A stretch of 64,000 nucleotides of DNA from Desulfovibrio desulfuricans. Its GTDB lineage: Bacteria > Desulfobacterota > Desulfovibrionia > Desulfovibrionales > Desulfovibrionaceae. The stretch covers positions 1,252,001 to 1,316,000 of the forward strand of contig NZ_CP036295.1 in the NCBI RefSeq assembly GCF_004801255.1, written 5' to 3'. The translations under genes and the position numbers were made by a program. The notes below the pieces were generated by a model. It saw only the letters and a list, made by a program, of their open reading frames with translations, was not told the origin of the DNA and made no database searches. Positions 1 through 64,000 of this stretch are shown here, piece by piece; positions within the stretch are counted from its first letter, which is position 1; every line of letters starts with the position of its first letter.

Positions 1-328
1 GGTTGGAGAGAATCTGATCGCTCTGTACTTCCTTGAGCCAGTCCGCAATCTCTCTGGCCATGGTTTGAGGATCCTCTGGGTTTTGCGAGGCAATAAGCTC
101 GTCGAGGGAGGCAAACAGACGAACCGTATGGATTTCGAGCACTTCCATCAACAACTCGTCCTTGTTGCCAAAGTTGGAATAGAACGCCCCCAGCGTGTAC
201 CCGGCCGTTACGCATATGCGGCGGATGGATGCCTCATAGATGCCCACCCGCAACAGCTCCTGCTCTGCCGCGTTGATCAGCGCTTGGCGCGTCTGCTGTC
301 GGCTTTCCTGCCGTGTAAGTCTCTGCAT
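1..328 (-). CDS. TetR/AcrR-family regulator, 3' part cut by window edge
   Basis: The minus-strand frame is open from an ATG at 328-326 to the window edge (109 codons). The N-terminus reads MQRLTRQESRQQTRQALI and is followed by a helix-turn-helix with the family signature (IRRICVTAGYTLGAFYSNF, then NKDELL), typical of the TetR DNA-binding domain at residues ~12-60. A GGGAGGG ribosome site lies just upstream of the ATG. The ligand-binding C-terminal half is outside the window, so the target and effector are unknown. A large palindrome at 371-426, 43 bp upstream, is the obvious autoregulatory operator candidate. Confidence 0.85.
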   Translation of the reverse strand, partial: MQRLTRQESRQQTRQALINAAEQELLRVGIYEASIRRICVTAGYTLGAFYSNFGNKDELLMEVLEIHTVRLFASLDELIASQNPEDPQTMAREIADWLKEVQSDQILSN

Positions 329-370
329 GCGTCCCTCCCGTAACCCGGATGTTGCCCATGGCTGACCTCT

Positions 371-426
371 TACCAAATTCAGATAGCACTTGCAATCCAG
401 ATTGCACGTGATATTTGAATTTGGTA
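371..426. promoter_or_regulatory. 56-bp imperfect palindrome, probable TetR operator
   Basis: The outer arms are TACCAAATTCAGATA and its near-complement (15 bp, one mismatch). The inner arms CACTTGCAATC / GATTGCACGTG pair with one mismatch around a 2-nt centre. The nested symmetry could hold two repressor dimers or one larger site. It lies directly upstream of the TetR-family gene. Operator function is inferred from symmetry and position. Confidence 0.6.
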
Positions 427-673
427 GAAAATACCTGTCGCCAAGATAATCAGGTGGAGTGCTGCACCCAGTTTTGGTTAAAAACAATAAAATCAGCATG
501 ATGATAATTTTTACATAGCAGCGCCTGCAGGTCAGACATGACTGATCTGGCCTGCAAGGCCTGTTGCCCCGCCTTGCAGCATGTGTGAAATGCCCTGTAC
601 GCTGCCAGACAGGGCTGCAATGCCAGCTATGCAAAAGATGATTATACCATGCGAATATTACAGGAGTTTATAT

Positions 674-1933
674 ATGTGGTCAGTAAAAAAACGGATGGAA
701 ATAGTAACAAGGTATTTTGCATCGCTCTTCGGGGCTGTTTCTTTTCAGGAAAATGGAGAAAACGCTGATAGTAATTTTAGTAAGGGCAGCAGCAGTATTA
801 AAGTTAATATATTTAAAAAAGATGAAGGCTCGTACTATATAAACAGGGCAATCAGCTTTACCCAGGAAGAACAGGAAATCATAAAATGTATTTCAAAAGA
901 AATGCGCAAACTCTTTGCACAACATCTGCTTCCGCACTACGCCAACATCTGCTTGCCGCAAGCGCAATTGCTCGGCATTTCAAAGGCAATTTCGCCTTCA
1001 AACTACAAAACAGTATTAACAGTGCTGAATATTCTGGAAGAATTTTCTACGCAGACCTATGAAGGGCAAAGAATTACGTTTTCTGTAGGCATTGATGAAA
1101 CAGTTACGTTTATGGGCAACAACCTGTCTGATGTGTGCAGGCACGATTTTTCGCGTGTGCTGACATCTGACTGCAATTCCTTGCTGGTCTGCAGCAGGCA
1201 GGGGGGGATTGTTGATCATTTATCGCCGGTTAACAGCTGCGATATGGAAGACTACTTTGCGCCGCTGGAGTATCTGCCCATTGCCGCCTGGTCTTCACAG
1301 GGTAAATACGTATTTTGTCTCAATGATAACGGCGAAATATTGGTATTCAAAAACAGGTGTCTGATTTTTGCGAAACGCCGGGGGCAGTGGTGCTACTTTT
1401 CGCACCAGATATATACTTCAACATTCAATCCCGCTCCAATTTTGCTCAAGGTGCTTGACGTGGCCGAGGTCCCCTTTGAAATATTCAAATCAATATACGT
1501 CAGCGTGATAGACGCTTCATTTCGGCGCAAGGGGGCGTGCATCGGCGTGATAAAAAAAAGCGCCGTCTACGACGGCGACGGTATCAGGGATTGTATGGAT
1601 TTTGTTTCTGAATCAGACATCCTCGAAAAAAAGAAAAACGAAAAAACAAAGCTTCTTAATTCTATTGTGGGCGGCAAAAAATTTAATGAGCTATCGCGGC
1701 AGTTGCGTCAGGAAATACTGGCAATGGATGGCGCGACAATCATCTTTGAAGACGGAACAATATTTGCCGTGGGTGCGATACTAAAGATCAACTGCGGGTC
1801 TTCCGGCGGTGGACGGCGGGCGGCGGCATGCACCCTGTCAAAGTACGGCGTGGGGATCAAAGTCTCGAGCGACGGCAAGATTACCATCTGGTATGACCCT
1901 GACAGACCTGATTATTTTGAAGAGATTGGCTAG
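674..1933 (+). CDS. Protein with divergent C-terminal diadenylate-cyclase (DAC/DisA_N)-like domain
   Basis: A 419-aa protein. The start at 674 is chosen because AGGAG lies at 662-666; upstream in-frame ATGs lack a ribosome site. Residues ~1-270 are not recognised. Residues ~285-410 follow the order of a DAC domain: a GACIGVI strand (287-293), the DGA motif at 352-354 (MDGATIIFEDG), then GGGRRAAACTLSKYG (378-392) where DAC proteins normally have G-T-R-H-R-A-A, and a final strand VSSDGKITIWYD. The DGA metal/ATP motif is kept, but the RHR motif has become G-R-R. It may be an active but divergent c-di-AMP synthase or a degenerate nucleotide-binding domain. The gene is more AT-rich than neighbouring core genes and stands alone, which suggests acquisition. 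Confidence 0.55.
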   Translation: MWSVKKRMEIVTRYFASLFGAVSFQENGENADSNFSKGSSSIKVNIFKKDEGSYYINRAISFTQEEQEIIKCISKEMRKLFAQHLLPHYANICLPQAQLLGISKAISPSNYKTVLTVLNILEEFSTQTYEGQRITFSVGIDETVTFMGNNLSDVCRHDFSRVLTSDCNSLLVCSRQGGIVDHLSPVNSCDMEDYFAPLEYLPIAAWSSQGKYVFCLNDNGEILVFKNRCLIFAKRRGQWCYFSHQIYTSTFNPAPILLKVLDVAEVPFEIFKSIYVSVIDASFRRKGACIGVIKKSAVYDGDGIRDCMDFVSESDILEKKKNEKTKLLNSIVGGKKFNELSRQLRQEILAMDGATIIFEDGTIFAVGAILKINCGSSGGGRRAAACTLSKYGVGIKVSSDGKITIWYDPDRPDYFEEIG

Positions 1934-2000
1934 GTGGCGGCAAGTCGGTGGGTCTGCATGCGTGCGCGTGCGGTGGGCGGGCAGTCATGGCCCATATACG

Positions 2001-2030
2001 AAAAAAGGTTCGCGGATATACCGCGAACCT
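2001..2030 (-). terminator. Rho-independent terminator of tRNA-Lys
   Basis: Perfect 9-bp stem GGTTCGCGG / CCGCGAACC (2007-2029) with a 5-nt loop. Read on the minus strand it is followed by a T run (A run at 2001-2006). It sits just past the 3' end of the minus-strand tRNA. Confidence 0.8.
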
Positions 2031-2038
2031 GAATTTTC

Positions 2039-2114
<76 letters not shown>

Positions 2115-2130
2115 GCAATGCGTGAAAAGG

Positions 2131-2159
2131 TGTTTACGCAAATGGGGGCTGGGTGTCAA
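2131..2159 (-). promoter_or_regulatory. Sigma-70-type promoter for tRNA-Lys
   Basis: On the minus strand TTGACA (2159-2154), a 17-bp spacer and TAAACA (2136-2131) place the start site about 10 nt before the tRNA 5' end at 2114. Confidence 0.7.
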
Positions 2160-2400
2160 GCGTAAATGAAAATTTTTATGTAATTCTTTTGTACGGCAGG
2201 CAGTTATAGCCATGGGCAAAACCTGGCTCGCAGCAAAATTGCCGCGCCGTGCGCGGGCTTGATTGTGTTGGCGCAACCTGGGCGGGGAGATGGGCGCGCC
2301 AGGGGCAGGGTGAGCGAGAGGGGACGGGTACCCCGTTGCCAGACCATGCGGTGTTGCCTGCCTGGGGCGGCGTGGTGAAGCCGGCAACCGATTCTGGGGC

Positions 2401-2430
2401 TTGACTAATCGTCGTGCCTTGGGCTACAAA
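2401..2430 (+). promoter_or_regulatory. Probable promoter for tRNA-Leu
   Basis: TTGACT (2401-2406), an 18-bp spacer and TACAAA (2425-2430), about 50 bp upstream of the tRNA. The -10 match is moderate. Confidence 0.45.
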
Positions 2431-2480
2431 GCCTCTCACACCAAGCATGCGACGCTGATTCGCAGTATGCTGGCCTGTCT

Positions 2481-2567
2481 GCCGGGATGGTGGAATTGGT
2501 AGACGCAGCGGACTCAAAATCCGCCGAGGGCAACCTCTTGCGAGTTCAAGTCTCGCTCCCGGTACCA
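2481..2567 (+). tRNA. tRNA-Leu (anticodon CAA)
   Basis: 87 nt with encoded CCA. The acceptor GCCGGGA pairs with TCCCGGT. The anticodon stem GCGGA / TCCGC closes loop CTCAAAA, giving anticodon CAA (Leu, TTG). A long variable arm (CGAGGGCAACCTCTTG) marks a class II tRNA. The 3' end abuts a P4-type integrase gene, so it is the likely attachment site of the element that follows. Confidence 0.94.
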
Positions 2568-2581
2568 CAAAAAAGAATCAT

Positions 2582-2636
2582 GAAGCCCCATAAAGTCTCA
2601 AAGACCTTGTGGGGCTTCACTTTTTTGGTAGTTGAA
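2582..2636 (+). terminator. Rho-independent terminator after tRNA-Leu
   Basis: Stem GAAGCCCCA (2582-2590) / TGGGGCTTC (2620-2628) with an inner GTCT/AGAC pairing, then TTTTTT at 2631-2636. Confidence 0.8.
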
Positions 2637-2680
2637 TGTTTCAGGTAGTATCAGAAGGCCCGTTGACGTGTTACGAAAAT

Positions 2681-2740
2681 GGGGGCAACAATAGGGGCAT
2701 ATTTCTGGCTTGCCCCTCATTATATCAGGAGTTGCCCCTA
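2681..2740. repeat. Integrase arm-type repeat cluster, left end
   Basis: GGGGGCAACAATAGGGGCA at 2681-2699, plus an inverted copy of the core (AGTTGCCCCTA, 2730-2740) overlapping the int start. The same 19-bp unit with two changes lies at 14477-14495 at the far end. The position next to int suggests arm-type integrase or excisionase sites; this role is inferred. Confidence 0.5.
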
Positions 2741-3948
2741 TGAGTCTGACAGATGCCGCCATACGAGCCGCAAAGCCTGGCAACAAGACTATCAAGGTTT
2801 TTGACGGAGGCGGGCTTTACCTTGAAGTTGCCCCAAGTGGTGGGCGATGGTGGAGACTGAAATACCGCTTTGCAGGGAAAGAGCGCCGGATCAGTCTTGG
2901 CGTGTACCCAGCCGTTGGCCTGCGTGAAGCCCGAAAACGCCGTGACGATGCCAAGGAGCTATTGGCCCAAGGCATTGACCCAAGCGCCCACAAGCAGGCG
3001 GAAAAAGAGGCTGTAAAGCGCCAACAGGAGTCAGCCGCACAGACCTTTAAAGCTGTGGCCTTGCAGTGGTGGGAAAGCTATGGCCCTACACTTGCCGAAC
3101 GCACACGCGACCGTACACAACGCTATTTAGATCAAGACCTACTTCCCGCCTTGGGTGATAAGCCTGTGGCAAGCATTATGCCTGCCGACCTCCTGACCGT
3201 TGCCGCCCCGGCAGAAAAACGGGGTGCCTCAAATACTGCCCACAAAATAATGACCATTTGCAACCAGGTAATGCGGCACGCATATTTGTGCGGATTGACG
3301 CCCGTTAATGTGGCTGCTGGCCTGCGTGGTGCATTGCGTCCGCTCAAACACAAGCCCCGCCCGGCCATTGTCGAGAAAAAAGAGTTTGGCCGCTTGCTGC
3401 GCGATATTTGGGCCTATGAAGGATACCCGTCTGTGCAATGGTATTTGCGGATATTGCCATTCGTTGCGACCCGGCCCGGTGAATTGCGGCTTGCCAAATG
3501 GGGGGAGATTGATTTCTCGGAAAACGTGTGGCGACTTCCAGAAGGCCGAATGAAGATGCGCAAAGCTTGGGCCGTACCCCTTGCCCCGCAGGTGGTGAAG
3601 ATGCTCCGAGCGTTGGAACAATTCTCTGGCGGTGATGCTGATGCCCCGCTTTTTCCGTCTGTGCGCTCAAAGTCTGCCGTCATTGTGGACGCCGCAGGAG
3701 GTGCCGCGCTGCGGGCTATGGGCTGGCAGCAAGAAACTGTGTGCCTGCATGGGCTGCGTTCGACCTTTTCGACGATAGCCAACGAAAGCGGGCAGTGGCG
3801 ACCAGACGTTATAGAAGGCTGCCTTTCCCACACAGACCGCGACAGCGTGCGCCGCGTTTATAATCGCGCAACCTTTTGGGAAGAACGCCGGGCCTTGATG
3901 GAATGGTGGGCAGATTACCTGGACAGGTTGAAGGAAGACAAAGTTTAG
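2740..3948 (+). CDS. int: P4-type tyrosine recombinase (integrase)
   Basis: 402 aa. The start at 2740 is preferred over 2710 because AGGAG lies at 2727-2731. The N-terminal domain (residues ~1-85, MSLTDAAIRAAKPGNK..GLYLEV) is the arm-binding DUF4102 type. The catalytic residues are all visible: R245 (TRPGELR), H337-x-x-R340 (LHGLRSTF), H364 (LSHTDRD) and the nucleophile Y374 (RRVYNRA). It catalyses site-specific integration and excision. It reads away from tRNA-Leu, whose 3' end is the expected target. The protein appears intact. Confidence 0.93.
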   Translation: MSLTDAAIRAAKPGNKTIKVFDGGGLYLEVAPSGGRWWRLKYRFAGKERRISLGVYPAVGLREARKRRDDAKELLAQGIDPSAHKQAEKEAVKRQQESAAQTFKAVALQWWESYGPTLAERTRDRTQRYLDQDLLPALGDKPVASIMPADLLTVAAPAEKRGASNTAHKIMTICNQVMRHAYLCGLTPVNVAAGLRGALRPLKHKPRPAIVEKKEFGRLLRDIWAYEGYPSVQWYLRILPFVATRPGELRLAKWGEIDFSENVWRLPEGRMKMRKAWAVPLAPQVVKMLRALEQFSGGDADAPLFPSVRSKSAVIVDAAGGAALRAMGWQQETVCLHGLRSTFSTIANESGQWRPDVIEGCLSHTDRDSVRRVYNRATFWEERRALMEWWADYLDRLKEDKV

Positions 3949-4058
3949 CCACAAATTTCCTGCCCCTAGCTTTGGTCTGATCCACCAAGGCGAAGAGCCG
4001 TTCCCTTACGGCCTGGGGCGGGGAACTTTTTAAGGGAACAACTGAAGGGGGTGGTGGA

Positions 4059-5204
4059 ATGAAAATATTGAGAAATTTCATTACAATAGAAGACCTTGAA
4101 AAACGATGGGGAATAGGAAAAAACGAAATAGTTCCTTTTGTTCATGGTATTGGGCATGATATTAACCTTTGGTATACACGTGAACCTAGATTATTGCCCA
4201 ATGGAAAGCAAAGTGCAATCGTTAAAAGAGCACAATACACAAACGGTAGCATTGTAGATGCTGAAGAAGTATTATTTTTAGAATCTAAATATCCAGAGTT
4301 AATAAAAGATAAAACTATAGTAATTTGTAATAATGAAGATGAAGAAGAGCCAGAGGCTAAAAATAAAATAAACGACCTTTACCGGGACAATTTGTTTCTG
4401 GCAGTTGATTTAGATGATAAACTTTGTCCGCCCTGGGACGCTTTTTTTGCTAAGAGAGTATTTATCACCACGATACCGAAACCAGAAAGCGGAGACTATT
4501 ATCCACCTGATGTTTTGATGCGTAGATATAAATTAAGCCCGGCTGAATTTATAGGATATCTTTCAATTCATGATGATTTATATCCATATGGGATAACATC
4601 AGATTTTTATAGTTCTGGCGTTGGCATCCCTGAAAAATTGGATATGCTAAAAGATATTTCCTTCCATTATTTAGAAATTCAGAAACATGAAAAAAGCATG
4701 GAAAAGTTCCACGAATATGATGCAGAATTTAACGAGCATATGAGATTCGTCATTCATGATGATAATTCACATAGTGCAGAGAATACAGAACAATCCGTTG
4801 ATGACATAAAAATGCAACTCACAGAGGCCCGAGTGCAGATTGCGGCTCTGAATAAAGCCAACAGCCTATTAACTGAACAGAACCAGCACATGGCAGAAGA
4901 GCTTGCAAGCCTAGCCACAGATAGCGGCGAAGGCCAGCCAGCCTCGCGCACACACGCTGCCACCAAGTCAAGGCAAGAGAAGACCTTGAGCGCATGGAAG
5001 CCAGCCATTGACGCTATGATAAAGGTTGCCGTGCGCTGTGGTGAAAATGGGGCCGCCCTCCGGCAGCAACCTGACTTTAATGCCATGTTCAATGATATTG
5101 ATGCCGAGCTTAATGACGCCCAGATGAATCTTTTCCGCAAGGCACTACCTGATGAACATATTGATCGTACGGGTGGTCCAAGAGGAAAGGTGACACCCTC
5201 CTGA
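4059..5204 (+). CDS. Element protein of unknown function with coiled coil
   Basis: 381 aa, ribosome site in the GGGGGTGG run before the ATG. The N-terminus (ITIEDLEKRWGIGKNEI) looks like a helix-turn-helix-type recognition unit, and a second similar segment (DVLMRRYKLSPAEFIGYL) occurs near residue 150. Residues ~250-285 form a probable coiled coil (ARVQIAALNKANSLLTEQ). The C-terminal ~85 residues are helical and basic. The first ~750 bp are strongly AT-rich while the last ~390 bp match the GC-rich surroundings, so it may be a chimera. It sits between int and the repeats at 5202-5347. I do not recognise the family; a regulatory role is only a guess. Confidence 0.6.
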   Translation: MKILRNFITIEDLEKRWGIGKNEIVPFVHGIGHDINLWYTREPRLLPNGKQSAIVKRAQYTNGSIVDAEEVLFLESKYPELIKDKTIVICNNEDEEEPEAKNKINDLYRDNLFLAVDLDDKLCPPWDAFFAKRVFITTIPKPESGDYYPPDVLMRRYKLSPAEFIGYLSIHDDLYPYGITSDFYSSGVGIPEKLDMLKDISFHYLEIQKHEKSMEKFHEYDAEFNEHMRFVIHDDNSHSAENTEQSVDDIKMQLTEARVQIAALNKANSLLTEQNQHMAEELASLATDSGEGQPASRTHAATKSRQEKTLSAWKPAIDAMIKVAVRCGENGAALRQQPDFNAMFNDIDAELNDAQMNLFRKALPDEHIDRTGGPRGKVTPS

Positions 5205-5347
5205 CAACGTGAGAATCGTTACACAGCAAGGCTTTTCTACACTTTGCATACCCCCCTGATGACGTGAAATACTCCTGAAAACAGTTCACGTTATCAATGG
5301 GGTATTTTACGGTCTCCGACCCGTCCGCCAACGTACCCACGTTATCA
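5202..5347. repeat. Four TGATAACGTG-type boxes, two direct then two inverted
   Basis: Copies at 5202-5212 (TGACAACGTGA), 5257-5268 (TGATGACGTGAA), 5285-5296 (TTCACGTTATCA, inverted) and 5338-5347 (CACGTTATCA, inverted). The spacing is nearly symmetric (about 55 and 51 bp outside, 28 bp inside). They lie directly upstream of the AlpA-like gene. They may be binding sites for that regulator, for an excisionase or for a replication initiator. Confidence 0.55.
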
Positions 5348-5420
5348 GCAGGGTTACAATAAAAATACCAGCCCCTTATCCTCTCACGTAGTTCAAAAAA
5401 AACTCGTGGGAGGATTTTTT

Positions 5421-5639
5421 ATGTCCCAGCTAAATGGAAGGCGAATTCAATATGCAGGAGCTATGCGCGCAAAGTCCGCAGCCGCATTTCTCGACATTGG
5501 CGAATCAACCCTTTGGCGGTGGGTTAAAGAGGGAAAATTACCCAAAGGCATTCGACTTACCCCCAGAACGACTGTGTGGTTGCGTGAAGATCTTGAACAA
5601 TTTTTGAATCAAGCGTTTCACGATCAGCGGGGTGTCTAG
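5421..5639 (+). CDS. AlpA-like helix-turn-helix regulator/excisionase
   Basis: 72 aa. ATG 5421 is chosen over 5406 because GGGAGG (5408-5413) precedes it. The central segment (AKSAAAFLDIGESTLWRWVKEG) is a MerR/AlpA-type HTH followed by a wing and an ending (REDLEQFL) typical of AlpA proteins. AlpA of phage P4 activates int in related elements. It is the first gene of the run that continues through the small ORF, repA-like gene and primase. Confidence 0.8.
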   Translation: MSQLNGRRIQYAGAMRAKSAAAFLDIGESTLWRWVKEGKLPKGIRLTPRTTVWLREDLEQFLNQAFHDQRGV

Positions 5640-5640
5640 G

Positions 5641-5808
5641 ATGGTGGATAAAAAACGAAAAAGCCCCTCAGCTTGGCGGCAGTGGGGGCTTATGAAAAGT
5701 GCAGCCTGGCAGCAGCACGATGCAAAGGGAACTTACTCTGCTCTAATCCCGTCCGTCAACGAGTATTCAGTGTTTGCCCTGCTGTTCAAGGGGGTGTTCA
5801 GTGAATAG
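5641..5808 (+). CDS. Small 55-aa element protein
   Basis: The ATG lies 1 nt after the alpA-like stop codon, and the TAG overlaps the GTG start of the next gene (GTGAATAG), the usual form of translational coupling. The product begins MVDKKRKSPSAWRQWG, is basic at the N-terminus and has an aromatic C-terminal half. There is no recognised domain. The tight packing argues that it is translated. Confidence 0.55.
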   Translation: MVDKKRKSPSAWRQWGLMKSAAWQQHDAKGTYSALIPSVNEYSVFALLFKGVFSE

Positions 5809-7006
5809 TCCAAGCACCACAGCTACGCCAAACCTTCAAAACCAAATCGCCCATGCACAGGCGGCTTTTTTTAGCGAAGGGCTAGCAGAGCAGACGGAAG
5901 GGCAGCAGAAGCGCAAGTTCACCTTTCAAACTGCGGCTGACATCATTAACGCTCTCCAACAGATTGACGCGATAAAGGGAATTATTCCGTCCCGTGGCAT
6001 CGTGGTTATCTATGGCCCTTCCGGTAGTGGGAAAAGCTTTCTGGCGGTCTATATGGCCTATGCCTTGGGCTATGGCTTGGCTTTCTTTGGCTTCAAGACG
6101 CAAGTTATGATCGTGGTTTACATAAACCTCGAAGGTAGTTTGAAAAAACGTCTTGAATCATTGCAGGCGGATAAAAAGCGCAACATTCCCGACAACATTC
6201 TGTTCGTTACTGAGCCATTCCATATCATTGAAGATATAGAGTCTTTAGCCGCAGATATTCCAGAAGGGGCTGTGGTTTTTATCGACACCATGAACGCCGC
6301 CTCCCCTGGCCTTGATGAAAATTCAAGCCGTGACATGGGCCTGATTCTGGAAGCTGCCAAAAAGCTGCAACAGATCACTAAGGGGCTGGTGGTTATTGTC
6401 CATCACAGCGGCAAAGATGCCTCTAAGGGCCTGCGCGGGCATTCTTCGTTGTATGCTGCAATGGATGCCGTCATTGAAGTGGGCCGCAATGGTGATTCTC
6501 GATACTGGCGTTTGGCAAAATCCAAAGAAGGGCGGGACGGGATACGTCGTGGCTTCCGTCTCAAGTCTGTAGGCTTGGGCTATGACGCAGACGGGGAACC
6601 TGTGACCTCTTGCGTGGTCGAGGAAGACAATACCCCCTTGCAGGAGGAAGAGAAGCCCCTGGCCCCCGCGCTTGCGTACTGTTTAGAGTCATTGCAACGC
6701 GCCTTGGTTGCAACTGGAAAAGACTGTGTTCACCTTGAGGAATGGAGGCCGCATTTCTACGAACGCCACACGGGTGATACTGACGGCGCGAAAAGAGCCG
6801 CTTTCAACCGTGATAAAAACAAGCTTGTACACCTTGGCAAGATAAGGGTTCAAAATGACAACTATTCTCTAAGCGTACCAGCGTACGAAAGCGTACAAAA
6901 GCGTACAGACGTACGCAGCCCCATCACCTCAAGTAGCGTACGTACCGTACCCCTTTCTTTAGAAAGGGTACGCAGTACGCAAGGGGAGGGGTACGCTTAT
7001 GAATAG
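5801..7006 (+). CDS. RepA-like RecA-fold ATPase/helicase (AAA_25 type)
   Basis: 401 aa from a GTG start at 5801 with AGGGGG upstream. Walker A is GPSGSGKS at 72-79; Walker B lies in VVFIDTMNAA; a conserved VIVHHSGKDASKGLRGHSS segment matches hexameric RepA/AAA_25 helicases such as RepA of RSF1010. It probably unwinds the element's origin, with the following primase. The last ~45 codons run through a dense GTAC repeat cluster and read as low-complexity Ser/Val/Arg, so the DNA there may serve as a site more than the protein tail does. It overlaps the primase start by 8 bp. Confidence 0.82.
   Translation: MNSPSTTATPNLQNQIAHAQAAFFSEGLAEQTEGQQKRKFTFQTAADIINALQQIDAIKGIIPSRGIVVIYGPSGSGKSFLAVYMAYALGYGLAFFGFKTQVMIVVYINLEGSLKKRLESLQADKKRNIPDNILFVTEPFHIIEDIESLAADIPEGAVVFIDTMNAASPGLDENSSRDMGLILEAAKKLQQITKGLVVIVHHSGKDASKGLRGHSSLYAAMDAVIEVGRNGDSRYWRLAKSKEGRDGIRRGFRLKSVGLGYDADGEPVTSCVVEEDNTPLQEEEKPLAPALAYCLESLQRALVATGKDCVHLEEWRPHFYERHTGDTDGAKRAAFNRDKNKLVHLGKIRVQNDNYSLSVPAYESVQKRTDVRSPITSSSVRTVPLSLERVRSTQGEGYAYE
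6875..6994. repeat. GTAC-rich iteron-like cluster
   Basis: Eleven GTAC tetramers in 120 bp, most as AGCGTAC or GGTACGC. The first five start at 6875, 6883, 6893, 6903 and 6911 (8-10 bp apart). A near-perfect hairpin (CGTACCCCTTTCT / AGAAAGGGTACG) lies at about 6946-6972. The cluster is inside the 3' end of the RepA-like gene and ends at the primase start. It may be a replication origin or initiator-binding array. Confidence 0.6.
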
Positions 7007-8111
7007 CATTCTGAGCTTTATTACTGCCATGAAACAGAAGTCCTCCCGCGAATGGTGCGGCGTATGCCCGATATGCGGGCAGACCAGGGAGGACGGGTTT
7101 ATTGTCATACTGACTGCCGAAGGCCGGGCGCGTTATTTCTGCCGTAAGTGTATGGAAAGCGGCGACGATATCCAGCTAATGCAGAAAGTTCATGGCCTGT
7201 CCTACCGCGAGGCGTGTGAAGCCCTTGGGATTGAGCCAAAGCCCACGACCACCAGCTTGCTTTCTGCCCGGCGCGTACATGTCCGGCCCCGTCCGGCACA
7301 CCCGGTACAAATGGCCTATGTGCCGCCCAAGCCAGAGCCAGCCGTCATGCCCTGCAAGGAATGGATGGGCAGCGCCGCCGCGTTTTTAGTTGAGTGCCAA
7401 CGTGGGCTTGAAACTATCCCCGAAGCATTGCTTGCAATCTGCGGGCGCTTCCTGACCCCATACACGGCGCAAGATTGTGGCATAGGCTGGAACCCTGCTG
7501 ATAGATATGTTTCTCGCGCTGCATGGGGGCTAGCTGACGAACAGGGCAAGGACGGAAAGCCCCGCACAAAGCTTTTGCTTCCTGCCGGGCTGGTGATCGC
7601 AACCCGCCGCCGCGCTGGTGTCGTGGCGCTTACGGTACGCTGTCTTGAAGAAGATCGGCAGACCAAAGGCCGCGCCAAGTATCGGCAGATACCCGGCTCA
7701 GCTAACGTGCCGTTTATCGCAGGCCGTGCCGGGCTTCCGTTGCTTCTGGTTGAATCCGCGCTTGATGCCGCTCTAGTCTGGCAAGAATCATTCGGGAAAC
7801 TGGCCGCTGTAGCCCTTATGGGCAACATGAAGGGGCTGGACTCCGACACCCACGCTTTTATTCAGGCTGCCCCCTTGCTGCTGGCTTGCCCGGACAATGA
7901 CGAAGGCGGGCAAGTTGCCTGGCAGAGATGGAGTGCAGCCTATCCACAAGCAATCCTTACCCCTGCCGTGGGCGCTAAAGACCTGGGCGACATGCACCGG
8001 GCCGCGCTGACATGGCCCATTAATCCCGACATTCCCAGCGTCATGGAGTGGGTACCCGGTGTTCTGGCCTTCGCTTCTCGCAACTCAACCACCTACGCGC
8101 TTGCCGCATAA
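6999..8111 (+). CDS. Primase with zinc-finger and Toprim domains
   Basis: 370 aa. The N-terminus has a CHC2-like zinc finger (C23-x2-C26 ... C48-x2-C51) and a helix (YREACEALGIEP) as in phage primases. A Toprim domain follows: glutamate in LLLVESALDAA and the acidic pair in ACPDNDEGG. It would lay down RNA primers for element replication next to the RepA-like helicase. ATG 6999 overlaps the end of the repA-like gene. Confidence 0.85.
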   Translation: MNSILSFITAMKQKSSREWCGVCPICGQTREDGFIVILTAEGRARYFCRKCMESGDDIQLMQKVHGLSYREACEALGIEPKPTTTSLLSARRVHVRPRPAHPVQMAYVPPKPEPAVMPCKEWMGSAAAFLVECQRGLETIPEALLAICGRFLTPYTAQDCGIGWNPADRYVSRAAWGLADEQGKDGKPRTKLLLPAGLVIATRRRAGVVALTVRCLEEDRQTKGRAKYRQIPGSANVPFIAGRAGLPLLLVESALDAALVWQESFGKLAAVALMGNMKGLDSDTHAFIQAAPLLLACPDNDEGGQVAWQRWSAAYPQAILTPAVGAKDLGDMHRAALTWPINPDIPSVMEWVPGVLAFASRNSTTYALAA

Positions 8112-8121
8112 GGGTATAGCC

Positions 8122-8559
8122 ATGAAAAAACTTACCGCACTTGAAGCTATTCGCAAGTTCTGCCTGCAATGTCAGGGCGGCGTTTCCGCAAACGTGACCG
8201 AATGCCAATATGCCGCCTGCCCCTTTTACGCCTATCGCCTGGGCGTGGCCTTGCCCGCAGGTAAGCACCGCCCCTTGAAAACTATCCGCGCATACTGCGT
8301 TGAAGAATGCCAAGCCGGGAACCAAGGGCAGGTTGACGACTGCCAAGGTGACACCGCCGCCGCTGGCCCTTGTCCCGCCTTCCCGTTTCGCATGGGCAAA
8401 AGCCCGAATGTCACGGCAGGAACGCGAGAGAAACGCCGGGCTGCCAATTTCAGGCAAACAGCAGCGGGCAAAAATGTGCTGAGTTCAATTTCCACTCGGC
8501 ACAGTAAGCCCTTTCAGGCCGCAGAATCGTCAAAAAGCACCCGGCCCGAAGTCGTGTGA
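8122..8559 (+). CDS. Cys-rich phage/element protein, probable zinc binder
   Basis: 145 aa from ATG 8122 (MKKLTALEAIRKFC), 10 bp after the primase stop. Cysteines come as C-x2-C (FCLQCQGG), then C..ACPFYAYRLG, and a second set CVEECQAG..DDC. This layout is seen in small Cys-rich phage proteins of unknown role. The C-terminal third is basic (TREKRRAANFRQ). Function unknown; metal binding is inferred. Confidence 0.7.
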   Translation: MKKLTALEAIRKFCLQCQGGVSANVTECQYAACPFYAYRLGVALPAGKHRPLKTIRAYCVEECQAGNQGQVDDCQGDTAAAGPCPAFPFRMGKSPNVTAGTREKRRAANFRQTAAGKNVLSSISTRHSKPFQAAESSKSTRPEVV

Positions 8560-8572
8560 GGGAGGGCAAAAA

Positions 8573-8629
8573 ATGAACGCTCATTCTTATCAAAATCGGG
8601 GTTTCTTGGGGGTGACGGCATGCGCATAG
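8573..8629 (+). CDS. 18-codon upstream ORF coupled to the ERCC4 nuclease
   Basis: The ATG is preceded by a strong GGGAGGG site. The ORF ends with a TAG at 8627-8629, overlapping the nuclease start codon at 8620 in another frame. The nuclease has no good ribosome site of its own, so this ORF may bring ribosomes to it. There is no evidence that the peptide itself has a function. Confidence 0.4.
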   Translation: MNAHSYQNRGFLGVTACA

Positions 8630-9111
8630 TTCAGGACAGCCGAGAACAAACCCCCTATGCCTTCAATGCTCCGAAGTATGCGGGCGTTAGCGTGGAGGTC
8701 GGTACGCTGCAAACTGGTGACTATTCCTTGCACGGCCTGACTGACCGCATTGCCCTTGAGCGAAAGAGCCTTTCCGACCTGTGCGGAACACTCACGGCAG
8801 GACGGGAACGGTTTAAGCGCGAATGCGAGAGGGGCCGGGGGCTGGAATACTTCGGGCTGGTGATCGAGCCCAGCATGGACGATGTGCGCCGCCACAACTA
8901 CCGCAGCGCCATGACACCGCAAAGCCTGCTGCAAACTCTGGCTGCGTGGTCGATTCGCTACGGCCTGCATATTCACTGGTGCGGGAGCCGTGAAGGTGGT
9001 GAGTACATGGTTCACAGCCTGCTAGAGAAGTTTTTGAAGGAACAGCAAACACGCCTAGCCGCGCTGGTTCGGGCGCATGGTGAAGGCACTGAGGGAGGTG
9101 AAGCCGCATGA
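8620..9111 (+). CDS. ERCC4-family (XPF/Mus81-type) nuclease
   Basis: 163 aa, a stand-alone ERCC4 nuclease domain: D6-S-R-E, G-D-Y at 33-35 and the signature ERKSLSDL at 47-54. The family cuts branched or flap DNA. The length fits phage versions of the domain. The stop overlaps the start of the next gene by 4 bp (ATGA). A role in replication-fork or recombination processing of the element is likely. Confidence 0.88.
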   Translation: MRIVQDSREQTPYAFNAPKYAGVSVEVGTLQTGDYSLHGLTDRIALERKSLSDLCGTLTAGRERFKRECERGRGLEYFGLVIEPSMDDVRRHNYRSAMTPQSLLQTLAAWSIRYGLHIHWCGSREGGEYMVHSLLEKFLKEQQTRLAALVRAHGEGTEGGEAA

Positions 9112-9914
9112 ATCAGCTTGAACGTGATGCCCTGGCAACGATTGAAAAAGCCCTGGCAGGGCATGACAGCCCGGCAATGTTCTGGAGCGGGGGCAAGGAC
9201 AGCATAGTTGCCCTTCACCTGTTGCGGCAAGTTCATTCTTCCCCTGCCGTGATCTTCTGTGGGCATATCTACGGCAGCTCGTCTTGGCGTTGGAAATGGG
9301 CTTTGCAGGAGCTTACAGAGCAAAACCTGTGCGCCTTTTTCATGCCGCCCACCTGTTTTCAGCTTTGCCAGAACGGTGACGACTTCCTCTTGCTCGGTGC
9401 TTATGCCTTCAATGGGCAGCTTCTTTCAACAAGCGCATTCTTGCACTCAAAGGATAAGCGGGGCGATTCTGGCCCATTCACTTGCGCAAGGCATGAAATC
9501 TTGTCGGCACCATTGGCCCCACAAGGCCTAAAAGGCGCGTGGAATATGTTCGTTACGGGGCAAAGGTCAAGTGACATTCTGAAGTGCGCGTTTACGAGCG
9601 ATATGAACCAAGGGGAGCCGTGGCAGGGTGACAGCATTGCTCCGGCTGGTGGCGGGGTGCGGGTTACTCCTCTCCTGCACTGGCAACGCTCGGACGTGTG
9701 GGACTACATACGGCGGCATGGGCTGAGGTATCAGCGGGAAAGGTATGAAGGCGGTTCGGCGGCAATGGACTTTGATAGCGGGCAAGCCTGTTGGGACTGC
9801 CTCGACACCCGGCATACAGGACAAACGGTTATTTGCCCCAAGACCGGGCAGGAAATGACGGTGAATATCCCTGACGGCGTGTATCAAGCCTCACTGGAAA
9901 GCCTGACCGCTTGA
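9108..9914 (+). CDS. PAPS-reductase/N-type ATP pyrophosphatase-like protein
   Basis: 268 aa with the PP-loop SGGKDS at 27-32 (MFWSGGKDSIVALHLL). The middle contains CARHE and VTGQRSSDILKC segments; the C-terminus has ACWDCLDTRHTGQ, a possible metal or thiol site. Enzymes of this fold reduce PAPS/APS or transfer sulfur after adenylation (DndC belongs to it). Phage and satellite copies have unclear roles; a part in DNA modification or sulfur handling is conjecture. It follows the ERCC4 nuclease in a 4-bp overlap. Confidence 0.78.
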   Translation: MNQLERDALATIEKALAGHDSPAMFWSGGKDSIVALHLLRQVHSSPAVIFCGHIYGSSSWRWKWALQELTEQNLCAFFMPPTCFQLCQNGDDFLLLGAYAFNGQLLSTSAFLHSKDKRGDSGPFTCARHEILSAPLAPQGLKGAWNMFVTGQRSSDILKCAFTSDMNQGEPWQGDSIAPAGGGVRVTPLLHWQRSDVWDYIRRHGLRYQRERYEGGSAAMDFDSGQACWDCLDTRHTGQTVICPKTGQEMTVNIPDGVYQASLESLTA

Positions 9915-10591
9915 GCGGCTAGCGCCCTGTGTAACGGATCTTTTTAGGTGTCGTTTTGGGTGTCGCTTTCTAATCGTAGCCTAAACCTCGCGCGTGCGCG
10001 CGTATTGCGTCGCATCTTCGGCCCGAAAGGCGAGTGCTGGCAACCCTATTGTAGCAAGCCTCGCGCGCGTGCGCGTGCGCGTACTGCGCGGCATCGGTAA
10101 AACGCTAACTATTCCGAGCTTCATCCGAGCTTCGCTCTTGCTTCACCGTTGCTCATCCATTGTTCAACCTTTGTTCGCTTCGCCTTCGGTTCGGTATGCA
10201 CGGCAAAGGGGAAGGCTACCTCGGCCCCCCAATTCCCCACAAACAACACGGCCCGGCGTAATCCCCACATGGAGAGGATTATTCCGGGCCATTTCTGTCT
10301 AAAATAGATTCAAATAGAATCCGCACGGTCTTAAAGCCAAACAGTCCCAAGATTTACCCCTCCCCCCCCCAGCTTCATAAAACCTCAGTCCTACTGGTTG
10401 AAAAAAGTTGAAATCGTGAGCTAGGGAAAACTTGTGTTTCTCTCATGGGGCCAATTCACGTGGTCGCAAGTGACGAGCTTCGCGGAAAGCATCCCCGTCC
10501 CGCAAACGACACTGGAAAGGGAACTCGATCCGTTGCCATGCACGCTTGATGCTGGTAGGCAAGAAGAAAAATTGATTGGGTGGGTGAGCGT
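9915..10591. other. 677-bp non-coding stretch with GC repeats and hairpin
   Basis: No credible gene. It holds two similar blocks of alternating C/G (around 9988-10015 and 10063-10093, each containing CTCGCGCG..GCGTA and followed by GGCATC or CGCATC), short ATCCGAGCTTC-type repeats near 10120-10145, a strong hairpin at 10250-10290 (GGCCCGG / CCGGGCC with inner GTAATCC / GGATTAT) and a C run at 10360-10370. The hairpin could end the replication operon, but its T run is weak. Confidence 0.5.
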
Positions 10592-11923
10592 ATGGAGTAT
10601 ATATTAGTATGGATCGCCTGCGGATTTTTCGCCGCAACTGTTGCCTCAAGCAAAGGTCGTGGATTTGGGGGATGGTTTTTTCTTGGTTTGCTGTTTGGCC
10701 CAATAGCGTTACTTGCTGTCGGCTTTATGCCAAAAGAAGACACTGTCCAAACATCTCCACCAAGCTTACAGTTACAACACACCCGCAAATGCCCATTTTG
10801 TGCAGAAGATATCAAGATAGAAGCCATTGTGTGCAAACATTGTGGTCATGACGTTGAACCGTTAGATATATGCTTAAAGTGCAATACCCCAAAAGGGCTT
10901 GGCACGTGCGAAGTGTGTGATCAGGCTAGAATGTCCCTAGGTTACGATTCTGCAAAAAAAAGCGGGAACCCTGTCTGCAATGTTTGCCACTCTGCCCTTG
11001 GTGATGGACATTGCAAAGCGTGCATAAAAGAAAAGAACTATCAAATTGCACTACAAAAAAATCAAAAGGTATGTGAATCCTGTAGGGCCATATTGGGGCA
11101 TGGAGACTGCGATAGATGCAAAAAATTTAAAATTGAAGAAGAGAACTCAGAAAAGAAAATTAAACTAATGAGCAATGTCTTATTGATTATCGTGGCATTG
11201 TTTGTCGTTTCTATTTTTGCGTTTGTTTTCTTTTTCAAAGAAACTCAAGACAAACAAGAAACTGCATCTGTCCCAGCTGAAGAAAAAATCGCATACGCTG
11301 AGCCTGTAACTATTGAAGCCGTCAGCGCGTATGAAAAATTGGCTGAGGGTGGTGACGTAAAGGCTCAGATAGCCCTAGGCAGGGCGTATATCTATGGAAA
11401 TAAGCTTTTAACCAGCGATCTTAAAGACAGGGTGGCTAAAGGGTACGCTTGGTATAAAAAAGCCGCCGACCAGGGCAACAAAACTGCCCTCTATGAATAT
11501 GGCAGAGCTTGCTATGAAGGTATGGATATAAAAAAGGACATTTCAGAAGGGGTGCTACTTCTGGAACAAAGCGCGGCACAAGGATATGCGCCTGCGATAA
11601 AATTTATAGACCAAATCAATGCACAAAAGTATATAGAACTTGGCGAGTTTAATGTTAAGCTGTCTGGGAAAAATAAGGATAGCTTCATTAGGGCGAGTTT
11701 TACGGCAGACTTGAACGAAGGTGTAATTCCAGTTGAAATAATTAAAGAGTCAAAAACAATTCACAATACAGTTACTGCACTGTTAAGAGAGAAAACATTA
11801 AAATCTCTTGAAGCACCGCAACAAAAATTAGCACTATCCAATGAGATATTAAAATCCATAAACAAAAAAATTGGTAAGGATGTCATAAAAGGCGTGCATT
11901 ACACTGATCTACATTTTTACTAG
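10592..11923 (+). CDS. Membrane protein: four zinc ribbons, Sel1-like repeats and FliL-like C-terminal domain
   Basis: 443 aa; ATG 10592 is used (GGGTGAG upstream), a GTG at 10580 is possible. Order: two N-terminal hydrophobic segments (~2-46); four CxxC pairs-of-pairs (C67/70-81/84, 94/97-106/109, 129/132-141/144, 161/164-173/176), each a zinc ribbon; a membrane helix (195-215); two or three Sel1-like repeats (~245-335, AEGGDVKAQIALGRAY, KKAADQGNKTALYEYG); and a tail (350-443) with the FliL pattern, ending in IKGVHYTDLHFY. FliL is a flagellar stator-associated membrane protein; here the domain sits on a mobile element far from flagellar genes. The gene is AT-rich. Its role is unknown; envelope sensing or interference with motility are possible. 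Confidence 0.7.
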   Translation: MEYILVWIACGFFAATVASSKGRGFGGWFFLGLLFGPIALLAVGFMPKEDTVQTSPPSLQLQHTRKCPFCAEDIKIEAIVCKHCGHDVEPLDICLKCNTPKGLGTCEVCDQARMSLGYDSAKKSGNPVCNVCHSALGDGHCKACIKEKNYQIALQKNQKVCESCRAILGHGDCDRCKKFKIEEENSEKKIKLMSNVLLIIVALFVVSIFAFVFFFKETQDKQETASVPAEEKIAYAEPVTIEAVSAYEKLAEGGDVKAQIALGRAYIYGNKLLTSDLKDRVAKGYAWYKKAADQGNKTALYEYGRACYEGMDIKKDISEGVLLLEQSAAQGYAPAIKFIDQINAQKYIELGEFNVKLSGKNKDSFIRASFTADLNEGVIPVEIIKESKTIHNTVTALLREKTLKSLEAPQQKLALSNEILKSINKKIGKDVIKGVHYTDLHFY

Positions 11924-11933
11924 CCCCCACCAA

Positions 11934-11960
11934 GCCCCGCGATTGCGGGGTTTTTCTTTT
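11934..11960 (+). terminator. Rho-independent terminator
   Basis: CCCCGC (11935-11940), 4-nt loop, GCGGGG (11945-11950), then TTTTTCTTTT. It ends the zinc-ribbon/FliL-like gene. Confidence 0.88.
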
Positions 11961-12337
11961 TGCATCCGGTACGCTACGCATTCGCCGTATGCCGCATTCT
12001 ACAAATGTGTCACCTACTCAAAAGTAACGCCTCAGAGCCGAAATGTGGCGGCTGGCAGATTGTCAGCGTGGAGTACATATGGTGGACATGCCATCCCTCT
12101 GCCCGGCAAAATGTTTCACAGAGAATAGAGTGGCACGCTGTATATGTTTCGTAGCACAATAATTTAATGTGCGCAGGGCCATTTTGTGAAACGCTGATAA
12201 TCATTGAATATTTGTTTTTGGTCCATGTCTCATAAGAGGTGATATGTAAACTTTCTTAAACTTGAATTGAGATTATTAAATTTATAGCTGCATAAATTAA
12301 ACGAAAATGGCAAGAAGAAAAAAACGGAGGTGAACAA
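11961..12337. other. Intergenic region upstream of the HTH gene cluster
   Basis: About 380 bp without a credible gene. It becomes AT-rich towards 12338. A small palindrome GCACA-N9-TGTGC lies at 12154-12172, and GTTTCAC / GTGAAAC copies flank it. A promoter for the following cluster is expected in 12240-12320, but no convincing -35/-10 pair was fixed. Confidence 0.4.
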
Positions 12338-12541
12338 ATGACCCCACTGACAGAAGAGGAAAAGGCCAATAGGCCAATGAACCTTGAAGAAGTCATGGAA
12401 TACCTCCGCGTTGGGCGTAATTCAGCCCTTACCCTCCTGCAAAGCGGGAAGGTTAACGCGGTTCAGGTAGGCCGACAGTGGCGCGTTACCCGCAAAGCTC
12501 TGGATGAATTTCTTTCGGGCAAAGCGGCAAACAAGGAATAA
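12338..12541 (+). CDS. Excisionase-type helix-turn-helix protein
   Basis: 67 aa with a strong GGAGG site. The sequence (MNLEEVMEYLRVGRNSALTLLQSGKVNAVQVGRQWRV is the core stretch, residues ~14-50) is the HTH_17/excisionase fold, ending KALDEFLSG. Such proteins bend DNA at att sites or control element genes. It heads a run of four small genes. Confidence 0.82.
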   Translation: MTPLTEEEKANRPMNLEEVMEYLRVGRNSALTLLQSGKVNAVQVGRQWRVTRKALDEFLSGKAANKE

Positions 12542-12612
12542 ACAAACAGCCCGGCAAGGAAGCGGCAACTTCCCAACCGAGCTTAACCACGAACCCCAGG
12601 AGGTTCACAGCT

Positions 12613-12891
12613 ATGGAATCCTTATCTCCTTCCGAAACTATCAGCAAGCACGCCCTCGCCAAAGAATCCGACCCTGATTTGCAAACCCTGCTATGGGAAG
12701 CTCACGAGCTTTCAACATTCCTTGCCGAAGTCGTGAACATGGAAGAACGCCTGGATACCCCTTTGACGTTCTCCGACTGCGGGCGCTTGGGCCTGAAGCG
12801 AATCCTCGCGCACCTGTCGCACCTGACCATTGATGCAATCGGACAGACGCCAGTGCGTCAAAATGGATGCAAGGGGGCTGACAATGAATAG
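12613..12891 (+). CDS. Small element protein of unknown function
   Basis: 92 aa with a clear AGGAGG site. Acidic and helical, one region reading LLWEAHELSTFLAEVV. No known motif. The stop overlaps the next start by 8 bp. It is in one transcription unit with the excisionase-like gene and the two genes that follow. Confidence 0.6.
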   Translation: MESLSPSETISKHALAKESDPDLQTLLWEAHELSTFLAEVVNMEERLDTPLTFSDCGRLGLKRILAHLSHLTIDAIGQTPVRQNGCKGADNE

Positions 12892-13153
12892 CACCCCCCT
12901 GACCATACGCGACCACGGCAACGCAATCATGCTGTCTGAATCCATTGAACTCATGGCGCGTGGATTGCGGGAAACCTACCTTGACCACGGCTTAAAGTCT
13001 GGTGACGAAACCGCCGAGCAGTCATTGCTTGCCGGGCTGAACCTTATGGCCCACGCCGCGCACACCTTGGGCGATTATGTGGAGCAGTGCCAGAATGAGC
13101 TTGAGCGGGCAGCGGCGGCGCAGAAACCCGGCAAAGGGGCAAGCCATGAGTGA
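12884..13153 (+). CDS. Small helical element protein of unknown function
   Basis: 89 aa; ATG 12884 with AGGGGG upstream, overlapping the previous gene. The sequence is largely helical (LSESIELMARGLRETYL, AEQSLLAGLNLMAHAAHTL). Its 3' part (DYVEQCQNELERAAAAQKP) is duplicated as a broken fragment at 14699-14751, so a related element probably existed next door. Function unknown. Confidence 0.6.
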   Translation: MNSTPLTIRDHGNAIMLSESIELMARGLRETYLDHGLKSGDETAEQSLLAGLNLMAHAAHTLGDYVEQCQNELERAAAAQKPGKGASHE

Positions 13154-13358
13154 AGATATTCGCCTCACCATTGATATAAGCCTCGATTCTGCTTCCCTGC
13201 TGGCAAGTGATATTGTCACCCTGGCAGACGAAGCACGCCGCCTCATGAGGGCGGACACCAACGAAGGCCGACTTGCTGACGGCGCTTTTGGCCTGATCGC
13301 CAATGCGGCAAAGCAGCTGGATGATCTGCTATCGGAGATGGCGAGAAAAGCGGCCTAG
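13147..13358 (+). CDS. Small element protein of unknown function
   Basis: 70 aa, ATG overlapping the previous stop (ATGAGTGA), AAGGGG upstream. It has an N-terminal strand (IRLTIDISLDS) and helices with the DGAFGLIANAAKQLDDLL segment, similar in layout to the product before it. Last gene of the four-gene run; terminator at 13437. Confidence 0.6.
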
Positions 13359-13436
13359 AATCTAAGCCTGACCATCTAAAACGAAAATCCCGACTCAGTA
13401 CATGGGCCGGGACAAGTGCGAGGCAACCAGCGATGG

Positions 13437-13462
13437 GGCCATCCTTCGGGGTGGCCTTTTTT
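13437..13462 (+). terminator. Rho-independent terminator
   Basis: GGCCATCC - TTCG - GGGTGGCC (13437-13456) followed by six T. A TTCG tetraloop closes the stem. Ends the small-gene run. Confidence 0.9.
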
Positions 13463-13538
13463 GATCAAAGGGTGTCGGTAGCATGGATGCCTTCTTTAGT
13501 GGGCACAGCACGCACAAATTCCTTGGAACATCAGCATA

Positions 13539-13664
13539 TTGTATATACAAAAAGCATAGCCTTGACGTCACAAAACCCGCGTGGAATAAGGCTTTCCGAG
13601 CAAATTTGTAAATACAAAACATGCTTTTTTATTGACGCATGCGATATATGTGTATATACAAAAA
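13539..13664. repeat. Three TTGTAWATACAAAA boxes upstream of the NYN gene
   Basis: TTGTATATACAAAAA (13539-13553), TTGTAAATACAAAAC (13606-13620) and TGTATATACAAAAA (13651-13664). Each holds the palindrome TGTAWATACA. TTGACG hexamers lie between them (13562, 13632). They look like operators around one or two promoters. Confidence 0.55.
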
Positions 13665-13715
13665 TCACAAATCAACCCGCAGATTGTCGGCCTTCGCGGC
13701 ATCGGGTCTGCGACC

Positions 13716-13746
13716 CCCCGGTGTACGCACCGGGGTTTCTTTTTTT
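13716..13746 (+). terminator. Rho-independent terminator just before the NYN gene
   Basis: CCCCGGTG - TACG - CACCGGGG (13716-13735) then TTTCTTTTTTT. It ends only 11 bp before the NYN start codon, so it would stop any transcript from the boxes at 13539-13664 unless bypassed. This suggests a conditional (attenuator-like) leader. Confidence 0.8.
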
Positions 13747-13757
13747 GGGGAAATGAG

Positions 13758-14357
13758 ATGCATACGGCTTTTCTCATCGACGGTTTCAACTTTTACCACT
13801 CAATACAATATCTTAATAATAAGCTAAAATGGTTTGACTATTCAAGTTTCTGCAAGCACTTCATGCGGGAAGAAGACACGCTGCACAGTATCACCTATTT
13901 TACGGCCCTGGCCAATTGGCGCGAACGCGCTGTAAAGCGCCATAGCGTTTTTATAGAAGCGTGTGGGGTGATGGGCGTAAACGTAGTTCTTGGAAAATTT
14001 AAAGAAAAAACAGCCAGATGCCCATACTGTGAAAAAAATTTCACTAAGCATGAAGAAAAAGCCACTGATGTTAATATCGCGCTTTTTGCCTACAGGCTTG
14101 CGTCACAAGGTGTCGAAAAAGTTTTTTTAATCACTGGGGACACAGACATGATCCCAGCCATAAGATTAATTAAACAGGACTTTCCTCAAACAACCGTAGG
14201 GGTAATTTTCCCGTACCACAGATATACTGGTGAAATGAAAAAAGAAGCCCATCTAAGCTATAAAACTGACGATAACTCGCTAGAAAACTTTATTCTCCCG
14301 ACAGTCCTTGTAAAGCCAAATGGCAAAAAGATAAGATGTCCAGCAGAATGGGCATAG
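13758..14357 (+). CDS. NYN-domain (LabA/PIN-like) protein
   Basis: 199 aa; ATG 13758 is chosen as it begins the conserved strand (AFLIDGFNFY). The acidic PIN-like centre is visible: D8, D104 (KATDVNIALF), D128 and D130 (ITGDTDMIPA). A C-P-Y-C pair at 88-91 may bind zinc with nearby His/Cys. NYN proteins of this type are often RNases. AT-rich, in the cargo position near the right end of the element, so a defence or regulatory RNase is plausible but not shown. Confidence 0.78.
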   Translation: MHTAFLIDGFNFYHSIQYLNNKLKWFDYSSFCKHFMREEDTLHSITYFTALANWRERAVKRHSVFIEACGVMGVNVVLGKFKEKTARCPYCEKNFTKHEEKATDVNIALFAYRLASQGVEKVFLITGDTDMIPAIRLIKQDFPQTTVGVIFPYHRYTGEMKKEAHLSYKTDDNSLENFILPTVLVKPNGKKIRCPAEWA

Positions 14358-14476
14358 CCCTGGCAATGATGAGCCACACGCACATTGCATCGCTAATATT
14401 ATCCTCTTCCCCATGCCCACTCTCTTCGACCCACTTGCCCACTGGATGCCCCGCCAGTATGGCACCGAATGAAAAA

Positions 14477-14496
14477 GGGGGCAACTTTAGGGGCAA
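14477..14496. repeat. Right-end copy of the integrase-side repeat
   Basis: GGGGGCAACTTTAGGGGCAA, matching the left-end unit at 2681 in 17 of the first 19 bases and in the same orientation. It supports an element right end close by. Confidence 0.5.
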
Positions 14497-14556
14497 CTTT
14501 TTTTATTGAATTACTTTTATGTTTATATTTAAGCGTGTTGTGTCTAATAAATGGCA

Positions 14557-14572
14557 CTCGCTCCCGCACCAC
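14557..14572. other. Possible decayed attR
   Basis: CTCGCTCCCG (14557-14566) equals ten bases of the tRNA-Leu 3' end (2552-2561) and is followed by CACCAC where the tRNA has GTACCAC. The match is too short to be certain. Confidence 0.25.
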
Positions 14573-14574
14573 GT

Positions 14575-14620
14575 AAAATCAAGGGTTAGGGTTAATTCCC
14601 TAACCCTTTTGCTTGATTTT
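14575..14620. terminator. Strong hairpin/terminator at the element's right end
   Basis: Outer arms AAAATCAA / TTGATTTT and inner arms GGGTTAGGG / CCCTAACCC around TTAATT. T runs follow the inner stem (TTTT) and the whole structure (TTTTT), so it could stop transcription rightward. Confidence 0.65.
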
Positions 14621-14698
14621 TCCGCACCATCTTGCACCAAATCCAAGGGCGGCATCAATTCGGCTGCTCTGGACTGCCCTTCAGGCGTAACATGGGCA

Positions 14699-14751
14699 TA
14701 TGTGGAGCAGTGCCAGAATGAGCTTGAGCGGGCCGTGGCGGCGCAGAACCC
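14699..14751 (+). pseudogene. Broken duplicate of the 3' end of the gene at 12884-13153
   Basis: 35 identical bases with 13076-13110, then GGCGGCGCAGAA shared after small changes. The encoded peptide reads YVEQCQNELERAVAAQNP. No start or full frame is present. It is a relic of a second related element or of an internal duplication. Confidence 0.75.
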
Positions 14752-15037
14752 ACAAGCGCAACCCTCAGTGATCTGGGGAGTCGCTGGGCAGAACTTTTGC
14801 GAAAAACAACCGGCGATGATCCCGGTTTGGTAAGAAAGTTTACACAGATGCACTAAGAAGGGGCAAAAAAGCTGCATCTGGGCAAATCGTCCCGAATCAT
14901 CGTAGCCACTGTTTGATGTTGCGCGCTGCTTTTTCATGTAAGGAGGAGCGTGCCAGTTTAGATGGCTCCCATTTGCCATAGCCGCAAATACTGGTTGGTA
15001 AAGACTTGTTTGAGAGTTTTAATTGGGGCTGCTTGTG

Positions 15038-15075
15038 AAAAGTGTTTTTTTGCACTGTTGCAAAAAAACACTTTT
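15038..15075. repeat. 17-bp perfect inverted repeat upstream of islA
   Basis: AAAAGTGTTTTTTTGCA, 4-nt loop CTGT, then the exact complement, followed by more T. It contains two of the three palindromic boxes described for 15040-15131. It may work as paired activator sites; the AT-rich stem with a T tail could also act as a weak terminator. Confidence 0.6.
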
Positions 15076-15131
15076 TTAATTTATTTAATAAAATAAGATT
15101 ATTACTAAAATTTTGTTGCAAAATTACAACA
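15040..15131. promoter_or_regulatory. Upstream activator boxes of islA (three copies)
   Basis: Boxes of the form NNKTG-(T-rich N8)-CAMYR: AAGTG-TTTTTTTG-CACTG (15040-15057), TGTTG-N8-CACTT on the other strand (15056-15073) and TGTTG-CAAAATTA-CAACA (15114-15131). The last is centred about 110 bp before the predicted start site, the usual place for a sigma-54 activator. Like boxes precede the dehydrogenase operon at 19412-19594. Confidence 0.6.
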
Positions 15132-15207
15132 TGGGAACGCTTTGGGGAAAAGTGAATATTGAGGGAAAATTTAAGTAAAATGTTTAAAAACATATAGTTA
15201 GCAGTAG

Positions 15208-15223
15208 TGGCACGAATGATGCT
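15208..15223 (+). promoter_or_regulatory. Sigma-54 promoter of islA
   Basis: TGGCACGAATGATGCT: GG (15209-15210), 10 bp, GC (15221-15222); one mismatch to TGGCACG-N4-TTGCW. It lies 70 bp before the islA start. Confidence 0.8.
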
Positions 15224-15293
15224 CATAGATGGGTATTGCGATGAATATCACAAGCATCTCGCTTGAATATACTCACCATCCAGGAGTTTAATC

Positions 15294-17768
15294 ATGAGTC
15301 AGTGCGGTTGCTGCATGTCCCCCCAGGAAGAGCGCGTTGCCAATAAAAGCGTTGATCGCAAAGGGCGCGAACGTGTTTACGGCATTCTGGAACAAAACCA
15401 GTTCACCCTTCCCCATGTGGACGTTGAACGCGCCAAGTATTTCACCGAATCCATGCGCGGGACCGAAGGCGAACTGCTGACCCTGCGTTGGGCCAAGGCC
15501 CTGAAAAACGTGGCGGAAAAAATCACCGTCTACATCACCCCCAATCAGCTTATCGCTGGACGCGTGGGCAAGTTTGGGCGTTACGGCATCCTGTATCCTG
15601 AAATCGACGGCGACTTTTATCGCGAGGTGCTGGCCGACCTTGAGCACCGCGACAAAAGCCCCTTCCAGATTTCACAGGAAGACATCAAGGTTGTTATGGA
15701 AGAGATTGCCCCCTACTGGGAGGGCAAGACCTACCACGAGCACCTCAACAAAACCCTGCCAGCCGAAATACGCAACGTCACCTATGTGGACGAGCGCGGC
15801 CTCAAGTCCAAGTTTGTGGTGAGCGAAACCTCCTCGTACCGCTCGGCCCTGCAGTGGGTGCCGGACTACGAAAAGGTCATCAAGCGCGGCTTTCTCGACA
15901 TTCAAAAAGAGGCCCGCGAAAAGCTGGCCACCCTCGATCTGACCAATTCCGTTGATCTGTGGGATAAAAAGCCCTTCCTCGAAGCCATGATCATCGTGTG
16001 CGACGCCATCATGATCTGGGCCAAGCGCCACGCCGATCTGGCCCGCGATCTGGCCGCCAAAGAGGCCAACGCCAAGCGCAAGGCCGAGCTGCTGCAGATT
16101 GCCGCAACCTGCGACCACGTGCCCGCGCATCCTGCCCGCAGCTTCCGCGAAGCGATGCAGTGCCAGTGGTTTGTGCAGATGTTCTCGCGCATTGAGCAAA
16201 AGGCCAGCGCCATTATTTCCAATGGTCGTATGGATCAGTACCTGTACCCCCTGTACAAAAAGGACATTGAGGAAGGCAAACTTACCCGCGAAGAAGCCAA
16301 GGAACTGCTTGAATGCATGTGGGTGGACATGGCCCAGTTTATCGACCTGTACATCAACCCTACGGGCGTTGAATTTCAGGAAGGCTACGCCCACTGGGAG
16401 GCCGTAACCATCGGCGGGCAGACCCCCGACGGCGAAGACGCCACCAATGACCTGACGTACCTGTTCCTTGAATCCAAGCGCGAGTTTCCGCTTAACTATC
16501 CCGACCTTGCGGCCCGCATCCATTCCCGCTCGCCCGAACGCTTTTTGCGCGAAGTGGCCCTGACCATCAAGGACGGCTCGGGCTTTCCCAAGCTGATCAA
16601 TGACGAAGAAGTGGTGTTCCTCAACACCATCAAGGGTTGCCCGGTTAATGAAGCTCTGGACTACGCCGTTTCGGGCTGCACCGAAACCCGCATGCCCAAC
16701 CGCGATACCTACACCTCGGGCTGCGTGTACGTGAACTTTGCCACCGCGCTTGAAATGACCCTGTACAATGGCCGCATGCAGCACTACGGCGACGAGGTCG
16801 TGGGCATTGAAACGGGCGAAGCGACCAGCTTCAAGGGCTGGGAGGAATTCTACGCAGCCTATCAGGCCCAGCATCTCAACCTGCTGCGCAAGGCCTTCCA
16901 GCAGCAGCACGTGGTGGACAAGCTGCGCCCGCAGCACTTTGCCGCGCCGCTTTCGTCCGTGCTGCACAACCTGTGCATGGAAAACCTCATGGACCTGCAC
17001 TGCGAAAAAATCCCCGGCGGTGTGGACTACTCGTACTTTGAATTTTTGGGCTACGGCACGGTGGTAGACTCGCTTGCCGCCATCAAAAAGCTGGTGTTTG
17101 ACGACAAGCGCCTGTCCATGCAGGAAGTTGTGCAGGCCTGCAAGGCCGACTTCAAGGGGTATGAACCCGTGCGCGAAATGCTGCGCAACGCTCCCTGCTA
17201 CGGCAACAACGACCCCTATGTGGACAGCATTGCCAAGGACGTGGATCGCTTTACCCAGGTGGAGGCAGAAAAAAGCTCGCGCGACCGGGGCGTGCATGTG
17301 GACGTGCGTTACGTGCCCATCACCTCGCACGTGCCTTTTGGCAAGGTGGTTTCGGCCACGCCCAACGGCCGCCATGCCTGGACGGCGCTTTCCGACGGCT
17401 CGTCCGCCTCGCACGGCGCGGACAAAAACGGCCCCACCGCTGTGCTGCTCTCCAACTATCACTCCAAAAACTACGGCATGATCAACCGCGCTTCGCGCCT
17501 GCTCAACATCAAGCTGTCGCCCAAGTGCGTGGCGGGTGATGACGGCACGCAAAAGATCGTCAACCTCATACGTACCTGGTGCGACCTCAAGCTGTGGCAC
17601 TTGCAGTTTAATATCGTGAACAAGCAGACCCTGCTCAACGCCCAGAAAGAACCCGACAACTACCGCAGCCTGCTGGTGCGCATTGCGGGCTACAGCGCGT
17701 ACTTCTGCGATCTGTCGCGTGATCTGCAGAACGACATCATCGACCGTACGGAACACACCCAGTTCTAG
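15294..17768 (+). CDS. islA: Isethionate sulfite-lyase (glycyl radical enzyme)
   Basis: 824 aa, PFL-like glycyl radical enzyme; AGGAG precedes the ATG. It cleaves isethionate to sulfite and acetaldehyde, feeding sulfite respiration. Seen: radical cysteine and base C462/E464 ([10 protein letters not shown]), glycyl radical site G799 (RIAGYSAYF), and R183, Q187 (SSYRSALQW), W368 and R672. From memory, Bilophila wadsworthia IslA (also called IseG) uses R189, Q193, W374, C468, E470, R678 and G805; every position here is shifted by exactly six. This separates it from choline TMA-lyase and other family members. It is followed by the activating enzyme and preceded by a sigma-54 promoter. The Cys-rich N-terminus (SQCGCC) is unusual. 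Confidence 0.9.
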
Positions 17769-17874
17769 GTCGCTTGCGGCGGGCGGTTTGCCCCTTCGGC
17801 TGCGTCAGGTTCCTTGCCGCAATGCATGCCGCCCGCCGGGTTCTCTCCGCAATACGCAGCAGACAAACCCAAAA

Positions 17875-17894
17875 GGGGAGGGGGCGCCCTCCCC
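17875..17894 (+). other. Hairpin between islA and islB
   Basis: GGGGAGGG - GGCG - CCCTCCCC, a very stable stem without a T run, inside the 204-bp gap. A second inverted repeat (GGCGGGCGG near 17778, CCGCCCGCC near 17830) spans the first part of the gap. These may protect islA mRNA or lower islB expression relative to islA. Confidence 0.55.
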
Positions 17895-17972
17895 GCAAAA
17901 TTTCCCTCCTGCAGGGCTTGCCCTTTCTTTCAACCGGTGCGCCAGGGCTGGCCGCACACGAAGGATACCCCC

Positions 17973-18869
17973 ATGACTGACGCGCAAGTGCAAGGTATTG
18001 TTTTTAATATCCAAAAATTCAGCGTGCACGATGGCGAAGGCATCCGCACCCTGGTATTTTTAAAAGGCTGCCCCCTGCGTTGTCGCTGGTGCAGTAATCC
18101 TGAATCGCAAAACCTTCAGCCAGAGCACGCCTTTAACCCCTCGCGCTGTCTCACGGCAGAGGTGTGCGGGCGTTGCCTTACGGCCTGTAAAACGGGCGCT
18201 TTGAGCCTGGTCAACGGCCTGATCATGCACGACCGCAGCAAGTGCCGCGAGTGTTTTGACTGCGTGCGCGCCTGTCCCTCTGGTGCGCAGAGCGTGTACG
18301 GCGAAACCATGAGTGTCGCGCAGGTGCTCGATAAGGTTGAAGAAGACGGCGTATTTTATCATCGCTCCGGCGGCGGCATGACCCTGTCTGGCGGCGAGGC
18401 CATGATGCAGCACGAGTTTGCCGCTGCACTGCTGCGCGAGGCCCGCAGGCATCATATCAACACCACCATTGAGACCTGCGGCTGTTATCCCTACGAATAC
18501 CTGCACGAGGCGTGCAAGTACCTGGACAAACTTATTTTTGACATCAAAAGCCTTGACCCTGTGCTGCACAAACAGCATACGGGCGTGGACAACATGCTGA
18601 TCTTGCGTAATTTTGCGCGAGTCTGCGAGGATTTTCCGCAGTTGCCCATCCTGGTGCGCACGCCCGTTATCCCCGGCTTTAACGACAACGAGGATGATAT
18701 CCTCGCCATACGCGAATCTATCCCCCGGCGTCCCAACATAGAGTATGAACTGTTGGCCTACCACCGCATGGGGCAGCCCAAGTACGCCTACCTTGGGCGG
18801 GAGTACGCCCTGGATGGAGCCCGGCTTGATGACCAGAAGATACAGCGGCTTAGGGACATCTCCGCCTGA
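17973..18869 (+). CDS. islB: IslA-activating radical SAM enzyme
   Basis: 298 aa; ATG 17973 with AAGGA upstream. The radical SAM triad C33-x3-C37-x2-C40 (GCPLRCRWC) is followed by a ferredoxin-like insert with two 4Fe-4S motifs (C59, 65, 68, 72 and C91, 94, 97, 101), typical of activases of the choline-lyase/glycerol-dehydratase/IslA group. GGGMTLSGGEAMMQ is the SAM-binding GGE region. It installs the glycyl radical on IslA G799. It shares islA's transcript. Confidence 0.92.
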   Translation: MTDAQVQGIVFNIQKFSVHDGEGIRTLVFLKGCPLRCRWCSNPESQNLQPEHAFNPSRCLTAEVCGRCLTACKTGALSLVNGLIMHDRSKCRECFDCVRACPSGAQSVYGETMSVAQVLDKVEEDGVFYHRSGGGMTLSGGEAMMQHEFAAALLREARRHHINTTIETCGCYPYEYLHEACKYLDKLIFDIKSLDPVLHKQHTGVDNMLILRNFARVCEDFPQLPILVRTPVIPGFNDNEDDILAIRESIPRRPNIEYELLAYHRMGQPKYAYLGREYALDGARLDDQKIQRLRDISA

Positions 18870-18895
18870 TGACGCCCTGCAGCAATATTGCCCGC

Positions 18896-18935
18896 AACAG
18901 CAACGCCAGAGCAAAGACGCCCTGGCGTTGTTGTT
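18896..18935 (+). terminator. Probable terminator of islAB
   Basis: Stem of 14 bp with one G-T: AACAGCAACGCCAG / CTGGCGTTGTTGTT around a 12-nt loop, 27 bp after the islB stop. The T tract is interrupted. Confidence 0.6.
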
Positions 18936-19411
18936 CGTAATATTTGTGTGTTAAAGACGATTAATGATTCGTGCGGGCATTATTGGGTTGGCTGCATGCT
19001 CAAGGTAGTTGCGCAGCGTCTGTCCTCGGCACTCCTTTGCAGCATGCCGCCGGAAGATGGGCCACTGCCGAAATAGAACGTGCATGCACAGCGCCTCAAA
19101 AAACTCAGAGGCTCGCATTTGCAGCTGGGTTTGAGGGTGCGCCCCTTTGCTGTGCAACCCCAGTTTCTGGCTGGTGTGCCAGTCTGGCAGCAGGTACGTT
19201 TGTTTGACAAAATTCGCAAAGCTATTTGTGCAAAGCAGTTGCGGAGCACTCCGCCGAGGACGCGGTCTGCAACCCGTGGCACATCCCGCCTCTTCGGTAT
19301 TCCCTAATATCCCCCCTGATTTGCCTGGCCCAGCTTGCCCGTTTTATACTTGCGCCGCATGTCCTGAACGCAGCTGCAAGGGCCTCATTGGTAACCATCT
19401 GTTTGCCGGAT
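18936..19411. other. Gene-free stretch between islAB and the dehydrogenase operon
   Basis: No frame here has a ribosome site or recognisable product. With the AT-rich DNA that follows it makes about 1 kb between the two sulfonate operons. It may be the remains of a lost gene; nothing recognisable remains. Confidence 0.5.
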
Positions 19412-19594
19412 TGTTGCAAAAATTAATAACTGATCAATTTTTTTAATAAACGCTTGAGCTTTTCGTTGATGCTTTTTTGCAACAAGAAACCAGACTTTTG
19501 TGTATTTTTGCACAACATACTCAGGTGCTGTACTGATAACTCGCTAAAATAAAACAAGTAATGTACAATTATCGCATGTTGTTTTATTGCAACA
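19412..19594. promoter_or_regulatory. Upstream activator boxes of the dehydrogenase/ABC operon (four copies)
   Basis: TGTTG-CAAAAATT-AATAA (19412-19429, other strand), TGATG-CTTTTTTG-CAACA (19467-19484), TTGTG-TATTTTTG-CACAA (19498-19515) and TGTTG-TTTTATTG-CAACA (19577-19594). All share the 18-bp layout of 5-bp half sites around a T-rich 8-bp centre ending in G, as before islA. They lie 270-440 bp before the -24 element, an acceptable distance for an enhancer-binding protein. Confidence 0.6.
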
Positions 19595-19857
19595 TGTGGA
19601 TTGCACTACTGTTAATTACGAAAGAAAATCATTATTAATTATTATAACTATCTGTTAATTAAGAGAATATAAAAAATTCAGGTTTGCAGCCCAAGCCGCA
19701 GAGAAGGCAATGACGGATGGTACAGGCCGATGATCGTATTTGTTAATATTGGTACAATCTCATATAAATATATAAGTCACTAATATTAATATATTATTTT
19801 TTTTATAACAAGTGATATATACGTTTATTTTATCTGTTTTGTAAAAAAAATCACAAA

Positions 19858-19873
19858 TGGCCTGCTTTTTGCT
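19858..19873 (+). promoter_or_regulatory. Sigma-54 promoter of the dehydrogenase/ABC operon
   Basis: TGGCCTGCTTTTTGCT with GG (19859-19860), 10 bp, GC (19871-19872) and a perfect TTGCT -12 box. 78 bp before the start codon, nearly the same distance as at islA. Confidence 0.75.
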
Positions 19874-19951
19874 CTTTCAAAACTGCTACATTGTTTTAGG
19901 TACTCCCCGTAAGCGTTGTGCACTTTTGCAGCCGTTTTTACTGGAGACGCT

Positions 19952-20719
19952 ATGCTTTTAGCAGCTTTGTTTGATCTCTCGCGTAAGACAGCCCTTGTTA
20001 CCGGCGGCAATTCTGGTTTGGGGCTGGCTATGGCCCATGCTCTGGGGCTGGCAGGTGCAGAAGTCATTCTTGTAGCCAGACGGCAAGACGCGCTGCAGCG
20101 GGCTGCTGCGCAACTGCAGGCAGAGGGGGTGAGCGTTCAGACCTGTTCCGCTGATCTTTCCGGGCCAGAGCTTGCGCTTGCGTGCGGCAGGTCAATTGTA
20201 AACAGGTTTGGGCCTGTTGATATCCTGATCAATGCCGCCGGCGTCAATCTTCGTCAGCCGTTCAGTCAGGTAACCCCCGAATCATGGGGCGCACAGCTCA
20301 GCCTTCACCTTTCCGCTCCTTTCTTTCTTTCCCAGATTCTGGCTCCCCACATGCGTCACAGGGGATGGGGCAGAATAATCAATATCGCTTCCCTCCAGTC
20401 TTTCCGCGCATTTGCCGACAGTGCCCCTTATGGGGCGGGCAAGGGGGGGATTGTCCAGCTTACCCGGGCCATTGCCAGAGAATGGTCGCCGTACGGAATA
20501 ACCTGCAATGCCATAGGCCCCGGGTTTTTCCCCACAGAACTGACGCGTCCGGTATTTGAGAATAGCGAGCTGGCCGAAAAGAACGCTTCCCAGACATGCG
20601 TTGGGCGCAACGGCAGGCTTGATGATATTTACGGTTGCACCGTGTTTCTGGCCAGCGACGCCTCCGCGTACATAACCGGTCAGGTAATTATGGTTGATGG
20701 TGGTTTTAGTGCCCGTTGA
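19952..20719 (+). CDS. Short-chain dehydrogenase/reductase (SDR), possible sulfonate oxidoreductase
   Basis: 255 aa; ATG 19952 with GGAG at 19943. Cofactor motif TGGNSGLG (17-24), NAAG (94-97) and catalytic S147, Y160, K164 (YGAGK). The closest general match is the gluconate-5-dehydrogenase-like group. The first gene of a sigma-54 operon with an ABC importer, 1 kb from islAB. It may interconvert sulfoacetaldehyde and isethionate (as the unrelated SarD or the SDR IsfD do elsewhere) or oxidise another imported hydroxysulfonate. The substrate is inferred from context only. Confidence 0.75.
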
Positions 20720-20776
20720 AAGGGCTTGGCTGTAGATATGATTGGTCTTTTGTGTTTGAGAAAAAGGAGTCTGTAG

Positions 20777-21841
20777 ATGAAAAAACTATGTGCCGCCTTT
20801 ATGTTGCTGGCAAGTCTGGCCGCAGGGTTGTTGCCCGAGGCCGCCGTTGCCGAAGAAAAACCCGTTGTCCGTACCAGCGCCCAACCTTGTCTGCATGGTT
20901 TTCCCATGTGGTATGCCGAAAAACAGGGCTGGCTTAAAGACGCCCCCTTTACCGTAAAGTTCATGCTTTTTGCCTCTGGCGCACCCCAGACGGAAGCTCT
21001 GGCCGCTGATCAGTGGGACATCGGGTCCATGGGCACGGTGCCAACCATGATGGCCAGCATGCGCTATGGCTACAAGCTCATCGGCGTGTCCAACGAGGAA
21101 GGCGCTACAAACGATTTGTGGGTAAGGCCCGATTCGCCCCTGCTCAAGCACAAGGCTGCACTGGCCGGTTTTCCGGAAATCATAGGCAATGCAGATGACT
21201 GGAAGGGCAAGAAAATTCTGGCTACCACCGTTTCCACTGGCCACTACGCCCTGACCGCCACGCTAAAAGCTTTGGGCCTTAACGACAGCGATGTGTCCAT
21301 TGTACATATGGAACAGGGCCAGGCCATGACAGCCTTTAGCGCAGGCCAGGGGGACATCCTGCAGTTGTGGGCCCCGCTCAGCTATGTGGCAGAAGCCAAG
21401 GGCTGGACCAAGGTTTCGTCGGGCATGGCGGCCAAGGTTCGTATTGCCGGCGGCATCGGCGCGCGCAAGGACTTTGCGGAAAAGCACCCCGACCTGGTGG
21501 TTGCCTGGCTTGGCATCTACATGCGCGTTATCGAAGGCATGAAGACCAACCCCGAGCCGTACGTGAAGCCCCTGCTTGAATACTTTAACAGTTACTGCGG
21601 GCTTGAACTTACCGAAGAACAGGTGCGGATGGAATTCAAGTATCGCCCGTTGTTCAGCGTGAGCGAGCAGGTCAGCGCCCTTGAAGACCCAGCCAAGCTG
21701 GCTGCCTGGATGAGCGGCGTTGCCAACTTCATGCTGGATCAGGGCCGTATCACCAAGAAGGAGTTTGACCGTTACGTCAAGGCCAACTTCTTCATTGATC
21801 CCAGTTTCATGAAGAAGCTGGCTGCAGAAACCTCAAAGTAA
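20777..21841 (+). CDS. ABC importer periplasmic binding protein (NitT/TauT type)
   Basis: 354 aa with a Sec signal peptide (MKKLCAAFMLLASLAAG.., cleavage likely after AVA near residue 26). The mature part follows the TauA/SsuA/NMT1-like pattern (GFPMWYAEKQGWL, GAPQTEALAADQWDIGSMGTVP is split over residues ~65-95). Good AAGGAG site. With the two permeases and ATPases it forms one importer; sulfonate or a related small anion is the likely ligand. Confidence 0.85.
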   Translation: MKKLCAAFMLLASLAAGLLPEAAVAEEKPVVRTSAQPCLHGFPMWYAEKQGWLKDAPFTVKFMLFASGAPQTEALAADQWDIGSMGTVPTMMASMRYGYKLIGVSNEEGATNDLWVRPDSPLLKHKAALAGFPEIIGNADDWKGKKILATTVSTGHYALTATLKALGLNDSDVSIVHMEQGQAMTAFSAGQGDILQLWAPLSYVAEAKGWTKVSSGMAAKVRIAGGIGARKDFAEKHPDLVVAWLGIYMRVIEGMKTNPEPYVKPLLEYFNSYCGLELTEEQVRMEFKYRPLFSVSEQVSALEDPAKLAAWMSGVANFMLDQGRITKKEFDRYVKANFFIDPSFMKKLAAETSK

Positions 21842-21930
21842 CGGGCAACGGCTGCATCTGATAGCCGCCTTATACGCCTTTCCGGGGCCGACAGCCAAGG
21901 GTCTGCGGCCCCGGGAACCGAGGAGCAACA

Positions 21931-22779
21931 ATGACGCCCATCCATGAACAGAAAAACGACGGCAGCGAAGAGGTGAGCCTTGAAATTCAGAAGGCCAACT
22001 ACCTTGCAACCGCAGCCAAGGAAAACTGGATATCAATGGTGAGCTTTGCGGTTTTTATTCTGGTATGGGAAATGATCTGCCGGTTTGAGATCATCGGCCC
22101 CTACCAGCTCGTACCGCCGTCAGAAGTCATCACCGTTTTTTTTGAAAAATTCACGCAAGTTAATCCCGACGGCGGTCTGCTGCAGCAGCATGCCGCAGCC
22201 AGCCTGCTGCTGGCATTGACCGGTTTTGTGGCTGCCGTGGTTATCGGGGTTCCGCTGGGGCTTTTTATGGGTTGGTACCCCAGGGTCAACATGCTTGTGC
22301 GGCCCATATTTGACGCCATCAGGCCCATCCCGCCCATTGCATGGATTCCCATTGCCATTCTGTGGCTGGGCATCGGCATGCCCGCAAAGGCATTTATCAT
22401 TTTTCTGGCTGCCTTTGTGCCCTGTGTAATCAATTCCTATACCGGCATACGCCTTACCAATCCCGTGCTTATCCGCGTAGCGGAAATTTACGGTGCTTCC
22501 AATTTTGAAACATTTCGCAAAATTGGCGTGCCCTCGGCAATCCCCATGATTTTTACAGGCATGAAGCTTTCGCTCAATGCGGCGTGGACAACCCTTGTGG
22601 CCGCAGAGCTGCTGGCTGCCTCGGTTGGGCTGGGCTTTATGATCCAGCAGGGCAGACGTCTTGCCAGACCTGACATCATCATTGTCGGCATGCTGACCAT
22701 CGGCCTGTTGGGTGCGCTGATGTCCTGGATTCTCACAAGGATAGAAGCACGTTTTGCCTCGTCAAGGAGGCTCTCATGA
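21931..22779 (+). CDS. ABC importer permease 1 (TauC/SsuC-like)
   Basis: 282 aa with about six membrane helices and the EAA-type loop (AEIYGASNFETFRKIGVPSA) that contacts the ATPase. The sequence WIPIAILWLGIG is typical of NitT/TauT permeases. GAGGAG site. It overlaps the next permease gene by 4 bp. It has an N-terminal extension of ~30 hydrophilic residues. Confidence 0.88.
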   Translation: MTPIHEQKNDGSEEVSLEIQKANYLATAAKENWISMVSFAVFILVWEMICRFEIIGPYQLVPPSEVITVFFEKFTQVNPDGGLLQQHAAASLLLALTGFVAAVVIGVPLGLFMGWYPRVNMLVRPIFDAIRPIPPIAWIPIAILWLGIGMPAKAFIIFLAAFVPCVINSYTGIRLTNPVLIRVAEIYGASNFETFRKIGVPSAIPMIFTGMKLSLNAAWTTLVAAELLAASVGLGFMIQQGRRLARPDIIIVGMLTIGLLGALMSWILTRIEARFASSRRLS

Positions 22780-23555
22780 ATGGATTTATCAAGGCCCATT
22801 CCGCCTGGCTTGCGCCTATGGCATCTATTTGTGCTTTTGTGGTGCTGTGGGGGCTTGTGTCCCTCAAGGTCAACCCGGAATTTTTGCCTTCGCCCGCGAT
22901 GGTGTGGCATGAATTTATCCGGCTTTGCCATGTCCCTGTTGGCGGCACCAGCCTTATTGGCCATGTGGGCTACAGCCTGCAACGGGTATTGATAGCCTTT
23001 GGCCTCGCCATACTCATGGGGCTGCCACTGGGCCTGCTGATGGGGTGGAGCAGAGTGTGCGAAAAAATAGTCTCCCCCATTTTTGAATTGCTGCGCCCCA
23101 TTCCGCCCATTGCATGGATACCCATTGCCATTCTCTGGCTTGGCGTTGCGGAAGGCTCAAAGATTTTCATCTGTTTTGTAGGCGCTTTTGTCATCATGAT
23201 TCTCAACTCATACACCGGCATGCGCTATGTAGACCCTCTGCTGATAGATGCGGCGCGATCCTTTGGCGCCAGCCGGTCGCAGCAGTTCTTCAACGTGGCT
23301 GTGCCTGCCTGCATGCCGTCCATATTTGCGGGCGTGCAAAATGCCCTTTCCATGGCCTGGATGTGCGTGCTTGCGGCAGAGATGGTCGGCGCGCGCGAGG
23401 GGGTCGGCTTTATCATCATTCAGGGCATGGATCTTAACAAGTCCTCCATGATTCTCGTGGGAATGATACTCATCGGTGTGGTGGGCTCCCTGCTGGCGGC
23501 GGCTTTGCGCTGGGTTGAACGTGTGCTCTGCCCCTGGAGGAGGGAAATGGTATGA
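22776..23555 (+). CDS. ABC importer permease 2 (TauC/SsuC-like)
   Basis: 259 aa, same family as the preceding protein (shared IPIAILWLG and an EAA loop DAARSFGASRSQQFFNVAVP), but clearly not identical; probably the second half of a heterodimeric membrane channel. ATGA overlaps link it to both neighbours. Confidence 0.88.
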   Translation: MNGFIKAHSAWLAPMASICAFVVLWGLVSLKVNPEFLPSPAMVWHEFIRLCHVPVGGTSLIGHVGYSLQRVLIAFGLAILMGLPLGLLMGWSRVCEKIVSPIFELLRPIPPIAWIPIAILWLGVAEGSKIFICFVGAFVIMILNSYTGMRYVDPLLIDAARSFGASRSQQFFNVAVPACMPSIFAGVQNALSMAWMCVLAAEMVGAREGVGFIIIQGMDLNKSSMILVGMILIGVVGSLLAAALRWVERVLCPWRREMV

Positions 23556-24322
23556 ATGCCGAAAAAAAAGTCAAAATTGCCTGCAATGACGTTTCCAAAA
23601 CTTTTTATGTGCCGGGGCAAAAACAGCTTTTGCATGTACTGAACAAGGTTTCACTGCAGGTGTACGAAAACGAGTTTCTGGTCATTCTTGGGCCTGGGCA
23701 AAGCGGAAAAACCGTGCTGCTCAACTGCGTGGCGGGGCTTCTGGAACCCACTGCCGGATCAATCTGCATCAACGATGTGCCCATTTCAGGGCCGGGTACA
23801 GACCGGGGCATGGTGTTTCAGCGCTATGCGCTCTTTCCGTGGAAAACAATAGAGCACAATGTGGCCTTTGGTCTTGCAGTGCGCGGTGTTTCCTTAAAGG
23901 AACGGCTTAAAATCGCCCACAAATATATAGAGCTTGTGGGACTTACAGGTTTTGAAAAGGCCTACCCGGCGCAGCTCTCGGGCGGCATGAAGCAGCGCGT
24001 GGGCATTGCCCGTGCCTACGCCAATGACCCGGACATCCTGCTGATGGACGAACCATTTGGCGCGCTGGACGCCCAGACCCGTTACGCGATGGAACAGGAA
24101 CTGCGCAGCATATGGGAAAAAGAAAAACGCACTGTCTGCTTTGTAACCAATAATATTGAAGAAGCCATTTACCTTGGCGACAGGGTTGTGGTTATGTCCG
24201 CCATGCCGGGCAAGGTAAAAACAGAGTACAACATTGATATTCCGTCACCTCGCGAGTACACGCATCCCACATTTCTTGCCATGCGCAAACAGATTTCAGA
24301 AGACACCGATTTGGTGCTGTAG
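23552..24322 (+). CDS. ABC ATPase 1: canonical signature, switch His replaced by Asn
   Basis: 256 aa. Walker A GPGQSGKT (47-54), Q-loop Q90, signature LSGGM (142-146), Walker B ILLMDEP with catalytic Glu. The switch (H-loop) histidine, expected in FVTHD, is N200 (FVTNNIEEA). NitT/TauT-type nucleotide-binding subunit. The start overlaps permease 2 by 4 bp. On its own it would be poorly active; pairing with ATPase 2 supplies what it lacks. Confidence 0.88.
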   Translation: MNAEKKVKIACNDVSKTFYVPGQKQLLHVLNKVSLQVYENEFLVILGPGQSGKTVLLNCVAGLLEPTAGSICINDVPISGPGTDRGMVFQRYALFPWKTIEHNVAFGLAVRGVSLKERLKIAHKYIELVGLTGFEKAYPAQLSGGMKQRVGIARAYANDPDILLMDEPFGALDAQTRYAMEQELRSIWEKEKRTVCFVTNNIEEAIYLGDRVVVMSAMPGKVKTEYNIDIPSPREYTHPTFLAMRKQISEDTDLVL

Positions 24323-24331
24323 GAGACAAGT

Positions 24332-25105
24332 ATGTTATTTGGAAATAAAGCCACCTACGCCGCAAACCGGGAAGTAAAGGTTTCGGTTTCCAGTCTGACC
24401 AAGCGGTACGACGACCTGCTGGTGCTCAATGATATCAACTTCGATATCTATAAGGGCGAAATGCTGTGCATTGTGGGGCCGACTGGCTGCGGAAAAACAA
24501 CATTCTTGAACTGTCTTTCACGTTTTATTCCCATTACGCACGGATCCATAAATGTCGATGGAGAATCCGCCGACCCCAGAAAACACAATATTGCTTTTGT
24601 GTTTCAGGAAGTGTCCGCCATTCCCTGGCTTACAGTGGAAGACAATATCCGTTTTGGTCTGCGCATCAAGCGGCTGCCCGAAGATGAAATTGAAAAACGT
24701 GTTGAACGCATGCTTGATGTGGTTGGCCTTATGAAATACCGCACCTACTTTCCCCAGCAGCTTTCGGCCAGCATGGAGCAGCGGGTGGTTATTGCCAGAA
24801 ATTTTGCCATCAATCCCGACCTGCTGCTTATGGACGAACCCTATGGGCAGCTTGACGTAAAACTGCGTTACTACCTTGAAGACGAGCTTATGCGCATCTG
24901 GAAGGAGCTTGGAAGCACTGTTGCCTTTATTACCCACAATATAGAAGAAGCCGTGTATCTTGCGGAGCGTATCCTGATACTTTCTCCCAAGCCGTCCACC
25001 ATCAAGGAAGAAGTCATTGTGGATTTGCCCCGACCACGGCAGTTTGATGATCCCAAGTTTGTTGCCATCCGCGACTATGTGACAGAAAAAATCAAATGGT
25101 GGTGA
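24332..25105 (+). CDS. ABC ATPase 2: intact switch His, degenerate signature
   Basis: 257 aa with AGGAG. Walker A GPTGCGKT (49-56), Q92, Walker B LLLMDEP and H202 (FITHNIEEA) are intact, but the signature is LSASM (144-148) in place of LSGGM/Q. In a heterodimer its ATP site would be completed by the canonical LSGGM of ATPase 1, while the opposite site has both defects. Same operon; last gene before the activator. Confidence 0.88.
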   Translation: MLFGNKATYAANREVKVSVSSLTKRYDDLLVLNDINFDIYKGEMLCIVGPTGCGKTTFLNCLSRFIPITHGSINVDGESADPRKHNIAFVFQEVSAIPWLTVEDNIRFGLRIKRLPEDEIEKRVERMLDVVGLMKYRTYFPQQLSASMEQRVVIARNFAINPDLLLMDEPYGQLDVKLRYYLEDELMRIWKELGSTVAFITHNIEEAVYLAERILILSPKPSTIKEEVIVDLPRPRQFDDPKFVAIRDYVTEKIKWW

Positions 25106-25199
25106 CCGTCGCAGTTCGCTCGGGCGTCCGGCTGCGTATGCCAACAGTGAGCGCCGGGCAGTTGACCGCCTAAACCGTGCAGCATACTGGGGAGCGCAT

Positions 25200-26624
25200 A
25201 TGCAAAGACCAACAGTGCTTGCCGAGTATATGGAACAACTGTGCGATACGTTTCAGGACGCCATATGCGTTACCGATCACGAAGGTCAGGTGGTTCTGGT
25301 TAATACCCGCCATTCTGAACTTACGGGAATTCCAAAGGAAATGATGATCGGCAAACGCATACAGGACATGGTGCAAAGCGGTGTCTTTGACGTGGTGCTC
25401 AACCCGCGCATCGTTGAATCCGGCAGGCCGTTTTCAAGTGTGCAAAACCTTTATAATGGCCGCACGATGTTGCTGGACGGTCACCCCGTCAAGGATGAAA
25501 ACGGCAGCGTTATCTACGTTGTTACTGTTATACGCGATGTCACGGCGCTGGCTGAAATGCGCGAGGAAATAGCATCGCAGAGGGAACTGCTGGAAACGTT
25601 TCAATCCATGAACCATGAAGGCAAATCGGGCAGTCAGTATCCGCGTGTTGTAAAAAGCCCGGTTATGCAGCGCCTGTATGCCGAGGTGTCAGGCATTGCG
25701 GCAACAGATGCAACGGTTCTGCTTCAGGGCGAAACCGGCGTCGGCAAGGACATGGTGGCCCGGCATATCCACCAGCAAAGCCAGAGGGCCAATGCGCCGT
25801 TTATCAAGGTAGATTGCGGTAGTATCCCGGAAAACCTGATTGAATCAGAGCTATTTGGCTATATGTCCGGCAGCTTTTCCGGCGCCAGCCGGAGCGGAAA
25901 AGCCGGCCTGATTGAGGTGGCCTCGGGCGGCACCCTGTTCTTGGATGAGGTGGGGGAGCTGCCCATGCCCATGCAGTCCCGCCTGCTGCGCCTGATTCAG
26001 GACAAGGAAATACAGCGCGTCGGTGCAACAGCTCCCAAAATGGTGGATGTACGTATTGTGGCGGCGTCCAACAAGGATCTGGAACGTGAGGTCGACAGGG
26101 GGATGTTTCGGGCCGATCTGTATTTCAGGCTCAAGGTTGTGGTCGTTACCGTGCCGCCGCTTCGCGAGCGCAAGGTCGAAATTCTGCCGCTGGCCGAGGG
26201 TTTTCTGGCTTATTATTCCAGAAGATACCGAAAAAATGCATGGTTTTCCGAATCCGCAGAAAAAATTCTGCAGGAATACCGCTGGCCTGGCAATGTGCGT
26301 GAGCTTGAAAACCTTGTGCAGGGGCTGGTTGTGACCTGCAAGAGGGGCGTTATTGACGCCGCTGACCTCGCAGGCATCAGCCACGAACCCTGCCAAGCGT
26401 CGGCAGGTGAAAACTGCTGGTACCCCAAGATTGAGGGACGGTCGCTCAAAAGCATTATGCGTGATGTGGAAAATGCCGTCATTGAGCAGGGCTTGAAACG
26501 CTATGGGTCGCTGCGTGAGCTTTCCCGCCATTTGCAGATGGACCGCAGCACGTTGTTCAGAAAAATCAAAGGCAGGGAATCTGCCAAACAGGATGAAAGT
26601 TTGCCCCGCAAAAACTGTCAGTAG
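25200..26624 (+). CDS. Sigma-54 enhancer-binding activator with PAS domain
   Basis: 474 aa, GGGGAG site. Residues ~8-115 form a PAS domain (ITDHEGQ-like CVTDHEGQVVLVNTRHSELTG region), then a short coiled coil, the AAA+ domain (Walker A GETGVGKD 177-184, Walker B GTLFLDE 244-250) and a C-terminal Fis-type HTH (SLRELSRHLQMDRSTLFRKI). The sigma-54 contact loop reads GSFSGA (224-229) instead of GAFTGA. It follows the ABC genes by 94 bp and is the natural candidate to bind the boxes before islA and the SDR gene. The PAS domain may sense a small molecule or redox state. Confidence 0.9.
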   Translation: MQRPTVLAEYMEQLCDTFQDAICVTDHEGQVVLVNTRHSELTGIPKEMMIGKRIQDMVQSGVFDVVLNPRIVESGRPFSSVQNLYNGRTMLLDGHPVKDENGSVIYVVTVIRDVTALAEMREEIASQRELLETFQSMNHEGKSGSQYPRVVKSPVMQRLYAEVSGIAATDATVLLQGETGVGKDMVARHIHQQSQRANAPFIKVDCGSIPENLIESELFGYMSGSFSGASRSGKAGLIEVASGGTLFLDEVGELPMPMQSRLLRLIQDKEIQRVGATAPKMVDVRIVAASNKDLEREVDRGMFRADLYFRLKVVVVTVPPLRERKVEILPLAEGFLAYYSRRYRKNAWFSESAEKILQEYRWPGNVRELENLVQGLVVTCKRGVIDAADLAGISHEPCQASAGENCWYPKIEGRSLKSIMRDVENAVIEQGLKRYGSLRELSRHLQMDRSTLFRKIKGRESAKQDESLPRKNCQ

Positions 26625-26698
26625 CCGGGCCGCACAAAAAAGTGCAATTCATGCCATAGCGGTCTTGCAAGCAGATTTTTGCGCGGGTCCAGAGGGGA

Positions 26699-26732
26699 GC
26701 TGCTGCCCCTGTGTTGCGCCAGGGGTTGCAGC
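26699..26732. other. Hairpin downstream of the activator gene
   Basis: GCTGC-CCCCTG / CAGGGG-GCAGC arms with a 2x2 internal loop. No T run, so termination is uncertain. It lies between the convergent activator gene and the minus-strand PhzF-like gene. Confidence 0.35.
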
Positions 26733-26871
26733 AGGATGGTGAAGAACCACGAGCAACAAGAGATGTCTGCCTGATTTTGCCGTATAGGCGGCGCGAGCGT
26801 CAGAATGAAATTCCAGGGCGTTTCCGCCCGGCGTCTGGGTTTTGGCAATTGAATTTTGCGCTGCCGCTGTT

Positions 26872-27723
26872 TTACAGCTCAGGGGTAAACTCGCCGCGCA
26901 CCAGCAGGCGCACCTCGCCGCTTACCAGCATGCTGCCGCTGGCTTTGTCCTTGCGGATGCCGATTTTTGAATCGCGCCCCACAAAGCGCCCCTGCCTGAG
27001 CACAATGGCCTCGGCGGGAAAAAATCTGTTGCGGCTGTAAAGGTAGGCCCCCACTGGCCCTGCGGCGCTGCCGGTGGCCACGTCTTCGATCAGGCCTGCG
27101 TTGTCCCAGGTTCTGCCTTCCAGTGTATTTACATCAAAGACGTACACAAACTTTGCACCGATCCGGGCAAGTCTGCCCTCATAATCGTCAGTCGTAATGC
27201 GGGCCTGCTCGAGGCCTGAAACTACGGGTACAAGCAGATAGGGCAGACCGGTCGAAACAACTTCCAGGGGAAACTGCGGCGTCATGTTGTGTTCGCTCAG
27301 GTTAAGCGGCTGCAGAAGGTGTGGGTACTCCTGGGGCTGCGGGCTGCAAACAAATTCCGCCTGTCCCTGGTCCATGCAGCAGTCATGGCAGTCGCCCCGC
27401 GCCGAGCAGGAAACCGAAACCTGTCGGCTGTTCAGGTTGAAGAAAACAACCCCGGCGTCGCTCGGTAAAAATTCGTGCCGCACCACAGCCGCTGCGCCCA
27501 GGATGGGATGCCCGGCAAAGTCCAGCTCTTCTTCAATAGTAAAAATGCGGGCATCAAAGCTGTTTTTGCCGCATCTGACAAGAAAAATCGTCTCGAACTG
27601 CCGGAATTCCCGCGCAATTTGCTGCATCACGGCCCGCTCGGGAAAGGACGGTGCGACAAAAACCGTCAGCCCGTTGCCGGTCATGGGTTTTTGGCAAAAG
27701 ACATCCGCGTGGTAGTACAGCAT
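26872..27723 (-). CDS. PhzF-family epimerase/isomerase-like protein
   Basis: 283 aa, AGGAGG before the ATG. It begins YHADVFCQKPMTGNGLTVF, the PhzF start pattern, with the active-site Glu region (FETIFLV) and the second half DNAGLIEDVATGSAAGP. PhzF relatives are two-domain isomerases of the diaminopimelate-epimerase fold. An unusual Cys cluster (CSARGDCHDCC) sits in the middle. The substrate is unknown. Confidence 0.85.
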   Translation of the reverse strand: MLYYHADVFCQKPMTGNGLTVFVAPSFPERAVMQQIAREFRQFETIFLVRCGKNSFDARIFTIEEELDFAGHPILGAAAVVRHEFLPSDAGVVFFNLNSRQVSVSCSARGDCHDCCMDQGQAEFVCSPQPQEYPHLLQPLNLSEHNMTPQFPLEVVSTGLPYLLVPVVSGLEQARITTDDYEGRLARIGAKFVYVFDVNTLEGRTWDNAGLIEDVATGSAAGPVGAYLYSRNRFFPAEAIVLRQGRFVGRDSKIGIRKDKASGSMLVSGEVRLLVRGEFTPEL

Positions 27724-27822
27724 GTAGCCTCCTGTGCGTGGGCGTAGTGCTTGGGACCCGTGACTTCGGGGCTGGCTGCCAGACCGCCCGGCTGGTCGGG
27801 ATGCGTAAAAAGGCGGGGGAGC

Positions 27823-28341
27823 TTACTGCCGCGCCAGAGGAGCGTATTGCCCTGCAACGGCCCGGAGCAGATCGTCGGGGGGCAGGCGCAGCTGCACGCC
27901 GCGCTGCCCAGCGCTGACAAAGATATAGTCGTACAGAATGGCGCTTTCGTCCATAAAGACAGGATAGGCCTTTTTGGCCCCAAGCGGCGAGCATCCCCCC
28001 CGTATGTAGCCGGTGAGCGGGCGCACATCCTTGAGCGGAACCATCTCCACATGCTTGTTGGCAGAGGCGACTGCCAGCGCCTTGAGGTCAAGCTCCGCCG
28101 CTGCGGGTATGCAGGCCATGAGAACGCCCGTCTTGTCGCCCCGTGCGACCAGGGTTTTGAACACGCATGCCGGGTCAACGCCCAGCTTGTGCGCCATGGT
28201 TACCGCAGAGAGGTCGCTTTCGTCCACCTCGGCGGTATGCAGCTCAAAGGCAATGCCCATGCTTTCAAGAATTCTGGCGGCATTGGTTTTGGAAACTTTG
28301 GCGGCGGACATGGAGGGCGGTATCAGTGCAGGTTGAGCCAT
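27823..28341 (-). CDS. ybaK: YbaK/EbsC-type Cys-tRNA(Pro) deacylase
   Basis: 172 aa from ATG 28341, or 162 aa from ATG 28311 (MSAAKVSKTNAARILE), which matches the family start better; neither has a clear ribosome site. Motifs: KTLVARGD, the lysine-bearing ALAVASANKHVEMV, TGYIRGGCSPLG and FVSAGQRGVQL. It hydrolyses mischarged Cys-tRNA(Pro). The start overlaps the 3' end of the kinase gene. Confidence 0.88.
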   Translation of the reverse strand: MAQPALIPPSMSAAKVSKTNAARILESMGIAFELHTAEVDESDLSAVTMAHKLGVDPACVFKTLVARGDKTGVLMACIPAAAELDLKALAVASANKHVEMVPLKDVRPLTGYIRGGCSPLGAKKAYPVFMDESAILYDYIFVSAGQRGVQLRLPPDDLLRAVAGQYAPLARQ

Positions 28342-30377
28342 GCGGCGAGCTTTTTGCGCAGTATGTCCTGACTGAAAGGCTTGGCTATGTGGTCGTTCAT
28401 GCCGGCATTGATGATTTCGGCAATATTGTCCGGCATGGTGGCGGCGGTAAGGGCGATAATGGGCAGGCTTTTTTTGTTTTTATCCTTGGGCAGTGTGCGG
28501 CGCAGCTCGCGCGTGGCGGTCAGTCCGTCCATAACCGGCATGTTTACGTCCATGAGCACAATATCATATGGGGTCTCCGTCGCCATGCGCAGGGCTTCCT
28601 TGCCGTTGGACGCAACATCGCACTCAAAGCCCAGCTGGCGCAGCATTGCGCGCAACACTTCCACATTGATTTCGTTGTCTTCAGCAACCAGAACGCTGCA
28701 CTCTCCGGCCCCGTCAAGCGGCATGGGGATGGACGTATTGTGCTCCGGCGGGCAGTAGACGTTGCGCGCGGGCGTGCAGGGTATGCTGAGGTGAAAGGTC
28801 GACCCCTTGCCCAGCTCGCTCTCGCACCACAGCGAGCCGTGCATAAGCTCTGCAATACGCTTGCAGATGCTCAATCCAAGCCCGGTACCGCCAAACCGGC
28901 GGCTGATGCTGGCATTTGCCTGGGTGTACGGGTCAAAGAGAAACTGCTGGTATTCGCGGCTGATGCCCATGCCCGTGTCGGTAATCCTGAAGTGCAGGTT
29001 GTCGGTATCGCCCGCTGTTTCGCGGTCGATGCACAACGAAATGCGCCCCTCGGCGGTAAACTTGACGGCGTTGCTCATCAGGTTGAGCAGCACCTGCTTG
29101 AGCCGCAGGCTGTCGCCCCACAGCTTGAGCGGCACCTCGTCGCCAACCCTGCAAATATATTCAATCCCTTTTTGCTCAAGGGGAAAACGCAGGGATGTGT
29201 GCACAAATTCAAGCACGTCTTCCAGCGGATAATTGGTGTTTTCAAGCACCATCTTGTTGGCTTCGATTTTGGAAAGGTCCAGAATATCGTTGATAATGGC
29301 CAGCAGATTAGTGGCGGAAGAACGGATTTTTTGCAGGTAATTTTTTTGGTCGTCGCTGGGGTTTGACTGCAGCGCAAGGTGGGTCAGGCCGATGATGCCG
29401 TTCATGGGCGTGCGTATTTCGTGGCTCATGTGCGCCAGAAACTCGCTCTTGGCCTGCGAGGCCACCAGGGCGTTCTGCTTTTCGTGCTGCGTCTGCAACA
29501 GATCGGTAACGTCGCGCGCGATGCTCAGACGAACCATCTTGTCGTTGTCCCACTTGATGGCCTTGTCAACGACGGTATAGGTGCGCCTGTTCACCTTGTT
29601 TTCGTAGGTCCAGTGGTAGGGTTCGCCAGAGGTCGCAATGATGGCGTTGGTGCAGAAGGGGCAGGGCGCGTCGCGGCCCATAAACCTTTTGTAGCAGATA
29701 TTGGAGAGTGAATCGTCCTTATGCTGGCAGGTTTCTTCTACGCTGTTGTTGACAAAAAGTATCTTGTACGTCTCCATGTCAACTATGCAGACAGGGTCGG
29801 AAAAAGCGCCAAGGATATCATGCAGCTGGCGGTGTTTGCGCTGTAACTGCCCGTAAAGGCGAAAATGCGTAAGCGTAATGGCAAGGATGTTGCCCAAAAG
29901 ATGGCAGAGGCTGGAATCCTCAATAGTCCATTTGCCGATATACCGGCGGCGCAAAAGACAAATACCGCCAAACAGCTGGCCGTCATGGGCAATGGGCACG
30001 CAGATGGCCGATTTGACTCCACGAAAGAGAAAAAGGTCTTTTTGCGGCCCTTCGGGCATGGTTGCCGTGTCGGCCACGCACATGCTGCTGCCTTCCTCAA
30101 AAACACTGAGGACTGGCGCGATATCGTGCAGGGTAACAGCGGGCATGCCCGCATCCGGGTGCATGCTGGAACGCCAGACTATGGGCGCAAACCACTGCTC
30201 GTCGTCAAATTCGACCAGAGACACCGTATCGCAGTGCAGCGATTCGCCAATGCTGGCCATCGCTGCTCTGAGAAAAGGCTCTTTGCTGACGTGCAGAAGG
30301 GCTGAACTCGATATTTCCAAGGCCAGTACCAGGGGGTTGGCAAGGTTGCCCTGATATGGCTGATGTGTGTCTGACAT
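28323..30377 (-). CDS. Hybrid sensor histidine kinase (GAF-PAS-HisKA-HATPase-REC)
   Basis: 684 aa, no membrane helix, so cytoplasmic. A GAF domain (~30-175) is followed by a PAS domain (~188-295) with a C-P-F-C pair at 239-242, HisKA with H319 (MSHEIRTPMNG), the ATPase domain (N box LMSNAVKF, G boxes DTGMGIS and GTGLGLS) and a receiver domain (LMDVNMPVMDG). No output regulator is adjacent, so the phosphorelay partner lies elsewhere. Overlaps ybaK by 19 bp. Confidence 0.92.
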   Translation of the reverse strand: MSDTHQPYQGNLANPLVLALEISSSALLHVSKEPFLRAAMASIGESLHCDTVSLVEFDDEQWFAPIVWRSSMHPDAGMPAVTLHDIAPVLSVFEEGSSMCVADTATMPEGPQKDLFLFRGVKSAICVPIAHDGQLFGGICLLRRRYIGKWTIEDSSLCHLLGNILAITLTHFRLYGQLQRKHRQLHDILGAFSDPVCIVDMETYKILFVNNSVEETCQHKDDSLSNICYKRFMGRDAPCPFCTNAIIATSGEPYHWTYENKVNRRTYTVVDKAIKWDNDKMVRLSIARDVTDLLQTQHEKQNALVASQAKSEFLAHMSHEIRTPMNGIIGLTHLALQSNPSDDQKNYLQKIRSSATNLLAIINDILDLSKIEANKMVLENTNYPLEDVLEFVHTSLRFPLEQKGIEYICRVGDEVPLKLWGDSLRLKQVLLNLMSNAVKFTAEGRISLCIDRETAGDTDNLHFRITDTGMGISREYQQFLFDPYTQANASISRRFGGTGLGLSICKRIAELMHGSLWCESELGKGSTFHLSIPCTPARNVYCPPEHNTSIPMPLDGAGECSVLVAEDNEINVEVLRAMLRQLGFECDVASNGKEALRMATETPYDIVLMDVNMPVMDGLTATRELRRTLPKDKNKKSLPIIALTAATMPDNIAEIINAGMNDHIAKPFSQDILRKKLAAWLNLH

Positions 30378-30540
30378 TGCTTACTTCAACTGATGCTTTT
30401 GCTCTGAAAATTTAAAGATTGCCTATACGCGAATAGAGCGAATAGTGTCAAGAAATGACAAATAAGATGAAAAGTTCATGAAACTTCAGCGGATAAGTGA
30501 TTTCTGATTGCCTTTTTTTTCTGATTAAAGTTGCCTTTAT

Positions 30541-32118
30541 TTATTGCCACAGACGGACAAGATGTTTAGCAAGGGCCTGTTCATCCTTTTGATCTTTTGC
30601 GCGCATTTTTTCAAGAAATTCTTGCGCGCGTTCGCATAATATCTCCGCAGATCCATCGTTTTGCACCACCGTGTCACATGCGGCCATTTTGCGTTCCTGC
30701 GGCCATTGCCAGCCTTCAATAGCCTCAATTTTGTCCTGCGGCCAGCCCCGGTTGGCCTCTATGCGTTGCGCGCGCACGGGCAGGGGGCAACAAATGCCAA
30801 CCACGTGCGGCTCGGGCGTAAAGCTGTGCTGCCAGCTGGTTTCAAAATAGAGAGGTACTTCAGCAGCCGCCAGAGGAGCCCCCAGCGACTCTTGCTGCGC
30901 CCAGAAGGCCTCAAGCTCGTTGCGCGCCAGCGTATGCACGAGCTTCTCCACCTCGCGGCGCAGCTCGCGATTGTCGCGCATGGCCTCCAGCAGGGCAGCC
31001 TTGTCCACCGAGCCGTCAGGGCCGAGCAGCGGGGTGTCGCCAGCCATACGGCCAATCCATTTGGCCGCTTCGCCTTTGGGACCGTACAGTTGCGCAACCG
31101 CCGCGTCAGCGCTGAAAACAGGCACGCCCAACCTTGCCAGGCATTGGGTAAAGGCGGATTTGCCGCTGCCGGGGTTGCCCGTAACAATGACGCGCCGCAT
31201 GCGGCGGCAGCCCTGCAGCGCGGACAGCAGCATGTCGTCCGGCGGCGGGCAGGCAAAACTCATGGGCGCGCCGGTGGCAGGGTGGGTAAAGCTGATGCGC
31301 CATGCGTGCAGCATCTGCCGTGGGGCAAGGGCCTGAACCTGTTTGGGGGCGTACAGCCTGTCGCCAAGCAGGGGATGCCCAAGATGGGCCAAGTGCACGC
31401 GTATCTGGTGCGTGCGCCCCGTATGTATGCGCACCGCCAGCAGCGAAAACCGCCGGTCAGGCGCTGTCCACAGGGTTTTCCATTCGGTATGCGCGGGGCG
31501 GCCTCCCCGCGATTCCGGCACCACGGCCATCTTGATTTTTGCTGTGGGGTGGCGGCCTATGGGCTCGAGGCACTGACCCTGCGGCGATGGCACGCCGCTG
31601 ACCAGCGCAAGGTATTCCTTGTGCACCTCGCGCCGGGCAAAAGCTTCGCTGAGCAAAAGGCGGTCCTGCTCCGTCAGGGCCACAAGCAGGATGCCGCTTG
31701 TGGCCTTGTCCAGCCGGTGCACAATGCCGGGGCGCTGGCCTTCTATCCGGCCAAGCTGCGGAAACCGCCCCAACAGCCGCTGCACCAGCGTCTGCTCCGG
31801 GCATGAGGGGCAGGGGTGCACCGTAAGCCCCGCAGGTTTGTTGCAGACCACCATGTGCTCGTCCTGCCATAAAAGTTCGAGATGCCCCTCCTCCGCCTGC
31901 AGGGTTGTGGAGGTCTCCGGCAGACTGAGCACAATAGTCTGCCCGGCGCGTATTTTTGCGTCGGCGCGGGTTTCGGGCAGGCCGTCTATCTGGCAACGCC
32001 CGGCCTGAACAGCCTTTTGCAGCGCTGCCCGCGAAAGCTCCGGCGCTGCCTGGCGCAGCACGCGGTCAAGGCGCTGGCCCGCATCGTCTGCGGTAGTTGC
32101 AAGGCGCAGTTCTGTCAC
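30541..32118 (-). CDS. Fusion of RluD-type pseudouridine synthase and dephospho-CoA kinase (CoaE)
   Basis: 525 aa from a GTG start (32118-32116) that overlaps the stop of the upstream gene (GTGA). Residues 1-300 are an S4-RluA pseudouridine synthase: S4 domain, then HRLDKATSG (134-142, catalytic D137). Residues ~307-525 are CoaE, with P-loop GNPGSGKS (314-321) and the last step of CoA synthesis as its reaction. An in-frame ATG at codon 307 (31200-31198) opens exactly at the CoaE start, so a separate kinase could also be made. The two activities are not related. Confidence 0.88.
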   Translation of the reverse strand: MTELRLATTADDAGQRLDRVLRQAAPELSRAALQKAVQAGRCQIDGLPETRADAKIRAGQTIVLSLPETSTTLQAEEGHLELLWQDEHMVVCNKPAGLTVHPCPSCPEQTLVQRLLGRFPQLGRIEGQRPGIVHRLDKATSGILLVALTEQDRLLLSEAFARREVHKEYLALVSGVPSPQGQCLEPIGRHPTAKIKMAVVPESRGGRPAHTEWKTLWTAPDRRFSLLAVRIHTGRTHQIRVHLAHLGHPLLGDRLYAPKQVQALAPRQMLHAWRISFTHPATGAPMSFACPPPDDMLLSALQGCRRMRRVIVTGNPGSGKSAFTQCLARLGVPVFSADAAVAQLYGPKGEAAKWIGRMAGDTPLLGPDGSVDKAALLEAMRDNRELRREVEKLVHTLARNELEAFWAQQESLGAPLAAAEVPLYFETSWQHSFTPEPHVVGICCPLPVRAQRIEANRGWPQDKIEAIEGWQWPQERKMAACDTVVQNDGSAEILCERAQEFLEKMRAKDQKDEQALAKHLVRLWQ

Positions 32119-33491
32119 TGAAGCGTGTCCGCCGGGGTGCTCAACGTACGCAGCCTGTCTGCAAATGTCGTTGTGCGGTAAAGGTTTTTGAGCTCCGCGC
32201 CGGGAGTGATGGAGGTAACCACGGCCCTGCCGATGACAAAGCGGCCATCAGTGTCGCTGCCTTCAACCGTGCGCACGCCCCACACATTGTGGAAGATGGC
32301 TGGCCGGCCGTTGTACTTGCCCACATACAGCATGATATGCCCGCGCATGCCCACCAGACTCAAAAACGGCACGCCGTTGCGCAAAATCACGTCTTCCTTT
32401 GCTTCTGTGGGCAGGCCTTCAAGCATGTTGACCGCGCCTGTGCGTGCCTGCGCCACTGAGTTGCGCGGCAACCATATGCCAAAGGGGGTAAGCAGCTCGC
32501 GCGTGAGGGCAGAGCAGTCGCGGTCGCCAAACATGCCGCCCCAGCCGTAGGGCTGGCCAATCATCACATTGCCCACCTTGGCCACGTTGCCGGGGGTCAT
32601 GCGCATGGGCCAGGGCGCCGCGTCGGCGGAGGAAAGCGATACCTGAGCCAGCTCGGCCATGCCGTCCACGCCCTTGACCGGGGTCATTATTTCTATGCTC
32701 ATCTGGCCGGAGCCCTCAGCCATGGACGCGCCGTTGCGCATGGGCAGCAGTGCGCCGATATTGGCGGTAACCGGACCGTTGGGCGTAACCATGGTTACCC
32801 GGTCGCGCACAAGCGCCGCAAAGGCGTTGTTGCGGTACATATGCCTGAACTCCGCGCTGACGGGGGCCAGGTCTTCGTCCGCAACCCAGCCGCCAGCCAC
32901 GGGGCATTCCACATAATGCCAGCGTCCGTCGCGGGTAGTGTGCGCAATAAGTACGGGCGTGCCCACGGGCAGCAGTGAATACTGAAAGTAATCAAACGGG
33001 TTGGACTTGGGGTTGGGCGTAGGCTCTGAAAAACGCGGCTCGTTTGTGGGCAGCTCGCGCAGGTTGGCGTTGCGCACGGTTATGGCGGGCTGACTGAGCG
33101 AGGGGTATGCGCCCAGAGCCGCATTGGCGCTCATGTAGTCCCATTCCGCCTGGGTCCAGCGGGTGTCGCCGTTTTTATAGCCGCGCGCCTTGTTAAACAA
33201 CACGGACACATCGCGTTTGTGGATGGACGTTCTGGTCATCTCCCAGGGGCCAAAGACAATGCGCAAAAATCTGGCAGCCTGGTTTGCCTGCTCGGCAGTT
33301 GAAATGAGCTGTTTGTTTTCGCCTGCGGCCTTGGCGTATTCATCCAGGTTCTGGGGGTAGCGCCGGAGGTCTTCAAGTGTGCCCATCCATGTGGGCATGT
33401 TGCCGTCCCGGGTGGGAATTACCTTCCCGCCGCACGCGGTCAAAAGGGCAAAACAGGCAATCAGCAGGGGAAGGTGAAGACGAGATTTCAT
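32115..33491 (-). CDS. SH3b/NlpC-P60 cell-wall hydrolase lipoprotein
   Basis: 458 aa from ATG 33491, with GGAG 8 nt upstream. Lipobox LLTAC with lipidated C20, so it is exported. An N-terminal alpha domain, two SH3b-like parts (TVRNANLRELPT, GTPVLIAHTTRDGRWHYV, GGWVADEDL) and a C-terminal NlpC/P60 papain-like domain: Cys in GDRDCSALTRELL and His in RGHIMLYVG. It likely cuts peptide stems of peptidoglycan. Same order as the known Desulfovibrio YkfC-like family. Coupled to the fusion gene downstream. Confidence 0.88.
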   Translation of the reverse strand: MKSRLHLPLLIACFALLTACGGKVIPTRDGNMPTWMGTLEDLRRYPQNLDEYAKAAGENKQLISTAEQANQAARFLRIVFGPWEMTRTSIHKRDVSVLFNKARGYKNGDTRWTQAEWDYMSANAALGAYPSLSQPAITVRNANLRELPTNEPRFSEPTPNPKSNPFDYFQYSLLPVGTPVLIAHTTRDGRWHYVECPVAGGWVADEDLAPVSAEFRHMYRNNAFAALVRDRVTMVTPNGPVTANIGALLPMRNGASMAEGSGQMSIEIMTPVKGVDGMAELAQVSLSSADAAPWPMRMTPGNVAKVGNVMIGQPYGWGGMFGDRDCSALTRELLTPFGIWLPRNSVAQARTGAVNMLEGLPTEAKEDVILRNGVPFLSLVGMRGHIMLYVGKYNGRPAIFHNVWGVRTVEGSDTDGRFVIGRAVVTSITPGAELKNLYRTTTFADRLRTLSTPADTLQ

Positions 33492-33603
33492 GAGGGCTGC
33501 TCCTTCCTTCAGGCAAATTTGCGCCGCCTCCGGCGGCTGGACTATGTCTAGCACCTGGGCGCATGTTCGGCAACGGCTCTTTTAATGGCCGTGCATGAAA
33601 TAC

Positions 33604-33632
33604 TTGACAAACAGGCCAGTGCACCGTATTTA
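33604..33632 (+). promoter_or_regulatory. Promoter of tRNA-Glu
   Basis: TTGACA (33604-33609), 17-bp spacer, TATTTA (33627-33632); the tRNA begins 10 bp later. Confidence 0.8.
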
Positions 33633-33642
33633 ACTCGACGTT

Positions 33643-33718
33643 GTCACCATCGTCTATCCGGTTAGGACGGCGGCCTCTCAAGCCGCTAAGACGGGTTCAA
33701 ATCCCGTTGGTGACGCCA
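33643..33718 (+). tRNA. tRNA-Glu (anticodon CTC)
   Basis: 76 nt with encoded CCA. Acceptor GTCACCA / TGGTGAC, anticodon stem GCGGC / GCCGC around CTCTCAA gives anticodon CTC (Glu, GAG). T arm ACGGG-TTCAAAT-CCCGT. Confidence 0.94.
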
Positions 33719-33730
33719 CAATGAAAACAA

Positions 33731-33759
33731 GGACTTGCGAAATTCGCAAGTCCTTTTTT
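33731..33759 (+). terminator. Rho-independent terminator of tRNA-Glu
   Basis: GGACTTGCGAA / TTCGCAAGTCC, effectively a perfect 22-bp palindrome, then six T. Confidence 0.92.
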
Positions 33760-34619
33760 CATTATACAGCCGCGCCGCCTCTGAAGCAGCACGGAATGCA
33801 TTCGCAACCTTTTGGGGATCTGGAAGCCGCATTGCTGAACATCCGCGTGCCCCTGCAACCATTCATTTTGCCGTCGGCGCGGCGGCTGCAGCACGGCACG
33901 CAGGTGTTTTGCCGTTGGGCAGTTGTGCGGACAGGGGTTGCTTTGGGGCAATAACGTATGGGGTGACGGCAGCGCATGCTCGCTGGCGGTCAAACCTGCA
34001 TTGGCAATGGACGCGCAAGGTCGCGTCGGTCGGGCAGGCCGGTAAAGATCAATAAATATCTGGGCAGGCAACCGGCGGGAGAAAGTGAAAATATTTTTGC
34101 CCTTCTGCTGCGCAGGAGAGAGGGAGGGACTTTTGCGGTCTGCTGTCTGTGTGCTTGGTTTTACAGATAAAAAAGATTATGAGCCTGTGGCGCGCCAAGG
34201 TTGGGTTGGGGCTGTTTGATTTTTCAACTTGGTATCTCATGTTGACAAGAATACCAGATATGGCATGATCCTTTCACCTCAACTGTTTTATTTTTTGTGA
34301 AACCCCGGCTTTTGTCGGGGTTTCGCGTTTTGCCCGGCCTGCCCGGTCTGTTTTGCCCCGCCCCCACTGCGCCGTGCCGTTTGCCTGATTGCTGCTGCGC
34401 GTTTTTCCGGCGTGCAGCCATCTGTTAATTCAGCCAGTTTCGCAGCGCGGCGCAGGTTAATCGCGCGTTTGCAAAAATCCGCGCCGCAGCCGCTTTGTGG
34501 CGGCCGTTGCGCGGAGTCCCTGCTGTTCAGCCCTCTGGGGTTGATGGCGGCAGACCGCAGCCGTGCAAAAGGGCAGAGCGTGTCGGCCCCGCAATTTTGC
34601 ACGGCTGCGGCGGATAGTA
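33760..34619. other. 860-bp stretch without a credible gene
   Basis: Frames here are short and lack ribosome sites. A TTGACA at 34242 with CATGAT 16 bp on could be a promoter, and GAAACCCCG / CGGGGTTTC forms a hairpin at 34299-34324, but it lacks a following T run. Downstream of it is GC-rich sequence with no recognised content. Confidence 0.5.
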
Positions 34620-35513
34620 TCAGTTTTTGCGGATGCGCACCTTGTACTTGCGCAAAAAGTCGGCGGGCAGGTAGGTCATCTTGGCCTGGCGTAGGCCTTC
34701 TTCGTCCAGATCCTGCGCCCGGTTGATGTAGGTAAAGCCCGCACCCGCGTTGCGCGAAAACAGGCAGTTGATGGTCTGGTACACGCCCTTGAAGCCGTTG
34801 AGGCCTTTTTCGTAGTGCACGCCAAGGTTTTCGCCATCCAGGTTTTCACCCACGCTGAAGGCCACCATCTTGCCGTCCACATACAGCGAGCCGCCCGTAA
34901 GCCCGGTAAAGCAGTTCCAGTGGCTGAGCACGCGGTTGATGGCCTCGTTTTCGGCCCTGAGCGAGGGGGATTCTTCGCATTCGTGCCACTGACACCAGTC
35001 GTCCTGCACAGCCAGCACGTCTTCCACCATGGCGTCGTCGAGCTGGTGGTAGTCCGGCTCGCCGTAGGTTTTTATGTAGCTGTTGAGGTGGTTGCGCTTT
35101 TTGTGAAAGCGGTTGCCCGGCAGCTCGGCCAGTTCATCCTGTTTGTACAGGTATTCCCACTGGCCCCGGTCTTCTTCGACATCCACGAGATGCCCAAGGT
35201 CGCGCTGCCAGATTTGCAGCAGCTTTTCTGGCACGCGGGTGATGTTGTGCGCCTCGGGGTTAAAGCCGCAGGGCAGCAGGTCTTTCCACGAAACGGCGTT
35301 CCAGTCGCCCACGGGGGCCCAGCATACCTGGTAGGGGCGCGTCTGGCGGATCCAGCACAGATTATCGTCAAAGCACCACTCAAGGCCGTAATAATCCTGC
35401 CATCCCCAGAGGTTGGCCAGGGTGTAGTCCAGTGAACGCTGGGGCGTGCGCGCCCACAGCTCATAATATTGCTGGCGTCCGTCCAGACTGACAGGCGTAA
35501 AATTTTTGCTCAC
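34620..35513 (-). CDS. DUF2156 (phosphatidylglycerol lysyltransferase C-terminal-like) protein
   Basis: 297 aa from a GTG at 35513, with GGAGAG before it. Soluble, GNAT-like fold expected; recognisable pieces are ANLWGWQDYYGLEW, HKKRNHLN and YTINRAQDL-like YINRAQDLDEEGLRQAK near the end. Stand-alone DUF2156 proteins probably transfer aminoacyl groups, but their substrates are mostly unknown. Third gene of a lysA-MATE-DUF2156 operon. Confidence 0.75.
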   Translation of the reverse strand: MSKNFTPVSLDGRQQYYELWARTPQRSLDYTLANLWGWQDYYGLEWCFDDNLCWIRQTRPYQVCWAPVGDWNAVSWKDLLPCGFNPEAHNITRVPEKLLQIWQRDLGHLVDVEEDRGQWEYLYKQDELAELPGNRFHKKRNHLNSYIKTYGEPDYHQLDDAMVEDVLAVQDDWCQWHECEESPSLRAENEAINRVLSHWNCFTGLTGGSLYVDGKMVAFSVGENLDGENLGVHYEKGLNGFKGVYQTINCLFSRNAGAGFTYINRAQDLDEEGLRQAKMTYLPADFLRKYKVRIRKN

Positions 35514-35602
35514 AGTTCTCTCCTTGCGTCCCGGCGTACAAATGCACAAAGCATGCGGGTCACATGCCACGATGGTCGCTGTTGCGGCCGCTCAGGCGGT
35601 AT

Positions 35603-37015
35603 TTATGGGGTTTGCGGCTGGCGGCAGCGGCTCATGGCAAAGCGCGTCCAGTCGCGGAACAGCACCACATAGAGCATGATGCAGGTTTGCAGAATCTGGG
35701 AGACGAGCATGGCCAGAAACACCCCCGAGGCGGTGCCCCAGAGTATGTGGCCAAGCAGCCAGCCCAGGGGCAGACGCACCACCCAGAAACTGCCGCCAAA
35801 AATCATGAGGTTGTACTTGGTGGCCCCGGCTCCGGTCATTATGCCGCCCATTACGGTGCTGGCGATGGAAAATGGCGTGGAGAGGAGGTTGTAGGTAAGG
35901 TAACTGACAATCTGGGCCTGAGTGCCCGGTTCCTGTGAAAGCAGATGCGCGATCTCCTGCCTGAACGGCCAGAGCAGGGCGGCCATAAAGCTCATGGTCA
36001 CGGCCGCAAGGCTTACCATGTTGAGGGACACGCGGCGGGCCTCGTCGGGCTTGCCCGCGCCCAGACTGTTGCCCACCAGCACGGCCACGCTCATATTAAA
36101 GGCCATGCCCGGCAAAAACAACAGGGCTTCGACCCGCAGGCCCGCATTGAGCCCGGCCAGAGCGTTGACGCTGTCGGCGGGCAGCGAGGCCACCAGCACA
36201 AACAGGGTCATGTAGCCAGACTGCCACACGATCTGCGCCGCGCCCGCTGGCAGGGCAACCTTGAGCAGGTAGGGCAGACCGGACTTGAGCCAGCGTAGCG
36301 AAGGCAGTGACTTGCGGCCAAGATAGCCGGAACGCGCAAGCAGGATGCAGTTGCATATAGCGCCAAGATACTGCGCGCCCACGTTGGCCCAGATCAGGCC
36401 CATGTAGCCCATGTTGGGCATGCCAAACCAGCCGAGCCCGAGACCAAGACAGGCCATCAGGTTGCACAGGCACACGCCCGCAGCCACCCACAGGGGCGGC
36501 AGCACCTGACGTGTGGCGCGAAACATGACGCCCGTAGAGGCGTACAGATACTGGGCGGGCAGGCCCAGCATGCTGACGGCCCACATGTCCCTGGTTTGCG
36601 GCATGATGCTGTCGGGCACCATGAGCATGCGTAATATGCCGTTGCTGAAAAAAGCGGCTGCCAGGGCCACCACAAAACCCAGGCCCAGGCAGCCGATAAC
36701 CGTTGTACCAATGTAGCGCTGGGCCCGCATGACCTTGAGCGCGCCAAGCGACTGGCTGACGGCAGCCGTAGCGCCGCTCGAAACGGCCATGGCCACCACC
36801 ATCAGCAGGATGCCGCACTGGTTTACCATGCCGAGCGCCGCCTGGACGTCTGCGCTAATTCGTCCCGCTACCCATACGGCCACAAAGCCCATGAAAAACA
36901 TAAGGTACATCATGAGCATCTGGGGCCAGGTAAGCCGCCAGATAGCGCGCGTGGAGGTGCTCAGGTCGGGCGCTGGCCGGGCCTGTTGCACGGGGGGTCC
37001 GCTGTATTGTGTCAC
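35603..37015 (-). CDS. MATE-family efflux transporter
   Basis: 470 aa with about 12 membrane helices in two halves. It starts at GTG 37015, one base after the lysA stop, so it is translationally coupled. Features such as WPQMLMMYLMFFMGF, SGATAAVSQSLGA and the second-half VLVGNSLGAGKPDEARR match MATE antiporters. It exports a cationic drug or metabolite in exchange for H+ or Na+. Confidence 0.9.
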   Translation of the reverse strand: MTQYSGPPVQQARPAPDLSTSTRAIWRLTWPQMLMMYLMFFMGFVAVWVAGRISADVQAALGMVNQCGILLMVVAMAVSSGATAAVSQSLGALKVMRAQRYIGTTVIGCLGLGFVVALAAAFFSNGILRMLMVPDSIMPQTRDMWAVSMLGLPAQYLYASTGVMFRATRQVLPPLWVAAGVCLCNLMACLGLGLGWFGMPNMGYMGLIWANVGAQYLGAICNCILLARSGYLGRKSLPSLRWLKSGLPYLLKVALPAGAAQIVWQSGYMTLFVLVASLPADSVNALAGLNAGLRVEALLFLPGMAFNMSVAVLVGNSLGAGKPDEARRVSLNMVSLAAVTMSFMAALLWPFRQEIAHLLSQEPGTQAQIVSYLTYNLLSTPFSIASTVMGGIMTGAGATKYNLMIFGGSFWVVRLPLGWLLGHILWGTASGVFLAMLVSQILQTCIMLYVVLFRDWTRFAMSRCRQPQTP

Positions 37016-37016
37016 A

Positions 37017-38285
37017 TTAATCCATCAGGCAGCTCGCAAGATCCTCAAGGGTTTCGCGGCGGCGGATAAGTTTGGCAGTGCCGTCGCTTTGGATGAGAAC
37101 TTCAGCAGGGCGACGACGCTGATTGTAGTTGGAACCCATGGTAAATCCATAAGCTCCGGCGTCAAGTACCCCGAGCACATCTCCTTCGCAAATAACTGGC
37201 AGATCGCGCTCTTTGGCAAGGATGTCGCCGCTTTCGCAAATATTGCCCACGATGGTCTGCACCATGTTTTTGCGGGCGGCCTTGTCCGCGCCGTAAATTT
37301 CCACATCGTGAAACGAGTCGTACATGGCCGGGCGCACAAGCACGTTGAAGCCCAGGTTGGTGCCCACATAGCGCCTGTCGCCGTTGTTTTTGACGGCGTA
37401 CACAGAGCCCAGCAGCACGCAGCATTCAGCGGCCACATAGCGTCCCGGCTCCACAAGGAAGCGGCCCTTGTAGCCCGACTTTTCGGACCAGCCGCTGATG
37501 AGCGCGGTCAGGCGGCTGCCCAGATCGGCCATGTTCAGGCGGGCCTGACCCTCGTACTTGTGGTAGGGGATGCCAAAGCCGCCGCCAAAGTCGATGACTT
37601 CAAGCTTGGCCAGCATGCTGGCGGGCAGGCGGTCGGCAAGGTGCAGCAGCACTTCGGCGGCGTCGAGGTATCCGCCGGGCTCCATAAAGAGCGAGCCGAT
37701 GTGCTGGTTGATGCCCGCAAGGGTGAGGTCGTGCTTTTCAAGCAGGGCAAACACGTCGTCCAGTTTGTCGGGGGTGACGCCAAACTTGGTTTCCTTGCCA
37801 GCCGTCACGACCTTGGCATGGTGGCCCGCGCCGATGCCGGGGTTAAAGCGCACCATGACCTTGCCGCCGTGGTTGATGCGGCCAAGGGTGTCGAGCTGCG
37901 AAAGGGAATCGACGCTCACAAGCAGGCCGCGCGAAACCGCGTTTTGCAGCTCGGCCTCGGAGTTGTTGTTGGAGATGTACAGTATCTCCGCCGGGGTAAA
38001 GCCAGACAGCTCGTCCATGTACAGCTCGCCGGGGCTCATGGCGTCCACCACCAGCCCCTCCTGGCGCACGATGCGCAGCAGGGCGGGGGTTGCATTGGCT
38101 TTGACGGAGTAGTTTACGCCGAACCCCGGGTGTTTTGAAAGACCCATAAGATCGCGGCAATGCTGCCGCAGCACGTTTTCGTTGTAGACGTAGAGGGGCG
38201 TGCCGTAGGTTTCAGCCAGCTCGCGGGGGGTGTGGCGGCCGTAAAAATTGCATTCGTCGGTGTACGTGGAGCGGATGTCGGACAT
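37017..38285 (-). CDS. lysA: Diaminopimelate decarboxylase
   Basis: 422 aa from ATG 38285 (AGAGG upstream; a longer start at 38321 is less likely). PLP-lysine K62 (NYSVKANATP), glycine-rich phosphate loop (DFGGGFGIPY), GRYVAAECCVLLG and CESGDILA with the active-site Cys. It makes L-lysine from meso-diaminopimelate. It leads a minus-strand operon. Confidence 0.93.
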   Translation of the reverse strand: MSDIRSTYTDECNFYGRHTPRELAETYGTPLYVYNENVLRQHCRDLMGLSKHPGFGVNYSVKANATPALLRIVRQEGLVVDAMSPGELYMDELSGFTPAEILYISNNNSEAELQNAVSRGLLVSVDSLSQLDTLGRINHGGKVMVRFNPGIGAGHHAKVVTAGKETKFGVTPDKLDDVFALLEKHDLTLAGINQHIGSLFMEPGGYLDAAEVLLHLADRLPASMLAKLEVIDFGGGFGIPYHKYEGQARLNMADLGSRLTALISGWSEKSGYKGRFLVEPGRYVAAECCVLLGSVYAVKNNGDRRYVGTNLGFNVLVRPAMYDSFHDVEIYGADKAARKNMVQTIVGNICESGDILAKERDLPVICEGDVLGVLDAGAYGFTMGSNYNQRRRPAEVLIQSDGTAKLIRRRETLEDLASCLMD

Positions 38286-38696
38286 AAATACCTCTGAGAT
38301 GATACCTCTGAAAGATTGCATAAGCCGCCCTGACCAGAGCGGAGGCTTCCCGTTGAGAGCAATTGTTGATTATCCGTACGGTTTCGCGCTCTGTCAAGTG
38401 CGCTGACAGGTATTGCAGCCGCTTGCGCAGCGGCCGACAGCGTAAAAGCAGGCGGTGCAAAACATGCGGGCACAGGTCGGCAACGGTGCAGGCCCAATGC
38501 CCGCAAACCCGCGCAAATGCGGGACGAGGGGCACGTTGCCCAAGGTGCAACATTGACATAACCCCCCTGTCATGTTTTGCTTATATTTTACTGGGCGTTG
38601 TTCTTTTCGCGCGCGGGCCTGGCCTGCGCAGCGCCTGCCGCCAGTGTGGCCAGGAGTAGCCGCTGACCGCCCATACACACTGCATATGGAGTAGTT

Positions 38697-39119
38697 ATGC
38701 CTATCAAAAAAGGCGATACGGTGCGTGCGCACTACACGGGCACCCTTGACGACGGCACGGTGTTCGACTCTTCGCGTGAGCGCGAACCCCTTGAATTTGT
38801 GCTGGGCAAGGGCATGTTGATTCCGGGTTTTGAGAGCGCCGTAGAGGGCCGCGAAGCGGGCGAAACCGTTACCGTGACCATTGCGCCTGACGATGCCTAC
38901 GGCGATGCCGATCCCGAACTCGTGTTCACCGTTCCCCGCGCCCAGGTGCCCGACCATATTCCCCTCAACGTCGGCGTGCCGTTGCAGCTCTCCAACGAGC
39001 AGGGCCAGATGGACGTGACCATCACCGAAGTGGGTGCGGACGAGATCACCCTTGACGCCAACCACCCCCTGGCGGGCAAAACGTTGACGTTTGAAATTGA
39101 AATCGTGAGCGTTGGCTAG
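38697..39119 (+). CDS. FKBP-type peptidyl-prolyl isomerase, SlyD-like
   Basis: 140 aa, GGAG before the ATG. FKBP core (VRAHYTGTLDDGTVFDSS, GKGMLIPGFESAVEG) with the insert-in-flap chaperone domain (DHIPLNVGVPLQLS..). It lacks the His-rich nickel tail of E. coli SlyD. Cytoplasmic folding helper. A 410-bp gene-free gap separates it from divergent lysA; no clear promoter was fixed there. Confidence 0.92.
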   Translation: MPIKKGDTVRAHYTGTLDDGTVFDSSREREPLEFVLGKGMLIPGFESAVEGREAGETVTVTIAPDDAYGDADPELVFTVPRAQVPDHIPLNVGVPLQLSNEQGQMDVTITEVGADEITLDANHPLAGKTLTFEIEIVSVG

Positions 39120-39569
39120 AAGCTGCCGACGTTGAGAGAGTATTTCTCAAGGTGCATCAGCCCTTGCCGCGACGCCTGACAGCCTCGCGGCGGGCATGCG
39201 TTAACGCAGCGCGAGCAGTTTTGCCTGAAATTGCACGACCTGCGGTTTTGCTTGCAGCTGTTGAAGAGGTGCGCCTGGCACAACCGCCTGCTGCCGTTTA
39301 CGGGCAGCGGGCGCGGCGCACCTTTTTAACGGTATCGTTTAGGCTGTACTGGTCTGAGCTGTTGTCGCGCAGGCCTGGATGACATGGTTTTGGAGCGGGC
39401 GCTGCCCAAGCGTCCTGCGTGCTTTTGCGGCGGCTCCCCTTGTCCGCGTGCTTCAGGGCGGCACGGGCGCGGGCGTTACAGCGGCTGCTGCAAAGGCGCA
39501 TGTCCAACCGCCGCAATCGGGATTATCGCACCCACAACACAGCGCACGCCCTGAGCGCGAGGTTCGTCC
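39120..39569. other. 450-bp region upstream of glutamine synthetase
   Basis: No credible gene. GC-rich, without a recognisable sigma-54 or sigma-70 promoter that I can defend. The glnN promoter should lie here. Confidence 0.4.
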
Positions 39570-41762
39570 ATGAGCAGTAAATCCGCCAGACAGAGCGCCA
39601 TTGAGGCCATCACCACCTACAAACCCGAAGCGGCCCCCCTCAACTTCGTGGATACCAAACCCACAGATATTTTCGGGTGCAACGTGTTTAATGACCGCGT
39701 CATGCGCGAGCGCCTGCCCAAGAGCGTGTACAAGGAGCTGCGCAAGACCATTGAGTTTGGCGAACGCATGGACCCCGCCATCGCCGACACCGTTGCCGCA
39801 GTGATGAAAGACTGGGCCATCGAAAGAGGGGCAACCCATTTTACCCACATTTTTTATCCCCTCACCGGGCAGACCGCCGAAAAGCACGACAGCTTTCTGA
39901 TGCCTGACGGCTCCGGCGGCGTTATTGCCGAATTTTCCGGCTCCATGCTTATTCGCGGCGAGCCCGACGCCTCGTCCTTCCCCTCCGGCGGCCTGCGCTC
40001 CACCTTTGAGGCGCGCGGCTACACCGCGTGGGACGTGACCAGCCCCGCCTATATCATGGAGAACCGCAACGGCACATTTTTGTGCATTCCCACCATGTTT
40101 CTGTCATGGACGGGCGTTGCCCTGGACAAAAAAACCCCCATGCTGCGTTCGGGTCAGGCCCTCAACCGTGAAGCGCACCGCGTGCTGGCCCTGTTTGGCG
40201 AAGACACGCCCCTGCCCATTGTTTCGTACGCCGGGCTTGAGCAGGAATACTTTTGCATCGACCACAACTTCAATTTTGCGCGTCCCGACATCCAGATCGC
40301 CGGGCGCTCCCTGTTTGGCGCGCGTCCTGCCAAGGGGCAGGAATTCAGCGACCAGTATTTTGGCGTGATTCCGCAGCGCGTGCTTTCGTACATGATGGAA
40401 GTGGAGCGCGAACTCTACAAGCTGGGCGTGCCCGTGCGCACCCGTCACAACGAGGTCGCCCCCAGCCAGTACGAAATTGCCCCCCTCTTTGAGGTGAGCA
40501 ACCTGGCCGTGGACCACAACCACATCACCATGTCCATGCTGCGCAACGTGGCCAAGCGCTACGGCCTCAAGTGCCTGCTGCACGAAAAGCCCTTTGCCGG
40601 GGTAAACGGTTCGGGCAAGCACCTGAACTACTCCATCGGCAATGCGGAGCTGGGCACCCTGTTTGATCCCGGCGAAACCCCGCACGCCAACGCCAAGTTT
40701 CTGGTGTTCTGCGCGGCCATGATCCGCGCCGTGCACAAGTTTGGCGGCCTGTTGCGCTCCACCGTGGCCAGCGCTGGCAACGACCACCGCCTGGGCGCCA
40801 ACGAGGCCCCGCCGGCCATTATGTCCATCTTTTTGGGCGACCAGCTGACGGAAGTGTTTGAAGCCTTCCGCGCCGGGCGTGTTGAAAACGCCTCTGGAGG
40901 CCGCAAGGGCCGCGCCCTCAACCTGGGCGTGGATACGCTGCCCCCGCTGCCCGCCGATCCGGGCGACCGCAACCGCACAAGCCCGGTGGCCTTTACGGGC
41001 AACCGGTTTGAGTTCCGCGCGCTTGGCTCCAGCCAGTCCGCCGCCGGTTCCATTACCGCGCTCAACACCATGATGGCCGACTCGCTTGGCTTTGCCGCCG
41101 ACTGGCTTGAAAAGGAACTGGCCCAGGGCAAGACCTTCAATCAGGCGCTGGAATCCTTTATCAGCCACGTCATCGACGAGCACAGCGCCGTTATCTTTAA
41201 CGGCGACGGCTACTCTGAAGTGTGGCACAAAGAGGCCGAGCGCCGTGGCCTGCCCAACCTGCGCACCACCCCCGAGGCCCTTGCCGAGCTTACCAGGCCC
41301 GAGGTCATCAACCTCTACGAAAAGGCTGGCGTGCTCAACCGCTCAGAGCTCAAGGCGCGGCAGGAAATCTATCTTGAGCAGTACTGCAAAACCGTGCGCA
41401 CCGAGGCCAATCTGGTTATCCGCATTGCGCATACCATCATTTACCCCGCGGGCATGCGCTATCAGGGCGAGCTGGCTGCCACGGCGGCCAACATGCGGGC
41501 CATCGGCAAGGACCCCAAAACCGTGACGCTGGCCGAGATCACCGCAAGCCTGCGGCTTATACAGGACGCCAGCGCCCAGCTTGAAGACGCGCTGACCAAG
41601 GCCGACAGCCTGGGCTACGGCTTTGAGGCCGCCCACAGCTACCGTGAGCATGTGCTGCCCCGCATGCTTGAGGTGCGCCGCTACGCCGACCTGCTTGAGG
41701 TGCGCGTGGCAGACGATTTGTGGACGCTGCCCAATTATCAGGAAATTCTGTTCGGCAAATAG
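39570..41762 (+). CDS. glnN: Glutamine synthetase type III
   Basis: 730 aa, the typical length of GSIII (bacterial GSI is ~470). N-terminal GSIII domain ([31 protein letters not shown]), catalytic segments ([45 protein letters not shown]) and a C-terminal ~150-residue helical domain. It makes glutamine from glutamate, ammonia and ATP. Single gene. Confidence 0.94.
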
Positions 41763-41837
41763 TTGAGAGCGGGCGTGTGGAGAGGGCAAAGGCCCGGTTG
41801 GGGGAGTATGCCCCTCTCCACATGCCCGCAACAGCCC

Positions 41838-41855
41838 GCAGGCCGCGCGGCCTGC
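41838..41855. other. 18-bp perfect palindrome after glnN
   Basis: GCAGGCCGCGCGGCCTGC followed by six A. It is a stable hairpin but lacks a T run in the plus direction; it may stabilise the glnN transcript end. Confidence 0.45.
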
Positions 41856-41874
41856 AAAAAACCATTTGGAACTG

Positions 41875-41903
41875 TTGACAGCCCGCCAGCGGGCGCGTAA
41901 TGT
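41875..41903 (+). promoter_or_regulatory. trp operon promoter with operator-like palindrome
   Basis: TTGACA (41875-41880), 17-bp spacer, TAATGT (41898-41903). The spacer contains GCCCGC-CA-GCGGGC (41881-41894), a palindrome placed where a repressor would block RNA polymerase. The -10 match is weak. Confidence 0.6.
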
Positions 41904-41933
41904 GTCTTTAAACATAAGGAACAAGGCATCTGC

Positions 41934-42020
41934 ATGAACGTTTTCTCCAACACCATTTCTAACAGCTTCAAAGGCTGGTGGTGGCGCATCCAACTGCGTG
42001 GGGGAGACGTGCGGGCTTAA
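41934..42020 (+). CDS. trpL: trp operon leader peptide
   Basis: 28 codons, MNVFSNTISNSFKGWWWRIQ.., with three consecutive Trp codons at 41976-41984. An AAGGA ribosome site lies at 41917-41921 (somewhat far). Its last codons overlap the strand that can pair with the terminator stem. Ribosome stalling at the Trp codons would report low charged tRNA-Trp. Confidence 0.9.
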   Translation: MNVFSNTISNSFKGWWWRIQLRGGDVRA

Positions 42021-42084
42021 TAGTTCCGGTACGTTGGCATTGTCGTAAGCAGGCGCCGTCTCCCCAGGGAGGCGGCGCTTTTTG
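42001..42084 (+). promoter_or_regulatory. trp attenuator (antiterminator and terminator)
   Basis: Terminator: GCGCCGTCTCC (42053-42063) pairs with GGAGGCGGCGC (42068-42078), then TTTTTGTTTTTT. Antiterminator: GGGGAGACG (42001-42009), within the leader peptide's end, is the exact complement of CGTCTCCCC (42057-42065), so the two structures exclude each other. Confidence 0.88.
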
Positions 42085-42121
42085 TTTTTTCTGGTACAAA
42101 ACAACCCAAAGGATGCGGCAG

Positions 42122-43579
42122 ATGAATACGAATGGGGATGCGCAGCACATGCTGACGCTGCAACAGTCCGCCCGCTGGTTGCCGGCGGATATGGATACGC
42201 CCATCAGCCTGTTCATGGGCATGGTCGGCGCTGGTAACGGCATTTTGCTTGAAAGCGCCGAGGTGGACGGCCGTTGGGGCCGGTACAGCATCCTGGCCTG
42301 CGATGCGGCCATGTTCATCAGCTGCCGCGAGGGCAAACTGGCGCTCGACGTGCGCGACAGCAGGCTTGACGCGCTGCGCCGGTTTGAGGGCGACCCCTTT
42401 GTGGACGGCCTGCGGGCGCTCATGGCGGCGCTTTGCATCGCGGCTCCGGCAAACATCAGCAACCTGCCGCCCATTACCCGCGCCCTGTACGGCTACCTTG
42501 GGTTTGGCATGGCCGGTCTGTTCAACCCCAAGCTGGCGAGCGTCATGCCGCAGAGCGAGGCCGACTGCCTGCTCATGCTGCCCTCCACCGTGCTGGTGTT
42601 TGACCACCTGTACAACCGTCTGTGTCAGGTGAGCCTGGGCGAGCACCGCTCGCTGCAAAGCTCGCGCGAGTCGCTGGAGGCCCGCGCCACCGGTCAGGCC
42701 GGAGCCGTGCGCATCGACCCAGACAATGTTTGCGCCGAGCCGGGCGAGCAGGGCTACAAGGACTATGTGCGCCGCATCAAGGAGATGCTGCGGCAGGGCG
42801 AGGCCATTCAGGTTGTCCCGTCCGTGCGGTTTTCCACGCCCTTTGAGGGCAACCCCTTTGAGCTGTACCGCCGCATGCGCCGGTTCAACGCATCGCCCTA
42901 CATGTTTTACATGCGCTTTCCCGAGCTGACGCTCTTTGGCTCGTCGCCCGAGGTCATGGTGCGCTGCACGGCTGGGCATCTGCAGCTTTCGCCCATAGCG
43001 GGCACGCGCAAACGCGGGGCCGACGACCTTGAAGACGCCCGCCTGGCCGCCGAGCTGCGCGACGACCCCAAGGAGCGCGCCGAGCATGTGATGCTGGTCG
43101 ACCTTGGCCGCAACGACCTTGGCCGCGTGGCCCAGCCCGGTTCGGTGAATCTTGAGCGTTATATGGAAGTTGAGCGCTACTCGCACGTCATGCACCTCAC
43201 GAGCCGCGTCAGCGCCCGGCTTGAAGAAGGCAAAGACGCCCTGGACGTGCTGGCGGCCACCTTTCCTGCGGGCACGGTATCCGGCGCGCCCAAGGTGCGG
43301 GCCATGGAAATCATCCGTGAGCTTGAGGGCCGCGCGCGCGGCCCCTACGCGGGCTGCATAGGCTGGCTGGGTCTGGACAAGGACAGCGTCAACCTTGATA
43401 CGGGCATCACCATCCGCAGCATGTGGATGCGTGACGGCAAGCTCTTCTGGCAGGCGGGCGGAGGCATCGTGCATGACTCCGATCCCGATCTGGAATGGAA
43501 GGAAGTGTGCAACAAATCAGCCATCATGCGCCTTGCCCTGCGTGCGGAGGACGAAGAATATGTTTCTGCTCATCGATAA
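42122..43579 (+). CDS. trpE: Anthranilate synthase component I
   Basis: 485 aa; ATG 42122 with AAAGG. The Trp feedback motif LLESAEV near the N-terminus and chorismate-site segments (IAGTRKRGAD, VDLGRNDLGRV, TFPAGTVSGAPKVRAMEII) are present. First structural gene after the attenuator; its end overlaps trpGD by 20 bp. Confidence 0.95.
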   Translation: MNTNGDAQHMLTLQQSARWLPADMDTPISLFMGMVGAGNGILLESAEVDGRWGRYSILACDAAMFISCREGKLALDVRDSRLDALRRFEGDPFVDGLRALMAALCIAAPANISNLPPITRALYGYLGFGMAGLFNPKLASVMPQSEADCLLMLPSTVLVFDHLYNRLCQVSLGEHRSLQSSRESLEARATGQAGAVRIDPDNVCAEPGEQGYKDYVRRIKEMLRQGEAIQVVPSVRFSTPFEGNPFELYRRMRRFNASPYMFYMRFPELTLFGSSPEVMVRCTAGHLQLSPIAGTRKRGADDLEDARLAAELRDDPKERAEHVMLVDLGRNDLGRVAQPGSVNLERYMEVERYSHVMHLTSRVSARLEEGKDALDVLAATFPAGTVSGAPKVRAMEIIRELEGRARGPYAGCIGWLGLDKDSVNLDTGITIRSMWMRDGKLFWQAGGGIVHDSDPDLEWKEVCNKSAIMRLALRAEDEEYVSAHR

Positions 43580-45152
43580 TTACGATTCCTTTACCTACAA
43601 TCTTGTGCAGGCTTTTTACGCCCTTGGTCACAAGCCTGTGGTGCTGCGCAACGACGACCCCGCCGTGCTTGACATGGCGGTGAACCCCGAGCTTTCCATG
43701 GTCTGCATTTCGCCAGGGCCGGGGCATCCTGCCGATGCGGGGCTGTGCCCCGAGTTTCTCAAACGGCTCAACCCGCGCGTACCCGTGCTGGGCGTATGCC
43801 TTGGGCACCAGCTGCTGGGCCTGCACGCCGGAGCCAAGGTTGAGGTGGGGCCCTGCATCATGCATGGCAAGCAGTCAGAGATCGTGCACGACGGTACGGG
43901 CATGTTCCTGGGCCTGCCCAACCCCATGCGCGTGGGGCGCTACCACTCCCTCGTGGTGCGCGCGGATGAAGACGCCGAAAACCCACGCTTTACGGTCACG
44001 GCCCGTGCGCCCGAGGGCGAGGTCATGGCCCTGCGCTACAACGACCGCCCGTGGGTTGGCGTGCAGTTTCACCCCGAATCGGTGCTGACCCCCGACGGTC
44101 TGCGCCTCTTGGGCAACTTTCCGCAGAGCATCATGGGCACCGGCGCTGAAACCTCCGATTTTTCGGGCATCCTGGAGCGTCTGGCCCGCAGGGAAGACCT
44201 TACGGCAGAGATGGCGGCGGCGGGCTTTGCCGCACTCATGGACGGCAAGATGACCCCGGCCCAGGCGGGCGGCTTTCTCATGGGGTTGCGCATGAAGGGC
44301 GAGAGCGCCCTTGAGCTGGCCCACGCAACCCGCGCTGCTCTGGCCCGGGCCGTGCGGGTGGACGGCATTTCGGGAACAACCATTGACGTGGTGGGCACCG
44401 GCGGCGACGGGCGTCACTCCTTCAACTGTTCCACTGCCTCGTCCCTCACGCTGGCAGGCATGGGCTACAGGGTGGTCAAGCACGGCAACCGCGCGGTGTC
44501 GTCCAAGTGCGGCAGCGCCGACGCCCTGGAGGCCCTTGGCATCACGCTGGAAAAAGACCCGGCCTCCGTGGCCGAGATGGTCAAAAAACGCAACTTTGCC
44601 TTTATTTTTGCTCCGTACTTCCATCCCTCCTTTGCCAACATCGGCCCGGTGCGCAAGGAGATGGGCGTGCGTACCCTGTTCAATATCCTTGGCCCCATGA
44701 TCAACCCCGCGCGGCCCAGCCACCTGCTCATGGGCGTGGCAAGGCCCGAGCTGGTCGATCTGGTGGCCGAGACCTTGTTGCAGTCGCCCCTGCAGCGGGC
44801 CGCCGTGGTCTGTGGTTCGGGCAACTACGACGAGGTGACGCCCATCGGGCCCGCCAAGATGGCCCTGCTGCAAAACGGCAAGGTAACCTCCATGATGCTT
44901 GACCCGCAGGAATTCGGCATCGCCTCCTGCTCTGTGGACGACCTGGCCGTGAGCGGCAAGGAACAGGCCGTGGCCGTGCTCAACGACATTCTCAACGGGC
45001 AGGGGCCGCGCGCCATGATGGACATGGTGGTGCTCAACGTGGGCCTCGCCATCTATCTGCTGGAAGAAAAAATGGACATGGCCCTTTGCATGGCCCGGGC
45101 GCGCGAGGCCGTGAACGCCGGTGCGGGCAGGAAGGTGCTCAATGCTGCTTGA
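43560..45152 (+). CDS. trpGD: Fused anthranilate synthase glutaminase / anthranilate phosphoribosyltransferase
   Basis: 531 aa. Residues 1-~195: class I glutamine amidotransferase TrpG (LIDNYDSFTYNLVQ, SPGPGHP, nucleophile Cys in VCLGHQLLG, His-Glu in FHPES). Residues ~200-531: TrpD (VVGTGGDGRHSFNCST, KHGNRAVSSKCGSADALE). The G-D fusion channels two steps of tryptophan synthesis. Confidence 0.95.
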   Translation: MFLLIDNYDSFTYNLVQAFYALGHKPVVLRNDDPAVLDMAVNPELSMVCISPGPGHPADAGLCPEFLKRLNPRVPVLGVCLGHQLLGLHAGAKVEVGPCIMHGKQSEIVHDGTGMFLGLPNPMRVGRYHSLVVRADEDAENPRFTVTARAPEGEVMALRYNDRPWVGVQFHPESVLTPDGLRLLGNFPQSIMGTGAETSDFSGILERLARREDLTAEMAAAGFAALMDGKMTPAQAGGFLMGLRMKGESALELAHATRAALARAVRVDGISGTTIDVVGTGGDGRHSFNCSTASSLTLAGMGYRVVKHGNRAVSSKCGSADALEALGITLEKDPASVAEMVKKRNFAFIFAPYFHPSFANIGPVRKEMGVRTLFNILGPMINPARPSHLLMGVARPELVDLVAETLLQSPLQRAAVVCGSGNYDEVTPIGPAKMALLQNGKVTSMMLDPQEFGIASCSVDDLAVSGKEQAVAVLNDILNGQGPRAMMDMVVLNVGLAIYLLEEKMDMALCMARAREAVNAGAGRKVLNAA

Positions 45153-45975
45153 GCGTTTTCGCAAGGCTAAACAGGCCGAAGTAGAGGCGCTGCAAGCCCT
45201 GCAGGCTCTGGGCAAGCTGCCGCCGGTGCATGAAGGCCCGCGGCCAGACTTTGCGGCGGCGCTAGCCCGCCGCGCCCCCGGCAGCCCGCTGGCCGTGGTG
45301 GCCGAGTACAAGCGCGCCTCGCCCTCGCGCGGCGTGATCTGCGAGAGCCTTGAGGTGGAGGACGTAGCCCGGCAGTACGCCGCCGCAGGCGCCAGCGCCA
45401 TATCCGTGCTGACCGAAGAGGCCTTTTTTCGCGGACGGCTCGAGTATCTGGCCCGCGCAGCTGATCCGGCGCTCTACAACGGGCCCCGCGTGCCCCTGCT
45501 GCGCAAGGACTTTATTTTTGACCCCCTGCAGGTGCGGGCTACGGCAGCGACGCCCGCCTCGGCCCTGCTGCTCATCGTGCGGCTGACGCCTGATGCCGCG
45601 ACCCTGCGCGCCCTGCGCGAGCAGGCCGAAAGTTACGGCATTCAGGCAGTGGTTGAGATATTTGATGCCGAAGATCTGCGCCTTGCCCGCCAGAGCGGGG
45701 CGCGCATCATACAGGTAAACGCCCGCGATCTGGAAAGTCTGGCGGTGGACAGGGATGCCTGTCTGCAACTGGTGCGGGCCTGCCCGCCCGCCAATGGCGA
45801 GCAGTGGATTGCGGCCAGCGGCATGAGCAGCCCGCCGCACCTCAAGGCCGCCGCCGAGGCGGGTTACCATGCGGCCCTGGTGGGCAGCGCCCTGATGGAA
45901 AACGGCCATCCGGGCCAGGCGCTGGCCGAACTGCTGGGCGTAACGGCCCAAAACGGTGGAGAACGCACATGTTGA
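45142..45975 (+). CDS. trpC: Indole-3-glycerol-phosphate synthase
   Basis: 277 aa; ATG 45142 with GGAAGG, overlapping trpGD by 11 bp. TIM barrel with VVAEYKRASPSRG, LLRKDFIFDPLQV and IQVNARDLES. Usual NNRNL is VNARDL here. The C-terminal (GYHAALVGSALMENG) phosphate site is present. Confidence 0.93.
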   Translation: MLLERFRKAKQAEVEALQALQALGKLPPVHEGPRPDFAAALARRAPGSPLAVVAEYKRASPSRGVICESLEVEDVARQYAAAGASAISVLTEEAFFRGRLEYLARAADPALYNGPRVPLLRKDFIFDPLQVRATAATPASALLLIVRLTPDAATLRALREQAESYGIQAVVEIFDAEDLRLARQSGARIIQVNARDLESLAVDRDACLQLVRACPPANGEQWIAASGMSSPPHLKAAAEAGYHAALVGSALMENGHPGQALAELLGVTAQNGGERTC

Positions 45976-46601
45976 TCAAGTTTTGCGGCCTTACACGGCA
46001 GGAAGATGTGGATCAGGCGACCCGGCTGGGCGCTGCCATGTGCGGTTTTATCTTTCATGCACGCAGCCCGCGCGGCATCAGCCCGGCGCAGGCCGCCGGC
46101 ATGGACAGCGGCTCGCTGCAGCGGGTGGGCGTATTTGTCAATCAGGGCGCGGACGAAATAAGGCGCATCATGGACGAAGCCCGGCTTGATTTTGCCCAGC
46201 TGCACGGCCACCAGAGCGTGGCATGCGCCCAGGCTGTGGGCGCGGAGCGCGTCATACGGGTGCTCTGGCCCGACCGTTACACGCATCGGGCTTTGCTGTA
46301 TAATGATTTGCAGCGCAATGCCGAAGCCTGCGCGTATTTTTTGCTGGATGCAGGCCTTAAAGGCGGCGGCAGCGGGCACAGGCTTGACTGGTCCGATCTG
46401 GGCAGCCTGCTTCCGCCGCAGCCCTGGCTGCTTGCCGGGGGCCTGAGCGCCATCAACGTGGGCAAGGCCCTGGGCATGTGCTCACCTGCAGGGGTGGATT
46501 TCAATTCCGGCGTAGAAGACGCGCCGGGGCGAAAAAACAGGGAAAAAATGGCGGCCGCCTTTATGGCCGCAAACTCCAAAGGCAATGGGTATTCGCTATG
46601 A
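45969..46601 (+). CDS. trpF: Phosphoribosylanthranilate isomerase
   Basis: 210 aa with GGAG upstream; start IKFCGLTR holds the active-site Cys, FAQLHGHQS the paired strand and [10 protein letters not shown] / [13 protein letters not shown] the phosphate loops (usually GLN..D.SSGVE). Overlaps trpC by 7 bp and trpB by 4 bp. Confidence 0.94.
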
Positions 46602-47791
46602 AAGACAGTTATTTTGGTGAGTTCGGCGGCTGCTTTGTGCCCGAACTGCTTATGCCGCCCCTTTTGGAAGTGGAAGCGGCCATGCGCGACATTTACCCCA
46701 CCGAAAAGTTTCAGGCCGAGCTTAAGGACCTGCTGTTCAATTACGCCGGGCGCGAGACGCCCCTGACCTATTGCCCCACGCTTTCGCGCGAGCTGGGCTT
46801 TGACCTGTGGCTCAAGCGCGAGGACCTGCTGCACACGGGCGCGCACAAGGTCAACAATACCCTTGGGCAGGCCCTGCTTGCCAAGTACATGGGCAAGACC
46901 GCACTGGTGGCGGAGACGGGCGCTGGCCAGCACGGCGTGGCCACGGCTGCCGCCGCCGCGCGGCTGGGCATGGAGTGCACCATCTACATGGGCGCGGAAG
47001 ACGTGGAGCGGCAGGCCCCCAACGTCATGCGCATGAAGCTGCTTGGCGCGACAGTGCATGCGGTCGAAAGCGGCACCCGCACCCTCAAGGACGCCATCAA
47101 CGAGGCTCTGCGCGCCTGGATCGGCAGCCAGAAGACAACCCACTACTGCTTTGGCACCGCAGCCGGTCCGCACCCCTTCCCCACGCTGGTGCGGATGCTG
47201 CAAAGCGTCATAGGGCGCGAAACCCGCGCCCAGATGCTTGAAAAAACCGGGCGGTTGCCCGACGCCGTGGTGGCCTGCGTGGGCGGGGGCTCCAACGCCA
47301 TCGGCATGTTCCACCCCTTTGTGGACGACGCCAGCGTGCGCCTTATCGGTGTGGAAGCCGCAGGCACGGGCGAGACCGGCTGCTTCAATTCCGCCCCGCT
47401 GAACCTCGGCACGCCCGGCGTGCTGCACGGTGCATACAGCATGCTGCTGCAGAACGAAGACGGCCAGGTCGAGCCCTCGCATTCCATCTCCGCCGGGCTG
47501 GATTATCCCGGCGTGGGGCCGGAGCATTCGTGGCTGCAAAAGACCGGGCGCGTCCACTACGGCATGGTCAAGGACGCCAACGCGCTCCACGCCTTCCAGC
47601 GTTTGTGCCGTGCCGAGGGCATCCTGCCCGCGCTTGAGTCCTCGCACGCGCTTGCCTGGGTGCTGGATCACCCGCACGAGTTCAAGGCGGGCGACCAGGT
47701 GGTGGTAAACCTGTCTGGTCGCGGCGACAAGGATCTGGGCATTGTCAACAAGGCGCTGGGCTTTGCGGCGCAGGGTCAGGAAGAGGTGTAG
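46598..47791 (+). CDS. trpB: Tryptophan synthase beta chain
   Basis: 397 aa; ATG 46598 in an ATGA overlap. PLP lysine in [23 protein letters not shown], the phosphate loop GGGSNAIG and the E-site VGPEHSWL. It is the TrpB1 type that pairs with TrpA. Confidence 0.96.
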
Positions 47792-47793
47792 CC

Positions 47794-48561
47794 ATGAATT
47801 TTCTTGAACAAAAAATACGCGATGCCAAGGCCGCCGGACGCCCGGCGCTTATTCCCTTTTTGACGGCGGGCTTTCCCGATCAGACCACCTTTTGGCCCAC
47901 GCTGATGGAGCTGGACGAAAGCGGGGCCGACATCATTGAAATCGGCGTGCCGTTTTCCGACCCGGTTGCCGACGGCCCGGTGGTGGAAGAAGCCTCGCGT
48001 CGCGCCCTGAGCGACGGCGTGAGCCTGCGGGGTATTCTTGAGGAACTCATTGAGCGCAAGGGGCTCGTTCAGGCCGGGGTGGTGCTTATGGGCTACCTTA
48101 ACCCCTTTTTGCAGTACGGGTACGAAAAACTGGCCCGCGACGCTGCGCGCGGCGGCGTGCACGGCTTTATTGTGCCCGACCTGCCCTATGAAGAGGCTGG
48201 CCCGTTGCGCGAAGCCCTGAAAAAAGAGGGCATTGCCCTGATCCCCCTGGTGGGCCCCAACACCAGCGCGGAGCGCATGGCGCTGTACGACAGCGTGGGC
48301 GAGGGCTACGTGTACGTGGTGTCGGTCATGGGCATCACCGGCGAGCGCAATGATATTGCCCCTCAGGTGGCCGTGACCATGCGGCGGGCGCGGTCTGCAT
48401 TCAAACTGCCGCTGGCACTTGGCTTCGGCCTGCGCGAGCCCTCGCAGCTTGAGGCTCTTTCGCCCGACGCGCAGCCCGACGCCGTGGTCTTTGGCAGCGC
48501 TCTGCTCAAGCATATTGATGCGGGCAACAGCGCTGCCGAGTTTATGGCCCGCTGGAAGTAA
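47794..48561 (+). CDS. trpA: Tryptophan synthase alpha chain
   Basis: 255 aa, starting 2 bp after trpB. Catalytic Glu in IIEIGVPFSDPVADGPV and Asp in FIVPDLPYEEA; ITGERNDIAPQV follows. Last gene of the trp operon. Confidence 0.96.
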   Translation: MNFLEQKIRDAKAAGRPALIPFLTAGFPDQTTFWPTLMELDESGADIIEIGVPFSDPVADGPVVEEASRRALSDGVSLRGILEELIERKGLVQAGVVLMGYLNPFLQYGYEKLARDAARGGVHGFIVPDLPYEEAGPLREALKKEGIALIPLVGPNTSAERMALYDSVGEGYVYVVSVMGITGERNDIAPQVAVTMRRARSAFKLPLALGFGLREPSQLEALSPDAQPDAVVFGSALLKHIDAGNSAAEFMARWK

Positions 48562-48910
48562 CACCGGCCAGAAACGTCTGCCAGCGTGATTTTTGCGGAG
48601 AGAGGCCCTTTGCTGCCCCTGTATATGTTTTTTTTGCCGTGCGGCGGCTGGAAAAACACACAGCAGGGCAAAGGGGCCTCTACCCCGCGCCGCCGCTGGA
48701 TTTTTTGCTTGCGGTTCAGGCTCCAGCGTGAACTTTCTGACCTGGAGAGGGGGCGCGGCGGGGTGCATGCCCATGTTGCCTGAAATATATCCGACGACGT
48801 TTTTTGCGAATAGTATTTAACAAAAACAGCTAATTATCTGTGCTGCTGGCCACATGGCCGAGGGCGTTTTTCCGTACAGCGGGGAGACGTCCTTTTTTTA
48901 TTATTTAGAA
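48562..48910. other. Gene-free stretch after trpA with long-range inverted repeat
   Basis: AGAGGCCCTTTGC (48601-48613) pairs with GCAAAGGGGCCTCT (48668-48681) with one bulged base around a 54-nt loop. There is a T run inside the loop (48629-48636), so the structure is not a standard terminator. No gene seen. Confidence 0.45.
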
Positions 48911-48925
48911 TGAAATTTATTTTCA
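48911..48925. promoter_or_regulatory. Fur box 1
   Basis: TGAAA-TTTAT-TTTCA, a perfect TGAAA-N5-TTTCA dyad about 35 bp upstream of the next promoter. Confidence 0.65.
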
Positions 48926-48944
48926 AAAATATTGCCGGATATGC

Positions 48945-48973
48945 TTGACTTTGAAATTCGTTTTCAATTAAAA
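48945..48973 (+). promoter_or_regulatory. Iron-regulated promoter of the DUF2325 gene with Fur box 2
   Basis: TTGACT (48945-48950), 17-bp spacer and TTAAAA (48968-48973). The spacer holds TTGAAATTCGTTTTCAA (48951-48967), a 17-bp Fur-type palindrome, so Fur bound there would block polymerase. Confidence 0.65.
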
Positions 48974-49031
48974 AGGAGTCACGGAGCAACCCCAACCTGC
49001 AAAAGCCCAGAGCGGCAATACGGAGACTGAT

Positions 49032-49307
49032 ATGTGCGTCACCCTCATAGGCGGCATGGACCGACTGAAAAAAGAGTACATGGCAGCGGCGGAACAAGAC
49101 GGGCATTCCCTGAAGTTCATCACCCGTAACGAGCCGAACTTTGTGAACAAAATCGGCAACCCCGACGCCATGATAGTGTTCACCAACAAAATTTCGCACG
49201 AGGCCAAGCGAAAGGCCGTTCAGGTGGCGAGGTCGCGCAACATTCCCCTGCAGATGGTGCATTCGTGCGGCGTGTCCTCCTTGCGGGAATGCCTCAAGGG
49301 AGCCTAG
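49032..49307 (+). CDS. DUF2325 protein
   Basis: 91 aa, GGAG six bases before the ATG. Begins CVTLIGGMDRLKKEY with the DUF2325 Rossmann-like pattern and ends with CGVSSLRECL. The family is small and uncharacterised; many members carry conserved Cys. The two Fur boxes upstream and feoB downstream suggest an iron-starvation role. Confidence 0.82.
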   Translation: MCVTLIGGMDRLKKEYMAAAEQDGHSLKFITRNEPNFVNKIGNPDAMIVFTNKISHEAKRKAVQVARSRNIPLQMVHSCGVSSLRECLKGA

Positions 49308-49523
49308 GCTGCTGAAGGAGCGTATTTTCATGCAAAACTGCCTCCCCGGCAACACATCGGGAGGTCGTTGACAGGTTCAGCGGCCTCCCGCAATCGCGTG
49401 GGGCGGGCGGCGAACGGGTGGCGGCTGGCGCTCCGTCAACGCCAGCGGGGTGTTGCGTGCGGCCCGAAAAAAGACATACTGCTGGCGGATTGTTACAAAT
49501 TGCATGAAATTATTATCCGCGGC

Positions 49524-49578
49524 TTGACATTTGGGAGGCAGGTGGCTAAATCAATCTGGACTTTGGAATTGAATTTCA
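49524..49578 (+). promoter_or_regulatory. feoB promoter with downstream Fur box
   Basis: TTGACA (49524-49529), 17-bp spacer, TAAATC (49547-49552). A 9/10 match to TGAAA-N5-TTTCA follows at 49564-49578 (TGGAA-TTGAA-TTTCA), at about +5 to +20. It would give a ~270-nt leader before the small ORF at 49832. Confidence 0.6.
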
Positions 49579-49674
49579 ATTTTTTGATCAGGGTGCGACC
49601 AAGCCAGACAAATGGCAGAGAATGACGGCAGGGTTTGGGCGCAGGCCAAGCAAGACATGATGCGGAGAGGTTAG

Positions 49675-49696
49675 GGCATTTCAATTTTGAAATGCC
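49675..49696. promoter_or_regulatory. Perfect palindrome in the feoB leader
   Basis: Arms GGCATTTCAA and TTGAAATGCC separated by TT. The half-site order (TTTCAA..TTGAAA) is the reverse of the Fur boxes, so it may be a site for another regulator or an RNA hairpin. Confidence 0.5.
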
Positions 49697-49831
49697 GCGG
49701 CGGATGCCTGAGCAGACGCCCGACGTGCAGGCGTAGGCGCAAGTTGTTTGCGGTGTTAAGAACCATAGCGTGCGTGTCTTAAACTTTGCGAATGTATGTT
49801 CTCAAAGTTAATCTGTTTCAGGAAGGCTGGT

Positions 49832-49918
49832 ATGAGCGAAGTTTTGTTCACGGTAATGGCTGCAATGCCGCAGGCGCGGCTTCAGTCTGTCCATAGCATG
49901 GGGGAGGTGCGCGCATGA
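49832..49918 (+). CDS. 28-codon ORF coupled to feoB
   Basis: ATG preceded by AGGAAGG; the TGA overlaps the feoB start (ATGA). The peptide begins MSEVLFTVMAAMPQARLQ and has no similarity to FeoA that I can see. It stands where feoA often is. It may be a leader for coupling or a real small protein. Confidence 0.5.
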   Translation: MSEVLFTVMAAMPQARLQSVHSMGEVRA

Positions 49919-52146
49919 GCGCAGTTCGGCAGTTCAATAATTCCGATGATGCCAATTTTACTGCAGACGGCAGGCTGCGGATAGCTCTTGCGGGCAATCC
50001 CAACTGTGGCAAGACCACGGTTTTTAACGGCTACACCGGCGCGCGCCAGCATGTGGGCAACTACCCCGGCGTTACCGTCGACCGCAAGGAAGGCAACATT
50101 GCCGTTGAAGGTACGCCGGTTACCCTGGTGGATCTGCCCGGCACGTACTCGCTGACGGCGTACTCGATGGAAGAGCTGGTGTCCCGGCGCGAGCTGGCGG
50201 CTGGAAATGTGCAGGCCGTTATCGACGTTGTGGACGCCTCGGCCCTTGAGCGCAACATGCTGCTTACGGTGCAGATACTTGAGATGGGCGCTCCCGTTGT
50301 TTTGTGCTGCAACATGATGGACGAAGCCCGCGCCGCAGGTATTCATATTGATATGGAGCGCCTCAGCTCGCTGATGGGCATCCCCGTGTTGCCCATGGTG
50401 GCCCGTACGGGCGAGGGGCTGACGGAGGCCATGGCAGCTGCCGTCAAACTGGCCAGAGAGGGCAAGCGTAACGCCCTGCGCATCTCGTACGGCAGCGATA
50501 TCGACCCAGTGCTGCTGGATATGGAAAAGCGCATTGAAGACGGCGGCTTGCTGGCCAGCAAGTATATGCCTCACTGGGTAGCCCTTAAAATGCTTGAGGG
50601 CGACAGCGAAATATTGAGCGAAGTTCGCGCCGCCAACGCCGTGCTGGCCGAAGAGCTGGACGGTCTGCGCAAAAAGGCCGTCAGCCATGTGCGCAGCACG
50701 CTCAATACCAACCTCGAATCCATTATCACCGACTACCGGTACGGATTTATCCGCAGCCTGCTGCGCGACGGCATAATCCGTCAGGACGCGGGCAAGGACC
50801 GTCTGGCCCTTTCGGACAAGCTGGACAAGGTGCTCACCAACGCGCTGCTTGGACCGCTGATCATGGTCGGCGTGCTGTACCTGATGTTTCAGGTAACCTT
50901 TACCCTGGGCGCATACCCGCAGGGCTGGGTTGAAGACGGCTTTAAGCTGCTTGGCTCGCTGTTTACAACCCTGCTGCCCGAAGGGCTCGCGCAGTCACTT
51001 ATCGTTGACGGCATCATCGCGGGCGTGGGCAGCGTGGTTAGCTTTGTGCCGCTGATCCTCATCATGTTTGCGCTCATCTCCTTTATGGAAGACAGCGGCT
51101 ACATGGCCCGCGTGGCCTACATGATGGATCGTGTTTTCCGCTTTTTTGGCCTGCACGGCGCATCTGTCATGCCGTACATTATCGCTGGCGGTATTGCAGG
51201 CGGTTGCGCCATCCCCGGCGTCATGGCCACCCGTACCTTGCGCAGCCCCAAGGAAAAACTGGCAACCCTGCTTACGCTGCCCTATATGACCTGCGGCGCA
51301 AAACTGCCCGTGTTTCTGTTGCTGGCCGGGGCCTTTTTTCCCGACAATGCCCCCACGGTCATGTTCGTCATGATGATTACAGGCTGGGTCATGGCTCTGC
51401 TGGTGGCACGTCTGCTGCGCTCGTCCATCGTCAAGGGCGAATCCACCCCCTTTGTCATGGAGCTGCCCCCGTACCGCATGCCCACACTCATGAGCCTGCT
51501 GCTGCACTGCTGGGAACGCGCCTGGATGTATCTTAAAAAGGCCGGTACGGTGCTTGTGGCCATCTCTGTGCTCATCTGGGCTGCCATGACCTTTCCCGGT
51601 CTGCCCGAAGACAAGTCGGCCCCTTACGACACCCAGATCACCCAGCTGGAAGAAAAGCTGGCCGCCTTTGCAGAGGGCGACAAAGCCCGCGCCCCTATTG
51701 AAGAAGAACTGGGCAACGTGCGCAACGAGCTTAAAGAAGAACAGTTGGCGTATTCCGTGGCTGGCCGTCTTGGCAAGGCTGTGGAACCAGCCACCAGGCC
51801 CATGGGTTTTGACTGGCGTACCGACATAGCCCTGATCGCCGGTGTGGCTGCCAAGGAGGCCGTTGTGGCCACCATGGGCACGGCCTACGCCATGGGCGAC
51901 CAGGACCCCGAAGACGCCGCCCCCCTGGCCGACCGCCTCAAGGCTGAAGAGGGCTGGTCAAAGGCTACCGCGCTCGCGCTCATGCTCTTTGTGCTGCTGT
52001 ATTCGCCCTGCTTCGTGGCCCTTGTGGTCATACGGCAGGAGGCTGGCAGCTGGGGCTGGGTGGCCTTCAGCATACTGTTCAACACCGGGTTGGCCTATGC
52101 CGTGGCTACGGCTGCCTACCAGCTCGGACGTGTCGCCTGGGGGTAG
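49915..52146 (+). CDS. feoB: Ferrous iron transporter B
   Basis: 743 aa. N-terminal G domain: G1 GNPNCGKT (27-34), G3 DLPG (73-76), G4 NMMD. A helical GDI-like domain follows, then about ten membrane helices with two Gate regions (YMARVAYMMDRVFR..HGASVMPYIIAGG and TLPYMTCGAKLPVF, with the conserved Cys). A charged loop (~570-610, EEKLAAFAEGDKARAPIEEEL) is inserted before the last helices. Imports Fe2+ across the inner membrane. No feoA was found next to it. Confidence 0.95.
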   Translation: MSAVRQFNNSDDANFTADGRLRIALAGNPNCGKTTVFNGYTGARQHVGNYPGVTVDRKEGNIAVEGTPVTLVDLPGTYSLTAYSMEELVSRRELAAGNVQAVIDVVDASALERNMLLTVQILEMGAPVVLCCNMMDEARAAGIHIDMERLSSLMGIPVLPMVARTGEGLTEAMAAAVKLAREGKRNALRISYGSDIDPVLLDMEKRIEDGGLLASKYMPHWVALKMLEGDSEILSEVRAANAVLAEELDGLRKKAVSHVRSTLNTNLESIITDYRYGFIRSLLRDGIIRQDAGKDRLALSDKLDKVLTNALLGPLIMVGVLYLMFQVTFTLGAYPQGWVEDGFKLLGSLFTTLLPEGLAQSLIVDGIIAGVGSVVSFVPLILIMFALISFMEDSGYMARVAYMMDRVFRFFGLHGASVMPYIIAGGIAGGCAIPGVMATRTLRSPKEKLATLLTLPYMTCGAKLPVFLLLAGAFFPDNAPTVMFVMMITGWVMALLVARLLRSSIVKGESTPFVMELPPYRMPTLMSLLLHCWERAWMYLKKAGTVLVAISVLIWAAMTFPGLPEDKSAPYDTQITQLEEKLAAFAEGDKARAPIEEELGNVRNELKEEQLAYSVAGRLGKAVEPATRPMGFDWRTDIALIAGVAAKEAVVATMGTAYAMGDQDPEDAAPLADRLKAEEGWSKATALALMLFVLLYSPCFVALVVIRQEAGSWGWVAFSILFNTGLAYAVATAAYQLGRVAWG

Positions 52147-52272
52147 CCTGACTTCGGTTTACTGATTGGATTTCCCCCTTTTTATCTCCTGTGCCGCCTG
52201 CCTTGACAAAGGTCTGGCGGCACAGGCATTATCTGGCAGTACAATCTGCAAGATGTTGCGGGGGATTTTTTA

Positions 52273-52761
52273 ATGCTTATCCGGCTGTTGACATTTATCG
52301 TCTTTATTATTTCCACTGCGCTTCCTGCAGTTGCAGAGACCACCTGGACTGCGTATGTGGTAAATGTGGAAGATGGCAATACCATTTCTGTAAGCACCAA
52401 GCACGGCAGCGATGAACCGGAAGCGGTTTTGATTTTTTACGGCATCGAGGCCCCCAGCCATAACCAGCCCTTTGGCCCCGAGGCCGTGGCCTACCTGAAG
52501 AGCGTCATGCCCAAGGGTACCAAGGTCGGCGTTGAAACGGTGGGACAGCTTGAAGCTGGGCCCATTGCAGCGCTGGTGCAGGTGGGTGGCGATTCCATCA
52601 ACTACAAGATGGTGATGGGAGGTCTGGCCTGGGTGGACAGGCAAAAGTGCAGGGCCATTTTTTGTCGGCGCTGGCTTATTCAGGAACACCAGGCTGTGGT
52701 TGACAGGCGCGGCATCTGGAGTTTGAATATGAGCACCCCACCTTGGCAGTGGGGCCGCTGA
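52273..52761 (+). CDS. Secreted SNase-like (thermonuclease-fold) protein
   Basis: 162 aa with a signal peptide (LIRLLTFIVFIISTALPAVAET). The SNase-type order is seen in VVNVEDGNTISV, YGIEAPSHNQPFGPEAVAYLKS, GLAWVDR and QEHQAVVDRRGIWS. Catalytic Arg/Glu of staphylococcal nuclease are only partly kept, so nuclease activity is uncertain. Confidence 0.7.
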   Translation: MLIRLLTFIVFIISTALPAVAETTWTAYVVNVEDGNTISVSTKHGSDEPEAVLIFYGIEAPSHNQPFGPEAVAYLKSVMPKGTKVGVETVGQLEAGPIAALVQVGGDSINYKMVMGGLAWVDRQKCRAIFCRRWLIQEHQAVVDRRGIWSLNMSTPPWQWGR

Positions 52762-52791
52762 CAAATCGTCATACCCCCAAAAGGAGCGCTT

Positions 52792-53214
52792 ATGGAAGTT
52801 ACAGGTTCCGAAGAATTGCGCGAATTTCTTGACTCGTGGCAGGACGACCCGCTCAACATAAAGAAATCGTTTACGGAATACATGGAGTTTCTGGCTGCGC
52901 ACAGTAATGTAAGCTTTACCTTTAAGGCCCGGCCTGGCGTCAGCTACTCGTTGCGCGCGCGGCACAGCATCCAGACCAAACGAGTGCTCTTTGTGCTGCT
53001 GGACGTTGTGGACGACGAACCCGCAAGCCGCTGGCTTTCCATATGTTTTTATGACGACATGGTGACAGACCCCGCCGACAAGGGCGACTTTGTGCCCGGC
53101 GGCCTCATGGGCGAGGACGCCCGCTGCTTTAACCTTGAGGACGACGATGCCGTCATGCGCGACTATATCAGGGCGCGTCTGGCCGAGGCCGCCCGCAAAG
53201 CCGCAAAAGAGTAA
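52792..53214 (+). CDS. Conserved protein of unknown function
   Basis: 140 aa, AGGAG before the ATG. Contains GVSYSLRARH, VLLDVVDDEPASRWLSICFYDDMV and an acidic C-terminal half. No known motif. It lies 3 bp before the exonuclease gene, so the two are probably cotranscribed. Confidence 0.7.
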   Translation: MEVTGSEELREFLDSWQDDPLNIKKSFTEYMEFLAAHSNVSFTFKARPGVSYSLRARHSIQTKRVLFVLLDVVDDEPASRWLSICFYDDMVTDPADKGDFVPGGLMGEDARCFNLEDDDAVMRDYIRARLAEAARKAAKE

Positions 53215-53216
53215 GT

Positions 53217-53747
53217 GTGCTTTCTACAGATATATGCAGCAGTGTAGCCATTGACTTTGAAACTTCAGGCTACTCGGCCCACAGCGCTTGCGCCGTGGGC
53301 CTTGCTCGTATTGAGCAGGGCAGGGTGACCGATGTTTTTTACAGCCTTATCAGGCCGCCGTCGTCGCGGATAATGTTTACAGAGATACACGGCCTGACCT
53401 GGCCCATGCTTAAGGACGCGCCAACCTTTGCCGAAGTGTGGCCCCAGATGCAAACCTTTTTTGAAGGGGCGACGCATCTGCTTGCGCACAATGCCTCGTT
53501 TGACAGGCGCGTGCTGGCCGCCAGCTGTCAGGCTGCGGGCCAGCGCGAACCGCGCACGCCTTTTTTGTGCACGCTTAAAGGATCCCGGCGCAGTCTGCCG
53601 CTTGCCTCCAAAAAACTCAGCAGCGTGTGCTCCTATTTTGGCATCGCGCTGAATCATCATCACGCTGGCTCCGATGCCGAGGCCTGCGCACGCATCTATC
53701 TGCAGCTGCGTTCGCTGGGCGTTACCGACGCCCAGATGCGGCTGTAG
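53217..53747 (+). CDS. DEDD-family 3'-5' exonuclease (PolIII epsilon-like)
   Basis: 176 aa from GTG 53217. Exo I AIDFETSGY (D, E), Exo II AHNASFDRRV (D) and Exo III HHHAGSDAEACA (H, D) are all present. A stand-alone epsilon-like exonuclease; role in repair or RNA/DNA end trimming. Confidence 0.88.
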   Translation: MLSTDICSSVAIDFETSGYSAHSACAVGLARIEQGRVTDVFYSLIRPPSSRIMFTEIHGLTWPMLKDAPTFAEVWPQMQTFFEGATHLLAHNASFDRRVLAASCQAAGQREPRTPFLCTLKGSRRSLPLASKKLSSVCSYFGIALNHHHAGSDAEACARIYLQLRSLGVTDAQMRL

Positions 53748-53779
53748 CTCCAGCTGTCCCAATTCATAGCGCCGATTTG

Positions 53780-53808
53780 CCCGCCCGTTTTTTCGGGCGG
53801 GTTTTTTT
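53780..53808 (+). terminator. Rho-independent terminator
   Basis: CCCGCCCG / CGGGCGGG (53780-53801) around TTTTTT, then seven T. Ends the exonuclease transcript. Confidence 0.92.
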
Positions 53809-53926
53809 GTTGCCGGCCCCTGAGCTTCTCCCTGTCTTGCTCCATCCTTGCGCCTTGCTGTCAAAATACTGTCCATCAGTGGCGTATGCTGCGTTAACTT
53901 ACTGTAATTAAATGAATTATTAGTAA

Positions 53927-53942
53927 TGGAACGCTTGTTGCT
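53927..53942 (+). promoter_or_regulatory. Sigma-54 promoter of flgB operon
   Basis: TGGAACGCTTGTTGCT: GG (53928-53929), 10 bp, GC (53940-53941); one mismatch in the -24 box. 45 bp before flgB. Confidence 0.82.
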
Positions 53943-53987
53943 ATAAACTTGGCAAGCAGATTTCCGTGAATCACGGGGGTACGAATA

Positions 53988-54401
53988 ATGAAATCAATGT
54001 TCAATATGGAAATTGGCCTTGTGGGCAAGGTCATGGATATGCAGCTGCAGCGGCAGAACATCATTTCGGGCAACATCGCCAACGTCGAGACGCCCAACTA
54101 CAAGCCGCGCGAGCTGACCTTTGAAAAAGAGCTGCAGTCGGCTCTGGGCCTTGACGCCAGAGGCGAGATGACCCGCACCGAGGCGGGCCACATGCCCACG
54201 GCCTTCAGCCCGGATTCCTTTGGTCCGCAGTGGGATATGGCGGTCAAACCCCGCGTTGTCCACGGCGAAGACCGCGTGAATATTGATAAGGAAATGGCGC
54301 GACACGCCAAAAACCAGTTGCAGTATACGGCGCTTACCCAGGTGATGACCAAGTCTTTTGAAGGCTTGAACACCATCATTCAGGACGGCAAGCAGGCCTG
54401 A
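53988..54401 (+). CDS. flgB: Flagellar basal-body rod protein FlgB
   Basis: 137 aa. N-terminal rod motif (QRQNIISGNIANVETPNYKPRELTFE) and C-terminal helix (QLQYTALTQVMTKSFEGLNTII). Proximal rod subunit, exported through the flagellar type III system. First gene after the sigma-54 promoter. Confidence 0.95.
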   Translation: MKSMFNMEIGLVGKVMDMQLQRQNIISGNIANVETPNYKPRELTFEKELQSALGLDARGEMTRTEAGHMPTAFSPDSFGPQWDMAVKPRVVHGEDRVNIDKEMARHAKNQLQYTALTQVMTKSFEGLNTIIQDGKQA

Positions 54402-54470
54402 TTTTTTGCCCGCCGCCGCGTCCCATGCGCGGCATAGCCGGAGAGGCAGCGGGCAGCGTAGGAGGAAGCC

Positions 54471-54908
54471 ATGGACTTCATGACGGCATTTGACATCAGC
54501 GCGTCGGGCCTTGCAGCCGACCGCACCCGCATCAACACCATTTCGATGAACCTGGCCAACGCCAAGACCACGCGTACGCCCCAGGGCGGGCCGTACCGCC
54601 GCCGCAGCGTGGTGCAACAGACGGCGGATGTGGATGATCCTTTTTCCATCCACATGCGTTCGGCTCTCGACAGGGCGGTGCAGGGCGTGCGCGTATCGGC
54701 CGTAACCATGGACAACCGCCCCTTCAAGCGGGTGTACGAACCCGGCAACCCCGACGCCAATGCCGAAGGGTATGTGATGTATCCCGATATCAACGTGGTA
54801 GAGGAAATGGCCAACCTCATGACCGCCCAGCGCAACTATGAGGCCAACGTCACAACTGTGGACGCCGTCAAGGGCATGTTTGTCAAGGCTCTGGATATCG
54901 GCAGATAG
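54471..54908 (+). CDS. flgC: Flagellar basal-body rod protein FlgC
   Basis: 145 aa. Motifs DISASGLAADRTRINTISMNLANAKTTRT at the N-terminus (residues 6-34) and the rod C-terminus (VVEEMANLMTAQRNYEANV..MFVKALDIGR). GGAGGAAG site. Proximal rod. Confidence 0.95.
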   Translation: MDFMTAFDISASGLAADRTRINTISMNLANAKTTRTPQGGPYRRRSVVQQTADVDDPFSIHMRSALDRAVQGVRVSAVTMDNRPFKRVYEPGNPDANAEGYVMYPDINVVEEMANLMTAQRNYEANVTTVDAVKGMFVKALDIGR

Positions 54909-54964
54909 GTTTTGGCTACGGTTGCGGCATAGAAAACGAATTTTTGCGAAGCGCGGAGGTTGTC

Positions 54965-55411
54965 ATGAGTATCCAGGCAGTTGGCATGAAGGCGTACAGC
55001 GAGGCCATACAGAATTTCAGCAAGGTTCAGGGCAGCCTGCAGCAGGGCGCTTCTGTCGGGGGGCAGTCCCAGTTTGCCAAAACGCTTGATCAAAGCCTGC
55101 TGCGCGACAGCGTGGACCGTGGCGAAAACTTTGGCGCCCAGGCCGATTTTATCAAGTATCCTACGCAGGCGCACACCCAGGTAACGCCGCAAAACAGCTT
55201 TTCGGGCACGATCAAAAATTCGCTCAACAAGGTCAACGAACTCGATAATGCCAAAAACCTCGCCATCGACGATTTTGCCTCGGGCCGCACGCAAAACGTG
55301 CACGAGCTCATGATCACCATGCAAAAATCCAGCATGGCCATGAAGCTTACCTCGGCTGTGCGCGGCAAGGTGCTTGAAGCATATAAAGAAATTTCCAGAA
55401 TGCAGTTCTGA
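54965..55411 (+). CDS. fliE: Flagellar hook-basal body protein FliE
   Basis: 148 aa; ATG 54965 with GGAGG. The C-terminal FliE pattern (VHELMITMQKSSMAMKLTSAVRGKVLEAYKEI) is clear. It is longer than usual (~105 aa) by an N-terminal stretch. Adaptor between MS ring and rod. Confidence 0.93.
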   Translation: MSIQAVGMKAYSEAIQNFSKVQGSLQQGASVGGQSQFAKTLDQSLLRDSVDRGENFGAQADFIKYPTQAHTQVTPQNSFSGTIKNSLNKVNELDNAKNLAIDDFASGRTQNVHELMITMQKSSMAMKLTSAVRGKVLEAYKEISRMQF

Positions 55412-55440
55412 TTTTTTTCCTTTCCGCACGCACTCCTGAA

Positions 55441-55487
55441 CGTCAGGTCCCTCCCACGGCTCAGCCTCGGGAGGGATTTGACGTTTT
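55441..55487 (+). terminator. Terminator after fliE
   Basis: TCCCTCCC / GGGAGGGA with outer CGTCA / TGACG arms (55441-55483), then TTTT. It separates flgBC-fliE from the fliF operon. Confidence 0.7.
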
Positions 55488-55555
55488 AGGCGTCACAAAT
55501 TTGAACATGCTGCCATGGTTATAAAAAGATTATTTTATTATAGGTAGTTATCAAG

Positions 55556-55571
55556 TGGCATGGCAATTGCT
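55556..55571 (+). promoter_or_regulatory. Sigma-54 promoter of fliF operon
   Basis: TGGCATGGCAATTGCT: GG (55557-55558), 10 bp, GC (55569-55570); one mismatch to consensus. 66 bp before fliF. Confidence 0.85.
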
Positions 55572-55636
55572 TTGGCATGGCATATGTCCGGCCAAAGCGC
55601 CGGAATTACGCCAGTCTTCGCACCAGGAGCTAACTT

Positions 55637-57280
55637 ATGCCGGCTTTTCTTATGCAGTTTGTCAATTCCATCAAGGCGATCTGGGCCAAAATGAGCGTGA
55701 TGCAGCGCGTGGCCGTCCTGGGTGGGTTGGTGCTTGTAGGCTCTGCAGCCATCGGCCTTTCCATCTGGGCTTCACGCCCCGATTTAAAGGTGCTGTACTC
55801 CAACCTCAGCGCCGAAGACGCCAGCGTCGTCATCAAGTCTCTCCAGGCCGACAAGGTCATGTACCAGCTCACAGACAATGGCAAAACCATCCTTGTTCCC
55901 AAGGAGATGGTCTACGACGAACGCATCAAGATCGCGGGCGAAGGCGGTCTGGTGGGGCAGGGCATTGGTTTTGAAATTTTTGACAAGGTCAAGGTCGGCC
56001 AGACCGACTTTGTGCAAAAGATAAATTACACCCGCGCGCTGCAGGGGGAACTTTCGCGTACCATCAGCGAGTTTCCGGGGGTGGAAAGCGCCCGCGTGCA
56101 CCTTGTTATTCCGCACCGCAGCCTTTTTGTCGAAGAGCGCCAGTCGCCCTCGGCTTCGGTGGTGCTCAAGCTCAAGCACCCCAACGTCAAGCCCGACCAA
56201 AAGGAAATCAACGCCATCCTCAACATGATGCTTATGGCGGTTGAAGGGCTCGATAAAACGCACATTTCCATCTCTGACAACGGCGGCAAGGTGCTGTACC
56301 AGCCGGAGTCGGACAGTCTTGCCGGAGCCAGCTCCACCCAGATGGAGCACCGCCAGCAGGTGCAGCGCAACCTTGAGCGCCGTATCGAAGAAATGCTGCA
56401 GCCCATGTTTGGCCCTGGCCGCGTCATCGCCAAGGTCAACGTGGACATGGACTTTAGCCAGCGCACCATCCGACGCGAACTTTTTGACCCCGAAAAAACA
56501 GCGGTGCGCAGCGAGCAGCGCAGTGAAGAAACCCAGCAGGGCCGCTCAAATCTTGAGGGCGGCTCGCCCGACGCCAACTTTCGCGGCGACGGCGTTACCG
56601 GGTCGGCATCCACGCAGAACGGCAGCCGCGAAACCCGCACCACCAACTACGAGATCAATAAAGAAGAGCAGCAGATCGTAACCAATGTTGGCGATTTGAA
56701 GCGCATGACGGTTGCAGTCCTCATCGATGGGACGTATGAAAAGACCAACGGTGCGTGGACGTTTATGCCGCGCAAGGCAGACGACCTTGAGCGCGTGCGC
56801 CAGCTCGTCACCAATGCCGTGGGTCTGGACAAAGCCCGTGGCGATGCTCTTGAAGTGAGCTCTGCTCCTTTTACGGATTCCGAGCCGCCCAAGGACCCCA
56901 ACTTTGCCGAAATGCTGGCCGATTACGCAGAACGCCTGGGCAAGCCCCTGCTCAACGCGCTGCTGGCCTTTCTGTTTCTCATGCTTGTGGTGCGGCCCGT
57001 GGTTTTGGCCCTTATCCGTCCCAAGGTTGAAGCCGGTGAAATGATCGAGGGCCTTGAGGGCCTGCCCGCCGCCGAAGAGCAGCTGGCGCTCTACGAGGCG
57101 CTTGAAGAGGCCGCCAAAACGGATGATGCGGCAGAAGTCGATGAAAGTGACGACGATATGGTTTTCAAGGATGTTGAAGCCCTGAAGGCGCATATTTTCA
57201 CCCTGTCCGACAATCATATGGAACAGGTGGTGATGCTGGTGCGCGGCTGGATGAAAAATGATGAAACAGCTACAGCCTAA
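55637..57280 (+). CDS. fliF: Flagellar MS-ring protein FliF
   Basis: 547 aa with AGGAG. First membrane helix ~20-42, YscJ/FliF domains (LSAEDASVVIKSLQADKV, RTISEFPGVESARVHLVIP), periplasmic loop, second helix ~438-458 and a cytoplasmic tail ending in the FliG-binding motif (LKAHIFTLSDNHMEQVVMLVRGW). Forms the MS ring in the inner membrane. The tail is echoed by the overlapping small ORF at 57258. Confidence 0.95.
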   Translation: MPAFLMQFVNSIKAIWAKMSVMQRVAVLGGLVLVGSAAIGLSIWASRPDLKVLYSNLSAEDASVVIKSLQADKVMYQLTDNGKTILVPKEMVYDERIKIAGEGGLVGQGIGFEIFDKVKVGQTDFVQKINYTRALQGELSRTISEFPGVESARVHLVIPHRSLFVEERQSPSASVVLKLKHPNVKPDQKEINAILNMMLMAVEGLDKTHISISDNGGKVLYQPESDSLAGASSTQMEHRQQVQRNLERRIEEMLQPMFGPGRVIAKVNVDMDFSQRTIRRELFDPEKTAVRSEQRSEETQQGRSNLEGGSPDANFRGDGVTGSASTQNGSRETRTTNYEINKEEQQIVTNVGDLKRMTVAVLIDGTYEKTNGAWTFMPRKADDLERVRQLVTNAVGLDKARGDALEVSSAPFTDSEPPKDPNFAEMLADYAERLGKPLLNALLAFLFLMLVVRPVVLALIRPKVEAGEMIEGLEGLPAAEEQLALYEALEEAAKTDDAAEVDESDDDMVFKDVEALKAHIFTLSDNHMEQVVMLVRGWMKNDETATA

Positions 57281-57464
57281 AAAAGCGGGCAGCCCGCCGG
57301 CGGAAAGCAGCTCGTCGCTCTCGCAGCTCAAGGCGATCCGCCTGGCGCAAAAAGAAAGCAACCAGCGTGTTGAAGAACTGAAAATGCGGCTCTTTCATAT
57401 TACCGAGCAGCATATGGACCAGGCCGTGCGGCTTATCAAGCGCTGGCTTGCAGACAAGGAATAG
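57258..57464 (+). CDS. Small protein repeating the FliG-binding tail of FliF
   Basis: 68 aa, ATG 57258 inside the 3' end of fliF (23-bp overlap). Residues ~40-68 (EELKMRLFHITEQHMDQAVR.. ending IKRWLADKE) align with the FliF C-terminus with 11 identities in 30 and conserved changes elsewhere, including F, HM, Q, L and W. The N-terminus is a Lys/Pro/Ser-rich linker. No membrane helix. It may be a soluble FliG ligand or stabiliser; alternatively a duplicated tail. It is placed between fliF and fliG in the same transcript. Confidence 0.65.
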   Translation: MMKQLQPKKAGSPPAESSSSLSQLKAIRLAQKESNQRVEELKMRLFHITEQHMDQAVRLIKRWLADKE

Positions 57465-57508
57465 CAACCCCGATGGGCCTCGTGCGGCCACGGTGAAGGA
57501 GTAGGGAG

Positions 57509-58504
57509 ATGGAGTTGACCGGCAAACAGCGTACTGCCGTGCTGCTGCTCGCCATGGGCGACAAATTTACGGCTGACGTGTTCAAGCGCATGGACCGGCA
57601 GGAAATAGCCGACATCTCCAGAGCCATTGTGGAGTTGGAGCCAGTACCCCGCGAGGTTGTGGAGGAAGTGCTGCGCGAGTTCCACGAGTCGCTGGTTGAA
57701 GGTGTGGATATGATCACTGGCGGCAGCGATACGCTCAAACGCCTGCTGGTCAAGAATCTTGACCCCGAAACCGCCAAGTACGTCATGGACTCACTGAGTC
57801 TTGAGACAGGCCCGGCGCCCTTCCGCGAGCTGGAATCGGTCAGCCCCAAGCTGCTTTCGCAGATTTTGCGCAACGAGCATCCGCAAACCCTGGCCCTGAT
57901 CATCGGTCATCTGCATCCCGATCAGGCCGCCAATTTGTTGACAAACCTTCCCGCTGGCGTGCGCGCCGAGGTGCTCATGCGCCTTGCGCGGCTTGAGGCC
58001 GTGCCGGAAGAAATGCTTATGGAAGTGGACAAGGTGCTCACTAGCCAGCTTATCGCCATGGGCGGCAAGGAAGGCAAAAAAGTGGGCGGCGTGCAGTCTG
58101 TGGCCGAAATCCTCAACGCTGTGGACCGCGCCACCGAAGAAGAAGTGCTTTCCGAAATCGAAGAAGACTCCGCCCAGATGGCCGAAGATATCCGCAACCT
58201 CATGTTTGTGTTCGAGGATTGCAAAAATATCGACGATCGCGGCGTGCGCGAAATGCTCAAGGAAATTTCCAACGAAGACCTTACCCTGGCCCTGCGCGGC
58301 GCCAGCGAAGATCTGAGGGAAAAATTCTTCAAAAACATGTCGGAACGCGCGGGCAACATGATTCGCGAAGAACTGGAGTTCATGGGCCCGGCCAAGCTCT
58401 CCGACGTGGAGGCGGCCCAGCAGAACGTCGTCAAGATCGTGAGGCGGCTTGAGGGCGAAAACAAGCTGGTCATCAGCCGTGGCAGCGGCGACGTTTTTGT
58501 TTAG
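57509..58504 (+). CDS. fliG: Flagellar motor switch protein FliG
   Basis: 331 aa with GGAG. Armadillo-type domains; the EHPQTLALIIGHLHPDQAA repeat in the middle and the C-terminal torque helix region (GASEDLREKFFKNMSERAGNMIREELEFMGP). Rotor component binding FliF and FliM. Confidence 0.96.
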   Translation: MELTGKQRTAVLLLAMGDKFTADVFKRMDRQEIADISRAIVELEPVPREVVEEVLREFHESLVEGVDMITGGSDTLKRLLVKNLDPETAKYVMDSLSLETGPAPFRELESVSPKLLSQILRNEHPQTLALIIGHLHPDQAANLLTNLPAGVRAEVLMRLARLEAVPEEMLMEVDKVLTSQLIAMGGKEGKKVGGVQSVAEILNAVDRATEEEVLSEIEEDSAQMAEDIRNLMFVFEDCKNIDDRGVREMLKEISNEDLTLALRGASEDLREKFFKNMSERAGNMIREELEFMGPAKLSDVEAAQQNVVKIVRRLEGENKLVISRGSGDVFV

Positions 58505-58541
58505 CGGCTCGCCGCAAAATCTGTAACCATCGGAACCGGCC

Positions 58542-60143
58542 ATGGCGTCAGACCAGTTGCGCAAAAAATGGGGCACCATCTTTATGGGCGAGCGCGAGAC
58601 ATCCCCTCAGCAGCTCGATGCCATGCAAGAGCCGTTGCTCCGTGAGCGCGCCCAGCACCAGCAGCAGGAAGATTATCTTGCGCGGGTGCGTGCCAGGGCC
58701 GAGGAACGCGCACGCGAAATTCTTGGCGCTGCCTATGCTGAACGCCAAAAGGTGCTGGAAGAAGCCGGGGGCGAAGCTCAGGCCAAAATACAGCAGCTTA
58801 CGCAAGAGGCCCGGGCGCTTAAGGCGCAGGCGCAGGGCGAAATGGCCGCAGCCCATGACGAGCACGAAAAAGCCCGCGAGCTGCGCGATGAAGCCGAGTT
58901 TATTCGCAACAACGCGCACAACAACGGTTTTCAGGCCGGGATGGAACAGGCCGGAGCCGAGCTTAAGGAATTCAGGGCCGACGTGGGGCAGATGCTGGGC
59001 AATACCCTGCTGGCGCTGGAGGCCCAACGGCATGCGCTGGTTGAAGACTGGCGCGACGAGCTGGCCGAGCTGGCCCGCGTGGCCGTCGAGGCCGGTACCG
59101 GCTGGGTTTTGCAGACCGAGCACCAGAATGTGCTGCAACATCTGGTGTTCAGCTCGCTGCAGCTGCTCGAAAACCGCTCTACCGTGACCCTGCGCGTGCA
59201 CCCCGACGACGAGGAGACCGTGAGCGACCTTTTCAGGGCTGCCCGCGAGCGCGTGCCCGAGCTGAACCAGTGGATCGTCAACGGCGACGCCTCCATCGAG
59301 CTCGGCGGCCTTGTGGCGGAGAGCGCCAGCGGTTCGGTGGAAAATCTGCGCGCTCACTACCGCGAGATGGTCAACGGCATTCTTGAGCACCTCACCTTGC
59401 CGCAGGGAGCGCAAGAGGGGCAGGCGGCGCAGGCTGCCAGCGAGGTGTCGGCGCAGGAGCTGGCGAGGCTGGCCGAGGTTGTGCCTCCCAGGCCCGTACC
59501 AGCAGGGGAAATGCCCGTTTTGGTGGACGACATGCCCGAGGGCGAAGCGGGGCCGGGAGCCGAGCAGGAATCCGGGCCTGAATCCGTGGAGGATTCTGAG
59601 CCGCCGCAGCCAGGCGATCCCGAACAGGGCGCGGTCCTCGCCATGGGGTCCACTGCGAGCAACGACGCCGCACCCGTGCCTGCGGATGCGCCAGCAGACC
59701 CCGCCGTACACAACTTTGACGCGGGCGCGCAGCCCGATGACGGCGCCGCTCCCATGCGCGCGCCTGAAGCGGCATTGCTGTCCGATGCGGCCCCCGTACA
59801 TGACGAGCCCCCCGCATCGGCGCATCCTGCAGTGCCCGCAGCCCCAGAGCCTGTAGACCCGGCAGCTGCCGGTCAGGCCGCCCCCAAGCACGGAGCGGAC
59901 AACGTGCAGCAGCCTGCCAATGAACATTCTGCAGACGTGCAGCCGACATTTGCAGCGGAGCCTCAGGCCCCGCAGCAGGCTGACGCCCATGGGCGTCAGG
60001 TTGCCAATCCCAGTCTGGCCGAGCTTGAGGACGAGCTTTTTCCCCTGCCGGAAGAAGAAAAAATCCACGCAGCCCAGCCGGATTCCAGCGTATTTGTCAG
60101 CGGGGGCTTTTTGCCCGGCTCCGGCAACGGTCAGCCGGAGTAA
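58542..60143 (+). CDS. fliH: Flagellar export regulator FliH with long low-complexity tail
   Basis: 533 aa, about twice the usual length. Residues ~1-280 are FliH-like: long charged helix (RARAEERAREILGAAYAERQ), GFQAGMEQAGAEL and the C-terminal V1-ATPase E-like domain (LRVHPDDEETVSDLF, DASIELGGLVAESASGSV). Residues ~290-510 are rich in Pro, Ala, Glu and Asp without predicted structure, ending in a short LAELEDELFPLPEEEK segment. It holds the FliI ATPase in check and delivers it to the export gate. Confidence 0.88.
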   Translation: MASDQLRKKWGTIFMGERETSPQQLDAMQEPLLRERAQHQQQEDYLARVRARAEERAREILGAAYAERQKVLEEAGGEAQAKIQQLTQEARALKAQAQGEMAAAHDEHEKARELRDEAEFIRNNAHNNGFQAGMEQAGAELKEFRADVGQMLGNTLLALEAQRHALVEDWRDELAELARVAVEAGTGWVLQTEHQNVLQHLVFSSLQLLENRSTVTLRVHPDDEETVSDLFRAARERVPELNQWIVNGDASIELGGLVAESASGSVENLRAHYREMVNGILEHLTLPQGAQEGQAAQAASEVSAQELARLAEVVPPRPVPAGEMPVLVDDMPEGEAGPGAEQESGPESVEDSEPPQPGDPEQGAVLAMGSTASNDAAPVPADAPADPAVHNFDAGAQPDDGAAPMRAPEAALLSDAAPVHDEPPASAHPAVPAAPEPVDPAAAGQAAPKHGADNVQQPANEHSADVQPTFAAEPQAPQQADAHGRQVANPSLAELEDELFPLPEEEKIHAAQPDSSVFVSGGFLPGSGNGQPE

Positions 60144-60149
60144 CCCGTC

Positions 60150-61667
60150 ATGAAGCTCGACCCTGATGCCTGCATAAAACTGCTCAAAACAAGCACGCCG
60201 GTGCGCCTTTACGGCAAGGTCAACAAGGTTGTGGGCCTGGTGGCCGAGGGCAGCGGCCTGCGCGCACCCCTTGGGGCCGTGTGCCACATGCTGCCCGACG
60301 ACGGCGACGAGGGCATCGCAGCCGAGGTGGTGGGCTTTCGCGATGGCAACCTGCTGTTTATGCCCTACGGCGACATGCGGGGCATACGGCCCGGCAGCCG
60401 CATACGCAATACCAGTCTGCCGCCGGTTTTTCCCGTAGGGCCGGAGATGCTGGGCCGGGCGTTTGACGCCTTTGGCTCGCCGCTGGACGCAGGCGCTCCT
60501 GTGAGCGCCGAGCTGTACGTTTCGCCCCTGCCCGTGGGCGAAAGCTCCAAAGAAGACTTTATGCGTCAGCAGGAGGAGCAGCGCCCCTTTGCGCCGCAGT
60601 GGGCCGACGAGGCCCGCAAACTCTGGCATCCCGAGCTTGCGCCCATCTATGCCGATCCGCCGAGCCCCCTGCAGCGCCCCCGCATCACCGATATTCTTGA
60701 TGTGGGCGTGCGCTCGGTCAACAGCCTGCTTACCCTGGGCAAGGGGCAGCGCGTGGGCATCATGGCCGGTTCGGGCGTGGGCAAGTCCACGCTCATGGGC
60801 ATGATGGCCCGCTACACGCGCGCCGACGTCAACGTCATCGCCCTCATCGGCGAACGCGGGCGCGAAGTGGTGGAATTTATGGAGCGCGACCTTGGCCCCG
60901 AGGGCATGGCCCGCTCTGTGCTTGTCATCGCCACTTCAGACCAGTCGCCCCTTGTGCGCATGCGCGCGGCCTACGCGGCCACGGCGGTTGCGGAATACTT
61001 CCGCGACAAGGGCATGGACGTGCTGCTGATGATGGACTCCGTAACCCGTTTTGCCATGGCCGCCCGCGAGGTGGGTCTGGCAGTGGGCGAGCCGCCCACC
61101 ACCAAGGGCTACACGCCTTCGGTTTTTGCCCAGCTGCCCAAACTGCTGGAACGCGCCGGGCGCTCCGCCAAGGGAACCATCACGGGCATTTATACGGTGC
61201 TTGTTGACGGCGACGACTTTAACGAGCCCATCGCCGACGCCGTGCGCTCCATCCTTGACGGGCACATTGTACTTACCCGCGATCTGGCCGATCAAGGGCA
61301 TTTCCCCGCCATTGACGTGCTGCGTTCCATCAGCCGTTTGCGCTCCGACATCTGCGACCGGCAGGACGTGCTGGCCGGGCGCGTCGTCACCCGCTGCATG
61401 AGCACTTTCAGGCGGGTGGAAGACATGGTCAACATCGGCGCCTATGCCAGGGGCACCAATGCCGAGATTGACGCGGCCATCGCCAAAATGCCGCTTATCA
61501 ACGCCTTTTTGCGACAGGATGTGGGCGAGCCGCAGTATGTGGAAGACTGCATGGCCCAGATGCGCGCGCTGGCCGACATGGACGACGGCCAGCAGGGCGA
61601 CCCCAACGGCAACCCGCAGGGCGGCATGCCCGTGCCGCAGCAACCCAACGGCGTCGCGCCTCTGTAG
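60150..61667 (+). CDS. fliI: Flagellum-specific ATPase FliI
   Basis: 505 aa, longer than the usual ~440 by an insert near 130-165 (FMRQQEEQRPFAPQWADEA) and a Gly/Pro/Gln-rich C-terminal tail. Walker A GSGVGKST (207-214), Walker B VLLMMDSVTRFA, the FliI/YscN signature GEPPTTKGYTPSVF. Powers export of flagellar proteins. No fliJ follows within the window. Confidence 0.95.
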   Translation: MKLDPDACIKLLKTSTPVRLYGKVNKVVGLVAEGSGLRAPLGAVCHMLPDDGDEGIAAEVVGFRDGNLLFMPYGDMRGIRPGSRIRNTSLPPVFPVGPEMLGRAFDAFGSPLDAGAPVSAELYVSPLPVGESSKEDFMRQQEEQRPFAPQWADEARKLWHPELAPIYADPPSPLQRPRITDILDVGVRSVNSLLTLGKGQRVGIMAGSGVGKSTLMGMMARYTRADVNVIALIGERGREVVEFMERDLGPEGMARSVLVIATSDQSPLVRMRAAYAATAVAEYFRDKGMDVLLMMDSVTRFAMAAREVGLAVGEPPTTKGYTPSVFAQLPKLLERAGRSAKGTITGIYTVLVDGDDFNEPIADAVRSILDGHIVLTRDLADQGHFPAIDVLRSISRLRSDICDRQDVLAGRVVTRCMSTFRRVEDMVNIGAYARGTNAEIDAAIAKMPLINAFLRQDVGEPQYVEDCMAQMRALADMDDGQQGDPNGNPQGGMPVPQQPNGVAPL

Positions 61668-62065
61668 ACGCTCACGGCATTCTGCCTTTCCCCTCATTAT
61701 TTATTTTAAGTATGGGAATTCTGTCACATGCGGCTTGAAGGCGGCTTAGTGCTGTGCTAGGTTCAATGTGCAACTGTTGGCGCTGACCGGTTTTTTTGCC
61801 CTGGCACGGGCTTGCTGGGCGGGGGCAGGGCAACGCCAAAAGTTTGTCCGCCCCGCGTGGTTTTTTGTAAAAACCCGACGCAATACGCGTGCAAGGCAAA
61901 CTTTCCGCCCGCCACGATGCACGACGTTATGGACGAAGACAGCAACGGTGTTTTGCCGGTAAACAGGCATTTCACAGTGAAAACGCTCTATCTTGTGGAG
62001 CCGCCATGTCCCTGAGCCGCCTGTTGGGCTTTTTAACGCGAGCCGCCCGGCGCGGAGATGAATCC
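61668..62065. other. 398-bp gap between fliI and the PPDK-like gene
   Basis: No credible gene. An ATG at 62007 gives only nine codons. An ATG at 61917 opens 32 codons (ending 62015) without a ribosome site. No clear promoter. Confidence 0.4.
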
Positions 62066-64000
62066 GTGTCCACTTCTTCCGTCAGCTCGGCGGAAGAAGC
62101 TCAGCGTTTTTTTGCCTTGCGGCACCACTCGTTTCGTATGTTTCTTACGGCATGGAACGCCTTTCAGGAAACCATGACCGACCTCGAATACACGCTCTGT
62201 TGCGACCACCCCTTCGGTCTTTACCGCGTGCGCGCCCTGTGCACATCCATGGCCACCCAGGTTTTTCAGTGCATCAAGCAGCTTGAGCGGCTCGACCCAG
62301 CGCCGTGCGCCGCCCTGTATGCGCGCTTTGGCGAGCTGCAGAAGCTTGTGGCCGAAGAAGTGTACGAGCCGGAGGCCTGCCTGCTGGGGCCGCTGGTGGT
62401 TCCTCTGTGTCAGGACGACGCCGGATGTCTGGCCAGCCTGCACAGCGAGGGCCGGGTGCTGGTAGACCCGGCAACCGCGCGGCTCGAAAGGCTGCGCCCG
62501 ATGTTTCCCGGTGCTGTGCCGCAGGGCTTTGTGGTTACGGCGGCGGGCTGTCAGCATTATTTTCAGAGCGGCGACCTGCAAAGCGAGATAAACCGCTGCA
62601 TTCAGGCCGCTGGCGGTCTTGCCCCCAACCACCTGGCGCGGCTTTCCAAAAAGCTGGGCGCACTGGTGGAGGCAACCCCGCTGCCGGAGGATCTCGCCCG
62701 CGAAATTATCGAGCAGGTGCAGCGGTTGCGCGACCTGTGCGGCAGCCGGCCCATGCAGCTTTTGCTGCGCGGGCGCGTGTGGCCGCCTGCGGCTGGCGAG
62801 GGCGAAGGCTGCGGCGTTGTGTTGTGGGGGCCGCCGGTACCTCTTGATGCGCCGGATGAGGATATTTTGCGTGCCGTGCGCGCAACCCTGGCCAGCAAGC
62901 AGCGCGCGCAGGCCCTGGTGTACCGGCGTGCGCGGGGGCTTACGGAAGGCGGCACGGGCGTCTGCCTGACCTGCATGGCCGTGGATGCTGGCTGCTGCGG
63001 CGGTATTGCCCAGTCGTCCGCGCCGTTGAGCCCGCACAGCGCCAACGTGCATGTCTACGGGTGCTCGGGCCTGCCGCAGGAGGTGGAATATTCCACCATG
63101 CCGGTGGACGCCATAAGCGTTTCGCGCGCGGCCCCGCATGCGGTGACAGACCGCCACCCCTTCAAGCCCAAGCGCCCGGTGCTGGATGATGCAACCGCCG
63201 TGCGGGCTGCTGAGCTGGCCCTTGCGGTGGAGGAAGCCGCAGGCAGGCCAGAGGTGCTCACCTGGGTATGCAACCCGGAGGGCCGCGTTTTTATGCTCAT
63301 GGCCCGGCCCATGTCGCTGCCGCAGCAAGAAGAACAGCCGCTGCCCCAGCCCGGCAAGGCTCTGGACGACGCCCTGCTGCTCGAGGGAGGCTTTACGGTA
63401 AACCCAGGTCGGGTCTCCGGCCCTGCCTGGGTGGCCCGCCGTTGGGAGGATGCGCGGCGTTTCCCCACTGGGGGCATCCTGGTGGTGCCGGGCGATAATT
63501 ATATCTGGGGGTCGCTGATCGACCGTGCTGCCGGCATTGTGACGGAGCGCGGCTTTCAGGGGTCGCGTCTGGCCTCGCTGGCGCGCGAATTTGGCAAACC
63601 GGCGGTTTTTGGCCTCAAGTGGGCCACTGAGGTCGTGGAAAGCGGCCAGCGCATTACGCTGTGCGCCGACCTGCGCACCGTGTACGAAAACCGTCAGGAT
63701 TCGCTGCTGCCCAAGGTGCCGCCAGGCAAGGACTATATGCCCGGCAGCCCGGTGTACCAGATTTTGCAGACCGCCTCGCGCCGCATTCTGCCCCTCACGC
63801 TGGAGGTGGACAGCGTCGATTTTAAGGCCGCCAACTGCGCCACCTACCACGACATTGTGCGCTATTGCCACGAAAAGGCCGTGAGCGCCATGTTCAGCCT
63901 CGGTTCGGAAAAAAAATACGCTCCGCAGCGCATCAAGCAGCTGCGCGACAAAGTGGTCAAGCAGTTCTGGGTGGTCAACCTCAGCGACGGTTTTGTGCGT
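62066..64000 (+). CDS. PPDK/PEP-synthase-like protein lacking the phosphohistidine, cut by window edge
   Basis: 645 codons to the window edge from GTG 62066, with GGAG at 62054-62057; the frame stays open. Residues ~100-430 resemble the PEP/pyruvate-binding (ATP-grasp) domain: PRMFPGAVPQGFVVT-like LRPMFPGAVPQGFVV, and EEAAGRPEVLTWVCNPEGRVFMLMARPM. The mobile domain is recognisable (GGILVVPGDNYIWGSL, then FGKPAVFG), but the T-x-H-A-A motif is replaced by GFQGSRLAS (496-504), so the phosphate-carrying His is absent. The following C-terminal part is not of the PEP-binding barrel type as far as seen. Probably a non-canonical or regulatory relative. Starts 400 bp after fliI. Confidence 0.7.
   Translation, partial: MSTSSVSSAEEAQRFFALRHHSFRMFLTAWNAFQETMTDLEYTLCCDHPFGLYRVRALCTSMATQVFQCIKQLERLDPAPCAALYARFGELQKLVAEEVYEPEACLLGPLVVPLCQDDAGCLASLHSEGRVLVDPATARLERLRPMFPGAVPQGFVVTAAGCQHYFQSGDLQSEINRCIQAAGGLAPNHLARLSKKLGALVEATPLPEDLAREIIEQVQRLRDLCGSRPMQLLLRGRVWPPAAGEGEGCGVVLWGPPVPLDAPDEDILRAVRATLASKQRAQALVYRRARGLTEGGTGVCLTCMAVDAGCCGGIAQSSAPLSPHSANVHVYGCSGLPQEVEYSTMPVDAISVSRAAPHAVTDRHPFKPKRPVLDDATAVRAAELALAVEEAAGRPEVLTWVCNPEGRVFMLMARPMSLPQQEEQPLPQPGKALDDALLLEGGFTVNPGRVSGPAWVARRWEDARRFPTGGILVVPGDNYIWGSLIDRAAGIVTERGFQGSRLASLAREFGKPAVFGLKWATEVVESGQRITLCADLRTVYENRQDSLLPKVPPGKDYMPGSPVYQILQTASRRILPLTLEVDSVDFKAANCATYHDIVRYCHEKAVSAMFSLGSEKKYAPQRIKQLRDKVVKQFWVVNLSDGFVR

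Follow-up and report, generated by a model that had tools for sequence, protein, structure and literature searches.

The window analyzed here, a whole stretch of 64 kb, contains two operons whose promoter regions carry copies of one palindromic box. The boxes, the sigma-54 promoters, their conservation in relatives, and the co-occurrence of hpsG with genes of PAS-AAA+-Fis activators, which we name HpsR in this report, were observed. The box has the consensus TGTTGCAA-NN-TTGCAACA, i.e., TGT-N12-ACA, and probably represents the upstream activating sequence of the HpsR proteins, a small clade of one-component sigma-54 activators, to which its binding is predicted. We consider it likely that HpsR activators bind the boxes and switch on the uptake and cleavage of DHPS via sigma-54, with binding, activation, and inducer all being predictions. 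In the proposed mechanism, the PAS domain of HpsR would sense a DHPS-related signal, and HpsR would then occupy the boxes and remodel the sigma-54 RNA polymerase parked at the −24/−12 promoters. This would switch on hpsGH, whose products would convert DHPS to sulfite and hydroxyacetone, and a second operon, which encodes an SDR resembling HpsO and an ABC importer of the sulfonate type along with HpsR1 itself.

Enzyme, operons, and activators

The sequence-only reading of this DNA had proposed a self-contained regulon for isethionate or related sulfonates, with the gene behind the first set of boxes read as islA. However, the encoded glycyl radical enzyme scored 1593 bits against the solved structure 6lon, which we take to be Bilophila HpsG (its PDB name is merely "PFL2/glycerol dehydratase family"), far above the 1216 and 1167 bits obtained with 5ymr and 7kq3, both confirmed as IslA/IseG structures. 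The assignment as islA was therefore abandoned, and the enzyme is identified as HpsG, a DHPS sulfite-lyase with predicted DHPS cleavage; its glycyl radical domain is present and an activase gene adjoins. Solved-structure scores were used because the NCBIfam model NF048011 cannot tell HpsG from IslA, which both score far above its cutoff of 1000 (1503.5 and 1546.2). The genuine islA is found 1.8 Mb beyond the window hpsG (G000:C1:3086833-3089289; L003 4834-7290), where the enzyme scores 1521 bits with 7kq3, 1492 with 5ymr, and 1224 with 6lon. It has its own activator, P0003, and its own boxes, in which each half site departs from that of the hps boxes at a single base (GTCGCAA versus GTTGCAA). 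A self-contained isethionate regulon run by the activator at 25200 would agree with the presence of boxes, sigma-54 promoters, and activator, and with an enzyme that is a close IslA paralogue which NF048011 does not separate from IslA. This reading is nevertheless largely refuted and highly improbable, given that the enzyme in the window falls outside the IslA type, that islA lies elsewhere with P0003 and GTCGCAA boxes, and that the window box also occurs at other promoters.

Table 1. Features of the hpsGH and SDR-ABC-hpsR1 regions, in window positions
Feature	Position	Strand	Basis or remark
38-bp element	15038..15075	.	Perfect 17-bp inverted repeat, gap of 4; contains boxes 15040-15057 and 15056-15073
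Predicted activator box TGTTGCAAAATTACAACA	15114..15131	.	Best copy upstream of hpsG
Sigma-54 −24/−12 promoter of hpsGH, TGGCACGAATGATGCT	15208..15223	+	Sequence match, conservation in relatives
hpsG, DHPS sulfite-lyase (glycyl radical enzyme)	15294..17768	+	PFL-like and Gly_radical domains; earlier read as islA
hpsH, radical SAM activating enzyme	17973..18869	+	NF048010, 468.9 bits (cutoff 430)
Putative box 19412	19412..19429	.	Weak; right half absent
Predicted activator box TGATGCTTTTTTGCAACA	19467..19484	.	15/18 conserved in G068
Predicted activator box TTGTGTATTTTTGCACAA	19498..19515	.	TTGTG/CACAA half sites; 17/18 conserved in G068
Predicted activator box TGTTGTTTTATTGCAACA	19577..19594	.	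Best copy upstream of SDR-ABC; 16/18 conserved in G068
Sigma-54 promoter of SDR-ABC-activator operon, TGGCCTGCTTTTTGCT	19858..19873	+	Sequence match, conservation
SDR dehydrogenase, HpsO-like ((R)-DHPS dehydrogenase)	19952..20719	+	adh_short_C2
ABC substrate-binding protein, taurine/sulfonate type	20777..21841	+	SsuA_fam, 104.9 bits, under the cutoff of 163.5
ABC permease	21931..22779	+	BPD_transp_1
ABC permease	22776..23555	+	BPD_transp_1
ABC ATPase	23552..24322	+	ABC_tran
ABC ATPase	24332..25105	+	ABC_tran
HpsR1 (EBP1, P0001)	25200..26624	+	PAS, sigma-54 AAA+, Fis-type HTH activator

Among solved structures, the window SDR matched 9pvq, which has a generic SDR name, with 327.5 bits, HpsO (8wwf) second with 278.6 bits, and also a chain named gluconate 5-dehydrogenase (271.7 bits). 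The closest solved structure for the ABC substrate-binding protein was the taurine-binding protein 6ssy (60.8 bits). One relative, G068, has SDR-ABC-HpsR1 and no hpsG-type enzyme among the matches listed, so the operon may be meant for a different use of DHPS or for a different sulfonate.

The last gene of this operon encodes the sigma-54 activator that had already been recognized at 25200. The sigma-54 AAA+ domain of HpsR1 scored 221.7 bits with PF00158 (cutoff 20.2), and the C-terminal Fis-type HTH matched HTH_8 with an E value of 0.00015 and 21.9 bits, slightly below the gathering score of 22. The best NCBIfam match was PrdR, with 360.7 bits, below the PrdR cutoff of 795. A 71% identical paralogue, HpsR2, is encoded 46 kb upstream, in one operon with amidohydrolase and MFS genes. 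Both have a GSFSGA loop instead of GAFTGA; the available part of Kazakov 2015 (PMC4641369) names GAFSGA and GSFTGA among the variants expected to be active and does not list the double variant GSFSGA. In a quick, midpoint-rooted tree, which carries a long-branch warning, HpsR1 was placed among the HpsG-linked activators and P0003 in a starred set of 12 IslA-linked activators. Five IslA-linked activators of the Mailhella type form a long branch within the HpsG-linked half. Membership of HpsR1 in the DVU2827 orthologue group was rejected because HpsR1 is not in the IslA-linked clade of this tree, which was built without DVU2827 itself.

Boxes and promoters in the window and in relatives

All seven 18-mers that had been proposed as one family are present where the sequence-only reading placed them, and both sets lie upstream of sigma-54 promoters as claimed, but the family holds for five strong boxes (15056, 15114, 19467, 19498, and 19577), 15040 and 19412 being weak. 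When the + strand of the window was scanned with strand-symmetric leave-one-out matrices, no non-box position scored as high as any of the five, whereas 34 positions outside the seven scored as high as 15040 and 5 as high as 19412; a score of 13 was reached by one window position besides the seven boxes. The weak box at 19412, which also lacks the right half and has 9 of 18 positions conserved in G068 (the sole relative aligned for the SDR promoter), is probably not a genuine site. The boxes at 15040 and 15056 are the two arms of a single inverted repeat (15038-15054/15059-15075). The copies at 15114 and 19577, which had been singled out as the best, are each the best box at their own promoter. 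A centre ending in G before CA had been ascribed to every box and is found in four of the seven (15040, 19467, 19498, and 19577), those of 15056 and 15114 ending in A.

Each promoter's boxes could also be used to find those of the other. A matrix made from the three hpsG boxes ranked 19577 and 19467 as the top two window positions and 19498 fifth, with 29234 and 63081 among those ahead of it, while a matrix made from the four SDR boxes ranked 15114 and 15048, a register within the inverted repeat, as the top two and 15056 sixth. A loose pattern that tolerated up to 3 mismatches in 10 positions gave 318 matches in the window versus 249 expected, so the half sites by themselves are weak evidence. 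The loose consensus at up to 2 mismatches gave 254 matches versus 90 in the reversed control, and such counts were dropped as too permissive.

In alignments with relatives, the strong boxes and both sigma-54 promoters stand out from diverged flanks. Across 5 aligned genomes, 32 of 38 positions of the inverted-repeat element are invariant, versus 83/229 in the remaining stretch; the 15114 box has 12 of 18 invariant positions and retains TGTTG-N8-CAACA in every row. The promoters of hpsGH and SDR-ABC are invariant at 14/16 and 15/16 positions, respectively, in the aligned genomes. A hold-out analysis likewise showed the boxes to be conserved in relatives: the seven-box matrix of the window found a site at p ≤ 0.05 in 22/27 upstream regions of hpsG versus 8/41 regions of the IslA type, the relatives not being independent samples. 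The p values came from 100 dinucleotide shuffles per region (floor 1/101), and 68 of 79 loci were used, i.e., those with at least 150 bp upstream, a usable + strand match, and at least 60% identity. In a second sample of 30 hpsG upstream regions, which overlaps the first and includes the window, a TGGCA-type sigma-54 promoter was found 76-115 bp before the start in 29 and a box scoring at least 12 in 26, some of them poor (13.0 in G059, 12.9 in G003); no such box was found at the hpsG promoters of the other four (G044, G064, G034, and G082). At L055 (Desulfovibrio sp. A2) and L057, hpsGH is directly succeeded by SDR and ABC genes in the same orientation, and the gap between hpsH and SDR has a box scoring 17.5 and 13.5, respectively.

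The exact arrangement TGTTG-N8-CAACA occurred in 8 of 74 upstream regions, versus none for eight and one for the last of nine other half-site arrangements (74 of 79 loci; the others lacked either 150 bp of upstream sequence or a usable match on the + strand). At up to one mismatch, N8 was found in 11 regions, N11 in 9, and N5 in 8, so N8 is not alone enriched, and poly-T dyads equal or outrank TGTTG in the same 74 regions.

Among the matches listed for 297 genomes, an HpsR-like gene (at least 500 bits) and hpsG occurred together in 37, each without the other in 4 and 4, and neither in 252, which places an HpsR-like gene in 37/41 hpsG genomes. The 500-bit cut was set after the tree had been seen and leaves G210 short with 485.5 bits; up to five candidates per genome were scored in the activator search and up to three in the enzyme search. 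Among enzyme loci below 80% identity, exact boxes were present in 1/15 with and 2/37 without an activator in the examined stretch, so box and activator are unlinked at this distance. Within the genus, the box type tracks the activator, with TTG half sites at hps and TCG at islA promoters.

Extent of the regulon

The pattern TGTTGNWWWWWWNCAACA, whose AT centre was picked after the boxes had been seen, has three exact sites in the genome, namely, at a chemoreceptor, hpsG, and SDR. At up to one mismatch there are 9 sites, 6 of them at four promoters, and at up to two mismatches 52, versus 14 for the reversed control. In this AT-centred form, the box is not common in unrelated spacers across the genome, and stray good matches exist. 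The claim that the regulon is self-contained did not survive, since boxes also precede the chemoreceptor gene and the operon of HpsR2. Because the near-equivalent paralogues HpsR1 and HpsR2 would use the same boxes, the regulon probably comprises at least four promoters, those of hpsGH, SDR-ABC-hpsR1, amidohydrolase-MFS-hpsR2, and a dCACHE chemoreceptor, the last by an unexplained route.

Several further sites were discarded or noted in passing. The near matches at 1382978, 1400744, and 2117294 (up to one mismatch) lack the TTGC/GCAA core, and of the stretches around them two never reach a score of 13 and one reaches 14.8. Of the 52 sites at up to two mismatches, three more were examined, namely, 1329063, which has no score of 13 nearby, 2158709, and 1703182. 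A second chemoreceptor (L131) was rejected as a member: its lone box (2010-2027, genome 2158709; score 18.5) is absent in 6/6 orthologues of 80-84% identity, which indicates that chance does produce isolated good boxes. The site at G000:C1:1703182, with a score of 19.0, coincides with the 3′ terminus of an open frame; site 1083438 was located downstream of a gene for a different activator, and site 358009 within a spacer. That the boxes are chance palindromes in AT-rich spacers would fit the lone L131 box and the many loose matches in the window, but it is countered by the hold-out, genome-wide, and footprint tests and suits 19412 only, perhaps with 15040 as a separate site. We regard it as extremely improbable, and for the five strong boxes a chance origin is refuted by their conservation.

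Boxes lie upstream of −24/−12 elements at three promoters (hpsG, SDR, and amidohydrolase). At the chemoreceptor, they form a conserved tandem pair and the promoter is sigma-28-like, not sigma-54; in six genomes, a sigma-54 promoter was found in none of five, with one weak candidate in the sixth, and none was found for the divergent gene. A chemoreceptor-sulfonate or sigma-28 link was also sought in the literature, with no usable result. Such boxes without sigma-54 elements might suggest that they are used not by HpsR but by some other co-occurring regulator, such as a repressor or nucleoid protein. The binding of HpsR is itself a prediction, the box-activator link is absent among distant loci, and one genome with hpsG and a box scoring 20.7 (G189, an assembly of about 170 contigs) has no HpsR match. 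However, the half sites that track the activator within the genus, the −24/−12 elements at three promoters, and the HpsR-like gene in most hpsG genomes among the matches listed make this alternative quite improbable.

Among matches at E ≤ 1e-120, HpsR1 is the sole paralogue in G068, and HpsR2 the sole one in G011, G026, and G056; all four keep the same box type, the chemoreceptor pair included. It could be argued that HpsR2 alone controls hpsGH, amidohydrolase-MFS, and the chemoreceptor, and HpsR1 only SDR-ABC, the likeness of the boxes being inherited from the duplication. This would be consistent with the contiguity of hpsGH, amidohydrolase, MFS, and HpsR2 in G011, G026, G056, and G098, and with the occurrence of HpsR1 and SDR-ABC in G068, which lacks hpsG among the matches listed. 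We consider such a division unlikely, since G068 has no HpsR2 match and still has the chemoreceptor tandem boxes, the recognition helices are almost identical (MDRSTLFRKI in HpsR1, MDRSTIFRKV in HpsR2), and box scores are alike across promoters. Along with the preferred reading of two activators with common boxes, we tentatively raise a wider possibility: the duplicated activators may share operators at four or more promoters, be kept apart from the isethionate activator by TTG versus TCG, and also act without sigma-54 on the sigma-28 promoter of the chemoreceptor. The paralogue pair and the one-base operator shift relative to the isethionate system offer a clean case of how duplicated sigma-54 activators separate. 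The chemoreceptor link, if true, would tie sulfonate respiration to motility, and DHPS sensing would tune swimming as well as respiration.

Comparison with known systems

DHPS originates from sulfoquinovose breakdown, and HpsG provides sulfite for H2S formation in anaerobes, including gut bacteria, according to the available parts of PMC8397734 and PMC12890257. Bilophila wadsworthia HpsGH (ISME J 2021, PMC8397734), the same enzyme and activase as in the window, belongs to a DHPS-induced four-gene cluster and forms sulfite and hydroxyacetone; however, no regulator, promoter, or SDR-ABC operon was found in the available part of that paper. Nor was a regulator of hpsG found in the accessible portions of the literature searched, so naming its activator, operators, and promoters opens the control of hpsG to direct testing. 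The best DHPS-named structure for the window SDR is the R-DHPS dehydrogenase HpsO of the HpsOPN pathway of marine bacteria, but that pathway, as far as the accessible text of PMC11131964 goes, is aerobic and oxidizes DHPS to sulfolactaldehyde, with no regulator type named there, whereas the window SDR accompanies a lyase system of the glycyl radical kind. HpsR1 shares the AAA+ and HTH architecture of enhancer-binding proteins of the PrdR, NorR, and NifA type.

Of the published systems, the one closest to HpsR is the DVU2827 regulon, which was described in Desulfovibrio vulgaris Hildenborough and serves the IslA paralogue. In the part of Kazakov 2015 (PMC4641369) available to us, DVU2827 is a one-component sigma-54 activator with GAFSGA, adjoining the operon of a glycyl radical enzyme (DVU2824) and the amidohydrolase DVU2820, which is accompanied by an MFS protein in D. 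desulfuricans and D. piger. Boxes and sigma-54 promoters were predicted, and the regulon was assigned to pyruvate metabolism and transport. Motif groups with TGT and ACA half sites spaced 9, 11, or 12 bp are also described in that paper; no hpsG, DHPS, SDR-ABC, or chemoreceptor target was found for DVU2827 there. In later work, the enzyme is the isethionate lyase IseG (Xing 2019, PMC6453916, likewise seen in part; DVU2824 presumably corresponds to Q727N1), and the counterpart of DVU2827 here is the locus of islA and P0003 (L003), not the window. The two systems are alike in having a sigma-54 activator, a glycyl radical enzyme, an amidohydrolase, and boxes with sigma-54 promoters, and the HpsR boxes would bring a DHPS pathway able to feed H2S production under this established type of sigma-54 control.

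Glycyl radical enzymes and hps gene order

The window spans G000:C1:1252001-1316000 of a complete genome (3.25 Mb) that encodes three glycyl radical enzymes. The sequence-only reading had taken the one in the window for IslA and the regulon for one of isethionate or related sulfonates. However, among solved structures the enzyme matched 6lon, which we take to be the HpsG structure of Bilophila, with 1593 bits, against 1216 for 5ymr and 1167 for 7kq3, the isethionate lyases of D. vulgaris and B. wadsworthia, respectively, and the enzyme that is of IslA type by structure scores lies at L003 4834-7290, so that the isethionate assignment had to be abandoned. HpsG has been described, in the part of the source available, as an IslA paralogue of 60.6% identity that converts DHPS to sulfite and hydroxyacetone (ISME J 2021, PMC8397734). 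The third enzyme (L116 7295-9742) is of neither type and has no close match among solved structures, the best being CutC with 405 bits. The NCBIfam model NF048011, named (2S)-3-sulfopropanediol dehydratase, cannot separate HpsG from IslA (1503.5 for window 15294-17768 and 1546.2 for L003 4576-7293, cut-off 1000), and its name is at odds with the sulfite-lyase reaction in the literature, so that enzymes of both types may be mislabelled by automatic annotation.

The second operon of the window encodes an SDR, an ABC importer of the taurine/sulfonate type and the PAS-AAA+-HTH activator, here named HpsR1. The best DHPS-named match of the SDR is HpsO (8wwf, 278.6 bits), with a generically named SDR scoring higher (327.5). 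In four relatives (G011, G026, G056, and G098), hpsG, the activase gene hpsH, an amidohydrolase gene, an MFS gene and the gene of a second activator, HpsR2, form one contiguous run. Here, 46 kb separates the end of the amidohydrolase-MFS-HpsR2 set (L001), on the upstream side, from hpsG, and SDR-ABC-HpsR1 comes after hpsGH; the cluster, contiguous in close relatives, may have been split by a mobile element. G068 carries SDR-ABC-HpsR1 without an hpsG-type enzyme. In Desulfovibrio sp. A2 (L055) and at L057, hpsGH is followed on the same strand by SDR and ABC genes, and a box lies between hpsH and the SDR gene. In other relatives (L038, L042), TRAP genes (DctP, DctM) and an HpsR gene come after hpsGH. 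These ABC, MFS and TRAP arrangements indicate that one enzyme and one activator clade are combined with three transporter types. A phage-type integrase gene (window 2710-3948) lies within the 46 kb, and a DUF4037 protein gene (L001 10814-11869) lies 3′ of HpsR2 after a gap of 14 bp.

Coordinates of the principal features
Feature	Location	Remarks
Sigma-54 promoter (hpsG)	window 15208-15223	
Sigma-54 promoter (SDR)	window 19858-19873	
Glycyl radical enzyme gene (hpsG)	window 15294-17768	basis: domain matches
dCACHE chemoreceptor gene	L002 9435-11456	tandem boxes 9247-9285; G000:C1:1045246-1047455
True islA locus	L003 4401-4592 (GTCGCAA-type boxes) and 4834-9723	divergent amidohydrolase-MFS; activator P0003 with canonical GAFTGA

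Boxes and sigma-54 promoters

All seven 18-mers of the earlier reading (7/7), which had placed one palindrome family before both operons, are present. In leave-one-out scoring within the window, five boxes had no rival position and those at 15040 and 19412 were weak; the claim stands for five of the seven and for both sigma-54 promoters. Boxes 15040 and 15056 are the two arms of one perfect 17-bp inverted repeat. The box centres lie 160, 144 and 86 bp upstream of the −24 GG at hpsG and 438, 383, 352 and 273 bp upstream at the SDR gene. Enhancer sites usually lie at such distances, and both sets of spacings are within range. The proposal of a sigma-54 regulon is supported.

The pattern with an AT-rich centre, TGTTGNWWWWWWNCAACA, whose centre was picked after the boxes were seen, has three exact sites in the genome: at hpsG, at the SDR gene and in one of a pair of boxes before the chemoreceptor gene. 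Allowing one mismatch gives nine sites. Six of these belong to four promoters, namely those three and the promoter of the amidohydrolase-MFS-activator operon. Allowing two gives 52 sites, against 14 for the reversed control. Exact TGTTG-N8-CAACA without the AT restriction has nine sites, three of them in the regulon set (reversed control, three). Because boxes also precede the chemoreceptor gene and the HpsR2 operon, the regulon is not self-contained, contrary to the earlier reading. Elsewhere, a box-like site, TGTTGAAATTTTACACAA (L136 1983-2000, G000:C1:1703182; score 19.0), lies at the 3′ terminus of an open frame with no role seen, and AGTTGCAAAATTGCGTCA (L196 4438-4455), a near match of isl/hps type, lies 3′ of another activator gene (L196 2912-4291). 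A good lone box before a second chemoreceptor gene (L131 2010-2027) was rejected as a chance site, being absent in six of six orthologues (80-84% identity).

Among 79 named loci of relatives with HpsG- or IslA-type enzymes, 78 were assigned to a type from their tblastn scores with this genome's own HpsG and IslA. A seven-box matrix trained on the window only found a site (p<=0.05) in 22/27 HpsG-type versus 8/41 IslA-type upstream regions. A second hpsG sample was taken from the order; it shares members with the first, and the window is part of it. Of its 30 upstream regions, 29 had a TGGCA-type sigma-54 promoter (exception, L151) and 26 a box scoring at least 12. Conservation in the alignments peaked at boxes and promoters. 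In the five-genome hpsG alignment, invariant positions numbered 32/38 in the inverted-repeat element, 12/18 in box 15114 and 14/16 in the promoter, versus 83/229 elsewhere; at the amidohydrolase promoter (five genomes), they numbered 11/18, 17/18 and 12/18 in the boxes and 15/16 in the promoter, versus 115/461. The SDR alignment, of only two genomes, gave 15/18, 17/18 and 16/18 for three boxes, 9/18 for box 19412 and 15/16 for the promoter, versus 285/493, and the six-genome chemoreceptor alignment gave 14/18 and 13/18, versus 54/177.

Paralogous activators and the chemoreceptor gene

HpsR2 (P0002) shares 71% identity with HpsR1 along its length. A quick, midpoint-rooted tree of 43 activators separated a set of 12 IslA-linked proteins from a second set with the HpsG-linked ones; five IslA-linked proteins of Mailhella type also fell in this second set, on a long branch. 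The partner of HpsR1 in the tree is the G068 protein, and HpsR2 groups with the proteins of G026, G011 and G056. The recognition helices read MDRSTLFRKI (HpsR1), MDRSTIFRKV (HpsR2) and INRSTVFRKL (P0003). Across 297 sampled genomes of the order, an HpsR-like gene (at least 500 bits) and hpsG (at least 70% identity, partial copies counted) occurred together in 37, hpsG alone in 4, the activator alone in 4 and neither in 252 (Fisher p 4e-38, inflated by kinship of the genomes).

The tandem boxes before the chemoreceptor gene, spaced 21 bp, are kept in six of six orthologues of at least 85% identity (own counted), and all six genomes carry HpsR1 or HpsR2. Among orthologues of 68-70% identity, one box is found in G098 (HpsR2 present) and one in G062 (no activator match), and G096 (no activator match) has no box scoring at least 14. 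No sigma-54 promoter was found at the gene in five of the six genomes, G056 having a weak candidate (p=0.056). TAAA-N17-CGATA, presumably a sigma-28-like promoter, precedes it in all six; a scan of the window and L001-L003, 240 kb of strand sequence in all, gave one other match, in the window. The conserved box pair makes the chemoreceptor gene a candidate member of the regulon. In the available part of their paper, Kazakov et al. marked some activator targets as without sigma-54 promoters (PMC4641369), which is a precedent for this arrangement.

The isethionate system and earlier work

Three sites of the GTCGCAA-NN-TTGCGAC type precede the true islA, with 1, 1 and 2 mismatches; only the first two are found genome-wide at up to one mismatch, and at up to two such sites are not commoner than the reversed control (14 vs 20). 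Upstream of islA in this genome and in 20 relatives (21 regions), the top 5-bp dyads were GCAAA-TTTGC (10) and CGCAA-N2-TTGCG (9), and at up to one mismatch the TCG form occurred in 10/21 and the TTG form in 2/21, both a mixed site. DHPS and isethionate boxes in the genus thus have a common frame and differ by one base per half site. The shift is not universal, since more distant IslA loci (L063, L064, L073, and L075) have the TTG form.

A search of the openly licensed literature, mostly surveyed by listings, yielded no description of an hpsG regulator. For isethionate, a PAS-type transcriptional regulator is listed next to islAB in B. wadsworthia (PMC8667426), and another within the Desulfitobacterium iseG operon (PMC9888536). 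Kazakov et al. predicted, in the part available, a DVU2827 regulon with a one-component GAFSGA-type activator, DVU2824 and DVU2820, and in D. desulfuricans and D. piger also MFS genes, and named its enzyme pyruvate formate-lyase (PMC4641369). Xing et al., as far as their text was available, showed a D. vulgaris enzyme to be the isethionate lyase IseG (PMC6453916), which we infer to be DVU2824. The islA locus (L003) has the gene make-up of the DVU2827 regulon, and the system described here is most likely a DHPS regulon of the same kind, predicted to be bound by two paralogous activators.
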